Shown here: in pieces, positions 1 through 64,000 of the stretch
Layout of the letters: each line of letters begins with the position of its first letter
Numbering within the stretch: position 1 is the first letter of the stretch
NCBI RefSeq assembly: GCF_018873765.1
Contig: NC_057925.1
Coordinates: forward strand, 11,605,568-11,669,567
Reading direction: 5' to 3'
Source of the DNA: Telopea speciosissima
Taxonomy: Eukaryota; Streptophyta; Magnoliopsida; Proteales; Proteaceae
DNA: 64,000 bases
Notes under the pieces: generated by a model
The model's input: only the letters and a program-made list of their open reading frames with translations
Databases searched by the model: none
What the model was told of the DNA's origin: nothing
Position numbers and translations under genes: made by a program

Positions 1-530
1 CATTAGGCGGTCTGCACAGATTCAAGCTCGTAAAGGAGGCGATGGTCCAGCTAAGCCAATCAAGCCTACACGTATAGAACACCAGCACTAGTAGTACGTT
101 ATTAGTAGTTGTTTTGAGTTTTGGTGATGAGCTGTTTTAGAGATCAAGTAGGAAGTTGTTATTTCTTTATTTTAATAGGAGTTTAGAAGTTTAGAGTTTG
201 TTCTTTACTAGGTGTCCTTAGTTAGGAATAACACCTCCACGTTATTAGCTTTTGAGTTTGAATAGTATTTTAATTTCAAAGGGTTTTAATTGAGGCTATT
301 TAAAAGCCAACGTATTTGGCTGTAGGGAATAATTTTTGGATAATAAAAAGAAACGTTCTTCTTTGTGAGGATTTTTAGAACCTAGCAGAATTCTTGTTTA
401 CCAAAGAAACCACGGTGAGTTTCTCCTTCGATCTTGAAGAATTGAGGGTTCTTTTGGATCGATTCCATCAGTTATTCTTTTGGTGTGCTCGGTTAGTTGC
501 TCTCCTGATCCGTATCTTTCAACCAAGCTG
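1..530 (+). mobile_element. 3' end of an LTR retroelement (gypsy-like), cut by the window edge
   Basis: A short basic open frame ends near base 92. It is followed by AT-rich leader-like sequence and then a stretch (about 300-480) with the look of the transcribed end of a plant gypsy LTR. The sequence joins the tandem CML-array unit abruptly near base 531. The family call rests on overall appearance only and the second LTR would lie outside the window. It is a fossil remnant. Confidence 0.35.
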
Positions 531-1236
531 CATTACTTATCCCCAATAGTTACTATTTGCTTTTGTAATAAAAATAGAATGACCAACTAACCATACATAT
601 ATATCTCATGCGAGGAGCTAGTTTGATTTCATCTACCGATTTTTTATTTTATACATACATACATATCTATAAGAAGAAAGTTTCTTGGCCGGGAGTGTAG
701 CCTGTGCGCTAGCGCCATAGTGTCTTGTCTCTCTCCTCCTCCGTATAAATGACCTCCCTACTAAATAAAAATAAACTAAAATCCCCCTGTCAAATTATCC
801 CACCAAATAATTGGTTGCCCGCCCATTGCTAAATGACTTAAATTGTAGCAATAATAAAAACTACTGCTATCTATACCTTTTCAGCAGGTTTTTTATTTCC
901 ATTGATATATTTTATTTTTATTGAGAAAAAATTGTTTCAAACATTACTGCTATTACTTCTAATATTTTAATACTAATTATAGCCTTTATAATTATGTCAT
1001 AATTTTGGTTGTATTTTTTGCAATATTTGTCACAAATAATTATCTTTAACTCAATTATTTGTACTATTTACTGGATTTTTTGGGTTTTAATTTTATTTTT
1101 TCCGATTGATTAACGATCGATATTTGAGTTGATACAAAAAATCTATATTTTTTTCAATTTTATTATTTAAGGTATATTTTCTTTTCTTTTTTTATACTTT
1201 GATTGTTAATTTTGAACATATGGATGGGTACGTATA
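531..1236 (+). repeat. Tandem-array 'A block', leftmost copy
   Basis: This AT-rich non-coding block starts near ccccaatagttactatttgc and recurs at 17070-17830 and 21378-21895, with small pieces near 3573-3640 and 6715-6750. It belongs to the duplicated unit that carries the CML41-like gene. It is interrupted after 1236 by a short LTR element and resumes at 2934-2985. The uninterrupted counterpart lies near 17758-17770. Confidence 0.8.
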
Positions 1237-2933
1237 TGTTAAGTTTATGATATTAGACATAAAAAATGGAAGAGAGTAAAGGAAGAAGAAGAACACAAGT
1301 TTTACATGGTTCAGGCCATAAGCCCTACATCCACGGATCCAAGGCCTACACAGCCATATATTTCATTATGATCGAATAAATTTTACATCAATTGGCACCC
1401 AAATATAAAGAGGGTGAATGCACAATTACAGGAGGTAAGTATAGTAGGATATTTTAGGATATCACCAACAATTTTGGTGATCAAATCAGGAAACATATTT
1501 CGTAGAATATCTTAGATATAGGAGATAATTAGGGAAGCTTTATCACCAATGAATCTTGGTGGCCCGGTCATAGACCCGGTCCACCCTTATCTCCAATATA
1601 CACGTTAACATCCCCCCGCAAGTGAAACTGGGGATCGTCCTCAGTGAGCTTGACCCGGAAAACTTCAAAACGTGAAACAACAATATGCTTGGTGCGGTGG
1701 TGACAGTTTTGCATTGAACCAGCGTTGCACAAAGCTGATGAGGAACATCAGTATTGCATAGAACCAACGAGTTTGGAAGCCATGATGAAGCCCTCAACCT
1801 GAGGCACGCCCCAATAAGGGACCTCAACTCAGGGCACGACTCAAGGACGGCAGGAACAAAACACAAAGAGAGGGATAAAGTGAATAAGTTTCGTTTTGTG
1901 GCCCAAATGGGAACCAAAGAGAAGAAGATATGGTTAGGAGTGCTACAGTAGCACATCAATGAGCCAGGAATATGGGTACGGGTGAGATGGGAAAAGAAAA
2001 TTAAAAAAAAAAAAAAAGAAGAGAGTAAAGTCGGTTTCAAACGTTGGGTTGGGTATCCGCGAGAGAGAGAGAGATATGTTGGATGGATTTTAGACTGGGA
2101 TTAGAGGGAATTTAGGGTGGAAAAAAAAAAGAAAGAAAAAGAATTAAAGTCAATTTGGGTGGGATGGGCGGTTTCAGTGGGAGGGATTTTAGAGAGAAAA
2201 GACATAAATATATGTGAAAAGCAAAAAAAGGAAAAGGAGAAGAATGGGCAGATGGGTTGAGCAACTAAAAGATAGAAAAAAATAAAAAATGATGAACGTG
2301 GGTGGGGGATTAGAAAAGGAATAATGGAATTAAATAGGGAAGGGAAATTGGAATGGAATTTGCGGTGGGACTGACCGGGGTATTTGGGTAGGAGCAATTT
2401 GCGAACAATTGCAGTGGTGCGATGAAGACAGCGGCGACTGCAAAGGCAGAGGGCTGCAATTACAACCTCAGGCAGGATAGTGCGATCAAGACCAGAAACC
2501 AGCAGCAACAAGTGGAAGACAAAGATCGAAGAAGACCGAACCTTTAAGCTTTGATACCATGTTAAGTTTATGATATTAGACATAAACAATGGAAGAGAGT
2601 ACAGGAAGAAGAAGAACACAAGTTTTACATGGTTCAGGCCATAAGCCCTACATCCACGGATCCAAGGCCTACACAGCCATATATTTCATTATGATCGAAT
2701 GAATTTTACATCAATTGGCACCCAAATATATAGGGGGTGAATGCACAATTACAGGAGGTAAGTATAGTAGGATATTTTAGGATATCACCAACAATTTTGG
2801 TGATCAAATCAGGAAACATATTTCGTAGAATATCTTAGATATAGGAGATAATTAGGGAAGCTTTATCACCAACGAATCTTGGTGGCTCGGTTATAGACCC
2901 GGTCCACCCTTATCTTCAATATACACGTTAACA
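1237..2933 (-). mobile_element. Short non-autonomous LTR element, structurally whole
   Basis: Two direct LTRs of 374 bp (1237-1610 and 2560-2933) begin TG and end CA. Read on the minus strand, the first LTR (2560-2933) is followed by a primer binding site like the initiator-Met tRNA type (TGGTATCAAAGC, 2548-2559). A G-rich polypurine tract (1611-1619) precedes the other LTR. The flanks share TATA, and the sister block near 17758 is an empty site. I count about 9 differences between the LTRs (about 2.4 percent), so insertion is fairly recent, of the order of one to a few million years depending on rate. The roughly 950 bp interior shows no gag or pol, so it must have moved with help from another element. 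The tRNA type suggests a copia-like parent. Confidence 0.88.
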
Positions 2934-2989
2934 TATACATATATTTATGTATTTAATAATTAAATAGACATGGTCTATATTGAATTAAG

Positions 2990-3329
2990 AACTGATGAAG
3001 AAGAATAAGATGCATCATGCCAAAACTCAGGAGGTTATGAAAGTGAGGTATCCTTTGATTTGCTCTACTATAATTTTAGCATCTGCGTATCCATCGCCGT
3101 TCACCAGTGCAGTGATCGTTGGCGTCAACATCTGGTCCTTAACAACTGACACTAGCAGCCAACATCTCTGCATTTTGCTCTTCAAACACCTTGAAAATTC
3201 GAATTGGAACTGAGTTTAAACCCTACTCAGGCAATGGTAGGGGTATCGTCGCCGGGGATTTCACGCCTCAAAGGTTGAAGATGAAGCTTGGAGATGGAAG
3301 ATAGGGCAAGTCATTCTCCCTTTCCCTTG
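2990..3329. other. Unassigned spacer, possibly interior of the MULE-like element to its right
   Basis: This follows the end of the A block. A 72-residue open frame (2995-3213) has no recognisable domain. The text near 3230-3310 resembles, in inverted orientation, the cttcaagcttc-rich interior at 18960-19060. It may therefore be internal sequence of the Mutator-like element whose end is at 3330-3568. Confidence 0.3.
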
Positions 3330-3568
3330 TTATTTTGGCTTTTTATCAAAAGGGTAAATGGGTCATCTCACAATGGTCAAGGGTTAATTTGGATATTATA
3401 AAAAATCTAACTACGCCATGTCAGCACATAATAGACAGATGCTAACGGCAGGGGAGGAATTAGTAATTTTTCGAAAACTATAGGGGAATCGAATGTAAGG
3501 TGGGAAAAACAAGGGGAGGAATGTGTAATTAGGGCAAAGTATAGGGGAGGGGGACATAATTTTCCCTT
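3330..3568 (-). mobile_element. Mutator-like terminal region (right end)
   Basis: The last about 90 bp, read in reverse, match the start of the element end at 18778-18870. Both carry the cctcccct and actttgccctaattacac blocks. This C-rich 'aaattac...cccc' type of terminus is common in plant Mutator-like MITEs. No matching left terminus or 9-bp target duplication is visible, so the copy looks partial. Confidence 0.5.
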
Positions 3569-4480
3569 TTTCTTATATCTAAGGTTGCTATTTGGTTTTG
3601 CAATATAGAGAGAATGACCAACTAACCATAGATACGTATCTAAAGCTTCTTTTCAATTCTTATAAACTTGATTGATTGATTAAAAAAAAATTCACTGTAA
3701 TAATGGATCGAAGAAAGATTTGCCCAACAACAGCTGCAATAGATACATTGTGGATGGGAAGGCCAAAGTGACAGTGTGATTTTGACTATCTCTTCGTGAG
3801 TCTTATTTTTTTTCCCTTAATTTTTCATGTTGAACACGTAGTGCACATGGTAGTGTCTATGTGTTGGTTATCATTGTTGTCAACACAGTGCATGTGTGTT
3901 GTTTTTGTGAACACAGTGCATCTTGTTTTAATACAGTGATAGTGGCAGTCCATGGTAGTTACAAAGGTCAATCAAGTACAGGCAACACTCTAGATGAGTT
4001 GTCAGACATCTAGCAGTGACTAGAAAGTGTTCCTAGCGTTCCTAGCAGCTCTGACTGTATTTACAATGGCAGTGACACCAATTACAGGAAACTGTAAAGT
4101 TTGAGCCGATTCTAAAGTCATTTAGCTAGTGAAACCCTACCAAGGGAAATTTTGTCATTTTAGGGTAGTTTGTCCGAATCTCTCCGGGTAGAGGTTCCAC
4201 TTTGTTAGGTTCAAGGTTGGGAGAGGCTCTCCAATCAAAATCAGGCCTCACACACCACCACACACCATTTCAAAATAAAGTATCATCCTTGTAGACTAAG
4301 CTAGCTCAAGTATCTCTATTCACAAATTCCTTTAAATTTCCTTAGACTCATAGGTATATATACTGCCACTATCACGGCAGAAACAGTGGTTTATGCTTCT
4401 CTCCTAAGCATGGATGCAGTTAATTCTTCCATGTTTAGCGAGTAAATTTGGCATATAATGTTCTTTATTAATTAGTTTAT
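3569..4480. other. Spacer upstream of CML copy 1
   Basis: No gene is visible. It begins with a fragment of the A block (3573-3640). A perfect 14-bp inverted repeat, GTGATAGTGGCAGT at 3935-3948 and its reverse complement at about 4363-4376, brackets 440 bp and may be the ends of an old MITE, although no target duplication is clear. Confidence 0.5.
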
Positions 4481-4599
4481 GTTACAGTGTTACCTATAAT
4501 CAAAATTTTAGGAATGTGGATGCAAGAATGTTCATCATCACTCAAATCTGGGACCCAACCCATGCATACACCTTTGGGATTGTTGGGCGAATATGACAA

Positions 4600-4822
4600 T
4601 AATTTGGGAACTTTTTACAACAACCAGTCCTTTTTTAAGCTCTGGATACTTATTCTTTCTCACGCTAAAAATGATTTGTCTTTAAGCAACACTCCAATGA
4701 ATGTTTATCTAGGCAAATATTCCAACAATTCAATAATATGGGAACTTTTAACCTAGACCAGTCCTTTTTAAGCACTAGAATCTGATTCTTTCTTTTGTAC
4801 TTACCGTGAAGTCTCTATATAA
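4600..4822 (+). promoter_or_regulatory. CML copy 1 promoter with internal repeat and TATA box
   Basis: A TATATAA box at 4816-4822 lies about 100 bp before the favoured ATG (4920). Upstream, a segment of about 65 bp is present twice (about 4610-4670 and 4738-4797), both copies carrying gggaactttt, accagtcctttt and attctttct. Copy 2 has the matching region at 15020-15255 with its own TATATAA at 15249-15255. A start at 4806 would place the coding sequence upstream of the expected transcription start. Confidence 0.6.
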
Positions 4823-4919
4823 TTCTCTTTGCATGTTCTTCCATTTCCATCACAGCAAAGAGCAAGAGGCAACAAGAAGCAACAAATACTACTCTCGACG
4901 TTCAATCCTAGCTACTCTA

Positions 4920-5420
4920 ATGGCAACAGCTGTTGTTTCCAAGGCCACATTATCCAAATGCTTCTCCAACAAGAGCTTTGTGCTAAGTGTCCATCGCCTT
5001 CAGAATTCCAAAAAACAATCAAGAAATGATGAACTCCAACAAATATTTCGTTACTTGGATACTAATGGTAATGGGAAAATTGAAGGATCTGAACTCAGAT
5101 CCTACCTTGCCTCCAAAAAGGAGTTCATGTCACCTGAGGAGGCTCAAGCTGTGACCAATGAACTCGTTGCAGCAGGCGGCGACAGTTTGACGCTCAGCTT
5201 TGATGATTTTGCAATGTTGATGGAGCGTCAAGGTGGGGATGATGATCTGAAAAGAAGCTTTCAGATGTTCGCTGGGAAGACGTCTGGGTCCATTACATCA
5301 GAGGATTTGCAGAGGATATTCAAAATGTCAAATGAAGAGTGCAAGAGCATCATAAAGGCATTCGACCTCAACGGCGATGGTGTGATTGATTTCCCTGAGT
5401 TCCAGCAGATGATGGCTTAA
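4920..5420 (+). CDS. Calmodulin-like EF-hand calcium-binding protein, CML41-like (copy 1)
   Basis: This 166-residue protein has no intron. The first 35 residues are a basic Ser/Lys-rich leader beginning MATAVVSK, as in CML41 relatives. Four EF-hand positions follow. The first loop is canonical (D47-E58, DTNGNGKIEGSE) and so is the fourth (D149-E160, DLNGDGVIDFPE). The second (about 82-97) and third (about 114-130) lack the usual acidic ligands, so I infer two bound calcium ions. The likely role is a calcium sensor that binds targets on calcium rise. CML41 in Arabidopsis is linked to defence and plasmodesmata, which is family knowledge only. The frame stays open back to 4806, but the TATA box at 4816 favours the ATG at 4920. 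Compared with copy 3 it lacks 15 bp (5 codons, GRLGN in copy 3) between hands 3 and 4, where Arabidopsis CML41 also has residues, so the loss is here. Confidence 0.85.
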   Translation: MATAVVSKATLSKCFSNKSFVLSVHRLQNSKKQSRNDELQQIFRYLDTNGNGKIEGSELRSYLASKKEFMSPEEAQAVTNELVAAGGDSLTLSFDDFAMLMERQGGDDDLKRSFQMFAGKTSGSITSEDLQRIFKMSNEECKSIIKAFDLNGDGVIDFPEFQQMMA

Positions 5421-6990
5421 TCCGGTAACAGTGTTTGGACCTGTTCTATGTGCATGTGTGTGTGGCAAATAAGCAGTTTACTAAAATAAAAATAATGGCC
5501 TTTCCCCTGTTTAGTTGTTTTGAAAGATGCAATGCAAGTGGGGGTTAGGCACTAGGACTGTAAGACCGGTGTGTACCACATAATTAATAATTATGAACAG
5601 GTTTGCTATGCACTGAGTATGAAGTTCAAGCTTGGTTATGTTCTTTTTTTTTTTTTTTTTGTTTTAATTTATCGATATATCAAATTTACTGAGCAAGAAA
5701 AAGAATAATTACAACCAAAGGACAGCAGCCCTAGAGCATCTCAAGGGTATTCCTGAGACAAGAAGGGCACCCCTACCGAAGTCACAAATGGTTGTTGGAA
5801 TTTGGAACATCCAATCCAACCAAGAATAGGAGTGTGGCTCTAACTAATAGCGGCATATTAAGAATAGGATTAGTCAATCCCCATGTGATGGATAATCCCC
5901 TTATGTAATTGAATCCTTGATTCTGGGTCGATTGGCACAGACGTGAGTGTGGCTCGGGGGGCTTTTATCCATCGGACCATCCCTGACAATAGTGACGTGG
6001 TGTGACATCATTGGGTGGCTATATTTAGGTATATCAACATTAAATCACAAAATTTACCTCCATTGTAAGAGAAAAAAAAAAAAAAAAAAAAAAAGGCACG
6101 TTATACAAAAAATGCCAAAAAAATGTAAAGTAATAAAATTATTTGACAGAAATGTGAATAAGAAAATCTTTCTTTTTTTCTTTGCCTTCTTGAAAAAGAA
6201 GATTTCAAGAAGAAAAAAAATACAAGATATAATTTTGTATTTCGAGTTCCCTTTGCTTTTTTATTTTTCCAATCCACACTCAAATTTGCTTCTCCATCTT
6301 TGTCCAACTCATTGTTCTCCCACAAATTTTTTTTTTTAAAAAAAATAGTGTAATCCAAAATCATTGAACAAGAATACACATGCCCGGACGAGTGGGCACC
6401 CCTTCTCAAGGGTATTCCTGAGAGAAGAACAAACACGTTTCTAACGGCACCCAGCTTGTAATTTCTTGTTATCCCTACAGACCTAGACTCCCTCTGGTTG
6501 GTTTGGCACTGCTCGCTTGAAAGCATGCCCGATGCTTGGTCAGTAGATCAAGTACTCATCATTGCATCGGTGCTTGATATGCACCTTCCACCCCTTCCAT
6601 CCCCAACCCATGTACTCTCCCCCACATCAAAGGCTGACCCCCTTGGTGCCCATCCCTTGGCTGCCTAGTAGCGGGTCCCACTGAACCAAAAAAAAAAATC
6701 TTCTTATACTTAAAGGTTGCTATTTGGTTTTGCAATATATAGATAATGATTAAGGGCCTGCATGATAACACGTTTGTTTCTCTATTTCTCTTTATTTTTT
6801 TTTTTCTTGGGAACAAAAAAATAAGAGAAATCTGTTTCTTAAGACCGGTTCATTTTTTGGTTCCTGGAAATGAACCGGAACAAAAAAGTTGCTAAGAAAT
6901 AGGAAAAGAAAAAAGAAACTCCAATTTGTAGCTTCTCTGTCCCAAAAATAATAGGAATGATTCAACAATTGTAATTATTGTTGCTAATAG
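5421..6990 (+). repeat. 3' flank of array unit 1, with an empty LTR site and an inserted segment
   Basis: This is homologous to 15771-16253 and 19490-19921. Around 6613 it keeps the uninterrupted sequence (catgtactctccccc) where both other copies carry a copia-type LTR. A segment of about 630 bp (5766-6396), absent from the other copies, is bracketed by a repeated motif (tctcaagggtattcctgaga at 5743 and 6397). It contains an A-run (6068-6092) and no gene I can recognise. 6715-6750 is a fragment of the A block. 6750-6960 is unassigned. Confidence 0.65.
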
Positions 6991-6993
6991 TTT

Positions 6994-8452
6994 TTTTGGA
7001 TGAAATCAAACTGTTAATAAAGAAAGCAAAGAAGATACAACAACTCAAATGGATCAACAGGCCAAGCCTCAAACAAAAAACAACAGAGCAGCAAAAGGCT
7101 TAATAGAGCCTGATCTGAAGACCCCAAGAAGTAGCAATATGATGATTCTTGAAGCAATCTAAGTCCGAAGCATGAAGATTGATCTTAGTTCTGACATCAA
7201 ACTCAATGGGACTCTGAATCTACATATGAGACCGAGAAAAGGAGGTCCGTCTACGTTGATGATAAATAGTAGCACAAAAAATCATCTTTACAGCCCTATT
7301 ACATATCGACTTTCCTTTAAACTCTTGTCTAATCCAACTCCACTCTCTGGCAAAGGAAGAGAGGGGCACATGAGAAGGGGCAACACTTGCGAATAACTCC
7401 AGCCCAAATAGCCTTGGAATAAGGGCAATTAAAGAACAAAAGATCAATATTCTCCATATCATTCCAACAAAGACAACAATTGGGGATAGAGATGTTCCTG
7501 TGGGAAAGGAACTCCTGAGTGGGGAGGGAACTAGTGAGGGCACACCATGTAATGAAGCTATGTCTGGGGATGTGGTGAGTAAACCAAATCAAGTTCCACC
7601 AAGAAACAATGGTTCCTTTAGATCTAATAAGCTCCCACGCCTACGCGGAAGGGAACATCTTATTGGTAGAGGGGTTCCATTTAACAATATCACCGTTGCC
7701 GGAGGCCTTCTACCAATATGCTGAAGTTGCTCCAAGACAAATTAAAGATCTGAAGAAATTAAAGGACTGGGTCTCCAAGACCCATTATAGATGATCGAAG
7801 AGACAAGTGCCATCCTTTTAGCGCCGGTCATACTTAATTCTATCTCCAAACACTGAGAGAAGGACTCCACATGGGTGCCAATTGTCTAACCAAAGTCTTG
7901 TGGACATTCCATCATCAATCTTGAAAATTAACTATGTGATCTTGAACCAAATGTCTCAACTTTAGAATCTTTTTCCAAGCCCAAAAAGCATCAGAACCGC
8001 ATTTGACTGTCCAAATAGAGTCTTTCTTGAAGTATTTAAAATAAATCCACTGAGTTCATAAACCTTCTCTCTTTTTAACAATTTTCCAAAGAAGCGTAAG
8101 AAGACCCGCTTTATTTACATCTTTCACTCTCTTTAGACCTAGTCCTCCCTCCTTCTTTGGAAGGAAAACTGACGTCCAGCTGATGGTGTGAAGGAATTTA
8201 TTATTGTCACTTCCCTTCCACAACAAGGCACACATGATGGACTCAATCATCCAAATCACATAGCCGGGAAGGCCATATATTCTAGTCCAATAAAGATATG
8301 AAGCCTGCATCATAGCTCGAACAATATCCAAACGGCCTGTGAATGAACGGACTTTGCTCTTCCACAACTGAAGCCTTTTCTTGAGCCTATCCAAAATAGG
8401 AGAACAATGATGGAGAGAAAGCCTGGAATAAATCAAAGAGAGTTCAAGATAA
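6994..8452 (-). mobile_element. 5'-truncated L1-type LINE fragment
   Basis: On the minus strand the 3' end (poly-A seen as T-run 6991-6997, preceded by gatttcatcc) lies to the left. The reading includes the region after the reverse transcriptase core (8460-8056, with RLDIVRAMMQASYLYW and KKEGGLGLKRVKDVNKA) and the zinc-binding reverse-transcriptase domain (about 7592-7220, with CCLCWNDMENIDLLFFNCP). Several stops and frameshifts break it. Flanking repeats TGTTGCTAATAGTTT (6979-6993) and TGTTGCAAATAGTTT (8453-8467) differ at one base and are the target duplication. The empty site is in the sister unit near 18638-18652. Confidence 0.9.
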
Positions 8453-8467
8453 TGTTGCAAATAGTTT

Positions 8468-9160
8468 GTAAATAGAAATGGTTAAACATTACCATTGCTA
8501 AATGCAACTATGACAGTCAGATTCAGAAACTGTCGAGATTAAAGTCATAGTTGAAAAACCAGGTTTTGATTTGGCCGAGTTTCCTGAGTGGAGTCAAAAT
8601 TTTGGAAAACTTGGTCAAGAGTCGAGTAAACTATGTTAGGGTAAAAAATGATGAGACTCGGTCATAAGTTATCAGACTTAGTATTTTTACCCGAGTCATG
8701 ATAGACTTTGCGATTTTAGTCATTTAAAAAAAAAGCCATAAAGCCGATTCACTTAGAAATTGAGTTGAGTAAAATAGTAAATTTGTGTTGTAAAATAGTA
8801 AAAAACCCTTAACTCCTCGTCTCCCTTCTATTGTTCAATGGAATAAACTCAAAATGCATTGTTATGTGATTACTTTTTTTTCCATAATTTTTCTATGTTT
8901 TTGTAATTTTTTTTAATTTATTCATATTTATTGCATAAAAAATAAGAAAAAAAAAAGTGACTCACCATGATTGGGTTTGACAAGGCCGAGTCACCAAGGT
9001 TTTTTGAAAGGCGAGTTGAGTCAGAAAACTTGGTTTTCCAACTATGGATTAAACAGCCACAACACATTTCGAATGCACAAGTGAGGTGCACCGTCCAATG
9101 CACTTTAATAGTGCATTGGGCAATGCAATGCACTTGAGAGGATAACAATGGTTCCTTTAG
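8468..9160. other. Spacer without a gene
   Basis: The first about 80 bp match 18645-18730 of the next array unit. The rest (8550-9160) is AT-rich, with gactcggt and gagtcg motifs repeated near 8570-8720 and 8970-9030, and no coding signal. Confidence 0.6.
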
Positions 9161-9183
9161 ATATATATATATATATATATATA

Positions 9184-9338
9184 AGGTGATGTTCTCTTCC
9201 TGGGAGTGTACGGGGGAGCAGGTTGCGCCGATACACATGGGGTGGGATACAATAGCCATTTCAGTCATTCAGGGGGCAGAGGCGGTCATTTTGGTCCCCA
9301 TGTGTCTTGGCACATCTTGCGTCCCCAGTGCAGAGAAT
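9184..9338. mobile_element. Foldback MITE inside a TA microsatellite
   Basis: The arms are imperfect inverted repeats. gcgccgatacacatgggg (about 9225-9242) pairs with ccccatgtgtcttggcac (about 9297-9314), and the outer parts are similar. The element is bounded by TA runs on both sides (9161-9183 and 9338-9349), consistent with insertion into TA. A TG microsatellite follows (9349-9364). Confidence 0.6.
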
Positions 9339-9363
9339 ATATATATATGTGTGTGTGTGTGTG

Positions 9364-10803
9364 TGATACCCTAAAAATATTTTGAAAACTTATCAGTGGA
9401 ACATGGTAAGGTAAAAACAATTTGACTTATATTCTGAGGTGCATGTATGCGAGATTAGGTGATTTATGATTCTAGTTAGTTCACACAAAAGAACTTAAAT
9501 GGTTTGAGCTTGAGTGATTCTATATGGATAAATGTCGAATGGTTGAGGACCAAGTCAATTATGGGTCAATTTATTGGTCAGTCTAACTCAAGTGTGAGTG
9601 GTTCAGTTATAGCAAAGTTTATTTTGGACCTTTGATATAGACTATGATTGAATAAATAAAGATATAGAGATAATGTCCAGGAAGTTTAAAGACTTATTTG
9701 GCCAGGTTTGCATATTACATCAGTGGTGCAAGAATAATAAGATTGATTTTGGTTCAGTTTAGTGATACAACGTTTTAACCAAGAACCAAATTTTTTTTTT
9801 GCTAGAAGATCCTTGTATTAAAGAAAAGGCAAAAGAGTCACAACTCCAAAAACAAGAAGAAACCGAAAGCAAAACACAAACACAGACTGGACCAGCCAGC
9901 CAGCTCCCCTAAATCATAACAAATCTATATCTAGGCAAGCCCATAGCATCACGAGCCAAATGATCTACAATATGACTAGGAAAGAGTAAGTTAGTAGAAG
10001 ACACTCCGTTAATCGCCGCATGCTTTGCCAAATAGTCTACGAAAGTATTTGCTTCCCTAAAGCAATGCGAGATTTTCCAATTGCAGGAGTCAAGGAAAGG
10101 CTTGAGAGCCTGCCATCTTTGGAGCGCAAACCACGGAATGTTTGAGTGTTGAATGGCCAACACCAAAGCTGGCGAATCATATTCAATCCAAAGGTCCATG
10201 AAGCCACTCTCCCAAGCAATAAAAAGCCCGTCTAACAGAGCCTCAAACTCCGCCACAAAGCTATTCGAAACCCCCAGGTATCTGCAGTAGGAATGCAAGA
10301 CTTGGGCTTGATGATTTCAAAACACACCCCCCACGCCTGCCCTTCCTGGGTTCCCGATCGAGCTGCCATCGATGTTGAGCTTGATCCACTGCCTAACCGG
10401 CCTGCACCAAAAAACCTCCAAGACATCATGAGATTTGAACCAAGAACCAAGTTACCATGTTGGATATTATTTATATTGGTCAATAGATTTAGTTTGATCA
10501 AAGTTGAATTTTTGGAGTCTGATTTAGTAAATTGGTTAAATTTCTAAACATATTATCTTGACCAATAATTGATGGGCAGTCAGAGAGAGTGACTTAGATT
10601 TCGATGAAACACCTATTTGCTTTGGATCACAAAGGGCAAGTCCTATATAACCATACTAATTCAATTATGACGATTCTCTGGAGGAACCATGATATTCAAA
10701 TGATTGTGGGAGAAAGAAGATGACATGCGATCCAAGTATCCACAACTGTTTAGAGATCTTGATATGTAAATTTCGAGGAACAAATTTCTTTAAGGGGGAT
10801 GGA
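9364..10803 (+). mobile_element. Gypsy element remnant with end of pol and polypurine tract
   Basis: About 10660-10765 matches the very end of a plant gypsy pol (WRNHDI and KYPQLF type). It is followed by the typical aatttcgagga...aagggggatgga polypurine context and a TGTAATA start of LTR at 10805. The segment 9364-9780 looks like LTR or interior sequence of the same kind. The element is old and broken, and a LINE fragment (9790-10438) has landed in it. Confidence 0.55.
9790..10438 (-). mobile_element. 5'-truncated LINE carrying an RNase H domain
   Basis: Poly-A (T-run 9790-9799) is at the left end. The minus strand encodes a plant LINE C-terminal RNase H: KLNIDGSS-type start in the 10501-10300 region, AEFEALLDGL with its catalytic Glu, and CFREANTFVDYLAKHAA with its Asp (10298-9909). 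A frameshift separates the two parts. The flanks carry aaccaagaaccaa at about 9777-9789 and 10439-10451, a 13-bp target duplication. Confidence 0.88.
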
Positions 10804-10804
10804 C

Positions 10805-13645
10805 TGTAATATCCCGCATTTATTCAGCGATCCAGGTAAGTTTAAATTTCGAGAACGAAATTTTGTTAAGGGGTGGAGAATTGTAATACCCTAATTTTGG
10901 ACTAGGGGTAATTTGATCTTTTTACTTAATATAGGATTGACGCAAGTTGAAGTGTAGGATCTTGGACTTGCTAGGGTGCACACATGATGGTAAGTAGTGT
11001 GCCCTAGTGTAACACCCTTAATTTGAATTATTCCTTACCTAAGTATAGAATTAGGGTTTTATTTATAACATATATAATTTGATTTGGAAAATAGTTCATA
11101 GTTAGTAACCTAGCCTAGTGTTCAAACATTTAATTTAATTTGTTAGAGGTCTAAAGTTCTATTCTTTAGAAGTGTAATTAAACATTTTATTTCTTATAAT
11201 TTTATAGGGCTTAAAAAGGGACTTCCACGATTTCTAGCCTAGGAGGTCTTAGAATTTTGTAAGAATTTAGTTAGGAAAAGTATTATGGATTGATAAGGAA
11301 AGGTGAGGTGGTAATTTCCAATTGGCTGAAAAACTCAATCTTGGAAAAAGAAAGTCTTCATAAAATAAAATCTCAACAAAAAAGGAATTTAGCTAAAATT
11401 AAACTACCTAATCTATAATTTTAATTTAAAAAATCTTAAGTCAAGATTCCTTTTAAAATATTTTCATTAGAGAAAAAGTAAAGAGATCTAGTTAGAGACT
11501 AAATAGAATTCTTCTCATCTCTTTCTTTTTTGTTAGGATTAAATCCCAATAACCAAATCTCAAACCCCATTCCCTTTATCATAAATTTGAGAGAGAAAGA
11601 GAGAGCAAGAGAGGAAAATTCGTGGACTATAGAGAGGAAGAGAAGAAGAAGAAGAGAAGAAGAAGAAGAAGGAAGGAGAAGAAGAAGAAGAAGAGAAGAA
11701 GGAGAAGAAAAAGAAGGAAGGAGAAGAAGGAGATTCAGATTATATAGAATCAGCCATTTGACGTCCAATTTCGACCCTTTTGGAGCCAAATTGAGAAAAT
11801 CTTATTTCACAATAAAACATAGCCTCATCTCTTATTTTAGAAACCCAACTTGAATCAGCCCAAACGAATATCTAAGAAGAGAGATATCGCTGATTTATTG
11901 AAGGTAGGTCATTCTGTCAAAAAATCTGTGTTTCCCAAATCCGAGTTTAAGCAATACCTTGAAGTTGATTTCATCATTACCTTACTCATGGGACTCCATT
12001 AAAGGGATTCTGAACTAGGAAAAGGTAGATTAACATCATTGAAGCATTGATTTGAGGTCACCTATAGAAACCCTAGTTGCTTCACACAATGTGAGTAGAT
12101 CTTCAACCATTATACTTGATATTTTCCTTACATATAAAATTTATTTTGATACATTGTTTTAAATTTGAAATTTAGTTTTAGATTGAGATTTATCATGCCA
12201 AAAACATATTTCATTCATGCTTTTACTCAATTAAATTGTTCACACATGATTGCTTGCAAGGAATGATGATATCTTTATGATTTAATTCACATATGTGTGT
12301 GCAGAATTTTTAATAATGTCATGTTTATAGACTAATGAATCCAATGCTTATTTGTTGATAGTATGATGAAGGTCTTTGAATGATTCTTCATGATTATAAC
12401 CTAATGCATGATGTTTGTGGATGATGCATAAAAATCTGATTTTGTTTTGGGTTTATCTTTTAATTTTCATTGATGTTATTGTTGGATATGTGATTGCGAA
12501 GATTTTGCCCAATCTTCCCTATTATTGTTCTTCACTTTATGCATTAATATGTTGATGAAAGTTACTGTTTTTAAATTTTATTTTCATTCTTTTCAATAAT
12601 ATGTGTTAGGGTGGAATTGGGGAGTCATGACCCTAAGTTTCGAACTTGGATGTATAGCCCTAAATTATAAGTAAATCCACGATTGTTATTTTGTTGTTTA
12701 TCTTACCGACATTGGTGAATATATTGGGGTAAAGATAAGTTGGTGAGTTTTTTAGCTACGGGTTTACCCTTATTGGAGCTATATAGACACTACTAGAAAG
12801 AGGGAGATGATAAAAAACTCTCCAGGAGGGCATTGCTGGTAAAACCTTAAGGGGCTTTGACTCGGTCTGGGGCAAGTTTGGTCACTAGTTTCTCTATTAG
12901 TTTCTTGATGTTGAGAGGGAACAGTGGTGTTGTAGTTGATCATAGCTGGAGTTCATACGTCGCTATTATGAGGGCCTTGACCAGTGTATGGTAACTAGTT
13001 CACACTAGTCCATTAGGGAGTGATGTGTTTGTTATTTTACATTCTTTGAAACTATCTTTTGTTGATTGTTGTCATATATACTTTTCATTATAGTAGTGGT
13101 GATAAGCAAATACGGTTATGCTCATTTTGTTTTGTTTTTTTTTTCCGGATCTAGATACACATATTATGTCTTTACATTTTGTATTACTTGTGCATGTTTT
13201 CACACCTATATAGTTGTTGTGGATTTATTTGCTAATATTTTTCCGAAGCTTACCCTCACCGTTTTTCAGATGAACAACTTTATGAATGCGAACCTGGATG
13301 TGAGGATGTACTAGAGGAGGAGGTCCAAGAGGACGAAGCGTTTGGATTAGAAAAGGACGACTACTATTAGACACTTGACACTTCCTTTAAATTTTAGAAG
13401 AACTCATAGTTTGTTTGAGTTTAATTTAATTTTGGAGATTGTAACCTTTATTTAAGATTTTTAAGTTTAATTTAAAAGTTGTAATAACTTAGTTTGACTA
13501 CCCTACTTTAGTTGAAGTCTTAATCTATACATTTTAGACTTATGTTTGTATTTTGGTTCTACTCCGGTTCATATCTCCTTGACATAAATGATCTTGTGGA
13601 CCGTCAATGTCCCTAAACCGCATAGATGGTTTTGGAGGCGTTACA
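10805..13645 (+). mobile_element. Gypsy (Tekay-like) long LTR region, nested ends
   Basis: Three successive LTR-like starts are seen (TGTAATA at 10805, TGTAATACCC at 10882 after a second polypurine tract, TGTAACACCC at 11008). One matching end, GGCGTTACA, closes at 13645. The stretch 11008-13645 fits one long LTR of about 2.6 kb of the kind seen in plant chromovirus-type gypsy elements, including the acidic gaagac-rich region near 13310-13370. No target duplication is clear. It is old and broken. Confidence 0.5.
11637..11735 (+). repeat. GAA/GA-rich purine tract
   Basis: About 100 bp of almost pure purine, mostly GAA and GGA triplets. It gives long but meaningless Arg/Glu or Ser/Leu frames on the two strands. 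Confidence 0.9.

Positions 13646-13691
<46 letters not shown>
13646..13691 (+). repeat. Compound (TG)n(AG)n microsatellite
   Basis: GTGTG dinucleotides run directly into AGAGAG dinucleotides, immediately after the LTR end at 13645. Confidence 0.95.
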
Positions 13692-13694
<3 letters not shown>

Positions 13695-14959
13695 AGGGAC
13701 GTAAGAGGAAGTCATGGGGAAGGAAAATAGCAACTGATAAATATTTGTTCATCCTGACAGTTTATTCAACAAGGCCTACTAAAATATATATGTTGAATCA
13801 AGATTCAGCCTAACTAAGTATATATAACACATAAACATGTTTTTGTGCATATTTCTTTCTAAAATTCAATTAAAACAAATTTATCATTACCATGTTCAGA
13901 TCAAGAAAATAAGAACCAGTGAAATGCTATTTATCTTGTTGAAGATAAACAAATCAGATCATTCTTTAAATACTCCCATGTTACTTTTTGAGTATGGAAT
14001 TTATAACTACTTTATATGTTTAAATAAAATTTCTGTGCAAGTTAATACAAGAACTTAGAAGCTGCTAGTACAAGCATAACTAGATCTGTTTAAGAGAAGA
14101 AGAAGACAAATGTTTATACATATTCAATAGATGGGATTGATAGGGCTACCAAAATGGTAGACTACTATTATTTCCTCAATGGTGATAATTACTGCCCCTG
14201 TGTAGCATTAGTTTTGTAGTGCCATTTGATATGATTATCGTGACCCAATCACTATCCACTCACATATGCTTTTACATGACCATGATATTGTATATTAAGA
14301 GTATCTCTTAGGTACCAGGGCAACTAGGTGTGGCAATAGGTCATGTCAGGACATCTTCGTGTTGTGTTGGAATCTCTTCACCCCTAATGAACAGGATATG
14401 ATAAATGAGTCATGTTTGTGTCAACAAACAACAATATACTATATTCGTATGATCTTAATTTTTGGTAAATAGTTTGTCTTAGATCACATTAAATTCATCC
14501 ATACAAGCCGTTTTGGGTAAAATTGAATTAAGATATCCTTACAAGATGACAAAAATAGTCTCTTTCGAGCCCAATGCACAAAAATAAATAAATTGAAACA
14601 CCAAGTTATAACTTCATCCATGTTTAGGTATCATATAACATATATACATAACTTATTTAATTTTCTAGTTCTTTTATATTCAGAAGTTATAATACCCAAC
14701 AAGTACAACACCACGTATCCTTAACCGTGTTGTGTCATGTATGTAGTTTGGCTATTCATATTTGAAATTGACACCCAAGAGGCACTGAATCATATACTTC
14801 ATTTGTACAATTTTGTTTGGTAGAGAAGAAGATTAGATTAGTTATTATTTGTTAATTTCCACCCAAAACTTGTTTATTTGTAAATTAAGGATTTAACATA
14901 CTTGTTTTTTGAGGTTCCACCCCATTGTAAGTCGATGTATAAACTAAACCTTGTATTTG
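13692..14959. other. Spacer without a recognised feature
   Basis: AT-rich intergenic DNA. I see no coding domain, repeat array or terminal inverted repeat. The homology with the CML copy 1 promoter begins at about 14961. Confidence 0.6.
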
Positions 14960-15344
14960 TATGACTTTTGAATGTGGAATCAAGAATGCTCATCATCACT
15001 CAAATCTGGGACCCAATCCATGCATCCACTTTTTACAACAACCAGTCCTTTTTAAGCTCTGGATACTTATTCTTTCTCACACTGAAAATGATTTGTCTTT
15101 AAGCAACACTCCCATGAATGTTTATATAGGCAAATATTCCAACAATTCAATATTGAGGAACTTTTAACCTAGACCAGTCCTTTTTAAACTCTAGAATCTG
15201 ATTCTTTCTTTTTTACTTACCATGAAGTCTCCATCCTATCAAAGTCTCTATATAAGTCTCTTTGCATGCTCTTTCATTTCCATCACAGCAAAGAGCAACA
15301 GGCAACAAGAAAAGAAATACTACTCAACGTTCCTAGCTACTCTA

Positions 15345-15542
15345 ATGGAAACTGCTATTGTTTCCAAGACAACATTATCCAAATGGTTCTCCAACAAGAG
15401 CTTCATGCTAAGTGTCCATCGCCTTCAGCATTCCAAAAAACAATCAAGAAATGATGAACTCCAACAAATATCTCGTCACTTCGATGCTGATGGTAAGAGA
15501 AACTATACAAAGAATACAAAAAACAAGAGAAGAAACAACTAA
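15345..15542 (+). pseudogene. CML41-like copy 2, 5' half only
   Basis: The promoter (14961-15255, TATATAA at 15249), start (METAIVSK at 15345) and the first about 50 residues match copy 1 through DELQQISRHFDADG. At about 15495, inside the first EF-hand loop, homology stops and a foreign segment of about 275 bp (to about 15770) takes over, giving a frame that ends at 15542 with a Lys/Asn-rich tail. Hands 2-4 are gone, so a calcium sensor is not expected. Homology to the other copies resumes in the 3' UTR at about 15771. The replaced segment has no domain I recognise. Confidence 0.8.
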
Positions 15543-15770
15543 AGAAGTCTCACACGGACAGACCTATGAAAGGGAGACAAAGCCAACAAGACAACTACTC
15601 ACTTAAGGATAAACAAACACAAATCTCATAGTGGATCGAGAAAGAAAGAACCAAAAAGATCTCATCAATGGTTCGACCATGAGACAACCATACCCTAATT
15701 TTGAACCAAGAACCAATTTTTCCCAGAGTCGGTGGAGTATTGATACAGCTCACAGGGGTATTTTGGATAT

Positions 15771-16253
15771 TTGGCACCTGTTCGATGTGTGTGTGGCAAA
15801 TAAGTTTGCAAAAATAAAAATAATGAGGTTAGGCACTAGGAATGTAAGTCAAGTGTGAACCACATAATTAATAATTAAGAATAGGTTTGCTATGTACTAA
15901 CTTTGAATCTCAAGCTTGGTAATGTCTTTTCTAATATCGGTAAATCTAATTTAATTATTGAGAAAGAAAAAGAGATCGATTTATTACAACCAAAGGACAG
16001 CAGCCCTATAACATCTCATGGGCATTCCCGAGAGAAGAAAGGCACCTCCAACACTAAAACGAACATACACGCTCCAAACATCGCCCAATTTGCTAATTAG
16101 TTGTTATCCCTTTAGACCAAGACTTGCTCTGGCAGTCTGGCATAGCTTGCTTAAAAGCATGCATGTGGCTTGTTCAGTGAATCAAGTACTCCTCATTGCA
16201 TTGGTGTTTGGTATGCACCTTCCACGCTTTCCAACCCCACCCAATGTATTATT
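15771..16253 (+). repeat. 3' flank of array unit 2
   Basis: Homologous to 5450-5780 plus 6397-6612 and to 19490-19921. It contains the shared ggacagcagcccta and caagtactcctcattgcat blocks. There is no gene. Confidence 0.8.
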
Positions 16254-16974
16254 TGTTAGGATTTAAACACCAATCTGGTTAACCGAATGGGCAGCGGAAT
16301 CGGATTGGATATTTACCTTTGCATTCAAGTTTGAGATCTCTTCTCATAACAAAAATTAAGCGGGAAACATAGGATACCTGAGAACCATAAATGTAGTTCC
16401 TGCTTCAGATAATAGCTCTTCCATACTCGAGCAACAATGGGGATTGAAAGTTGTTTTATTTTTCAAGCTTCAATCCAAAGCAAAACCAACATGAACGTTC
16501 ACTTGATATTCCCCAATTAAGGATAGTGGATTTCATATTGAGCATCTCTGTCGTTCACGATGCGATATCAAGAATCCAACACACCAATATATAGTCCACT
16601 TGACATCAACCATTAGTGTACGAAAACCCATAATGAAACACCATAATGATACGATCTCTCAGGTCAAAGGACTGGTGATGGGTACGCATCTCTCCTTAAT
16701 ATGGCAGGTAGTAACACATGTGCGAATTTGTATTAGATTTTTTCTATATATAGAAATAATGTGTGGTTACATTTATGCTCTGAAAACAACTTTTCTAGTG
16801 ACATACAATCTAACGACCATATGAACGGGATGTCCAGTCCTATTCTTAGTAGAGAACTATTTTGGGTGAAAACCCATGGAACAAACATATAAGTCCATAA
16901 ATAAATTCATGCAATAATTAATATTAAATTTATTTTTTTCAAAATAATCCAGGTTTGATGGACACACTCCAACA
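16254..16974 (-). mobile_element. Copia-type solo LTR, shortened copy
   Basis: It starts TGTTAGG and ends CCAACA. In reverse it opens TGTTGGAGTGTGTCCATCAA, a start typical of plant copia LTRs. It sits at the same site as the longer LTR at 19922-21286 and is about 640 bp shorter. The equivalent site in unit 1 (about 6613) is empty. There is no internal region, so it is a solo LTR that has lost part of its length. Confidence 0.85.
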
Positions 16975-17069
16975 TTCTCCCCCACGTCGGGCTTCTCCCT
17001 CGGTTTCCACCTGGCCCCTGGCTGTCCTCAAAGCATGACCACCAGAACCCCCTATAAAAAAAGTCGTCT

Positions 17070-17830
17070 TATCCCCAACAGTTACTATTTGCTTTTGTAA
17101 TATAGAGAGAATGACCAACTAACCATACATATGTATCTCATGCAAGAAGCTAGTTTTATTCCATCTACCGATTTTTTATTTTATACATACATACATACAT
17201 ATTTATAAGAACAAAGTTTCTCGGCCGGGAGTGTAGCCTTTGCGCTAGCGCCATAGTGTCTTGTCTCTCTCCTCCTCCCTATAAATGACCTCCCTACTAA
17301 ATAAAAATAAATTAAAATCCCCTTGTCAAATTATCCCGCCAAATAATTGGGTTGCCCGCCCATTGCTAAATGACTTAAATTGTAGCAATAATAAAAACTA
17401 TTGCTATGTATACCTTTTCAGTGGGTTTTTTATTACCATTGATATATTCTATTTTTTATTGAGAAAAAATTGTTTCAAACATTACTGCTATTACTTCTAA
17501 TATTTTGATACTATTTATAGTCTTTATAATTATATCATAATTTTGGTTGTATTTTTTGCAATATTTGTCACAAATAATTAACTTGAACTCCATTTGTACT
17601 ATTTACTGGATTTTTTATGTTTTAATTTTATTTTTTCTGATTGATTCACGATCGATATTTGAGTTGATACCAAAAATATATATTTTTTCAATTTTATTAT
17701 TTAAGGGATATTTTCTTTTGTTTTTTTATTTTGAATGTTAATTCTGAATACATGGATGGGTACGTATACATATATTTATATATTTAATAATTAAATCGAC
17801 ATGGTCTATATTACAAAAGTTATAGAAAAC
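17070..17830 (+). repeat. A block, second copy
   Basis: It matches 531-1236 plus 2934-2985 at roughly 90 percent by eye, and 21378-21895. It holds the uninterrupted gggtacgtatacat that is the empty site for the short LTR element at 1237-2933. Confidence 0.85.
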
Positions 17831-18777
17831 TGTTGCTTTATATGTTTTATTTTTTATTATTTTATAATCATCGCTTCACCATTATTATTGGTATAATAAT
17901 TACTAATAATAAATTTTATTTCTTGGATTTCTATAGTATAGGCTGATCTTCCCAAATCTATCTGATTCCTACTAAATTGAGAAGTGTTTACCAAATTCAT
18001 ATATTACCGTGTATGACAGCTTTCGCCAAAAAAAATTTTGAATATTTATTTTAATTAAAAGTAATTGGTTGATTTACACATTTAGTTTCGATTACTATTA
18101 CAAGTTTAGGGTTTAGGGTTTAGAGTACTAGTTAATAAGGTTATAGGCAGTCAATAATTTTTTTTTCTTTAAACTGCTTCTAAGTTTCTTGCTCCTCTTA
18201 CCCCTCCAACAGTTCACTCCACCTCCTCATGGCTCTTGTTTTACAAAAGCACACTAACCTTTATTGCCTCCATTTGTGCAATATTCACCGATCAATGGTG
18301 AATTATTTAGTTCTAGCTAACTAATTTATTACTTTTTTTATAAATTTGTTTACATTTTGAGGATTTTTTTTGGACATTTACTGTTTTTTACATATATAAT
18401 GCAAGAAATATATCATTTTATGCAATAGTTTAAAAAAATTTACATTTTTATTTCCAATGTATATTTTTATATTGGTTTGGATTTTATTGTATTTTTATAA
18501 ATTTATTATAATTTTGATTGCAATTTTTGTAATATTTCAGACAAAAATGTTTAATTATAGTACCTACCGCCACTAATTGTAGTACGTTTGGAATTTTTTA
18601 TTGATAACAAAGGTTATTCAACAATGTAATTATTGTTGCTAATAGTTTGTAAATAGAAGCGATTAAACTTTACCATTGCTAAATACAACTATGATGGTCA
18701 GATTAAACAATTATCAGGGTTAAACAACCGCAAAATATTTTGTGGTAGATTTCCAAAATATTTTTCTTTTGGAAAAT
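17831..18777. other. Spacer between array units 2 and 3
   Basis: Very AT-rich. 18600-18730 matches 6960-6993 plus 8453-8545 of unit 1 and supplies the empty site of the LINE at 6994-8452. There is no gene. Confidence 0.65.
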
Positions 18778-19060
18778 TACGTTCCCCTCCCCTGTACTTT
18801 GCCCTAATTACACATTCCTCTCCTTGGTTTTTTCACCTTACATTTTGACCCCTTATGGCTAACAGTGTTAGGGTGCTGTTAGTTAACGGTTTGAAAAGAT
18901 AATATTACCCTTTACTAACAAATTAAAACTGCATTTCCAATTCTACCCTTTCATCATCTGTGAAATTGTTTAGGGCTTCCAAGCTTCTCCAACGACAGCC
19001 ACCTCCAAGCTTCTTCAGCCACAGCAACCTTCAAGTATCTCCGGCGACAGTCAACCTTCA
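18778..19060 (+). mobile_element. Mutator-like terminal region (left end) fused to CML copy 3
   Basis: The first about 90 bp are the inverted match of 3480-3568. After about 180 bp come three degenerate repeats of a cctccaagcttctcc-like motif (18975-19060). The sequence then joins the CML coding region within ttcaagaaatgatgaactcc at about 19061. No right terminus remains, so a deletion from inside the element to inside the gene is the simplest account. Confidence 0.55.
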
Positions 19061-19474
19061 AGAAATGATGAACTCCAACGAATATTTCGTCACTTGGATG
19101 CTGATGGTAATGGGAAAATCTCAGGATCTGAACTCAGATCCTACCTTGCCTCTAAAAGGGAGTTCATGTCACCTGAGGAAGCTCAAGGTGTGACCAATGA
19201 ACTCGATGCAGCTAGCGGCGACAGTTTGATACTCAGCTTTGATGATTTTGCAATGTTGATGGAGCGTGAAGGTGGGGATGATGATCTGAAAAGAGGCTTT
19301 CAGATGTTCGCTGCGAAGAGTTCTGGGTCCATTACATTAGAGGGCTTGCAGAGGATATTTGGTCGCCTTGGAAACAAAATGTTGAATGAAGAGTGCAAGA
19401 GCATCATACAGGCATTCGATTGCAACGGCAATGGTGTGATTGATTTTGCCGAGTTCCAGCAGATGATGGCTTAA
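19061..19474 (+). pseudogene. CML41-like copy 3, 3' half only
   Basis: The reading frame matches copy 1 from RNDELQ to the stop (FAEFQQMMA). It has an intact first loop (DADGNGKISGSE) and fourth loop (DCNGNGVIDFAE), and keeps the GRLGN residues that copy 1 lost. The leader and promoter are missing. No in-frame ATG precedes the first EF hand, and upstream the frame runs to a stop near 18972. The longer upstream frame beginning at 18960 enters the gene out of frame. It is probably not translated as an EF-hand protein. Confidence 0.8.
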
Positions 19475-19489
19475 TCGTATCAATGTTTG

Positions 19490-19921
19490 CACCTGTTCTA
19501 TTGTTTGCAAAAATAAAAATAATGACGTTAGGCACTAGGACTGTAAGTCAGGTGTGAACCATATAATTAATAATTAAGAACAGGTTTGCTATGTAATGAC
19601 TTTGAATCTCAAGCTCGGTAATGTCTTTTCTAATATCGGTAAATCTAATTTATTGAGAAAGAAAAAGAGATTGATTTATTACAAACAAAGGACAGCAGCC
19701 CTAGAACATCTCATGGGCATTCCCGAGAGAAGAAGGGCACCTCCAACACTAAAAAGAACATACGCGCTCCAAACAGTACACAATTTGCTAATTTGTTGTT
19801 ATCCCTGCAGACCAAGACTTGCTCACATGTCTGTGGCTTGTTCAGTGAATCAAGTACTCCTCATTGCATTGGTGTTTGGTATGCACCTTCCACGCTTTCC
19901 AACCGCACCCCATGTATTATT
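19490..19921 (+). repeat. 3' flank of array unit 3
   Basis: Close match to 15771-16253, ending at the same LTR insertion point. Copies 2 and 3 resemble each other more than either resembles copy 1. Confidence 0.8.
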
Positions 19922-21286
19922 TGTTGGGATTTAAACACCAATCTGGTTACCCGAATGTGCAGCGGAATCGAATTGGATATTTACCCTTGCATTCAAGTTT
20001 GAGATCTCTTCTCATAACAAAAATCAAACGGGAAACATAGGATACCTGAGAACCATAAATGTAGTTCCTCCTTCAGATAATAGTTCTTCCATACTCGAGC
20101 AACAATGGGGATTGAAAGTTTTTTATTCTTCAAGCTTCAATCGAAAGCAAAGCCAACATGAACGTTCACTAACGAATTAGGGTTTCTAAAATCTTAACCA
20201 CACACCATCACTCAAAGGGAGCAAGAGAGAGGAGAGAGAAAAAGTTTGCCAAGGGGGATGCCAGAGAAATTCAACCAAGCCAGTGAGTGCCCCCGCCCCC
20301 TTTGTGGTGTGTTGTTATAACTCTCAACACCTTAGGATTGGGGTGGATTCCCTTATTCACTTTCCTAATGTGAAAAGGAAACTTGACTAGCTACCCAACT
20401 TGCTTCTAAAGAGGGAAGATGTAGAATCTAAAAGGGATTTTGTGTTCTCTTTAATTAGTCAATATTTTATTTAATAAAATACTATAATTAAATGGCCAAC
20501 AACCTCTTTTATTTTTCCAATTAAATGTCATGCATAATTAAACTCTTTAATCTGCATATAAGACCCTCAACTAAACAATATCTCATGATGGACTATAGAG
20601 TATTTAATTAAATATTTTCAAACCCCAATCCATCATACAAGTCTTTAATTAGAGATCCTGTGATCACAGTAGGATGACCAAAAATGCGTTTAAACATTGT
20701 TTGAAATAATATACTGATATACTTAATAAATTGAAAATAAATTTTGTAAACAATTTATAAGAATGCCACTGGATCTGCATTCCAGTCCAATTGATCATAG
20801 ACATTCTTTCTACTTGATATTCCTCAATCAAAGGTAGTGGATTTCATATTGAGCATCTCTTTCGTTCACGATACGACATCACGAATCCAACACACCAATA
20901 TATAGTCCACATGACATCAATCATTGGTGTACTAAAATCCGTAATGTAACACCGTAACGATACAATCTCTCAGGTCAAAGGACTGGTGATGGGTACGCAT
21001 CTCTCCTTAATACGACAGGCAGTAACACATGTGAGAATTTGTACCAAATTCTTTTCTATACGCACAAATAATGTGTGGTTACATTTATGCTCTGAAAACA
21101 ACTTTTCTAGTGACATAAAATGTGACGACCATATGAACAAGATGTCCGGTCCTATTCCTAGTCAAGAACTATTTTGGGTGAAAATCCATGGAACAAACAT
21201 ACAAGTCCGTAAATAAATTCACGCAATAATCAATATTAAATTTATTTTTTCCAAAATAATCCAGGTTTGATGGACACACTCCAACA
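19922..21286 (-). mobile_element. Copia-type solo LTR, long copy
   Basis: TGTTGGG...CCAACA, about 1365 bp, same family and same insertion site as 16254-16974. The flanks ttatt (left) and ttctt (right) are a decayed 5-bp target duplication. The shared position shows that insertion preceded duplication of units 2 and 3. Confidence 0.85.
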
Positions 21287-21377
21287 TTCTTCCCAACGTC
21301 GGGCTTCTCCCTCAGTGTCCACCCCTGGCTGTCCCCGAAGCATGACCACCAGAACCCCCTATAAGAAAAGTCTTCTT

Positions 21378-21895
21378 ACCCCAACAGTTACTATTTGCTT
21401 TTGTAATCTGAGAGAATGACCAACTAACCATACATATGTATCTCATGCGAGGAGCTAGTTTGATTCCATCTACCGATTTTTTATTTTATACATACATACA
21501 TATCTATAGGAAGAAAGTTTCTCGACCGGGAGTGTAGCATTTGCGCCACCGCCATAGTGTCTTGTCTCTCTCCTCCTCCCTATAAATGACCTCCCTACTA
21601 AATAAAAATAAATTAAAATCCCCCCTGTCAAATTATCCCGCCAAATAATTGGGTTACCCTCTCATTGCTAAATGACTTAAATTATAGCAATAATAAAAAC
21701 TACTGCTATGTATACCTTTTCGGTGGGTTTTTTATTACCATTGATATATTCTATTTTTTATTGAGAAAATATTGTTTCAAACATTACTGCTATTACTTCT
21801 AATATTTTGATATTATTTATAGCCTTTTTACAATTATATCATAATTTTGGTTGTATTTTTTGCAATATTTGTCACAAATGATTATCTTTAACTTC
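21378..21895 (+). repeat. A block, third copy (truncated)
   Basis: Matches 531-1060 and 17070-17580, then ends at tttaacttcacatgc, where the array stops. Confidence 0.85.
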
Positions 21896-22440
21896 ACATG
21901 CTAAGTTTCATTCCTATCAAAGTAGTTCATGTGGCGAAATAGAAGTTTGAAAACCCAGGTTTTTTAACTGCACAATAGTGGTCAAAGGAACATATACGTA
22001 TATAGAAATACATAGGGATGTGTTCCAATACATGAGACGAATATTTGATTGATTAAGCTCAAAAATTTGATAAATAGTAATATAAACCATGATCTATCTA
22101 TCCAACGGTTAAAATAGCTACACCATCAATCCATGAAACAAGTGCATAAAACCCATGCCCTCGTTCGGCCATAACATCTCTCCCAAAGCATTAAAAATTT
22201 CTATTACTCCCTTGAACTTGCACCTTATTTACTTAAACTCCCTTATCAGAAGTTTCACCTTTGAGTCACCCTAAAAAGTGAATTTTTACATCTTTTTATC
22301 TCCAGCTATATTGAAATGACTAAATTACCCCTCCTATCAACCTATTAATCAGTTCTCATCAGCTGTCTTTCTCCCTCTTTATTTTAAAATTTTTTTCTTC
22401 TTCTCCTACCTCGTCCGAGAATGCAGCCACTCATCCAGAT
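21896..22440. other. Spacer with a MULE-like C-rich terminus
   Basis: 22190-22350 (attactcccttgaacttgc onward) has the look of a Mutator MITE left end like those at 18778 and 63452, but no partner end is visible. There is no gene. Confidence 0.4.
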
Positions 22441-24190
22441 GGTCCAACCCCCTACCCCCAAGCGATACGGCCCTTTCTAATGAGATCATGAAGGCACCTC
22501 TTCCCCACACATTTAAGATGCTGACCTTTGAAAAGTATGACGACACCACGGACCCTCTGCATCACTTGGAGAGCTTCAAGTCCATGATGATTCTCTATGG
22601 GGCCCATGACGCCATCATGTGTCGAGAATTCTCAGCTACTTTGAAGAAAGCCAAGAGAGTTTGGTTCTCCTGCCTCAAGTTGAAATTTATCAAAAACCTC
22701 CAGGAACTCAGTGAGTCCTTCGTCAACAACTTCCTGAGCAACAAAAGTCATAGGAAAACTTCGGTTAACCTGATGACCATAAAGCAGTGCAACAGCAAGC
22801 CTCTCCTTGGTGGTATCGATGATGAAAACTCCTGTTCTTCCTATTAAAGAAGCCGCCCTACGCCCTACAACCTCCCTGACCTACTAGCTATCAGCGAGAA
22901 ATACATCAATGCGTTTGAGACTGGCTGCACAAAAATATATCGAAGGAAGTGAACCGGACAAGAACAAATCTAGAATAGAGAAATCCGAGCTGGTTTGAGC
23001 AAAAAACAATGCTCTAACCGAAGCTCAGGTTGGTTGAAAAGCCCTGCCAAGGTGTTTGACAAGTACACTCCCTTCACCCACAAAAGATTTGACATATTAA
23101 TGTAGATCAAGAACAAGGACTATGTCAAGTGGCCAAGCAAGATGGGCTCACACTTGGGGAGACAAGATCAGAGAAAGTACTACTGGTTCCACTGGGATCA
23201 CATGCATGACACTAACGACTACAAGCACCTCAACGGAGATATTTTTTTGGTGCAACCTCAAGGCTCAAGGGAGAGCTTGATCCAAAGAGGTTACCTTGAC
23301 CCATACATTGACAAAGACATTCAGGATGCGATTAGGGATGTAAATTAATAGTCGAAATCCGTTTCCGTATTCGTGTTCATATCCGTTTAGTACTATCCAA
23401 ATCCGTCCGAAAGTTAAATAGATACGGATACGGATACGGATAGGCTATAGCTATCCAAAATGCTATATTTACATATAAACGGATAAAATATTTGATTTGT
23501 ATCCGTATCCGTATCCGTTTAACACTATCCCAATCCGTCCAAAAGTTAATCGGTTCCGAATGTGAATATAACACTATCCGAATCAAATTCGATCCTTTTA
23601 CATCCCTAGATGCGACCTGATCTGAGCGACGTGCGGAAAGAGAACATAATTGAAGAAGAGACTGAGGCCCAGAAAGAAATGTCCTGACCCACAGAAAAGG
23701 ACACAACGGCCATGCAGATTGTGACACTCCAACTGGGGTGATTGCCACAATTAGAGGTGGACCAACAGCTAGGGCAACTCTTCCTCCTCTAGGAAAGGCT
23801 ACACTCGAAGTTTCTATAGCACGGAATGGCCAAGCAAAAAAGCCAAGACGGGATAGGTGATATCCTTCTCCAATGAAGACCTCAAGAACAACAATGTGCC
23901 ACACGATGATGCTATCATCATAGCATTAAAGATCACAAACTTCGAGGTGGAAAGGATGGTCGACAATGGGAGCTTGGCCACCACTCTCTTCTGCGATGTG
24001 TATGAGAAAATGAAGCTGGGAAAATATAGGTTAAAAGAGCTGGATTCGCCGCTGTATGGGTTCATGGGAACACCAGTCAATGTCGAAGGGTTAATAGAAC
24101 TGCCCGTAACTGCAGGAATTGAACCATGTCAATCCATGATCATGGTCGTCAACATCTCTTGCACATACGACACAATCTTAGGCAGGGCAG
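22441..24190 (+). mobile_element. Gypsy (Tat lineage) gag and protease remnant
   Basis: The gag core at 22478-22850 (APLPHTFKMLTFEKYDD, YGAHDAIMCREF, ELSESFVNNFL) matches the Tat/Ogre type, as does a second gag of this kind at 45890-46300. A zinc-knuckle-like region (23142-23330) and a retroviral-type aspartic protease region (23857-24195, VDNGSLATTLF, CTYDTILGRAV) follow in order. A hAT MITE (23333-23608) lies inside. There is no reverse transcriptase before the LTR-like sequence at 24191. It is broken, with several lesions. Confidence 0.8.
23333..23608. mobile_element. hAT-type MITE, 276 bp
   Basis: Terminal inverted repeats TAGGGATGTAAA and TTTACATCCCTA are flanked by 8-bp target copies GATGCGAT (23325-23332) and GATGCGAC (23609-23616). 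Subterminal tatccgt/atccgtt motifs recur many times. A relative remains as a fragment at 38010-38212. Confidence 0.92.
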
Positions 24191-27060
24191 TGTGAGGACA
24201 AATGACGTCATGGCGGGGGATCATCATGTGTCCTCCACCTCATTTTTCTATGGAGAAAAAAACTGAGGTGAATTGAATGTAGGAGTCGCCACCTGGAGGA
24301 GGGTTCAGGACCTATAATTTAAATTGACTCTCTTGCAATGCCCATAGGGGACTGATCGGTCCATTGGTTTGGGTACATGTCATATTACGGTATGACGAAA
24401 GTGGAATCTAGAATACAAGGAAAGGTAAGGAAACATACTTGGAAGCTTGGCTGCATGGTAAGGGTTAGTATACAGGGAAGTAAAACAATGAAATAAAGAC
24501 AAAGAAAAGCCCAATTAATGCATGACAAGCATGTGGTGCGATTTATGACAAGTAGAGATGGATGGAGATACTAGCATGTACATGTGCATGTTGAAATTGT
24601 GGAGGAAGATGCATGAATGGTAGAAAGGGGGGGGGGGAATGAGGACATTAGCGGAGGAGGAAACATGGTGTAGAATATTTGACAAGAAAATATAGCATAT
24701 GAAAAGCATGTAAGCATACCATAGGCTGAGAAAATACAACAAATATTATAATGAGAGAAAATAGGATGAGTCTTAGTCTACAGGGGATGAGGATCATACA
24801 TTAAAAGTAAAGGAAGAAACAACAACAAGAGTGTAAGTGATCACCATCTGAAGAGATGGGATCACATGCCTCTAAAGATGCAAAATAAGTATGAAAACGA
24901 TGAAATCGACAAAAAATACGTACAAGAGAAAATGATCTTACCTATTTGGAAGATGTTCTAACTAAAAGAGATGGAGGCTTCCCTTTGTGACTCAGGAGGT
25001 TGATATGTAGAGATAGTATCACCAATGGTTGGATTTTCTTGTCTCTTTTTGGACAACACTTCATCCCCAAGCACCAAAATCACTAAGTATTGATGACTCT
25101 AAGCTATGAATTTGAAGCTTGAGATCCAATGACCAAGTAGGGACTCAAGAGCAATGGCAATTGAGCAACGGGGTGAGGATCAAGCAAGGACCAAAGACCA
25201 ATTGTTCGTGCACTCAAAAATTCATGCAAGGATCATAGATTCGATTTGGATCATTGGTGAAGTATCGAGAGAGGTGTCTTTGCATCGACGATGAGTATTT
25301 GGTTAAAGTTATGGCCAATGGAGTATGGGCAAGTTGTTTGTTGCCAAAGTTGAGGTTTCTTAGAGCCTAAGACAGCCAATATTTGGATCCAAGTTGCAAA
25401 AATTGAGCTTGGTCACGAATGGAAATGAAATCGGAGCTAAACATGCTAAATTTGGGTGTCTGTGATTTTCATAGGATCAACATTGAAGTTGGGTCAAGTC
25501 GACATAGTGGAGGGGTATGGTCGACATCAAGCTGATATCGACGAAAGGAGATCGACATCGAGCTGATATCGATGAACAAGGGTTGACATCAATGAAGGTA
25601 TGGTTGAGTGTTGGTAAGAAATGTCTGAATGTCGAGGGTATATATACATTCAAAGGGTTCAGTTCGACATTCACATGGGTGAGGTCGATGTCAACTCTGG
25701 GCTTTTAAGTGTCGACCTTGGGTTCGAATGTCGATTTTGGATGTTTGGGCTAGTTTTGTGCTTGGCCAGGTTGGTTCCAAAGAGGACTGGGTCAGGTCTA
25801 GCCCTTCAGGGATGATTTGGAGTATCCAGGGGCTCTTGTTTTGGCTCTGAAGAAAGTTTATGGGGTTTTCCCTCTTAGGGGTATTGTGAGTGAACAATCT
25901 GTGAACGAATTGGGGAAGTTCACACTTGCGCTACATCTATAGATACATTAACTCTACGCCTTGAAAGATGCTCATCTTCATCACGAGAAGCCTCCGGGTG
26001 GAATGACAAAATGAGGTGTCTATAGAATGCCCCTCTTTGATTAAGAATGTGAAACAATTGAAGGTCAAAGAAGTGATTCCTGAATACTTCGAATCATCAA
26101 GAGTTTGAGTGAAATCTTACAAGTTCTTTGCTCAGGGGCACTAGAGCGCGAGGGGTGATGGAAACATTCCTACGTAACGGCTCCAACAGATGAACATAGG
26201 GATGCCAGGGCAGCCATTTTGTTGGCTATGCTAGCTAGTGTGGATACCGAGACCTGTGGATGCAGGTCTTCATCCGCCTTGCAAGCGGGATCCGCTTGAT
26301 TCGGGGTCCCTTAGTGACATGGGGTTTGGGATCATGATATATACACAGTAAAAATAAATGGAGTTGCCACCTAGGATTCGGGCCTAGGACCCAATGGGGT
26401 AGCCCCATCCAGGATGAATGGATAGGGCTATATGATTCCATATGGTTTGGTCAGAGAGCCTAGGTAAGTGGACAAATAATGAGAGTAGGAAGGTATTAGC
26501 ACACCCCATCTCGCCCAGTCAAACCAGTCTTTCTACTAGATGCTTGATTTCATATATTTTCCTATAATGATATTTCTTATACCAACATGTGAGACTAATT
26601 TATGATGCATCAAATATGTAAAAATGAACTAAATATGATACTTGTCAAAAATGGTAATGCGCATGTTGAAATAAGTTACTTTAATCTATGGAAATGAGCT
26701 AAAATACTTTATAGAAAATAAAACAAAACATTGCTTTTTGTAAATAAGGCTTACTATTTACACTAATGCAAGCTACTTTAGTTGTCTATATCATGCCAAC
26801 ATGATAAAAATGCGAAAGACATAAACCTCATGTGAAATTAACAGAGTAAAAAGAAACACTACAAATATGAAATGTGATGATGTCCCACGGATCAGGTGGA
26901 GACGGACGACTGGCTTGCCTCTCTTTCGTCAAACAGAGTGACAACTATGTAAGATAGCTAAGGATTACTCGGACTTCAGGCAAAGTGACAGCTGTTATCA
27001 CTGAAATCTCGGGCAGAGTAATGGCGTCTCTGGGGATTTCTCAAGACTATCGCTCGTTAC
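24191..27060 (+). mobile_element. Fragments of Tat-type gypsy LTR and untranslated region
   Basis: 24191-24420 begins TGTGAGGACAAATGA and carries gagtcgccacctgg. Inverted relatives lie at 57020-57180 and 57290-57420. 26350-26520 (gttgccacctagga...ggaaggtattagcac) is a second LTR-like piece. Between them (24420-26000) I see no coding sequence, only a G-run at 24626 and a cluster of tcgacat motifs (25495-25740). 25995-26040 (gtctatagaatgcccctc) recurs at 54070 and 55230. Confidence 0.55.
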
Positions 27061-27778
27061 TCGGACAGAGTGACAATGCTACATGACCATAATAAGGATA
27101 CCATGGGGAATGTAATGAAAGAGGGTGAAAAAATGAGAGGTGAAAGAGGAGGGAGGCTCAAATATCAAAGTAGGACATGGGAAACAGATGGGAGGGTCAC
27201 TATAAAGCGTGCACACACACACACACACACACACACATTCAAAAAATGGTCATTTTTTTGGGGCTTTTTTATTTTGTAAATCCAACCTACCAACTACAGG
27301 TGAGGGATCCGGTATTCGACCGTGTCCAATTGTCATCATCATTGTGGATGGCTGGCAATTTTCAGCGTCTACACTAATATATACAAGGATGCTTAAAGAG
27401 GTCCCAATATTGCAGGTTTCCTAGGAGCGAAGCCAGCTCCATTCTTAATAAGTAACTACCATGGACGGTTATATTTTGAAGATTCTTTTTTTTTCCTCTT
27501 GATTAAAATGGAAATTAAACTGTCTTTCGTGGTACCATACATATATATATGTTACCATACACACTCCAGGTGACACCATAGATGGATCGTATAGGCAATT
27601 ACTATGTTTCTGATCATATCATACCCAAAAGAAATTAAAAACAATATCATATCATATCTCCTATTACATTCCTAAAGAGCACCACAGTTATCCCTAAACA
27701 ATGTTCATGCAGCACAGTAATCTTAGATTTTACCTTAACAGACATTCCGCTTCCTTTTCCCAAACACCACATCATATA
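27061..27778 (+). repeat. Upstream block of MADS unit 1
   Basis: Shared with 47066-47605 and in part with 53580-53810. It holds a (CA)n run (27209-27237), the gtctacactaatatatacaagg motif and a long non-coding match leading up to the MADS promoter. It marks the left edge of the duplicated MADS unit and includes the end of gypsy-derived sequence. Confidence 0.75.
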
Positions 27779-27824
27779 AAAGGAAATAAATATTTTTTTT
27801 TTTTATCAAAAAGGAAATAAATAT
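27779..27824 (-). mobile_element. LINE tail-only insertion upstream of M1
   Basis: A T-run ending ttatc is bracketed by two copies of AAAGGAAATAAATAT (27779-27793 and 27810-27824). The M3 promoter has the same event (48597-48643). M2 has a single uninterrupted copy near 38272. The structure is that of a target-primed insertion of little more than a poly-A tail. Confidence 0.75.
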
Positions 27825-28081
27825 GAACTTGGTTTTCGGATTTCAAGTCCAAAATGGTGTTCAAACTGGAGAAAGGAATTTGCCAACCAAGAAAACTAAA
27901 TCTCATGATGATAACATTTTTTAATCTAAATTTTCCTAATTTGTGGCTAAATCTCTTAAGTTTGTTACCAAAAGTAAAAATTATAAAAAAGTAAAGTTTC
28001 AAAAAAGGAAATAAGATGAAATAGAGGCAAAAATTTTAATATATTCGGACAGCTTTGAGAGATATTGAAGGAAAGAAGGCC

Positions 28082-28088
28082 TATAAAT
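28082..28088 (+). promoter_or_regulatory. TATA box of M1
   Basis: TATAAAT lies in the context ggcctataaat, conserved before M2 (38478) and M4 (52119). It is about 100 bp before the ATG. Confidence 0.7.
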
Positions 28089-28187
28089 TGAGTCCAAAGA
28101 AACAACAATTTCTCTATTATCTCTTTCTTTCCCTTGATGGGTGGTGAAGCAATCTTTTTTTAGTGTTTCTCTTATTGTTTCAGTGAG

Positions 28188-28754
28188 ATGGCAAGGAAAC
28201 CAAGCATGGGTCGTCAGAAGATTGAGATCAAGAGGATCAATTGTGAATTTTCTCGACAGGTCACTTTCTCTAAACGCCGAGCAGGACTCTTCAAGAAGGC
28301 TAGTGAGCTCTGTACTCTCTGTGGTGCTGAGATAGCCATTCTTGTCTTCTCACCTGCAGGTAAGGTCTTCTCCTTCGGCCACCCTAATGTGGAATCCATC
28401 GTTGATAGGTTCCTTAATGAAAACAATTCGCCCCCGGAAACCGCTGCATTGCCTCTTGTGGAGGCTTTCCGTGGAGCTAGTGTTTGCGAGCTCAACCAAC
28501 AGTACACACAAGTGCTCAACCTAATGGAAATCGAGAAGAAGCGAGCTGAGACACTCTACCAATCGACCCCAGAAGCAAAGCAAGGTGAGCCCTGGTGGGA
28601 AGCACCCATTGAAAATATGGGATTGCATGAGCTTCAGAAGTTGATGATTTTTATGGAGGAACTTAAGAAGAATATGAAGAAACGTGTTGATGCTTCTTCA
28701 ATCATCCCTTATGGAGATGGTTATGGTTTTAGTATTGGACGTGGTCTTATCTGA
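28188..28754 (+). CDS. Type I (M-alpha) MADS-box transcription factor, AGL62-like (M1)
   Basis: The 188-residue protein is intronless, as is usual for type I MADS genes. The MADS domain spans about residues 8-66 ([44 protein letters not shown]). A middle helix-rich region and the AGL62-type C-terminal [12 protein letters not shown] (135-146) follow. Family members act in the nucleus as dimers on CArG-like DNA. AGL62 restrains endosperm cellularisation, so a seed or female gametophyte role is inferred. The ATG follows the conserved ttattgtttcagtgag leader shared with M2 and M3. Compared with M3 it lacks 36 bp in frame just before [12 protein letters not shown], dropping the [12 protein letters not shown] segment. 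All DNA-binding residues look intact. It is the closest paralogue of M3. Confidence 0.92.
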   Translation: MARKPSMGRQKIEIKRINCEFSRQVTFSKRRAGLFKKASELCTLCGAEIAILVFSPAGKVFSFGHPNVESIVDRFLNENNSPPETAALPLVEAFRGASVCELNQQYTQVLNLMEIEKKRAETLYQSTPEAKQGEPWWEAPIENMGLHELQKLMIFMEELKKNMKKRVDASSIIPYGDGYGFSIGRGLI

Positions 28755-28795
28755 ACTACTCTTCTTTTTCTTTCAATGTGTATATGGAAGTAGTT

Positions 28796-28941
28796 TTCTG
28801 TCTGGTAGTGTGGCCTACGCCAGAACTCTTATGTATCTATCTCTCTCCTCCTCAAAACAAGGGGGTATCGGTATCTTTTCATATGGGGAGGAAGCGATAG
28901 ACTCATGAGAGGTTGGGTTGGCTATACTGCCAGACAGAGTT
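28796..28941. mobile_element. Foldback MITE in the M1 3' region
   Basis: Arm ctgtctggtagtgtggcc (about 28797) pairs with ggctatactgccagacag (about 28920-28938). The interior is tctctcctcctc-type sequence like that near 17260. It lies 42 bp after the stop and so may be in the 3' UTR. Confidence 0.6.
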
Positions 28942-29801
28942 CTTTTTCCCAATAATTTATGGATTTTTTCAGTTTTTTTTAATTGAAATAAATGGAGAAA
29001 TAATGCTTGAAATTGACAAAAAATGGGCGTTCCTTGGCGAACGATTAAAAGAAGAATCCAGATTTAAATTAATTCATACCAATTAAGTTAATATAAAATG
29101 TATGTGCTTGGGTTGGCCTCGATACCGATTCTCTTAATAGTTCCTTGTTTTTTATTAGAATTATTGAATGAATAACTTCTCTTATTCAATGGTAATCCAA
29201 TTACATTAGGTATATATGTATTTGGTGAAGCCTGATCTTAGTCCAAAAAGTGCAGTGGGAAATCTTCGGAGGGCCATTTCGGCCTCGAAATGCATCCAGG
29301 TGGCCTTAAAGGTGCATACATTAATGCCAAAGACAATGAATCCTATAGAGCTCGTCGAAATCTTCGATTTGATATGTATATCAGCATATGTTAGGTTCAG
29401 GTGCGACCCTAATCGAGTGGGTCTTTTGGGCTTCTAAGGGCATTTATGTACTTGTTTGGGTTAGGGCTTTTCTATATAGTGTCCTTATCTCGTTGAGAGA
29501 TGTAAGTGAGATCTGAGGATTTGTAACTTGCGAGAAATAGTGGAAACCAGTTCTGTCGTTGGCCGTGGATGTAGCCTACCTTCTTGGGGGTGAACAACAT
29601 AAAATCCCTGTGTTGTGTGTTTGTTCTTCTCTTCTTTTTCGTTTTCAAGAGAGTCCTTGAGTACATAGAGTGTTATCACATGTGATATCAAGAGTCCTAA
29701 GTCAAATAGGTTGTTATCACATGTGATATGAAGATTATCGACAACTATCTTGTAGAAGGTCATAATCATCCCATCTTATCTTTGTCGATAGAGTTCCACT
29801 T
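28942..29801. other. M1 3' flank and copia LTR-like remnant
   Basis: 28970-29110 matches the 3' flanks of M3 (50115-50345) and M4 (53220-53440). 29400-29700 resembles the 3' half of a copia LTR (ggatgtagcctaccttcttgg, then a stretch ending gttatcaca). Only the LTR-like end is visible. Confidence 0.45.
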
Positions 29802-29809
29802 TGAGTAGG

Positions 29810-30647
29810 CAGGGGTGTCGACCGGTCAGGCTTGGTCGGGTTCGGTCGGGCCTAGCCGGGCCTCACGATGCTAAAAGCCTGCACCGTGACCGCCCGTTTA
29901 AGTTTTCGGGCAGGGCCTGGTCAGGTTCGGTCGAGCTAGGTCGGGTTTCGGGCTATAAACGGGCAGCTATAATCGGGTCATAATCGGGCCATAACCGGGC
30001 TGTGGACCTGTTTAACTTTGAATGGGCCTTAATTTGGCTCTAACAGGTGCAACCACAGAGGGCTAAAGAAAAAATTCAAAAGTGAGAAACACCATTCAAG
30101 CTGTCCATTTCGACCAATTTCATCTTGATCAAGTCAATTTTGAAAATAATGGGCTTATTGAAATAAGATACAATGTGTGGATTATGGAGTAGAAAACAAC
30201 ATATAACAAGATCATTTTATACTCAAGCAATTTTCATTTGTGGACTATGTGGGCTTATTACTCAAGCAATTTTCATGTGTGGACTATGGGCTTATTACTC
30301 CAGCAATTTTCATTTGATAAGATATGATGAGAAGAAAACAACATATAACAAGATCAGACACAAGTCACACAACCACACAGGGGAGACTGGGAGAGGGAAG
30401 GGGAGGGACATTTTAAAGTTAAAGGGTCGGGCTAGGTCGGGCTGTAATCGGGCGGGCTAGGTCGAGCCTGGAATCGATCGGTCCGGTCGGGCGCCCGACG
30501 GGCTAAAACCCCACACCGGGACCGCCCACTTATTCAACATGTCGGGCTTAAGCCCGACACGTTTAGTAAACGGGCCGGTCAGGTCCGGGCTTTAATCGGA
30601 CGGCCTCGGTCGATTTTGTTGGGCCGGGCCTGAAATTGACACCCCTA
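29810..30647. mobile_element. hAT-type non-autonomous element, 838 bp
   Basis: It begins CAGGGGTGTCGACC and ends AATTGACACCCCTA. It is flanked by perfect 8-bp duplications TGAGTAGG (29802-29809 and 30648-30655). Both ends are packed with gtcggg/gggcc motifs, as subterminal binding sites would be. The centre holds about three copies of a roughly 45-bp repeat (30215-30315). No transposase is present. Confidence 0.92.
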
Positions 30648-30655
30648 TGAGTAGG

Positions 30656-31436
30656 AATGAATTAGGTGAGTGAATGTAGGAGATCGGCTAGATGTGGATA
30701 AGCACGGTTGATAAGAAGGTAGTTGAGCTGTTCCCACTGATGGCAATGGCGTAGATGGGTTAGTTCTCATTTTCTTTTGTTTCTCTGTATTCGTCTTGGT
30801 ATGCCTAGATGTTAAATACTTGTTTTATCTTTTTCTTCTTTATATATCTTTGCTGACATTTAACAAAAAATACCTCAGCGTGCATGTGTACAATTCCGAA
30901 CACAATTGTAACACTAACTTTCTGCTAGTTGAGGGAAGGCCATTCATATTTGTGGAGAAAACAGTTTACAAAGAATTTTAAATACTACAGCTCCCTTGGC
31001 TCCGTTTGGTTGCAAGGGAAATTAGCGGAAAGAAAGTGAACATTTTTAAACCTAAAAATAGAACTTTGGTAATCATTATCCAAAATGATTGTATAAATTA
31101 CTTAAAGGGAAAAAGAATGCAGCTCGGTTGTGTGGCCCCTGCGCTAGACACAGGAGCGCCCAAAATTACCACCCGCCCCCTATGAAACCAAAAATCCTAT
31201 CTATGTTGATGCCCTTGTGTGGAGTCTCATTGTTCCCCACGCAGGTGCAAGAGTCATGCGACCTTGCAATGATCCCTTGCCGATTACTTAAATATCGATC
31301 TTATCATATTTCATAACGGTGTTTTTATAATGTAATTTTTATTTTAATTTTCAAATTCAAGGAATTCAAGGGATTGCGATTCAAAGTAAAGTGAGTTTTT
31401 ATAACTAAATATGGAATGATTTGAAGTTAGTAATAT
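30656..31436 (+). repeat. Inter-gene block of MADS unit 1, left part
   Basis: 30985-31436 matches 50630-51082 closely, including the gtgtggcccctg...gagcgcccaaaattacc stretch. It ends at the LINE insertion. 30656-30985 shows nothing recognisable. Confidence 0.75.
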
Positions 31437-31662
31437 AATCATGTGGGGGTTTTTTTTTTGCTAAAGATCAGCAATGTGTATTAAATATAGAAGAAAAACT
31501 TACAAGGAGTGACTGAAAACTTCAAAAAAGATAGTCCAGAGAACTAACGTGAACCCTTCGGCCTAGCCCTTAGGTAAACATTAGAGCTAGGCAATCAAAT
31601 CAGTTACAAATTAGGTGAATCTATAGAAAGGCCATTCAAGCGCTTCCCAATAGACAATCTGC

Positions 31663-34600
31663 CTAATAAGAGGTGTTTTTCCTTTTCGCCGCGTTGGTGG
31701 CAAGAGCATCCGCAGCCGAATTTGCTTCTCTATAGCAATGGGTCATACGCCACTGGATGGAGCCAAGAAAGTTAGAGGCTTTCCACCACTTATACATTAG
31801 GTTCCAAGGAATCTTATTAGAGAGAATTGAAGAGACAACTGCTCCCAAGTCGCACTCAATCCAAAGATTTCTTGCACCCATTTCTCTAGCGTGGTCAACT
31901 CCTGTAAAGAAAGCCCCCAGTTCAGCCATGTAATTCGATCCCACACCCTGGTGCTCAGAGAAGCAACTTAACACAGCTCCCAAGTGATCATGAAGTACCC
32001 CTCCTCCTCCTATCGATCTAGGATTACCCAAGGAAGAGCCATCAATGTTCAATTTCCACCACCCAAGTGGTGGTTGCCTCCATCGCACTTCTACCATCCT
32101 TCTAACAGGTGGCCTTGAAATTGTCACCTTCAGCATACGTGCCAAGGTAAGATCATTCACTGTTTGCACCTGCACCCCTTTCACCCTTATGCAGTCCCCA
32201 ACTTCCCCATAGCATAGCTTTGCCACTTCAGTAGGAGTTCTTCTCAAGTTGTCATGGCATCGTCTATTGCGCTCCCACCAAATATTTTTGCAGCAGATAA
32301 TCAGTATAGCATTCCATGCCTTAGGTAGGGGAACAGTCTTCGCCTTTCTGCGCCACCATGAAAACAATAATTCAATGGTTGGGAAACCACTCCAGCTCTG
32401 ATTGAAGACATATAGCACCGCCATCCAGATTTGACGCGAGAAGGCATAGTCAAGAAATAGATGCTTGATCGTTTCGCAGTCCATGTAGCATAGATCGCAC
32501 CTTGACGCTAGAGGAACTGCTTTGTGGCATACCATGTGGTCAGTGGGAAGTACTCCATGCGTAAGCCTCCATCCAAATACAGCAGCACGTGGATGAAGGT
32601 CACGGTTCCAAACAGTTGATACCCACTCAGGTGAGGGCACCTTTATGCGCAGGGTCTCCCAAGCAGTCTTGACCATGAAGTGGCCAGTGGTTGCATGCGC
32701 CCAAAATCTCATATCCAGTCTGTTGTGACAAGTAATTCCACTACCTTGAATCATCGTGAAGGCCCTTTGGAGTTTAGGTTCTTGGACTGCCGGCAGATCC
32801 CAACTACCTTCTTTCCAAAAGTTCGCCACCATTGCCGATAAATTGCGTGGAATGTGTAGGGGATAGACGAGGTCCTCAATGCTTTGGTTGTGAACCCACT
32901 TGTCATACCAAAAACTTACTGAATTTCCATTTCCAATCACCCATCTCTCTGCAAACCGAATAAAATCCCAAACTCTTCTTAGCCTAGGTAGAAGCGTGGA
33001 GGTATCAGCAGTCTTCTTGAGTGACCCATCTGCCTTCACTAGTCGACCTCTCAAAAAAGCTGCCAGGGTAGACTGATCTGTGTATATAGTCCAGGAGAGT
33101 TTAGCAATCAGGGCCAAATTTAAATCTCATAATCGAAGAATTCCGAGTCCACCTTCCTTCTTGGGCTTACACAGCCTATCCCATCAAACAGTGATGGCCC
33201 TAGAGCTATCAGCCTCCCCTGACCAAATAAAGTTACGTATCCATCTCTCCATAACCTCTATAGTGCCCAATGGCCAGAGATATACAGAGAAGTTGTGGAC
33301 TGGGATACTACCGATGATAGTACGAACCAGCTCAATCCTTCCGGCCATGGCAGATGGCGTCCCTTCCAAGACGCAAGTCTTAGCTTGAACTGATCTACTA
33401 GAGGCTTAATCATGTCGGGTTTCACCCTGCCCTTCATCAATATAACTCCTAGGTACCTTGTTAGGAAGATACACACTGGGATTTGGATCACTGATAAAAT
33501 TCTCCGTCTTCTAGCAGCTGAGACACAACCAAAATAGACCTTGCTTTTAGCGAGGTTGATCACATGTCCTGAATAATCTCCATAGGCCTCCAGAAAGTGC
33601 TTGACACGCCTAACATTAGCCAGCTCTGCCTTCATAAAGATAAACAGGTCATCAACATAAAAAAGGTGGGAGGGGGTTATCACCTGGCGTGGCCCTGCAA
33701 GAGCATTATGCCATCCTCTATGTGGCATGTCCTTCAACCCTCTGCATAGCACCTCTTCAGAGAGAATAAAAAGGAGAGGGGATCGACAGTGGGTCACCTT
33801 GTCTCAATCCTCATTCCATCCCAAAAAAGCCGACCAATCCACCATTAATCAAAATTGAGATCCGAGTTGATTGGAGTATTTGGTGCACCCAATGAATCCA
33901 CAATTGTGAGAAACCAAAGGCACTGAGCACATCGAACAGAAAACTCCACTCAAGCGTGTCAAAAGCCTTTTGTATGTCCAGCTTCATACCCATTCCACCT
34001 CCCCTACATTTAACTTCCATTAGGTTTGTAAGCTCTGAAGCCACCCCAATATTTTCATAAATAACTCTGCCTTTCTGGAAAGCCCCTTGCTCTGGAGAAA
34101 TCAGCTTGTGCAATATGGAGGATAATCTGGTTGACATAATTTTAGGGATAATTTAAAAAAGAAATTCCCCATGCAAAGAGGGCGGAACTGCCCACCCTTT
34201 TGGCATTCTCAACCTTAGGGATCAAGCAGAGAAAATTACAGTTCACCCCTTTAGTCACAATGCCTTCGCTGAAGAAACTCTGAATGCCTCGACACACGTC
34301 CCTACAAATGATGTCCCGACACACCCTAACGAACGTACCAGGGTAACCATCCGGTCCAGGGGCATTAGCTGGGTCCAAGTCAAAAATAGCAGTTCTGATT
34401 TCGTCTTGCGAAGGGATCTTAGACAGCATGACATTATCTTGATCTGTTACCAGGGTAGGGATCGCTGTCAGAAGAGCTGCATCTCTAATCCTCCCCCCAC
34501 TCTTGAAGAAGCTCTCATAGTGAGCTACTAAATGATCACCAATCTCCTTAGGATCAGTCAAGGCCGAGCCATCATCCCTTAATATTTCTCGAATGGTGTT

Positions 34601-35792
34601 CTTGGCACGCCTCATTCTAGTTGAGAGATGGAAATATTTAGAGCAGCGATCACCAAATTTCAACCATTTTTCTCTTGATTTTTCACCCCAAAGCCTCTCC
34701 TGTAGCTCAAGAGCTTGGTTATAATCATGACGAGCCTGTACCTTTCTCTCAAATAATGCTTCAGAGAACCCTTCCGCATCTAATAGACCTTGTACCTGGT
34801 CAAGTTCAGCCTTAGAGCGGCTGATTTCATGATCAACGTGGGGGAAAGTTGGAGAGCCCAATACCAGTTCTACCTGAGCTCTGCACCACTCTACAAAAAT
34901 CCCCATGATCTGCCCAAAACCTTTGCATGCGGAAAGGGATATTATTAGGCCGCGGCACCGCTTCACTACACACCACCAGAGGTGCATGATCAGAGGATCC
35001 ACGAACTAAAACTCGCTGAACCTACCTTGCATAGTGCTGATCCCAAATATCATTACAGAAACTTCGGTCAAGCACTGCTTGCACGTTCCCCACCCTCCTA
35101 TTATTTGTCCATGTGTACTTGTTGCCTATTGAGTGAATCAGAATCAGAGCTGCCGCCTCTAACATGGCTGCGAACTCCTCTGCAGAGCCTATGTTGAAAA
35201 TACCCGGGCCTCTTTTATCTCCTGCATAAAGGTAAGCATTGAAATCACCGATAACTAGCCAAGGGCAAGCCATACCTGCAATCGATGCCAGGTCAACCCA
35301 TAGCTGGCTTCTAGCTGCTCTAAAACAGCTCGCATGAACCACTGAGAAAATATTACTCAACCCATTTAATTCTACTCTCATGGAGATATGTTGCTCAGAT
35401 TTCTTGATCACCACTGGCCGATGCAGTCCCATCTTCCATAGGCACCAAATATTGTCAGGGCCCTCTTCACGTTCATTTGAAATAAGGTCCGAGTACATCC
35501 CCAACGAAGTGATAAAACGACGAGGAAATCTCTCAGCACCAATCTTAGGCTCAGCCAAGCATAAAAAATCCGGATTCTGTTCCTTCACTAAAGCTCGCAG
35601 ATGTGCTCTAGCTTTACTGTTACCCGCCCCCTGATGTTCCAAAAGAGGCAACGCATGTTCAGAACTCTTCAGAATTTTCCTGGCGCTGAGATACAACACC
35701 ACGTTGTTGAGCGAGGCTTCTAGCAACAGAGTTGGCTTCAAGTGCACCTTTCCCTCTATGTCGTGCGCCTGTGATGATATTGCCCTGTTCAA
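31663..35792 (-). pseudogene. LINE ORF2: endonuclease, reverse transcriptase, zf-RVT, RNase H (broken)
   Basis: Read from 35792 downward: an exonuclease-endonuclease-phosphatase fold (35700-35022; PDFLCLAEPKIG, LVIGDFNAYL, YTWTNNR), a linker (35002-34142; DPANAPGPDGYPGTF), and reverse transcriptase motif A (LDIQKAFDTLEW, about 34040-34000) with the catalytic YVDD box (33660). The zinc-binding RT domain (CDLCYMDCETIKHLFLDY, about 32510-32450) and RNase H (LNIDGSSLGNP, AELGAFFTG, CDLGAVV, REANSAADALA, 32055-31680) follow. The frame is split into at least five pieces, at about 35010, 34140, 33800 and 33200. The endonuclease would nick the target for target-primed reverse transcription. Confidence 0.93.
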
Positions 35793-35979
35793 TATGTCTT
35801 TCCCTTACTTGGCGCCTGCGTGGGGCCTCCAAGAAAAGTTCTGTTCCTTCGCTTTTATCCTCTCGTGAATGATCTACATGAACTACCACAGCTGTCCTAC
35901 CATTGTTGCGACATTCAATCTGAATAGGAGTGGGCCGGTTCACATCATGTGAAGCCTCAGCCTGGTCCAAAGAACCAGA

Positions 35980-37226
35980 TCAGGGAGTAGGATCTACTCT
36001 CAAACTAATCCCATCCGAACCACCATGCACATGTGATAATGGTACATGTGATAATGGTGTCTCAACTACCACCGTGTTTGAACGTGATGCCGAAGAAGTA
36101 GGCATGCTAGGTTGCACTCCCTGAAAATTCTCCTTCCCAGCTGCCAAAACCACAACAGTTTGCACCAAATCCGCAGCCTGCGTCATCCTTTCCTTAGAGT
36201 CCAAAACCAACTTTGCTTCCCCCACCGCCCTGACCCCTGCCGGCGAGCTCCCTGAAACACCCTCGACTGCCGTCGATGATTCTCTAGGATGCCACTCCTG
36301 TCGGTGTGAAATGCACTGGCCTTGCCTCTCGTCGTTAATGGCATCAGGCATGCCATCATCATGCTCCATCTCGCGGCTTCTGCAATGTTCCTCTCGATGC
36401 CCATACCGATGACATCGATGACATCGAGTTGGCGGATCCTCAAACACAACTTTCTGCTTGAAGACATACATCTCCATGGACCCCTCCTATTCCCGTTCAA
36501 CATAGACTTCCTCGACCTGAGGCACAGAGTCATCTACATCCACACACACTCTCGCATAATGCCCAAAGTGCAAATTCTTAGTTCTTCTGTCAATGGCGAT
36601 TGCCTCCCCACCGCCTTTGCGATCAATAGAATAATATCCTCATGCCAGTATTCTTGCGGCAAGCTTGGAAAACGAATCCAGGTTAATCTGTTTGTGATAG
36701 CCTGATCATCAACCACGAAGTCTTTTCTCCACTGCTGGAACCTCAGGGTTTGTCCATCCACGCGAATAGGACTTCTTCTCCAGATGCATGTCATGTCCTC
36801 TGCGTTGTGAAATCTGAAGATAATGAATCCCTTGCCTAACGACTTCATTGAAACTCCTTCTTTCAAACCCCAGTTCCTCATTGCATCTCGAACCCTGTCC
36901 ATCGTGGTAAACCTAAAGTTCAGCCTTCCCAGGAGCGCGAACTTAAGCGTGTTCAACTATTCCATGTACGCAGCTTGGGGAATCTTGATCCTCGTGAGTG
37001 ACCCATCTCGAACTGAGGCCGGCAGACTCTCAATCTCAGGTAGCAAAGGTCGTGTCACATTCACATAAGACCTTGCAGTCACCTCTGCAACCTTAGGCTG
37101 ATGCAGCAAGGTAGGAAAACCTAGGAAGCCCCCAATGTCAAACACAGCTCGTCCATCTGGGTCCGGGCATCCCCCAATCTCTCTCTGCCTGTCATGCAAA
37201 ATGCTCCACCAATCGCAGCCATCCAA
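35980..37226 (-). pseudogene. LINE ORF1: DUF4283-like and zinc-knuckle protein (broken)
   Basis: The first part (37226-36957) ends in an in-frame stop after IPQAAYME. The DUF4283-like region follows (36956-36534; FALLGRLNFRFTTMDRVRD, SLGKGFIIFRF, EYWHEDIILLIAKAVGR). A frameshift leads to the CCHC-like knuckle CHRCHRYGHREEHC (about 36430-36385) and a low-complexity tail. In plant L1 elements this protein binds the element RNA. Confidence 0.9.
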
Positions 37227-37249
37227 AAATTCCCCCCTTCAATCACGTC

Positions 37250-37567
37250 AATCATGTGGGGTAATGATTACGAAAATTCCTTTTTTAAGCTTAAAATTTC
37301 TCTTCCATTCCCATCTTGGCTAGGAGTGGTTTGAAATAGTGATACGATACCTGGAGAACTATGAGTTTTTGCAAGAATGAAATGTATAAACAAGTTTCGA
37401 GGAAACTGAATTAGCAACCAGATCGTCCTCAGCCAATTCCAGCCAAAATCAATCAATTTTTTGAATCGGGAAGTGAATCCAGCCGATTCCAATCCAATTC
37501 GACCGAAATCGGAGATAATCCAATTGGTGCAATGTGTGTACACGTTGCACCAAATCAAAACTTCATC
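37250..37567 (+). repeat. Inter-gene block of MADS unit 1, right part
   Basis: Matches 51090-51310 (gaatgaaatgtataaacaag and flanks), continuing the homology broken by the LINE. There is no gene. Confidence 0.75.
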
Positions 37568-38212
37568 CTAAGGGCGTCAATTCGGTACCGAAACCATTTA
37601 CGAAACCAGTACCGTACCATATTACCCTACCATACGATATAGAATACAATTCGGTATGGTTTTGGTATGAGAAAATGGTATCGTACTCAGTACAATATTG
37701 GCATGGAGGTTGATACCGGCGGTACATACCGATATCGTACCGAATTATGTAATACCAGTACCGTACCATATTACCGGCATATATACTTATATATATACTA
37801 ATTTATATATAATAAATAATATATATAAGTATATAAGTATTAAATATATAAAACAATTGCCAACCCAGAAGTCATATATCTATTAAAATAAATATAAGAT
37901 AAAATCAAAAGTAAAAAACGTAAGAAAATCAAAGACTAAGAATAGTAGAAGAAAGGATAGTTGTTGAACTCTCAAGTCTCAACCCTAACCCTCATCAACA
38001 AAATGGTAAAAAAGTCAACGGATAGCCGAAAATTCATATTCGATCCGCGTTTATATCCATTTAAGAGAATCCATATTTAAAAAGTCACTATCCGAAAAAT
38101 ATCTGAATCCGACCGAAAACTAATAGGATATCATCCGAATATGTCCAAATATAATCAGATACGAATGTGATAATGTCACTATCCAACCAAATTCGATCTG
38201 TTTACATCCTTA
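37568..38212. mobile_element. Two truncated hAT-type MITE fragments
   Basis: 37568-37800 opens taagggcgtcaattcggtacc and is full of ggtaccg/ccgtacc motifs but has no matching right end. 38010-38212 ends gatctgtttacatcctta and matches the right half of the MITE at 23333-23608. An AT-rich stretch (37780-37990) separates them. Confidence 0.6.
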
Positions 38213-38477
38213 ACAACAAATACTATTCCTCTTTTTTTTCATAACACCACATCATATAAAAGGAAATTAATTTGAGATTGGCTTTCGGATTTCAAGTCGA
38301 CAGTGGAGGTCACACTGGAGAAATAACATTGCACCCAGAAATCTAGATCTCATAAGATATTTGAATCTAAATTTTCCTAATTAGCGGCTAAAGCTTCAGA
38401 GATGGAAATAAGAGGATATAGAGGCAAGAATTTTAAATATTTGGACAGATTAAATGAAATTGGAGGAAAGAAAGGCC

Positions 38478-38484
38478 TATAAAT
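38478..38484 (+). promoter_or_regulatory. TATA box of M2
   Basis: TATAAAT in aaaggcctataaatccacc, the same context as M4. It is about 85 bp before the ATG. Confidence 0.7.
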
Positions 38485-38564
38485 CCACCTTCTTTAACCT
38501 CAATTCTGTGTCAATTGAGTCCAAAGAAGAACAGTTTCTCAATTTCTCTTATTGTTTCAGTGAG

Positions 38565-39236
38565 ATGGCAGGGAAACGAAGCTTGGGTCGTCAGAAGATT
38601 GAGATCAAGAGGATCAATTGTGAGGCTTCTCGACAGGTTACCTTCTCCAAACGCCGAGCAGGGCTTTTCAAAAAAGCGAGTGAGCTCTGTACTCTGTGTG
38701 CTGCCGAGATAGCCATAATTGTCTTCTCTCTTGCAGGGAAGGTGTATTCCTTTGGCCACCCAAATGTGGGGTCCGTCATTGAAAGGTTCCTCACTGTAAA
38801 CAATCCGCCACAGGAAGCCGCTGTGTTGCCTCTTGTGGTTGCTCACCGTGCAGCCAGTGTTCGAGAGCTCAACCAAAAGTATACAGAGGTGCTCAACCGA
38901 AAGGAAACAGAGACGAAGCGAGCCGAGGCATTCAACCGATCGACCGCAGAAGCGAAGCAGAGCGAACCATGGTGGGAAGCACCCATTGAAAATATGGGAT
39001 TGCTTGAGCTTCATCAGTTGAAAATTTGTATTGAGGAAATTAACCAGACTATGACGAAACGGCTTGAAGAGCTTGTGGCCAAAGCTGCTGTTACCTCCCC
39101 TTTCTTATCTATCAATCCAATGGGAATGGTGGATCATTTTGCAGCAACAAGAGCTACCCCAAATCCAAATAATGTTTCTTTAATCATCTCTCATGGACAT
39201 GGTTATCGTCTTAGTCTTGGACGTGGTCTTTTCTGA
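38565..39236 (+). CDS. Type I MADS-box transcription factor, AGL62-like (M2)
   Basis: 223 residues, no intron. The frame is open from 38454, but the TATA box at 38478 and alignment with the other copies put the start at [10 protein letters not shown] (38565). The MADS domain covers about residues 8-66 with [19 protein letters not shown]. It reads [15 protein letters not shown] where the others have CGAE and SPAGK, a Pro to Leu change in the beta strand. The C-terminal [12 protein letters not shown] (135-146) is intact, followed by a 60-residue tail ([18 protein letters not shown]) shared with M4. Role inferred as for M1: nuclear DNA-binding regulator of seed or gametophyte development. It is the nearest paralogue of M4. 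Confidence 0.92.
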
Positions 39237-40289
39237 ACTACTCTTCTTCTTTTTCTTCTTATTCTTCTCTCTCTGTCTGTCTATCTGTATAGTTCCCTTA
39301 TAGGTCATCTATGTAAACAAAGGATCGACTTATGAATAATATTGCATGGATTTTTAATCTCGAATCCTGATATATATGGACTCTTATCTCCAATGGCATG
39401 AGGACATGCATAACAAGGTTGGACCAGAGAGTGGTCTAAGAAGTAAGAACCCTCAATCCGGTTGGACCCTCGACTGTAGCCTCATGCTAGAATCATGCCT
39501 AAGGAACTTTGTGTTGGCTTTATGTGTCCATCAAACCCGGTTTGGTACGGTTCAATCTGGTTTACTTTGTATTGAACTTTTACATATTTTGGTTTAATAT
39601 CATCACATGCGATATAAACTTTTTTGATCATTATGTGTCCTTAAGGTTTACTTAAAATGGTAGTCACGACTAAGGTTTGGGCTGGGCACCCTTATCATAT
39701 GGTTGTCACATTGGGTATGCCTAGACTTGTTGATGTCAGGGTACGAATGCGAGTGCACATAATGTTGTGCATTGGAGAAGAATCTACTTTGCCGATTACC
39801 TCATGTATTACTGCAAGATGTAGGATGGGATAGACATGTGATAGACATGTGTCATCGAGGCCCTGTACCTGAGAGGACCTTGTCACTGCGAAAAATGACT
39901 GTATTCTTTGGATCATCAATGACTAAGATTCAACAGAGTCAAAGCCGATGTTCTGGGAATGCATGAACATTTCGTGAGTGAGGATGTTACTCAACTTGGT
40001 CACCACTGCCCAATTGGAGAACAATATCAAGATAGAGATTGTCTATGGATGGTCGGATCAGAATCTGGATCCAATGCCGTTTTAGAAATGGTTCTTGCAA
40101 AACCTATTTTAGGCTAAAAGGTCGCAGTACGTACGCAAAAATAACTTGACAGTTCATTCTTCCATTGATAACCATTGATTTAACTTATCCAAGCACAGGC
40201 GTTGAACTATTTACCTAAGACCGGCTACGACCTAATCTCTCCCTCCTTCCCCAAAGATGACAGCCCAATTCCTACAGTCCCCTACCCCA

Positions 40290-40290
<1 letters not shown>
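39237..40290. other. M2 3' flank and copia LTR-like remnant
   Basis: 39240-39360 is the 3' flank shared with M4. From about 39515 (tgtgtccatcaaacccgg) to about 40120 the sequence resembles copia LTR material of the kind seen inverted at 19922-21286. It is too decayed to set ends. Confidence 0.4.

Positions 40291-40292
<2 letters not shown>

Positions 40293-40321
<29 letters not shown>
40293..40321 (+). repeat. (CT)n microsatellite
   Basis: About 14 CT dinucleotides. Confidence 0.95.
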
Positions 40322-41109
40322 GTTTCTTACAGTGAACATCAAGGAAGCATTATGACTCTTCAATGACATGAAAAGGAAGCAGATATCTTCTTCTATCTAT
40401 ACCTATAGATCGTTGATTTGTAATTTAAGAGAGTTGGGAAGTTGGGGTTGGCACAGATTTCTCTGTCTTTGCCAAGTTGCAGAGCTTGAGGGAACCGAGA
40501 ACAAATTGATTTCATGAGAAATGGTGCGAAAAGGAGACGATTTCTCATGAAATCAATCTATTGTGGTGACCTTCGCGCTGCTACTCCAAAAAAGTGATGT
40601 GATATTTTGAGCTTGTGCTCCGAAGCAGAGGTAGGTGGATGAAATGCGACTGAGTTCAGAGGCTACTGGCTCCTATCCTCTCCCATCCTACTATCAATCC
40701 ATTAGTTATCTTTGGTTCAATTGAGAGTACAAGGACATCTTCTTCTTCACCCTTTATTGAGCAGCCCCAAGGCATACATCTACGAATCACAAACATTAAT
40801 TTTAGAAAAATCAATCGAATGATAAATTGTTGAGTAAATTACTCCCCCCTCTTATGCTCTAATGACAAACCCCTCCCCTGGGTATTGAGTAATGACTCTC
40901 CCCTCCCCTGTATTAACAAGATTCTATCAATCTTATCCATTTTGACTGACAGTGTTAAAAATGCAAATAAAAAGATAATAATACCCTCATCTCTACCTCA
41001 CTTCTTTCTTCTTCCTCCTGTAACCCCACCCGCTCCCACCACTCTGCACCACCGCCACCCCACTCTTCTTCTTCTTCTTCCTAATGCATCTCCAGAAGCT
41101 GTACGAATT

Positions 41110-41569
41110 TCCATGTTTAGGTGTGAAAAAAGCTCGGCAGAGATTGGAACTCTTATAAAACTCAAGTTGGCGACTTAGAGCTCGCATGTCTACCAATTCA
41201 TCATCGTCAAGACCGATCTCGTATTCACCAAAAAAAAAAAAGTCAAGACCGATCTCAATCACCTCTGCTAAGCTGTTACGCCATGAGAGGAGGTTGGAGT
41301 GGTGCTCATATGGCCCAACAAAGACCACCCATCTCTCTTCTCTCTTTAGGCTCTTGAGTATCCTTTCTCTCATGGTTGAAGGCACTGTGATTCCCATAAC
41401 CTCTTGAAGATGTTTGATTGTTGGAGTGGTGCCAGAGCCACAGAATATGAATGCAGCATCTGCTCCTGCGCCTAAGCAATTTTTAATGTATGCGGTTGCC
41501 TCGTTCACCATCTTAGTTGTCTTGTGCCCCATGTAGCTGTCACTTGTATGTGTGTTCCCTGTAAATCAA
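41110..41569 (-). pseudogene. Captured fragment of a PLP-dependent aminotransferase class V-like gene
   Basis: Minus-strand reading: SDSYMGHKTTKMVNEA, GAGADAAFIFCGSGTT, RERILKSLKREERWVVFVGP, YEHHSNLLSWRNSLAEVIEIG, DDDELVDMRALSRQLEFYKSSN. This is the N-terminal part of the plant cysteine-desulfurase-like family, and EHHSN is family-typical. Reading begins after an acceptor-like tttacag at about 41570, so an exon with intron edge was captured. Inside it, a tail-only insertion (A-run at 41226-41237 plus gtattcacc) is bracketed by 15-bp copies of gtcaagaccgatctc and repeats EIGLD in frame. The piece lacks the catalytic lysine region and is not a whole enzyme. Confidence 0.85.
41208..41258 (+). 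mobile_element. LINE tail-only insertion inside the captured aminotransferase exon
   Basis: gtattcacc plus an A-run lies between two copies of gtcaagaccgatctc (about 41208-41222 and 41242-41258). Removal of one copy and the insert restores a normal family sequence (AEVIEIGLDDDELVD). Confidence 0.75.
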
Positions 41570-41570
41570 T

Positions 41571-42240
41571 TCAAAATGAAGTATTTTCCATAGAAAGGAA
41601 CCAAAAGAGAGGGCTTTCAGTCAATCCATGGTGGTTATACGAGTCTATAGGAGTCGGTGGTGGAGTAAATGGTGGAGAAGGCATAGGAGTTAAAAATGGG
41701 GTCTCCACAGTGGGGAGGATATCACTCAAGCTCCTACTTCTTGACCCTTTTCGGCTTTTTCCACTTCTGGATTTCCCATCATCGGACTCCAAATCTTCCT
41801 TCAAATCTTCTTTAATGGTGAAGAGGAATCGTGGAGGTCCACACAAATTCTGCCGCATCAAGAGTTCTAAATCCATGGCATCATCTTCAAAGGGTTTCAG
41901 TAACAAATCCTTATGTGACCCAAAATGAAGGTTAAGTTAATTCTCTATTTTATGACCATGGGCTCTTGTAATTCTCACAGAGGTGCAGAGTTCCTGAGGG
42001 TTCAAGGTTGTGGAACTCAACAACGGTGGTTTATTTTTTTCCAGCAAAACATATAAAATAGCTCTCTTGTAGGAGTGTTGTAATCATCTTCAATCTCTCT
42101 GTCGGTGACCCTCTTTTTCCACCATAACAAATAGTAGAGCTCTGCAACAAGAGCTAAGAGCAGACAACCGAACACCAAAATTAGACCAATTCCTAAACTG
42201 CTCAAAGGCCTCATCCTCGCTCCAGAATCACATTCCACAT
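41571..42240 (-). pseudogene. Captured piece of a plant single-pass membrane protein gene of unknown function
   Basis: From 42238 downward: MRPLSSLGIGLILVFGCLLL with a membrane helix to about ELYYLLWWKKR, then DYNTPTRELFYMFCWKK. After a break come ELCTSVRITRAHGHK (about 41985-41945) and, in another frame, MRQNLCGPPRFLFTIKEDLK, RKGSRSRSLSDIL, ETPFLTPMPSPPFTPPPTP, DSYNHHG (41860-41630). This order matches a conserved plant family with an N-terminal helix and Ser/Pro-rich tail whose function I do not know. It has at least two frameshifts and is not a working gene. Confidence 0.75.
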
Positions 42241-42362
42241 CTACTGTCGCTGTTCTTTCTTCAAGATCTCACTTCAATATCCAAAATCTCAGCTAGGTCT
42301 AAATTTTCCTGTACTACCAATCTCTCTGTTCTCTAATTGATCACCGAAAACGATCATCAGCA

Positions 42363-42700
42363 ATTGTGAGACTGGGAGATCCAGAGGGTTTGGCTTCGTT
42401 ACTTTCCGCGATGAGCAATCAATGAGGGATGCTATTGAATGGATGAACGGATAGGACCTTGATGGTAGGAATATTACTGTCAATCAAGCCCAGACCAGGG
42501 GTGCTGGCGGTGGTGGTGGAGATGGTTATTGCAGTGGTGGTGGCGGAGGCTATAGAGGTGAAGGCGGCAGTGGTTATGGATGTCGTGAGGCCGGCGGTGG
42601 TGGATACAGCCATGGTAGTGACCGTAGCTAAGGAAATGGTGGTGGCGGTGGTGACCATGGGTATGGAAGTGGTGGTGGCGGTGGTGATGGTGACCGTTAG
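42363..42700 (+). pseudogene. Captured C-terminal half of a glycine-rich RNA-binding protein gene
   Basis: Plus-strand reading ETGRSRGFGFVTFRDEQ (with the RNP1 motif RGFGFVTF), MRDAIEWMNG, DLDGRNITVNQAQTRG, then GGGGG, GYRGEGG and GGGG blocks. This is the second half of the RRM plus the glycine-rich tail of the GRP7/GRP8 class, which bind RNA in nucleus and cytoplasm. The first half of the RRM is absent. In-frame stops follow EWMNG and HGSDRS. The piece starts beside aaacgatcatcagcaattg, which may be intron. Confidence 0.87.
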
Positions 42701-42953
42701 ACAAACTGGAGAAATGAGGTTTTTAGGGTTTTGATATGGTTAGGGGTATAATTGGAATATCACAAACATAAGGGTATTGTGGGGTTTAAATGAATATTTT
42801 TAGGGTGACATCATCACTTAATAGTCATTTTTAACGGAATGGGTAGGGTTGATAGAATCTTGTTAATACAAGCGAGGGGAGAGTCATTACTCAATACCCA
42901 AGGGAGGGGTTTGTCATTAGAGCATAATCGAGGAGAGGGGGGGTAATTTACTC

Positions 42954-43517
42954 TAAATTGTTTTATTTGAAGGCTCTCTCAAAGTTCATCTGCCTCTTAT
43001 TTGGCCACCCCCCTTGTTAATGAGAAGGGGCAAATCAATCACTAGCTGTTGCTTTGTTGTCTGGCAGATAGCAATTAACATCTTCCCCTGTTTTCTCCTT
43101 TTCATCTATAAAACATCTTTACCCTAGTTAGATCATTACCGTGAAATGTAATGTGTTTCTCTGTTCGGTTTGGTTGTTCGATTTGGTTTCAGGAACTCTG
43201 AATCGACGACGCTACCATCTATTGCAAGCAAGAATAGAATGTCATCTTTCCATCTTACTAAAATGGAAAAGAATCGACCAGCCACTTGGATTTGCATGGG
43301 AGAGATGCAAATAAGTGGGATGGGAGGGGATGCAAAAGCATAAGGTGGGAGGGGATGCTGAGGCACAGAGCGAGCAGAGAGGTGTTTCTGGCTTTCTGCA
43401 AGGTTCATGGCAAAGGTAAGGAGGGAGATGTAGAGAGCTAGAGTTGGGAAGGGGGAGAGACAAAGAGAGAAGGCTGGGAGAGAGATGCAAATAGGTCGAT
43501 GGGAGGAGAAGGGTTGC

Positions 43518-43549
<32 letters not shown>

Positions 43550-43760
43550 CACGAGGCTCTCACCGTAAGAGCCAAGAACCTATCACTGAGTGAAACTTCA
43601 TGAACGGTTGAGATCAACTTTATACCTAATCTATGATTATAGTATAAGAACGCAAAAATTAGTTGGCGGAACGTACGTACTGCCTCCGGTCACCCTAAAT
43701 TATATGTAGTTTTATTTGAAAATATTTTATCGTGTTTTGCGAGATCCGATCACATACACA
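42954..43760. other. Spacer without a gene
   Basis: Apart from the (GA)n run at 43522-43549, I see only unassigned sequence. 43240-43480 is purine-rich and yields meaningless Ser/Pro/Leu frames. Confidence 0.6.
43522..43549 (+). repeat. (GA)n microsatellite
   Basis: About 14 GA dinucleotides. Confidence 0.95.
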
Positions 43761-44870
43761 AATGCTCTCATATGGACATGTTCTATGGAATTGGGTTTGG
43801 CAGGACATGTGTGCATGTCGTAGATTCCATAATGGTGATGTTGATTAGTGGTGGGTTGGTACATAATAATTTATTATTATGTGAGGGTATAATTGGAATT
43901 TGCTAATTAATTAATTGTTTATTTAATTTAGTGGATGTGGTGCTAATTATTATTTATCTATTAAATATAAAATAAATAATTAATTAAATATTTCCTATTA
44001 GATTCTGCTTCTTCACCAATTAGAAGCCCATCAGGTTTAAACAGGTTCAAGTCAATGTGGAGAGAGAGTGTCACTCTCACTGGGATTTCAAAGATAGGGT
44101 TTTGGAAACCCATATTATCAACACACACCAAAAGGGGGGGGGGGGGAGGGGGCGAAAAAGGCTTGTACATTTCTGGCTCCCTCCCCCCTTGGATGGTTTT
44201 GGCTCCCTCTCTCTCTCTCCTTCTTCTTGCTCTCTAGCTTTTGAGAGTTGCGGTTTTGGAAACCCATATCTATGCTTGAAGATTTGAAGAAGAAGATTTT
44301 GGATTGACTTGGAGAACCTTGGTAGCACCATTGGAGGTTCAAGTTTGTTTACCTAGTGTGCTTATTAGAGGAAGAACCACTATCCATTGGAGGAGCAACA
44401 CTTGAGGCTCAACAGGTTAGCAAGTTTTTGTTAATTCCTCTTGTTTTTAATTATATGATAATCATAGGATGCGAAAGAAACCCGAATCAATCTTTTTCTG
44501 TTGCGCATTTGGGTATGGGATGGATCCCTCTTTCCATGGGATGGAAAAGAGATGAGTTTTCTTATGGATCCCATAATTTTATGGGACAAGAAAGAGAAGG
44601 ATTGGGTATCGGATTTTCATACCAAACCTTAATGGGCCCAAGGTTCCCATGGGCAACCATGGGCAACCCTAAAATTTAATAGGGCACCTGCGACCATGGG
44701 TTAACCCAGGAGGTATAAAACCCTAATTGTTTTATAATTGGTTTCCCAGGGAAATTAGGAGATGATCCCATGGACTGCTATTTGACTAACACTTTGCACG
44801 TGGTATGTCAAGAGCACAATGACTGACATTCCTGACAAATTTGGTTAACGGTTCCTGTGGGATCTCCCGC
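43761..44870. other. AT-rich unassigned region, possible LTR remnant
   Basis: 43850-44000 is made of taatta/ttaatta repeats. aggttttggaaacccatat occurs twice in near-identical form (44097-44115, 44252-44270), bracketing a G-run (44134-44153). This looks like a degraded LTR but the ends are not found. Confidence 0.3.
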
Positions 44871-46918
44871 CTAATGTAAGGAATACGCAACCCTAAAGGA
44901 GAGGGAGGACAGAATAGCATAAGTAGAAGAAGCGAAGGAGAAAGAAAAAGTCTCTGATTACTATTCTATGGGTTAAGATGCTGAAGCTCTAGAGCCAAGC
45001 TTTCCGGCCTAGTTAACTTCTGTTTTGCTCTGAGATCTAACTTAGGCATCAGAGAGTCCCCCCTAGAACCCATTCTTAGGCACTCACCTGCTCCGTCTTC
45101 TGGTTCTATTTGTGTAAGACGGAGTTGAATCGTGAAGGGAAGATTTCAACAGCAACAGATTGGCACCTACCGTGGGATTAGAAATTGGCTACGGAGCAAA
45201 GGTTCATTAACCATGGCGAGTAGAAAAGAAGGAAGGAAAACAATATTACCATCAAGGAATGTAGATCCTAGTTTGACGACCATCGACTTGCAACTGAATG
45301 CTCTGCCATCCGCAATCTCCCCCAACCACAGTGACAGTCGCCGTGAACATCCAAGAGAAGCACTTCCTCGCAATGAGGGAGTAGATCCCAATGCTCCGGT
45401 CACCCAAAGTCAATTTGCTGCCATGGGAGAGAGAATGGAAGTATTAATGAGGATAATGCTATAGAACGGTGAACAACAGAGAAACAAGACTCACGATCCT
45501 CAACACCATCGCGACCAACTTCAAGTGGAGGGAAACAACAACTCAAATTCCAGCAGATATGGTGGAAACCAGTAAACCACCACCCCCTCCCGCATGAGCA
45601 ACCACATATAGGAGCATGAGCAACCACATCTAGGAAATCAATCGGATCGAGCCAAGCATCTTCAACAACATCCTCATCCACAAGTACTACCTAGGAACAA
45701 TCAACAACTGGGCAACCAAAAAGAGATCCTCCAACGTAGAATTCCAGTGATAGGGAATCAACACAACTTCGCTGAAAAAATAGAAGAACTACAACAACAA
45801 TTGGAAAAGATCCGAAGGGACCAAGATCCCCAACTGAAGGGAGCTACTAATTTAAATTTCTCCAATGAGACGACACTCTCCGACAAAATAATGAGGGCTC
45901 CCCTTCCTCGGGGGTTCAAGATGGCCTCGATCGGAAGTTACGACAGAACCTCAGATCCGATGGAACACCTCATTAATTTCAAGACCGTGATGCTGCTCCA
46001 CGGCGCTCGAGATCCAATTATGTGTAGAGCCTTCCCTGACACACTCACCTTCGGAGCCAGAGCCTAGTTCGGCCGTCTAGAACCAAGGTCAGTGAATAAC
46101 TTTATTGAGTTGGGAAATATTTTCATTGGCAATTTCTTGAGTAGTAGAGATTATACGAAAAATATTGCAAGCTTATCAACAATTAAGCAATGGAAAGGAG
46201 AATCCCTCCGCTCTTACTTGATGCGCTTCAACAAAGAAGACATGGAAGTGGAGAACCTTCCCTATAACAAAGCTAAATGCTCTAAACGAAAGTGTCCGGA
46301 ATTCTCTACTACTAGTATCCATTGTAAAGAAAAGTTCAAAAACTATGGATGACTTCATGGTGTGCTGTGATAAATACATCAGGTGGAAGAAGCTCTAGCT
46401 ACTACCAATGAACAGGGAGCTGGCCAGGGCTCCAAAAGGAGAGATCCTGATGACAGGGAAACAAGGTCTGACTACAGGAAGAAGTACCAACCTAATCCAA
46501 GTTTGAGCCAGTATGGGAATTCCCCTCGAATAGAGAGATTCACCACACTCAATCGTAGGAGATCAAAGATTTTAATGCAGATAGAAGGCACCAACCTCCT
46601 TTGACAACCCGAGAGGATACAAATGGATCCGGCCAAAAGGGATGGATCGATGTCTCTACCACGACCGTGACACAGATGACTACTATCACTTAAGGGCCGA
46701 GATAGAAAGATTGATCCAAAGATGGTATCGGAGGGATTTCATCGCCAATCCCAACCTCCGACAAGATAGGCTGATCAATAGAATACCCGAAAGACTCAAT
46801 CAAAGGGGTCAACTGGGTTGAAGAGATAATCCACGACCCAACAGGGAATATAACCAAAGGAGAGACATGCAAAGGGAACATTGAAAAGGAGGTCATGAAC
46901 AAGAGAGGCATAGGGACA

Positions 46919-46959
<41 letters not shown>

Positions 46960-47200
46960 AGGTAATAGAAAGGGTCCAAGAAGCCCCAGCAAGGGTGATA
47001 ACCACAATAAATGGAGGTCCAATAGCAAGTAGGAGACCCAACAATTATAAGAAGGCATATGCGAGGAGAAATAGGAGGGAGGCTCAAATATCAAAGTAAG
47101 ACATGAGAAATAGGAGGGAGGATCAAATATCAAGGTAGGACATCGGAAATAGGAGGGAGGGTCAGTATAGAGCACAAAAACACACTCACAAATGGTCATA
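44871..47200 (+). mobile_element. Gypsy (Tat lineage) remnant: LTR end, primer site, gag region
   Basis: An LTR end near 45157 (aacagcaaca) is followed by a tggcacctaccgtgg primer-site-like sequence (45161-45175). An N-terminal gag frame (45132-45464) and the gag core (45890-46300; APLPRGFKMASIGSYD, LLHGARDPIMCRAF) come next. Degraded sequence to about 47040 includes the INTIAGGP-like end of gag (tggaggtccaatagcaag). It is broken in several places. A (GA)n run lies at 46918-46957. Confidence 0.75.
46918..46957 (+). repeat. (GA)n microsatellite
   Basis: About 19 GA dinucleotides inside the gypsy remnant. Confidence 0.95.
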
Positions 47201-47605
47201 TTGGGGTTGTTTTTTGTTTTTGTTTTTTTTTTTTTGTAAATCCAACTACAGGTGAGGCCTTGAGTATTCGTATGTGTCTAGTTATCATCATCGCCATGGG
47301 TGGGTGGGTTGGTGGCAATTTTTAGCATCTATACTAATATATACAAGGATGCTTAAAGAGGTCCCAATATTTGGAAGATTACTTTTTTTTTTTTTTTTCT
47401 CCCTCTTAATTAGAATGGAAATTAAACTGTCTTATGTGATACCATATATATCTGTTACCATACACAGTACGGTGATGGATCGCCTAGGTAGTTACTATGT
47501 TTCTGATCATATCATACCTAAAAGAAAGTAAAAAGCAATATCATTGCATATATCCTATTACATTCCTAAAGAGCACCATAGTTATTCCTAAACAAGGTTC
47601 ATGCA
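47066..47605 (+). repeat. Upstream block of MADS unit 2
   Basis: Direct counterpart of 27130-27700, from the ggagggaggctcaaatatcaaag motif to cattcctaaagagcacca. The homology to unit 1 resumes at about 48525, after an insertion containing a hAT element. Confidence 0.8.
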
Positions 47606-47868
47606 TTGTTGACAAATCCAAAACTAGAAGACTAATAAGTTCGTGATCTACTGAACCTTGCGAAAAAATTGGACGACCCGAATTTTATCCGAATAAATTC
47701 GTCACGAAAGAAAAAAAAAAAACCATTTATGGATAATGCCCTGCTGCAAGTACGTGCAAATGAACGTACATTTGAGACGTGACAACCTGCCCTATTTGTT
47801 TTCATAAATACCCCCTCCTCCACTTGTAAATGGCAAAAATCGGACAGGTGATTTACCTCTCACATATA
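47606..47868. other. Unit-2-specific segment beside the hAT element
   Basis: Inserted between the tcatgca of the shared block and the hAT element. An A-run (47708-47722) is the only notable structure. Confidence 0.4.
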
Positions 47869-47876
47869 TGTGCACC

Positions 47877-48434
47877 TAGGGCTGCAACAGGTCGGGTTGG
47901 GCCGGGTTTTACAAAACCCCAGCCCAATCCTGAGTCACCATAGCTGGGCCCAAACCCGGCCCGACCCTTACTCAGGGCCTAAAAAATCCAACCCTGACCC
48001 ACCCTCAGGGTCGGGCCGGGCTGAACCTGATTGGCCCTGATCACGGGGAGGGCGACGGAAATGCATGGGCTGGAATGGACCGGGGAGAAAATTATCAATT
48101 TCACGTAAAATAAAACTATAATAAAATGTATTATATCACTTATTTTCTTCATATATAATATATTATATAACAAAAAGTACGTGGGTGACGTTTAAAGTTT
48201 ATAATATATATATTATATCAATATATATTTTATAGTATAACTTAAAACCGGGTTGGACCAAGCCAAGCTAGGCTTAACCCGAGGCCTCAGCCCTAACCCA
48301 ACCCAACCCTAACTCAGGGCCAGAAATTTTCAGCCCTGACCCGCCCTTAGGGCCAAATATCTCAGCCCAGACCTTATTCGGGCTCAGGTGGGCTAGGGCG
48401 GGTTCGTGCCGATAGGACCAAACTTGCCCCCGTA
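47877..48434. mobile_element. hAT-type MITE upstream of M3, 558 bp
   Basis: It opens TAGGGCTGCAACAGG and closes near ttgcccccgta, between TGTGCACC (47869-47876) and TGTACACC (48435-48442), 8-bp copies with one mismatch. Both ends carry cgggttgggc/gggcc-type motifs like the element at 29810. The terminal inverted repeat is weak. Confidence 0.65.
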
Positions 48435-48596
48435 TGTACACCTGCATGTACGTGCAAAGGAACCGAACTCGCTGCTGCCTCATCGAGCATGGGTTTTCAC
48501 AGTTTAACAGTTAACCATTGAAGGTTTAGGCGAGTAATCTCAGATTTTACCTTAACAGATATTCCCCTTCCTTTTCCATAACACCACATCATATAG

Positions 48597-48643
48597 AAGG
48601 AAATAAATATAATTTATTTTTTGGTAAAAAAGGAAATAAATAT
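48597..48643 (-). mobile_element. LINE tail-only insertion upstream of M3
   Basis: attttttggtaaa sits between two copies of AAGGAAATAAATAT (48597-48610 and 48630-48643). It is the same event as at 27779-27824, so it predates the M1/M3 split. M2 is empty. Confidence 0.75.
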
Positions 48644-48887
48644 GAGCTTGGTTTTCGGATTTCAAGTCGAGAATGGCAACAAACTGGAGAAATAAGATTG
48701 CCAACCAAGAAAACAAGATCTCATAAAAATTTTGAATCTAAATTTTCCTAATTAGTGGCTAAATCTCTTATGTTTGTTACCAAAACTAAAAATTATAAAA
48801 AAAAAGTAAAGTTTCAAAGAAGGAAATAAGATGAAATATATTCGGACAGCTTTGAGAGATTAAATTTATATTGAAGGAAACAAGGCC

Positions 48888-48894
48888 TTTAAAT
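48888..48894 (+). promoter_or_regulatory. TATA-like box of M3 (TTTAAAT)
   Basis: It occupies the place of TATAAAT in the other three genes, in the context aaggcctttaaatcca. The A to T change may weaken the core promoter. Confidence 0.6.
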
Positions 48895-49035
48895 CCATTT
48901 TCTTTAACCTCAATTTTGTGTCTAATTGAGTCCAAAGAAGAACAATTTCTCTATTTTCTCTTTTCTTTCCCTTGAAGAAAAGAAAACCTTGGTGAAGCAG
49001 TCTTTCTAGTGTTTCTCTTATTGTTTCAGTGAGAG

Positions 49036-49638
49036 ATGTCAAGGAAACCAAGCATGGGTCGTCAGAAGATAGAGATCAAGAGGATCAATTGTGACACTTC
49101 TCGACAGGTCACTTTCTCTAAACGCCGATCAGGACTCTTTAAGAAGGCCAGTGAGCTCTGTACTCTTTGTGGTGCCGAGATAGCCATTCTTGTCTTCTCA
49201 CCTGCAGGTAAGGTCTTCTCCTTCGGCCACCCTAGTGTGGAATCCATCATTGATAGGTTCCTTACAGAAAACAATCTGCCAACGGAAGCCGCTGCGTTGC
49301 CTCTTGTGGACGCTCACTGTGGAGCTAGTGTTCGTGAGCTCAACCAACAGTACACACAAGTGCTCAACCTAATGGAAATCGAGAAGAAGCGAGCTGAGAC
49401 ACTTTACCAATCGACCCCAGAAGCAAAGCAGGGCGACCCATGGTGGGAAGCACCCATTGAAAATATGGGATTGCTTGAGCTTCATCAATTGAAGGCTTTT
49501 ATGGAGGAACTTAAGAAGAATATGAAGAAACGTGTTGATGAGCTTGTGGCCACTGATACCCTAAATCCAAATTATGCTTCTTCAATCATCCCTTATGGAG
49601 ATGGTTATGGTTTTAGTTTTGGACGTGGTCTTATCTGA
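49036..49638 (+). CDS. Type I MADS-box transcription factor, AGL62-like (M3)
   Basis: 200 residues, single exon. The MADS domain is at about 8-66 ([34 protein letters not shown]) and [12 protein letters not shown] is present. It keeps the [13 protein letters not shown] segment lost from M1 and ends [16 protein letters not shown] as M1 does. The start [10 protein letters not shown] follows the conserved ttattgtttcagtgag leader, with two extra bases before the ATG. Role inferred as for M1. The 5' leader is longer than in M2 and M4. Nothing in the protein suggests loss of function. Confidence 0.92.
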
Positions 49639-49690
49639 ACTGCTCTTTTTCTCTCATTGTGTATCTGTTTTGTTGTTTATAATTTATATC

Positions 49691-49746
49691 TATATAGTTC
49701 CCTTTTTTTTTTTTTTTTTTTTTTTTTGATGAAATATATAGTTCCC
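49691..49746 (-). mobile_element. LINE tail-only insertion in the M3 3' UTR
   Basis: A T-run of about 25 followed by gatgaaa lies between two copies of TATATAGTTCCC (49691-49702 and 49735-49746). In reverse the insert reads tttcatc plus poly-A, matching the 3' end of the LINE at 6994-8452 (tttcatcc plus poly-A). M2 has an uninterrupted tatagttccctta near 39289. Confidence 0.78.
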
Positions 49747-49826
49747 TTTTTATAGTTCATCTATGTAAGCAAAGCATAAACATATGAATATATTGCATGA
49801 GTTTTTTAATCTCAAATCTAATAATG

Positions 49827-50105
49827 TGTTGAGGTTTGGGGTCTTGACTTCTGATATGGGTATTTTGGTAAATTTTCTGTATAGGGTTTTGCTATGAACA
49901 TGTAGCGAGAGTTCTTTCTCTGTAACAAAAAATCTGAGAGGCATGAATAACGAGCGACTTGTAACCCTATTTTCCATTGATAGTGAAATAGATCTCATTT
50001 CATCGTGGACGTAGGCAATCCTGCCGAACCATATAAATCTTTGCGAGTATTGTGTGATTGTTGTTTGCGTTTTCCATTCTTTTCTGCATGGTGTTAGGTT
50101 CAACA
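49827..50105 (+). mobile_element. Copia-like solo LTR downstream of M3, 279 bp
   Basis: It starts TGTTGAGG and ends TTCAACA. The 3' half carries cgtggacgtaggcaatcctg, typical of copia LTR ends. The flanks taatg and taacg are a 5-bp duplication with one change. The M4 flank near 52991-53003 (aataatgcatagg) is the uninterrupted site. Confidence 0.8.
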
Positions 50106-50426
50106 TAACGCATGGGTTTTTCAGTTTTTTTTTTTTAATGGAAATAATTGGAGAAATAATGCGTATGTGAAATGACAAAAGTGGACGTGCCTTGGCATAA
50201 CGATTAAAAGAAGAATAACCAAGGAGACATGGAAAGAGTCTCTCCTTGAAGCAGGGGTACACATCAAGAGAGATTGCAGCTTTTCTATATTTGGATAGGA
50301 TTCAGATTTAAATTATTCCATACCAAGTTAATATAGAATGTATGTGTTTGGGCTGTCAAGACTCAAGAATCATAATCATCACAATTACTACCATTTTAAA
50401 TACCTCAGTTTGCATGTGGAATTTTT

Positions 50427-50592
50427 TTCCTATCAGGTTCCTGTCCCGTCCAGTTCCTCTCATAGGGGGCGGAAATGACAACTTAACCACACCCGGGCAG
50501 TGTGTTCTGGTGGGGGGTTAGGTCATCATTTCCGCCCCCTATGAAAGGAACCAGACAACTGTACCAGACAGGGAACCTGAGAGGATAATGAT
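50427..50592. mobile_element. Foldback MITE downstream of M3
   Basis: The left arm (ctcatagggggcggaaatga) and right arm (tcatttccgccccctatgaa) are near-perfect complements. The outer parts, caggttcctgtcccgtcc and ccagacagggaacctga, also pair. The related element at 51944-52108 shares the acccgggcag(t/c)gtgttc loop. Confidence 0.85.
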
Positions 50593-51943
50593 CCGTGCAT
50601 GTGTGCAATTCCGAGCAGTTACCAAGAATTTTAAATACTACAGCTCCTTTGGCTCCATATGGTTGCAAGGGAAATTAGAGGAAAGAAAGTAGAAAATTTT
50701 AAACCTAAAAATAGATCTTTGGTAATCATTATCCAAATTGATTGTTACTTGAAGGGAAAAAGAAAGCAGCCCGGCTGTGTGGCCCCTGTGCTAGACATAG
50801 GAGCGCCCAAAATTACCACCCTGCGCCTATAAAACAAAAAATCCTATCTATGTTGATGCCCCTGTGTGCACTCTCATTGGTCCCCATGTTGGTGCAAGGG
50901 CCACGCGACCATGCAGCAATGTCTTGTCCCTTACTTAAATAGCGATCTTACCATATTTAGTAATGGTGTTTGTTTAATGTAATTTTTAAAAAAAAATTTA
51001 AATTCAAGGAATTCAAGGTATTTCGATTCAAAGTTAAGTGAATTTTTATAACTAAATATAGAATGATTTGAAGTTAGTAATATAATCCTATGGATAATGA
51101 TTACAAAAGTTTCTTTTCCATTCCTATTTTTGCTGGAGTGATTTGAAATAGCAATATAATACCTGGAGATCTATTGGTTTCGCAAGAATGAAATGTATAA
51201 ACAAGCTTGAGGAAATTAAATTGGCAACTGGATTGACCTCAGCCAATTCTAGCCAAAATTGATCCATTTTTTGAATTGGGAATTGGATCCAATCGGTAAT
51301 TCAATTCTAAATCCTCAAACACTATGTAAATAAGGGACATAAACAGCATCCCAGTGCATGAGACTCCCGCTACTGCAAGGTCTGAGAAGGGCAAATGTAT
51401 GAAGCCTAGTAGCTCATCTTGCTCATTCCATCTTTATTATGCTAATTTTTTGATTTTGGAAAGAGCCATCATATACATGCATCAGACATGCATGTTTCAA
51501 TTCTCACTGTTTTCTTTTTCTAACTCATGGTAATCCAATACTGATCATATGTGACCTGGATTTTCTAGTGTTTATTGTCTCCTCATGCAAAACCAAACAT
51601 AGAAATCCAAGATTTATGGAGGTATTAAATATAGGAAAACACTATTCCATATAACTGGAAGGTTAATTAACATGATTAGCTGGTCATTGTGTGAGAGTAA
51701 TCTCAGATTTTACCTTAAAAGACATTCCTCTTCTCTTGGCTTTGGGATTTCAAGTCGACAATGGAGGTCAAACTGGAGAAATAATGTTGCCAACCCAGAA
51801 AACTAAATCACATAATATTTTTTAATCTAAACTTTCCTAACTATTGGCTAAAGCTTCAGAGATGGAAATAAGATGATATAGAGGGAAGTTTTTTTAAATA
51901 TTTAGATAGATTATTTGAGAGATTAAATGATATTGAAGGGGAA
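50593..51943 (+). repeat. Inter-gene block of MADS unit 2
   Basis: 50630-51310 matches 30985-31436 and 37250-37450, with an empty LINE site near 51083. 51700-51940 matches the M2 promoter (38280-38460). 51310-51690 has no match in unit 1 and no recognised content. Confidence 0.78.
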
Positions 51944-52108
51944 AATTATGGTTTCCAATTATCTGTCCCTCCATTTTCTTCAATTCTTCTAATAGGAGGA
52001 ATGAACTCCACCCGGGCAGCGTGTTCAGACAAGTGATAGGGTGATCATTTTCGCCCTTTATGATAGGAATTGGAGAAAATAGAGAGGCAGATGATTGGAG
52101 ACGATAAA
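51944..52108. mobile_element. Foldback MITE just upstream of the M4 TATA box
   Basis: The arms tttccaattatctgtccctc (left) and the inverse of gaggcagatgattggaga (right) pair, and the middle shares cacccgggcagcgtgttc with the element at 50427. In M1 and M2 the same place reads uninterrupted (ttgaaggaaagaaggcctat and its M2 form), so the MITE is an insertion about 11 bp before TATAAAT. Confidence 0.8.
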
Positions 52109-52118
52109 GCAGAAGGCC

Positions 52119-52125
52119 TATAAAT
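52119..52125 (+). promoter_or_regulatory. TATA box of M4
   Basis: TATAAAT in gaaggcctataaatccacc. It is about 75 bp before the ATG and directly downstream of the MITE. Confidence 0.7.
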
Positions 52126-52197
52126 CCACCTTCTTTAACCTCAATTCTGTGTCAATTGAATCCAAAGAAGAACGGTTTCTCTTATTGTTTGAGTGAG

Positions 52198-52869
52198 ATG
52201 GCAAGGAAACGAAGCTTGGGTCGTCAGAAGATTGAGATTAAGAGGATCAATAGTGAGGCTTCTCGACAGGTTACCTTCTCTAAACGCCGAGCAGGGCTTT
52301 TCAAAAAAGCGAGCGAGCTCTGTATTCTGTGTGGTGCCGAGACAGCCATCCTTGTCTTCTCTCCTGCAGGGAAGGTGTTCTCCTTTGGACACCATAGTGT
52401 GGGGTCCATCATTGAAAGGTTCCTCACTGTAAACAATCCGCCACAGGAAGCCGCTAGGTTTCCTCTTGTGGACGCTCTCCGTGGAGCCAGTGTTTTAGAG
52501 CTCAACAGAAAGTACACAGAGGTGGTCAACCTGCTGGAAACAGAGACGCAGCGAGCTGAGGCATTCAACCGATCGACCACAGAAGCGAAGCAGAGCGAAC
52601 CATGGTGGGAAGCACCCATTGAAAATATGGGATTGCTTGAGCTTCATCAATTGAAAATTTGTATGGAGGAAATTAACCAGACTATGACGAAACGGGTTGA
52701 AGAGCTTGTGGGCAAAGCTGCTGTTACCTCCCCTTTCTTATCTATCAATTCAATGGGAATGGTGGATCGTTTTGCAGCAGCAAGAGCTACCCCAAATCCA
52801 AATAATGCTTCTTTAATCATCCCTGATGGACATGGTTATTGTCTTAGTTTTGGATGTGGTCTTTTCTAA
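52198..52869 (+). CDS. Type I MADS-box transcription factor, AGL62-like (M4)
   Basis: 223 residues, no intron. The frame extends to 52156, but alignment favours MARKRSLGRQ (52198). The MADS domain is complete ([29 protein letters not shown]), though the invariant-looking AEIA of the other copies reads [16 protein letters not shown] and the long tail ([18 protein letters not shown]) match M2. The end reads CLSFGCGLF where the others have SLGRGLF or SFGRGLI. The frame is intact. Its proximal promoter is altered by the MITE at 51944, so its expression may differ from M2. Confidence 0.9.
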   Translation: MARKRSLGRQKIEIKRINSEASRQVTFSKRRAGLFKKASELCILCGAETAILVFSPAGKVFSFGHHSVGSIIERFLTVNNPPQEAARFPLVDALRGASVLELNRKYTEVVNLLETETQRAEAFNRSTTEAKQSEPWWEAPIENMGLLELHQLKICMEEINQTMTKRVEELVGKAAVTSPFLSINSMGMVDRFAAARATPNPNNASLIIPDGHGYCLSFGCGLF

Positions 52870-52871
52870 AT

Positions 52872-52873
<2 letters not shown>

Positions 52874-52920
<47 letters not shown>
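52874..52920 (+). repeat. (CT)n microsatellite after M4
   Basis: About 23 CT dinucleotides starting 5 bp after the stop codon, hence likely in the 3' UTR. Confidence 0.97.
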
Positions 52921-52924
<4 letters not shown>

Positions 52925-53013
52925 AGGTCATCTATGTAAACAAAGGATAGAATTATGAATAATATTGCATGGATTTTTAATCTCGAATCCAATAATGCAT
53001 AGGTTTCTCAGAT

Positions 53014-53200
53014 CAACACAGATCTTTTATGGCGCTGTCTTGTTCTGCCTGTGCTGCGTAGACACAGGGCCGTGCGCAATGACCGTTTTATCCCCCCTTG
53101 AGCAAGGTGTTGGGGTAGGGGTAAGGCGGTCAATGCGCATCACCTTGTGTCTACGCAGCACGGCAGGACTGCCAGCCTGCACCATAGAAGATCTAGATCC
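53014..53200. mobile_element. Foldback MITE with 9-bp target duplication, downstream of M4
   Basis: The arms gtgctgcgtagacacagg and ccttgtgtctacgcagcac are near-perfect complements, as are gatcttttatggcg and the inverse of accatagaagatc. TTCTCAGAT flanks both sides (53005-53013 and 53201-53209), a 9-bp Mutator-type duplication. M3 has the uninterrupted site (gggtttttcag near 50115). Confidence 0.85.
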
Positions 53201-53209
53201 TTCTCAGAT

Positions 53210-53930
53210 TCTTTTTTTGTGTTTGAAAAGAAATAAATGGAGAAATATACATGAAATGACAAAAAGTATGCGTGCCTTGCCACATCAGTTAAATTAAAGA
53301 AGAATAACCAAGGAGACATCCAAACAGCCTCTCCCCGAAGTAGGGATAATGGTAAAAGAGATATTACAACTTTTTTGTACTTGATAAGATTTAGATTTAA
53401 ATTAATCCATACCAAGTCAATATAAAATGTATGTGTTTGGATTGTAAAGAATCATAAACATCACAATTACTATCATTTTAAACACCGCAGTTATAATTAA
53501 GAAAATTATAGCTTAAGTTTTAAAAAATCGAAGTTTAACATCTACAGCTACAAATGTGTTTTGTTGTAATGGTAGCCATTGGGAGAGATCCCCTATGGTG
53601 GTTAGAGTCTAATATAAACAAGGATGCTCGCCTTTTTGTGCATTCAAGGCAATATTGCAGGTTTCCCAAGAGCGAAGCCATCTCCAGTCTTAATAAGTGC
53701 CAACCATGGAGAGTTATATTTTAAAGATTCTTATTTCTCTTAATTAGAATGGAAATTAAACTATCTTAAGTGGTACCATGTATATGTTGTTACCATACAT
53801 CTCGTCCTCCCTACTTCATGCCGTGTGTACGTAGACGCAGGGCTTTTGGGGCGCCGTAGAACGCTATGCGCACCAGATTCCAAAAAAAGGGATTTTTTTT
53901 AGGGTTTTGGGCTTCTTTTCTTTTTTTTTG
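53210..53930 (+). repeat. M4 3' flank and a fifth, gene-less MADS unit edge
   Basis: 53220-53500 is the shared 3' flank. 53580-53810 matches the upstream block of units 1 and 2 (acaaggatgc, gcaggtttcc, aatggaaattaaact), but no MADS gene follows, so the array ends here with a truncated unit. Confidence 0.7.
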
Positions 53931-54179
53931 GGGGGGGGGTTGGTTGGTATGAGATCCTTTTGTTTTGGTTTTTTTTTTTTTTTAATAAATCGAGCTACTG
54001 GTGTGAGGCCTCCAGTATTCGTCTGTATCCAATTATCGTATCATCGTGGGTAGGTGGCAATTTTCAAAGTCTATAAAATACCCCTCTTTGACCAAGATCT
54101 GTGCCACAATCGAAGAGCAAAAAATAAAAGATCGTCTGAAATTATCATCCATGAGCATGTACTGTTGGCACTTCGCTCA

Positions 54180-54470
54180 ATAGCAAATTACCAACCACTA
54201 GGTTGAAAATTTTGAAAATCATACTAGTCGCCTACCAGTAGACTGAAAACGAGCAATTTACCTATTAAAAGGTTGAGAATCAAATTAGTTGCCTACCCCT
54301 AGGCTGAAAATCTGCATTATGCCTATTAAAAGGCTGAAATCATTTGAGTTGTCTACCACTTGGCTGGAAATATGTAATCTGCCTAAATCATATGAGTTTG
54401 CCTACCACTAGGCTGAAAATATGCAATCTGTCTATTAAAAGGCCGAAAGTTACTAGTTACTAGTGATATA
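54180..54470 (+). repeat. Minisatellite, unit about 60 bp (module 1)
   Basis: Imperfect repeats built from gcctaccactaggctgaaaa and cctattaaaaggctgaaa half-units, about 5 copies. Confidence 0.85.
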
Positions 54471-54512
54471 CCCTGATTAACCTACCATGGTGCTGAAATT
54501 ACTTGTTTAATT

Positions 54513-54565
54513 ATTTGGCATGGTGGCTATTTTTTTTTTTGGTAAAGATTTGGCATGGTGGCTAT
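54513..54565 (-). mobile_element. LINE tail-only insertion in module 1
   Basis: ttttttttttggtaaag lies between two copies of ATTTGGCATGGTGGCTAT (54513-54530 and 54548-54565). Module 2 has one uninterrupted copy near 55858. Confidence 0.8.
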
Positions 54566-54629
54566 GAATACATGATGTAATACCCTCTCAATTTGGCACT
54601 TTTTAGCCGATCATGAGATAGCTATAAGG

Positions 54630-54880
54630 TTTCAGAGGATTCTCCCTATTGACAACTCAAACAGCTATGAACCCAAGGGTTTCGAATGATGCCCCCTTTT
54701 GGCAGCCCAACTAGCTATAAACCTAAGGATTTCGAATGATACTCCCTAGTGGTAGACCAACTAGTTATAAACCTAAGGGTTTAAGATGATGCACCCTAAC
54801 TAGACATACACCTAAGGGTTTTGGATGATACTCCTTTTTGGCAGCCAAACTAGCTATAAACCTAAGGGTTTTGGATGATA
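54630..54880 (+). repeat. Minisatellite, unit 50 bp (module 1)
   Basis: About 5 copies of a unit with ctagctataaacctaagggt and gatgatactccct. Confidence 0.9.
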
Positions 54881-55389
54881 TTCTGAGGGTGAGGTTGCAC
54901 CACTTGACTAGTGTGTATGATTACTCCATTGGGGATGCTGGAGTGATTGCTTTACTAGAGATGAAGAATTTACTATGTCACTCTTGGATGATAGTGGCCT
55001 TGGACTTGGCATTCTTTGGCCAATGATTACTCTGCTGGGGAGCCAGATTCTAGAAAAATGGGATTTTTTTGGGGGAAGGGGTTTGGGCTTTTTTTTGGGT
55101 TTTTGGTCCTTTTTGGGCTATTTTAGGTTTTTTTTTTTTGTTTTTGTAAATCAAACTACAGGCGAGGCCTCCAGTATTTGTTCGTGTGCAGTTGTTGTTA
55201 TCATCGTGGGTGGATAGTAATTTTCAGTGTCTACAGAATGCTCCTCTTTGGCCAAGTTCTGTGCCACAGTAGAAGGGTAAAAACAACAGATGGTTTGAAA
55301 TTGCCATCTATGAGCATGTACTGTCGGCACTTTGCTTAGGAGTGATGGAGTTGCAAAAATACGAGCGATAAAACCAACCCAGTAAATCG

Positions 55390-55785
55390 ATCGACAAATC
55401 ATGAAGGTTGCCTACCACAAGGCTGAACATTTTGAAAATCAAATGAGTCGCTTCCCACTAGACTGAAAACATGCAATTCGCCTATTAAAAGGCGGAATTG
55501 GAAAATCATATAAGATGCCTACCATTAGGCAGAAAATATGTAATATGCCTATTAAAAGGTTGAAAATCATGTGACTTACCTACCATTAGGCTGAAAATAA
55601 GTAATCTGCTTAATTCATATATGTTTGCCTATCACTAGGCTAAAAATATGCAACATGCCTATTAAAAGGTTGAAAATCATATGAGTTTGCCTACCACTAT
55701 GATGAAAATATGCAATCTGCCTTTTAAAAGGCCGAAAGTCATATGAATTTGCCTACTATTGGGCTGAAAACATGTGCGTCAAACC
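55390..55785 (+). repeat. Minisatellite, unit about 60 bp (module 2)
   Basis: About 6 to 7 copies of the same unit as 54180-54470. Confidence 0.85.
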
Positions 55786-55974
55786 ATGTTGCTCTCAACA
55801 AATTGCTGACTTTTATCCCTGATTAATCTACCATGGTGCTAAAATTACTTGTTTCATTATTTGGCATGGTGTCTTTGAATACATGATATAACACCCTCTA
55901 GTTTACCAAGGACAATCACGAATGCTTGAGAGTAGTTTGTCACCCTTCAGCCGATTGTGAGATAATGGTAACCC

Positions 55975-56610
55975 AAACAACTATAAACCTAAGGGTTTAA
56001 AATGATACTCCCTTTTAGCAGCCCGACTAGCTATAAACCTAAAGGATTCGAATGATATTCCTTTTTGGCATCCCAACTAGCTATAATACTAAGGGTTTCA
56101 GATGATACTCCTTATTGGCAGCCAAACTAGTTATAAGCCCAAGGGCTTCAGATGATACTCCCTATTTGTAGCTCAACTAGTTATAAACCTAAGGGTTTCA
56201 GACGATAGTCTCTATTGGCAGCCCAACTAGCTATAAACCTAAGTGTTTTGGATGATACTCCCTTTGGTAGCAAAACTAGCTACAAACCTAAGGGTTTTAG
56301 ATGATACTCCCTATTGGCAGCCCAACTAGCTATAAACCTAAGGGTTTCAGATGACATTCCCTTTGGCAGCCCAACAAGCTATAAACCGAAGGGTTTCGGA
56401 TGATAATCTCTATTGGCAGCCCAACCAACTATAAACCTAAAGGTTTTTGGACGATACTCCCTTTATGTAGCCCAACTAGGTATAAACCTAAGGGTTTCGG
56501 CTGAGACTCTCTATTGGTAGCCCAACTAGCTATAAATCTAAAAGTTTCAAATGATACTTCCTTTTGGTAGCCCAATTAGCTATAAATCTAAGGGTTTCAG
56601 ATGATATTCT
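55975..56610 (+). repeat. Minisatellite, unit 50 bp (module 2)
   Basis: About 12 to 13 copies of the same unit as 54630-54880, so this array has expanded or the other has shrunk. Confidence 0.92.
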
Positions 56611-56849
56611 GAGGGTGAGGTAGCACCACTTGACCAATGTGTATGATTACTCCACTTACGGATGCAGGAGTGATTGCTTCATTGGGGATGAAGAGTTTAT
56701 GACGCCACTCCTGGATGATAGTGGCTTGTGACTTGGAACTCTTTGGTCAATATTACTCTGTTGGGGATACATGTGAATGATTACTCCAATAATTCAGGAG
56801 TACACAATTACTCTCTCAAGCTTGTGCACTTTCAGTTTGTCAGCTCTTA

Positions 56850-57420
56850 GTACTGTTGCTCCAATTTCTGACTTAAGCATCAGAGAGTTCCCCTCGAAGT
56901 CCACTCCAACCCTCTCTTTTGCTCAGTTCTAAGTTTTTGGTGTGCAAGTCTCCTCGGAGGAAAGTGATCCCATCTCTCTAGATGGTGATCACTTACACTC
57001 CTTGTTTTCTTATTTCTTTTATGCATGCATATTTCCATGATCCCCATCTCCTCTAGGTGGCGACTCCCTATATACAATTCGCCTCTTTCTTCTTCTTCCC
57101 CCAAAAGAGGGATGAGGTGGAGGACACGTGGCGATCCCCCGCCATGGCCCACCATGTCATTGTCCTCACAGTAAGTCCAGGAAAACTGGGGTATCTAATT
57201 CCTTCCCCAAACTATAACTTGACTCATACCCAGACTAACGGACCATCAGTCTCAAAAGAGCATTGCATGAGAGTTATTACATTTACCTTTCGGGTCCTAG
57301 ACCCCCTCTAGGTGGCAACTCCTACATTCAATTCACCCTTCTCTCCGTTTCCCCAAAAAAGGAGGGACGAGGTGGATGACACGTAACGATTCTCCCTCGC
57401 CATGTCGTTTGCCCTCACAG
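56850..57420 (-). mobile_element. Tat-type gypsy LTR pieces, partly duplicated
   Basis: gacttaagcatcagagagt (56870) recurs at 45045 as an LTR-end motif. Two tandem pieces of about 130 bp (57040-57180 and 57295-57420) share ctctaggtggc...gaggtgga...gtcctcacag and are the inverse of 24191-24300. Confidence 0.6.
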
Positions 57421-58278
57421 CGATTGAAGCTAAGGTACAACATCTGCTCTAGTGGACGAATATCGAAGCCAAAGACTCCAACTTCTTTTGTAAACATGAG
57501 AAATGATTATGTTAAGTGCAACCCATACAAGTTTCTGTTTTTTTCCCAATTACAGAAACATTTTTTTTTCAGTGTTACCGTACACTATTTAAGGATCCAA
57601 AATCGATCTAAAAACACAGAAATAGAAAAAACTGTGCCAGACCCAGAATTGTTTTTGTTTTAACAAAAACATTGCCATACAGAGCCTTATCAAACACATT
57701 AATTGATACCAAACCTGACCTAATTCTCTAAAAATGGCACCTTCATCCTCTTTCTTCATAATATATTGAGTAACCATATCCATCTAATATCCATGTGTTT
57801 AACTCAATATCTTATCAAAATCGTTAAAGTTGATGAAGAATAATATACAAGTACCTAATATAGCCGGAAGATTCAGATCTATGCTCAACATGGTTTGTAA
57901 TCTCGGATTGGATCGGTCCAAATCTGTCAAATTGGATTAGTATCGGCCATGACCGATCTTGAGATAAGACTGATCCTGCCCAGGTTACATGGAGTGGTTG
58001 GTGAATTGGATAACCCGGTTGGATCAACACAATAAAATGGTTTTAAACCAAGATTCTGCTCTTTGTCCGTGCTCCTGACCTTCGATTCAGCGACTCCAAA
58101 GTCCCAAATCCACGAGCAGAATGGGGGTTCTTACTGTTTTTTAATAGGCAATCGATCTAAGGGACCAACTTGTATGCAGAATTGAGTTTGTAGTCATCTC
58201 CATAATTTTTGATCCATTTCCATTTTTTTTATTTTCAAATCTTCAATTAGGGTCTCAGTTTGGAATTTGGATTAGGGT
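57421..58278. other. Spacer upstream of the V-ATPase pseudogene
   Basis: No gene. ccatgaccgatcttgagat (57945) recurs in similar form at 59589, after the pseudogene. Confidence 0.5.
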
Positions 58279-59580
58279 TTGGCTTCACCTTTCAGCAGAG
58301 ATGAAACCGGTCCCTTATTTGGCTTCCTTGGAGCCATTGTGGCTCTCATCGTCTCCTGCAAATCTATGTTTTCCTGGCAATCTTTGATTTTTAGGTTTAT
58401 GGTATCTTCTATTTTCTATGTTAGGTTTTTGGTACTGTTGGGGCATTCGATCTACCTAACTATCACCCGCCCCGACATTGTTCACACTGTCCACATCCTC
58501 TGTCAATTTATGCATGAGCTTTGCAAACCTCATATGGATGCCGCAAATCGCCTTCTTCATTATCTTCACAGTTCTCCTGGGCAAGGCATACTTTTATCAG
58601 CCAACAGTTCCTTGACAATTCAGGCATTCTGTGATTTTGACTGGGCCAATTGTCCAATGACATGTCGCTCCACCACTAGTTACTGCGTTTTCCTTAATTG
58701 GGTCCAGTCCCATATCTTGGAAAACAAAGAAATAAGTCACCGTTTCCAAGTCTTTTGCTAAGGCCGAATATAGGGTCATGGCCATGGCCACTTGTGAGTT
58801 GATTTGGTTAACCTCTCGATTTCGTGATCTTGGTATTCATTGGGCTGCCCCTATTCCCTTATTTTGTGACAACCAGGCAGCTCTTCATATTGCTGCTAAT
58901 CCGGTCTTCTACGAGCGTACCAAACACATAGAAATTGATTGCCATGTGGTACGGGATCGGATTCAGAGTGGTCTTATTGCAACATCTCACCTTTCTAGTA
59001 TGGACCAAATTGCTGATATTTTCACAAAATCTCTTGGAAAAGACTTGTTTCTCACACACAAGCTCAAGTTGGGCATTCTTGACATTCAAGCTCCAACTTG
59101 AGGGGGAGTATTATGGATATGCATTGACCAAGCAATGAGTCATCAAGCTTGATTGCATATCTAATTAGCTAGCTGTTCTCTATTATATTTTCCATAGATA
59201 GATCCTTAGATTTCTCTTTGATTTATTCTTGTAATCTTTGGTTTATCCTCCTAACAGTATGGGCTGTATACTGTTCTATATATTTGGTTACTACTAATGC
59301 AAAGATAAGCAAATACATTTTACCAAATTTACAGATCCTTTTAAATATTGTTGTTTTATTGGCAAACTTTGATTTTTAGGTTTATGGTATCTTCTAACTT
59401 CTAGATAACCTAATACATTTTACCAACTTAACAAGATCCTTTTAAATATTGTTGTTTTCTTGGCAAACTTTGATTTTTAGGTTTATGGTATCTTCTATTT
59501 TCTATGTTAGGTGTTTAACCTTAATTGAGTTTAGTGCAGGTATGGATGCTGCTTATGGTACTGCACAAAGTGGCTTCGGT
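58279..59580 (+). pseudogene. V-type ATPase 16 kDa proteolipid (subunit c) pseudogene, two partial exons
   Basis: Exon 1 (58279-58359) reads ASPFSRDETGPLFGFLGAIVALIVSC, close to the plant VHA-c N-terminus ([23 protein letters not shown]), but has TTG where the ATG should be. Exon 2 follows an acceptor tttagtgcag (59530-59539) and reads MDAAYGTAQSGFG, matching MGAAYGTAKSGVG of the same protein. It is cut off at 59580, and the remaining helices and the proton-binding Glu are absent. The intron between them is swollen by a copia fragment and by repeated copies of a tttaggtttatggtatcttc segment (58386, 59376, 59477). In working copies this subunit forms the membrane ring of the vacuolar proton pump. 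Confidence 0.78.
58435..59330 (+). mobile_element. Copia fragment (end of pol and LTR-like tail) in the pseudogene intron
   Basis: It opens at the reverse-transcriptase/RNase H border (IYLTITRPDIVHTVH) and includes the copia RNase H ([52 protein letters not shown]). It ends with a gagggggag polypurine tract (59100-59108) and LTR-like sequence to about 59330. It is truncated at its 5' end and broken. Confidence 0.85.
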
Positions 59581-59897
59581 CCTGAGTCATGACCGATCCC
59601 GAGATTAGGGAACCTTGATGCTCAATAACAAGAAGACAAAATCTCTCCGGATCAACACAATCTGAGGTATATGACAACAAGATAAACATTTACGTTATGC
59701 ATGCATGTAACAAAAATCTCTCCTTGATTCAAAGGGCCAGAATGTGGACAAATCCAAGTAGGAAATTCATGAAAGAGTAATAATTGTTTGTGAATTTGGA
59801 AAAAAAGTTTTAAAAGAGTAGTAAATGTGGATATTATCTGCAAATAATCTCAAAAGATTTTCCATACAAAGTAAAACTTCTAGAATGAATTAACCAT
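59581..59897. other. Spacer upstream of the sulfotransferase gene
   Basis: No recognised element apart from the ccgatcccgagatt motif noted at 57945. It presumably contains the distal promoter. Confidence 0.5.
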
Positions 59898-59905
59898 TAT
59901 ATAAA
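59898..59905 (+). promoter_or_regulatory. TATA box of the sulfotransferase gene
   Basis: TATATAAA, 54 bp before the ATG. It predicts a transcription start near 59928-59938 and a very short leader. Confidence 0.65.
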
Positions 59906-59909
59906 CGAA

Positions 59910-59940
59910 TTCCTCTGGTTAGTTTTCTCAACCAGAGGAA
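59910..59940 (+). promoter_or_regulatory. Perfect 11-bp inverted repeat between TATA box and ATG
   Basis: TTCCTCTGGTT (59910-59920), a 9-base loop, and AACCAGAGGAA (59930-59940). It straddles the expected transcription start. It could be a protein binding site, or a leader hairpin if transcription starts upstream. Confidence 0.7.
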
Positions 59941-59958
59941 CTTTCTTCTTCAATCAAT

Positions 59959-60993
59959 ATGGCTTCTTTCCCATTTTCTGCTAGTGCTGCATTGATAGAA
60001 AAAGAAGAAGAAGAAGGTGTAGGCCAAGAATGTCAGGAACTGCTTCGATCACTTCCTCAGGAAAAGGGTTGGCGAACTGCTCATATCTACCAATACCAAG
60101 GCTTTTGGGTTGCAGGGAAACTAATAGAATCAATCATAGAAATTCAGCAAAATTTCCGAGTTCGTGACACTGATGTCTTGCTGGTCACTACCCCAAAATC
60201 AGGTACAGTATGGTTGAAAGCCCTTGCTTTCGCAATTATGAACCGCAATCGTTATTCATTCTCAGAAAATCCTTTGCTTAATACCAACCCCCATGAACTT
60301 GTTCCCTTCTTAGAACATGGGGTTTTCATTAGTAACAAACTACCCTATCTCTCTACCCTCCCATCTCCTAGGCTTTTTGCCTCACATATCCCTTACCCAT
60401 CCTTGTCTGAGTCCATTAAGACCAATAATTGTCGAATCGTTTATCAATGTCGGAACCCTAAAGACATGTTTGTATCACTCTTTCTTTTTTCGGGTAAGCT
60501 TAGACCTGAAAATCTTGGGCCACTCTCACTAGATCAAGCTTTTGAGTTATTCTGTAAGGGAGCCTATGAATTTGGACCCTATTGGGATCATGTGTTAGGG
60601 TTTTGGAAGGAAAGCTTTGAAAGGCCTCAGAAGGTGTTGTTTTTGAAGTATGAAGAAATGAAGGAGGACAAGATATCAAATTTGAAGAAGCTAGCACTTT
60701 TTTTGGGGTACCCTTTTACTTTGAAGGAAGAAGAAGATGGAGTGGTGGATAAAATTTTAGGGTTGTGCAGTTTTGAAAATTTAAAGAGTTTGGAGGTGAA
60801 CAAGACTGGAAAACTGATGCCAAGAGGAGATAATGCAGTGTTTTTCAGGAAAGGAGAAGTTGGAGATTGGATGAACCATTTGAGTCCAGAAATGGCAGAG
60901 AAAATAGACAAGATCACTGAAGTGAAACTACTTGGTTCAGGTCTGTCATTTCAAGTGGCTTCCTTTGAGAATGAAACAGCATCTGCCAGCTGA
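59959..60993 (+). CDS. Cytosolic sulfotransferase (PAPS-dependent, plant SOT family)
   Basis: 344 residues, single exon, complete, a normal length for plant SOTs. It transfers a sulfuryl group from PAPS to a small hydroxylated substrate in the cytosol. The 5'-phosphosulfate loop is TTPKSGTVWLKAL (77-89; most relatives have SGTTW). The likely catalytic His is H143 in RLFASHIPYPSL. The 3'-phosphate binding segment is YQCRNPKDMFVS (162-173). The C-terminal PAPS motif is FRKGEVGDWMNH (296-307). The acidic N-terminus (EKEEEE, 14-19) is typical of the SOT group acting on hydroxyjasmonate, brassinosteroid or flavonoid substrates, but the substrate cannot be told from sequence alone. It stands alone with its own TATA box. 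Confidence 0.95.
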   Translation: MASFPFSASAALIEKEEEEGVGQECQELLRSLPQEKGWRTAHIYQYQGFWVAGKLIESIIEIQQNFRVRDTDVLLVTTPKSGTVWLKALAFAIMNRNRYSFSENPLLNTNPHELVPFLEHGVFISNKLPYLSTLPSPRLFASHIPYPSLSESIKTNNCRIVYQCRNPKDMFVSLFLFSGKLRPENLGPLSLDQAFELFCKGAYEFGPYWDHVLGFWKESFERPQKVLFLKYEEMKEDKISNLKKLALFLGYPFTLKEEEDGVVDKILGLCSFENLKSLEVNKTGKLMPRGDNAVFFRKGEVGDWMNHLSPEMAEKIDKITEVKLLGSGLSFQVASFENETASAS

Positions 60994-61424
60994 GTATATG
61001 ATGCACTTCCCTTGTCTGTTTGGGCCGGTTCTCTATTTCCTTATATAAAAAAGAGAATCCAGTAGTTTAAGTACCTTTTTATGTTAATTAAGAATCAAAT
61101 ATTAGTATTGTACCATCACTCATTGTAGAACGAATTTCTCCATGAATTGTTGAATTGATGGTTTCAATTAAGAAAATTAAGTTATAAGATGACCAGATCC
61201 CACAAAACAAAATCACAACCATCATTCTTCTTTTCATTTTTTTTTTTAGGTTCTGATTTGTTCTTTTTATTTATTTTTTAATTAGGTAAGAAACATTTCT
61301 ATTCAGATAACAAACATAAATTACAAGGGTAGAAGCCAAGGACTGGAATTCAGTCAAACTATGTTATATGTAATTGACAAGGCCATCCCATCTAGAGGAT
61401 GGGAAACACCATAGAGAGGCTAGC
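60994..61424. other. Sulfotransferase 3' flank
   Basis: AT-rich sequence. 61246-61300 has a T-rich stretch and aattaggtaagaaacatttc that resembles a LINE-type tail, without clear flanking repeats. There is no gene. Confidence 0.5.
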
Positions 61425-62660
61425 AAAGAGAAACATTGACAAGCAAATGGCATTTACTTTTGTGACCATAGATGTAAGGGTATCAAAATCAAACCAAAAT
61501 CGTTTATCAAAATTGAATCGAGTCGTTTACACCGAAACCGTGAAAGTGTTTATTAAATGGTTCGATTTTGGTTTTAAAAGTTGGGACCATTTAGTTAAAC
61601 AATTTAAACGAATCGAACCATTTAAACCAAAACAAATATTAGTAATATGTAATGGCAATAATTAACCATTAGTGCCTTAATATAATAGGTTGCTAATAAC
61701 TTTGAAAACAATGAGAGTCAAACATGGATTAGTGGAAGTGTATATGTGAAATTTGTAATAAAATAATTAGGTTGAATTCAATAAATATTTAAATTCGGTG
61801 TCAAACAGGCAATCCATTTAGGGACTAATTAAGTATCTAAAACCGTAATCAAACCATTTAGGACCGATAAATCGAAACCGTTAGTATATAGTTTTGGTTT
61901 CAATAAGTGAAACCGTTTATTAGTTTCATAAACGGTTCGATTTTGGTTTTACCTGAAAGTTCCGTGCATCGAACCAGTTAACACCCTTACATAGATGCTT
62001 GTAACTGATAAGCAAATGGGTATTTAATTTTGTAACCGATCAGCCAAGGGCATTTACCTTTGTAAACATAGAAGCTTGTAACTGACAAGCAAAGGGGCAT
62101 ATATTTTTTGTAACTGATTAGCAAATGACATTTACCTTTGTAACCATAGAAGCTTGTAACTGACAAGCAAATGGGCAATCACTTTTGTAAGCGATCAACA
62201 AATGGCAATTACCTTTGTAACCATAGAAGCTTGGGCATTTACTTTGTAGTCAATCAGCAAATGGCATTTGCCTTTGTAACCATAGAAGGTTGTAACTGAC
62301 AAGCAAATTGGCCTTTACTTTTACTTTTGTAACCGGTAACTAACAAGAAGATGGGCATTTACTTTTACTTTTGTAACCGATTACCAAATGACATTTACCT
62401 TTGTAACCATAGAAGCTTGTAACTTACAAGCAAATGGGCATTTACTTTTGTAACCGATCAGCAAATGACATTTGCCTTTGTAGCCATAGAAGCTTGTAAC
62501 TGATGAGCAAATGGGCATTTATTTTTTAAATGTTGAAACTGATAAGCAAATGACATTTACTTTTGTAACCACAAAAACGTAAGTGACAATCAAATGGCTT
62601 TTACTTTTGGTCCTACCTTTCCATATTGGCCATGTGATGTTTGTAACTGACTAGCAAATG
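61425..62660 (+). repeat. Minisatellite, unit about 77 bp made of two half-units, split by a hAT MITE
   Basis: The unit carries cttgtaactgacaagcaaat, ggcatttacttttgtaaccg, tcagcaaatgacatttacc and tttgtaaccatagaag. The two halves resemble each other, so the base period is about 38 bp. Roughly 8 units run from 61997 to 62660, and part of one (61430-61474) lies left of the MITE. The meagre open frames are repeat artefacts. Confidence 0.92.
61475..61989. mobile_element. hAT-type MITE inside the minisatellite, 515 bp
   Basis: It begins TAAGGGTATCAAAATC and ends GTTAACACCCTTA, with perfect 8-bp duplications CATAGATG (61467-61474 and 61990-61997). Subterminal aaccgttt/aaacggtt and gaaccattta motifs repeat on both strands. 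No transposase. Confidence 0.95.
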
Positions 62661-62865
62661 GGATTTGACCCAGAGAGTCTTCAGTCTTCGTTTACGACTT
62701 TTTGAATCCGATACTCCCTGGAAGCCCAAGCCCATGACGATGGGTGGAGTTGATAAGCGAACAAATGCAAAACCCACGTGATCTTAAGTCAAAACCATGG
62801 GGAGGAAGGGATGGATGGTTGGTTTTTGTCACTAGCGACTTTATGCACTGGTCTCACAGCAATTT
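62661..62865. other. Unassigned sequence
   Basis: Joins the end of the minisatellite to a foldback MITE. No coding signal. Confidence 0.5.
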
Positions 62866-63049
62866 GGATCTTCTAGTGTCGATTTGCCAGGCAAAACCCT
62901 ACTGTCAAGACACAGACACAGTAAGGTGGTAAATGATCGCTTTACCCATGCTCAGGCAGGGGTAAGGTGGTCATTCCCCACCTTATTGTATCTTGACAGT
63001 AGGGTCCTGCCGGGCAGCTCGGCAATAGAGGATTCTGTCCTAGATCTCC
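62866..63049. mobile_element. Foldback MITE, same family as 53014-53200
   Basis: The arms accctactgtcaagacacag and tgtatcttgacagtagggt pair, and ggatcttctag pairs with ctagatctcc. The centre has aaggtgg...ggtaaggtggtcatt. A clear target duplication is not seen. Confidence 0.75.
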
Positions 63050-63451
63050 TAGAATGACTTGCCTAGCTGCTACAACTACTAGTATTCCGACCGATGGCGA
63101 CTGCTCTCCGTTCGCTATTGTGCCTACCTTCGTAATGAAGCTGGAGATAAAGCACTCCCAAATTTCAAAGATATCACGAGGGAGAGGAGTAGCGAAAATG
63201 GTGGATTATGAAAAACTAATAAATGGATAGAGAGTAACACGTAAAAAGCGGAGGAGAGGAGAAGAGGTGAGTGATTAGGAGAAGAAGAGTAGGCAAGAAA
63301 GCATCATGCCACAAGGGGGCATCGTCAAAACCAACAGCTGAGGGACAAGGTTTGTCCTTAAACCAGTGAATAACTTGATTAGGTATGACATAAGAATGGA
63401 TGACAGTGTGAGCTTTTGAATCTGATGTTGGAAGTGTGCCATAAAAATTTA
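63050..63451. other. Spacer without a recognised feature
   Basis: Purine-rich in 63180-63300. No gene. Confidence 0.55.
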
Positions 63452-63835
63452 GGGTAAATTACATGTCACCCCCTGATTTTCAAACAAAACTCAGATCATC
63501 TCCTGGTTTTTGAAAAAATCAAATCACCCCCTCTATAGTGATGGTGTTAGTCTGCTGTTAGTTATTGGTGTGAAAGGACTATTTTATCCTTGTACTAAAA
63601 CAATAGAATTAAATTTACAATACTACCCTTCCTTCATCTTCAACATTGATCAAGGGTAGTTTAAGGATTTAAATTTATTTAACTGGCTGACATCATCACT
63701 TAACAACATAAAACTAATGGTAAGGACTAATTTGTCATGTTGGGGTCTAAACCAGGGGATGATTTGAATTTTTCCAAAAACCAAGGGATGATCTAAGCTT
63801 CGTTTGAAAACTAGGGGGTGACGTTTAATTTACCC
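63452..63835. mobile_element. Mutator-like MITE, 384 bp
   Basis: Long terminal inverted repeats of about 78 bp start GGGTAAATTA at both ends (gtcaccccctgattttcaaa on the left, its near complement on the right). The 9-bp flanks aaaaattta and aagaaacta agree at 6 positions, at best a decayed duplication. No captured gene is visible. Confidence 0.8.
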
Positions 63836-64000
63836 AAGAAACTATTGTCAACACTTCTAGTAGAGATAAGAAATATGCACTATGTGAAATTGCGAAATTT
63901 GCACTTTAGGGTCTAGGAAGGGCAAATGTACTTAGCTTAACCCCTGGTTTGTAAAAGAGGTTGTTTCCAAAACCGGTTGTTTAAAGTTGAATCGAAATAA
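63836..64000. other. Unassigned right edge
   Basis: No feature visible before the window ends. Confidence 0.6.

Follow-up and report, generated by a model that had tools for sequence, protein, structure and literature searches.

Pack-MULEs, the Mutator-like elements of rice and other plants that carry fragments of host genes, were reportedly described by Jiang et al. 2004. The sacred lotus is a member of the order Proteales. According to excerpts of the published surveys, rice has more than 3,000 Pack-MULEs (PMC4858842) and sacred lotus 1,447 (PMC4053705). Gene-carrying MULEs are thus described in lotus, another member of Proteales besides the plant studied here, Telopea speciosissima. The window, i.e., the whole stretch of 64,000 nucleotides that was analysed, contains between positions 40832 and 42953 an element that shares with the Pack-MULEs of rice and other plants the long inverted ends, the 9-bp duplication, the lack of any transposase that could be found, and the host-gene fragments, as these traits are given in excerpts of PMC4858842, PMC8277862, and PMC3310237. 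It differs from them, to the extent covered by the same excerpts, in having three sources on two strands, which is probably more than most have. The element belongs to a well-known and well-studied kind, is otherwise ordinary, and is not new in type. We put at roughly nine in ten the probability of a non-autonomous Mutator-like element (Pack-MULE) from a Proteaceae host, in which genomic DNA of three host genes, very probably unlinked, was copied between the terminal inverted repeats, and which was inserted between MADS genes and is decaying.

Pack-TYPE elements of the CACTA, hAT, PIF, and Mariner superfamilies have terminal sequences and duplication lengths that differ from those of the present element. 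They resemble it in having several source loci per element, as stated in parts of PMC8903248. The same parts indicate that maize Pack-TYPE elements often contain more than one locus and that, in rice, the multi-locus share is significant (19%) only for Pack-Mariners; in Oryza, two or more parents are given for 5-10% of MULE-derived putative genes (excerpts of PMC4858842). Because elements that draw on several source genes are known from parts of PMC4858842 and PMC8903248, the preliminary description of this DNA overstated the case when it called a three-source element rare. Excerpts of PMC2773423, PMC1852403, and PMC3544724 treat multi-gene fragments in transposons and pseudogene-like Pack-MULEs, and no figure for exactly three sources per element was found in them or in those of PMC4858842 and PMC8903248. 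Our literature search found no Pack-MULE report for Proteaceae, including Macadamia. With its exact ends, duplication, and intron remnant, the element is a clean case, bounded on both sides, of how a Mutator-like element can shuffle genes in what is very probably a Proteaceae genome. Its three pieces could be dated against their parents, which could make it a worked case for the question of stepwise gain versus gain in a single repair event in multi-gene Pack-MULEs.

Element boundaries and classification

When the entire window was scanned for inverted repeats (E up to 0.01, a minimum of 30 columns, arms less than 12 kb apart), two pairs emerged, and only one of them has an exact 7-11-bp duplication at its flanks. 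This pair delimits the element, whose left end at 40832 and right end at 42953 are exact coordinates taken from the sequence. The left arm (40832-40941, plus strand, 110 nt) begins with GAGTAAATTAC, which is the inward reading of both ends, and the right arm (42838-42953, minus strand) has 116 nt; the two align with 88.8% identity over 116 columns (E 2.5e-36). The perfect 9-bp duplication TAAATTGTT adjoins both ends directly on the outside, at 40823-40831 and 42954-42962. The chance of an exact 9-bp match at two fixed places is about 4e-6 (4 to the power -9, with equal base use). The 2.1 kb element with long inverted ends and a perfect 9-bp duplication that had been claimed is therefore there, at 2,122 bp.

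Four of the features by which Pack-MULEs are recognised are present. The terminal inverted repeats are long (at least 50-100 bp being expected, 110 and 116 nt at 88.8% being found), the target-site duplication at the ends is a perfect 9 bp within the range of 9-11 bp, and the interior holds fragments of ordinary host genes. No transposase domain was found in the 13 distinct sequences derived from the element and scanned (10 ORFs and 5 stretches, two of them shared), as is the case in non-autonomous elements. A weak similarity to eIF3m_C_helix (E 0.03-0.04), which falls short of the Pfam cut-off, was ignored. The earlier attribution to Pack-MULEs is supported by this anatomy, on which the probable assignment to the MULE class rests. 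Several points speak against the alternative that some other superfamily (Helitron, CACTA, hAT, or PIF) gave rise to this gene-carrying element. The duplication has 8 bp in hAT elements and 3 bp in CACTA and PIF elements, and Helitrons are not known to have terminal inverted repeats or a duplication. Such elements do bear gene fragments too (excerpts of PMC8903248 and PMC2773423), but arms of more than 100 nt together with a duplication of exactly 9 bp fit the MULE criteria found in part of PMC3310237 (inverted repeats of at least 100 bp at 80% or more, duplication of 9-11 bp), which makes this alternative highly improbable.

Within the window, BLASTN found neither a further copy of the element ends, apart from the two arms themselves, nor a second copy of the interior. 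With at most one mismatch, GAGTAAATTAC occurs at six places against 1.64 expected, a number reached by 3 of 100 shuffles and taken as chance; three of the six lie within the element's own ends. Loose matches to short pieces of the ends, such as one at 59428 (18 nt, 3 mismatches), were likewise taken as chance. Two subterminal stretches lie between the arms and the gene pieces. The left one (40942-41142) is pyrimidine-rich and might be a fourth captured fragment; in the two ORFs that cover it (40834-41178 on the plus strand and 40993-41565 on the minus strand), neither a transposase nor any other Pfam family matched this part. It also contains a short minus-strand frame that begins with MEIRTASGDALG. 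The right one lies at 42716-42837.

The three gene pieces

The interior was said to hold three pieces of unrelated genes on two strands, which protein relatives, Pfam, and tblastn bear out. For the first, described as one exon from a class V aminotransferase-like gene on the minus strand, the identity, strand, and place stand, and the extent has to be corrected: only part of the exon is present, together with the tail of the preceding intron. The second holds as given, i.e., most of a small membrane-protein gene on the minus strand (198 of about 320 residues). The third, given as the C-terminal half of a glycine-rich RNA-binding protein on the plus strand, is confirmed in place and strand but appears to be a whole last exon. 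All three pieces are truncated and damaged by stops, a frameshift, or an insertion, and none of them could yield the intact product of its parent gene.

The aminotransferase piece (41143-41558, minus strand) was delimited by PF00266, protein relatives, and tblastn bounds. PF00266 matches it with an E-value of 5.2e-5 when a 36-bp insertion is left out, and the ORF that includes the insertion with one of 9e-4, below Pfam's cut-off. Relatives at E up to 0.001 make up 156 of the 162 candidates, the best by E-value having 72% identity across 99% of the 128-residue query, and no named Proteaceae relative is among the 120 matches listed, from a search that excluded full-length proteins. The identity of the piece follows from the Pfam match and these relatives and not from solved structures, among which nothing was significant (best E 0.87). 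The piece ends about 40 residues short of the point where the ORFs of several relatives end. In the other direction it is preceded by an intron tail (41559-41622, minus strand) that ends with TTGATTTACAG, and from this position onward the sequence of the relatives runs GNTHT. The motif NTH[TS] with at least one residue before it occurs in 40 of the 120 listed relatives; the preceding residue is G in 39 of these 40, among which no conserved residues were seen further upstream. We placed the exon boundary where this conservation ends, as would be expected of the start of an exon. Since the piece keeps a 3' splice site and the tail of a predicted intron, genomic DNA was copied and not a spliced message, which demonstrates, as read from the sequence, a genomic rather than a cDNA origin for this piece.

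The insertion in the captured exon (41206-41256, plus strand) consists of two copies of the 15-bp GTCAAGACCGATCTC, at 41206-41220 and 41242-41256, that surround the 9 nt GTATTCACC and twelve A. These additional 36 bp are absent from the eight aminotransferase relatives aligned. Its appearance is that of a very small retroposed insertion, heavily truncated and accompanied by a 15-bp duplication, that came after the capture of the exon.

The second piece (41623-42214, minus strand) encodes the first 198 of about 320 residues of an uncharacterised plant membrane protein, as indicated by protein relatives, tblastn, and a tree, and has a frameshift near 42035 (two tblastn frames) and one in-frame stop. 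The search gave 1,025 candidates, 915 of which qualify as relatives (E up to 0.001), and the top three of the 120 listed come from Macadamia integrifolia (LOC122085474, 84%), Protea cynaroides (NE237_003219, 83%), and Telopea speciosissima (77%). In the tree, made of 16 rows (the element copy and 15 relatives picked from the 120 listed), the copy falls in a clade of Proteaceae (support 100/98). Its grouping with Macadamia LOC122085474 and Protea NE237_003219 has weaker support (83/87), and the tree does not settle the branching order within this trio. The listed Telopea protein groups with a Macadamia paralogue and not with the copy. The branch of the copy (0.11) is about twice as long as those of the Macadamia and Protea relatives (0.047 and 0.048), as expected for a copy without constraint. 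Over the same columns, the copy is 86.2% (168/195) identical to the Macadamia protein and 86.1% (167/194) to the Protea one, whereas these two share 90.2% (175/194). This lower identity and the longer branch suggest that the copy is probably not very recent.

Judging from its sequence, the junction region that follows (42215-42352) probably comes from the 5' untranslated part of the membrane-protein gene, with perhaps an intron tail of the RNA-binding-protein gene as well.

The third piece (42353-42715, plus strand), delimited by PF00076, protein relatives, and tblastn bounds, comes from a GRP1A/GRP7-like glycine-rich RNA-binding protein. It includes the C-terminal half of the RRM (PF00076 positions 36-70 of 70) and the glycine-rich tail, with three in-frame stops. 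Relatives at E up to 0.001 number 1,807 among the 7,980 candidates scored, and the top three of the 120 listed, each covering 41% of the query, are from Protea (NE237_022476, 92%), Telopea (85%), and Macadamia (92%). These relatives, those of the second piece, and the tree indicate that the host is very probably a member of the Proteaceae. The piece looks like the whole last exon, running from an intron position suggested by the relatives to about the C-terminus. Five matches with short upstream leaders enter the family sequence at about the point where the copy begins (RGFGF less than 25 residues from the start), in a comparison where the searched motif was present in 119 of the 360 stored matches, and one cotton model (P0319) reads into an apparent intron there. 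The element has no AG directly before the piece.

Probable separate source loci and proposed mode of capture

The three pieces are contiguous at present and two of them share a strand, which would also be seen if three neighbouring genes of one ancestral locus had been mobilised as a single piece. We compared the contigs that carry the top named relatives, which serve as putative stand-ins for the parents. The relatives of the membrane-protein and RNA-binding-protein pieces are on different contigs in all four species compared: Macadamia (contigs of 34,869,494 and 44,010,915 bases, respectively), Protea (101,892,100 and 83,762,663 bases), Telopea (84,316,875 bases for the former, 69,013,595 and 87,811,904 for the latter), and Nelumbo (9,755,933 and 8,593,181 bases). 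For these two pieces, the test that adjacency in one locus would undo the three-source claim is answered against adjacency. Furthermore, the intron tail of the aminotransferase gene directly adjoins the membrane-protein gene where the latter is cut in mid-coding sequence, and no intact arrangement of neighbouring genes gives such a junction. Given the different contigs and the mid-gene junction, a single ancestral locus appears very unlikely, and its mobilisation as one piece is barely credible.

For a Pack-MULE with separate sources, the following course can be proposed. A MULE transposase made elsewhere in the genome would have moved the pair of ends, and host repair, acting either in the course of transposition or afterwards, would most likely have copied gene DNA between them through gap filling or through template switching; both models of gene capture are discussed in parts of PMC8277862. 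The product would then have been inserted between two MADS genes, giving rise to the 9-bp duplication, and would have decayed since. We infer that the element is without function.

Possible antisense effects

The suggestion that transcripts from either end would be antisense to at least one parental gene is borne out by the anatomy, in that any plus transcript spanning the element would be antisense to two of the parents and a minus transcript to the third. This orientation alone is no evidence of silencing, and silencing by transcripts of the element may be considered as a possibility. A regulatory role, which overlaps with the explanation as a Pack-MULE and adds a function to it, would require that antisense or small RNAs derived from the ends lower the expression of the three parents. 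Besides the orientation, it would have precedents in rice, where excerpts of PMC8277862 have 40% of Pack-MULEs transcribed and possibly encoding small RNAs, and in the mRNA and small-RNA evidence said in parts of PMC4858842 to exist for Pack-MULE interiors. We regard it as improbable. The membrane-protein copy is 86% identical to its closest relatives at the protein level and has a longer branch (0.11 versus 0.047 and 0.048), a divergence that may leave little exact match with the parents. Even less probable is a three-target element, in which one transcript pair would give rise to small RNAs against the aminotransferase, the membrane protein, and the clock-type RNA-binding protein and which would have been kept for this effect. 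No Rfam family was found at gathering thresholds in 39000-45000, a result that bears only on known RNA families.

Genomic setting

The element was described as sitting in a MADS gene cluster, and PF00319 was indeed found in all four ORFs scanned (28164-28754, 38454-39236, 49033-49638, and 52108-52869, plus strand), which are probably MADS genes of type I. Compared with the ORF at 38454, the other three have 75-90% identity in the DNA that aligns (BLASTN). The insertion is intergenic, about 1.6 kb downstream of the MADS gene at 38454-39236. The tandem duplication of the MADS genes would allow the insertion to be proved from a paralogous flank that lacks the element. Around the gene at 38454, however, the homology of the duplication extends to about 39367 and stops short of the insertion, which leaves no empty site in the window. 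Other features were noticed along the window. Between two of the MADS genes, an apparent broken non-LTR retrotransposon (31663-36956, minus strand) has zf-RVT and RVT_3 in the ORF 31663-33126, with more ORFs upstream of it. Three similar-looking calmodulin-like ORFs lie in a row on the plus strand (4779-5420, 15195-15542, and 18974-19474), the second apparently truncated and the third being the one in which EF-hand domains were confirmed. Finally, a sulfotransferase ORF (PF00685) at 59923-60993, plus strand, is apparently intact and single-exon.
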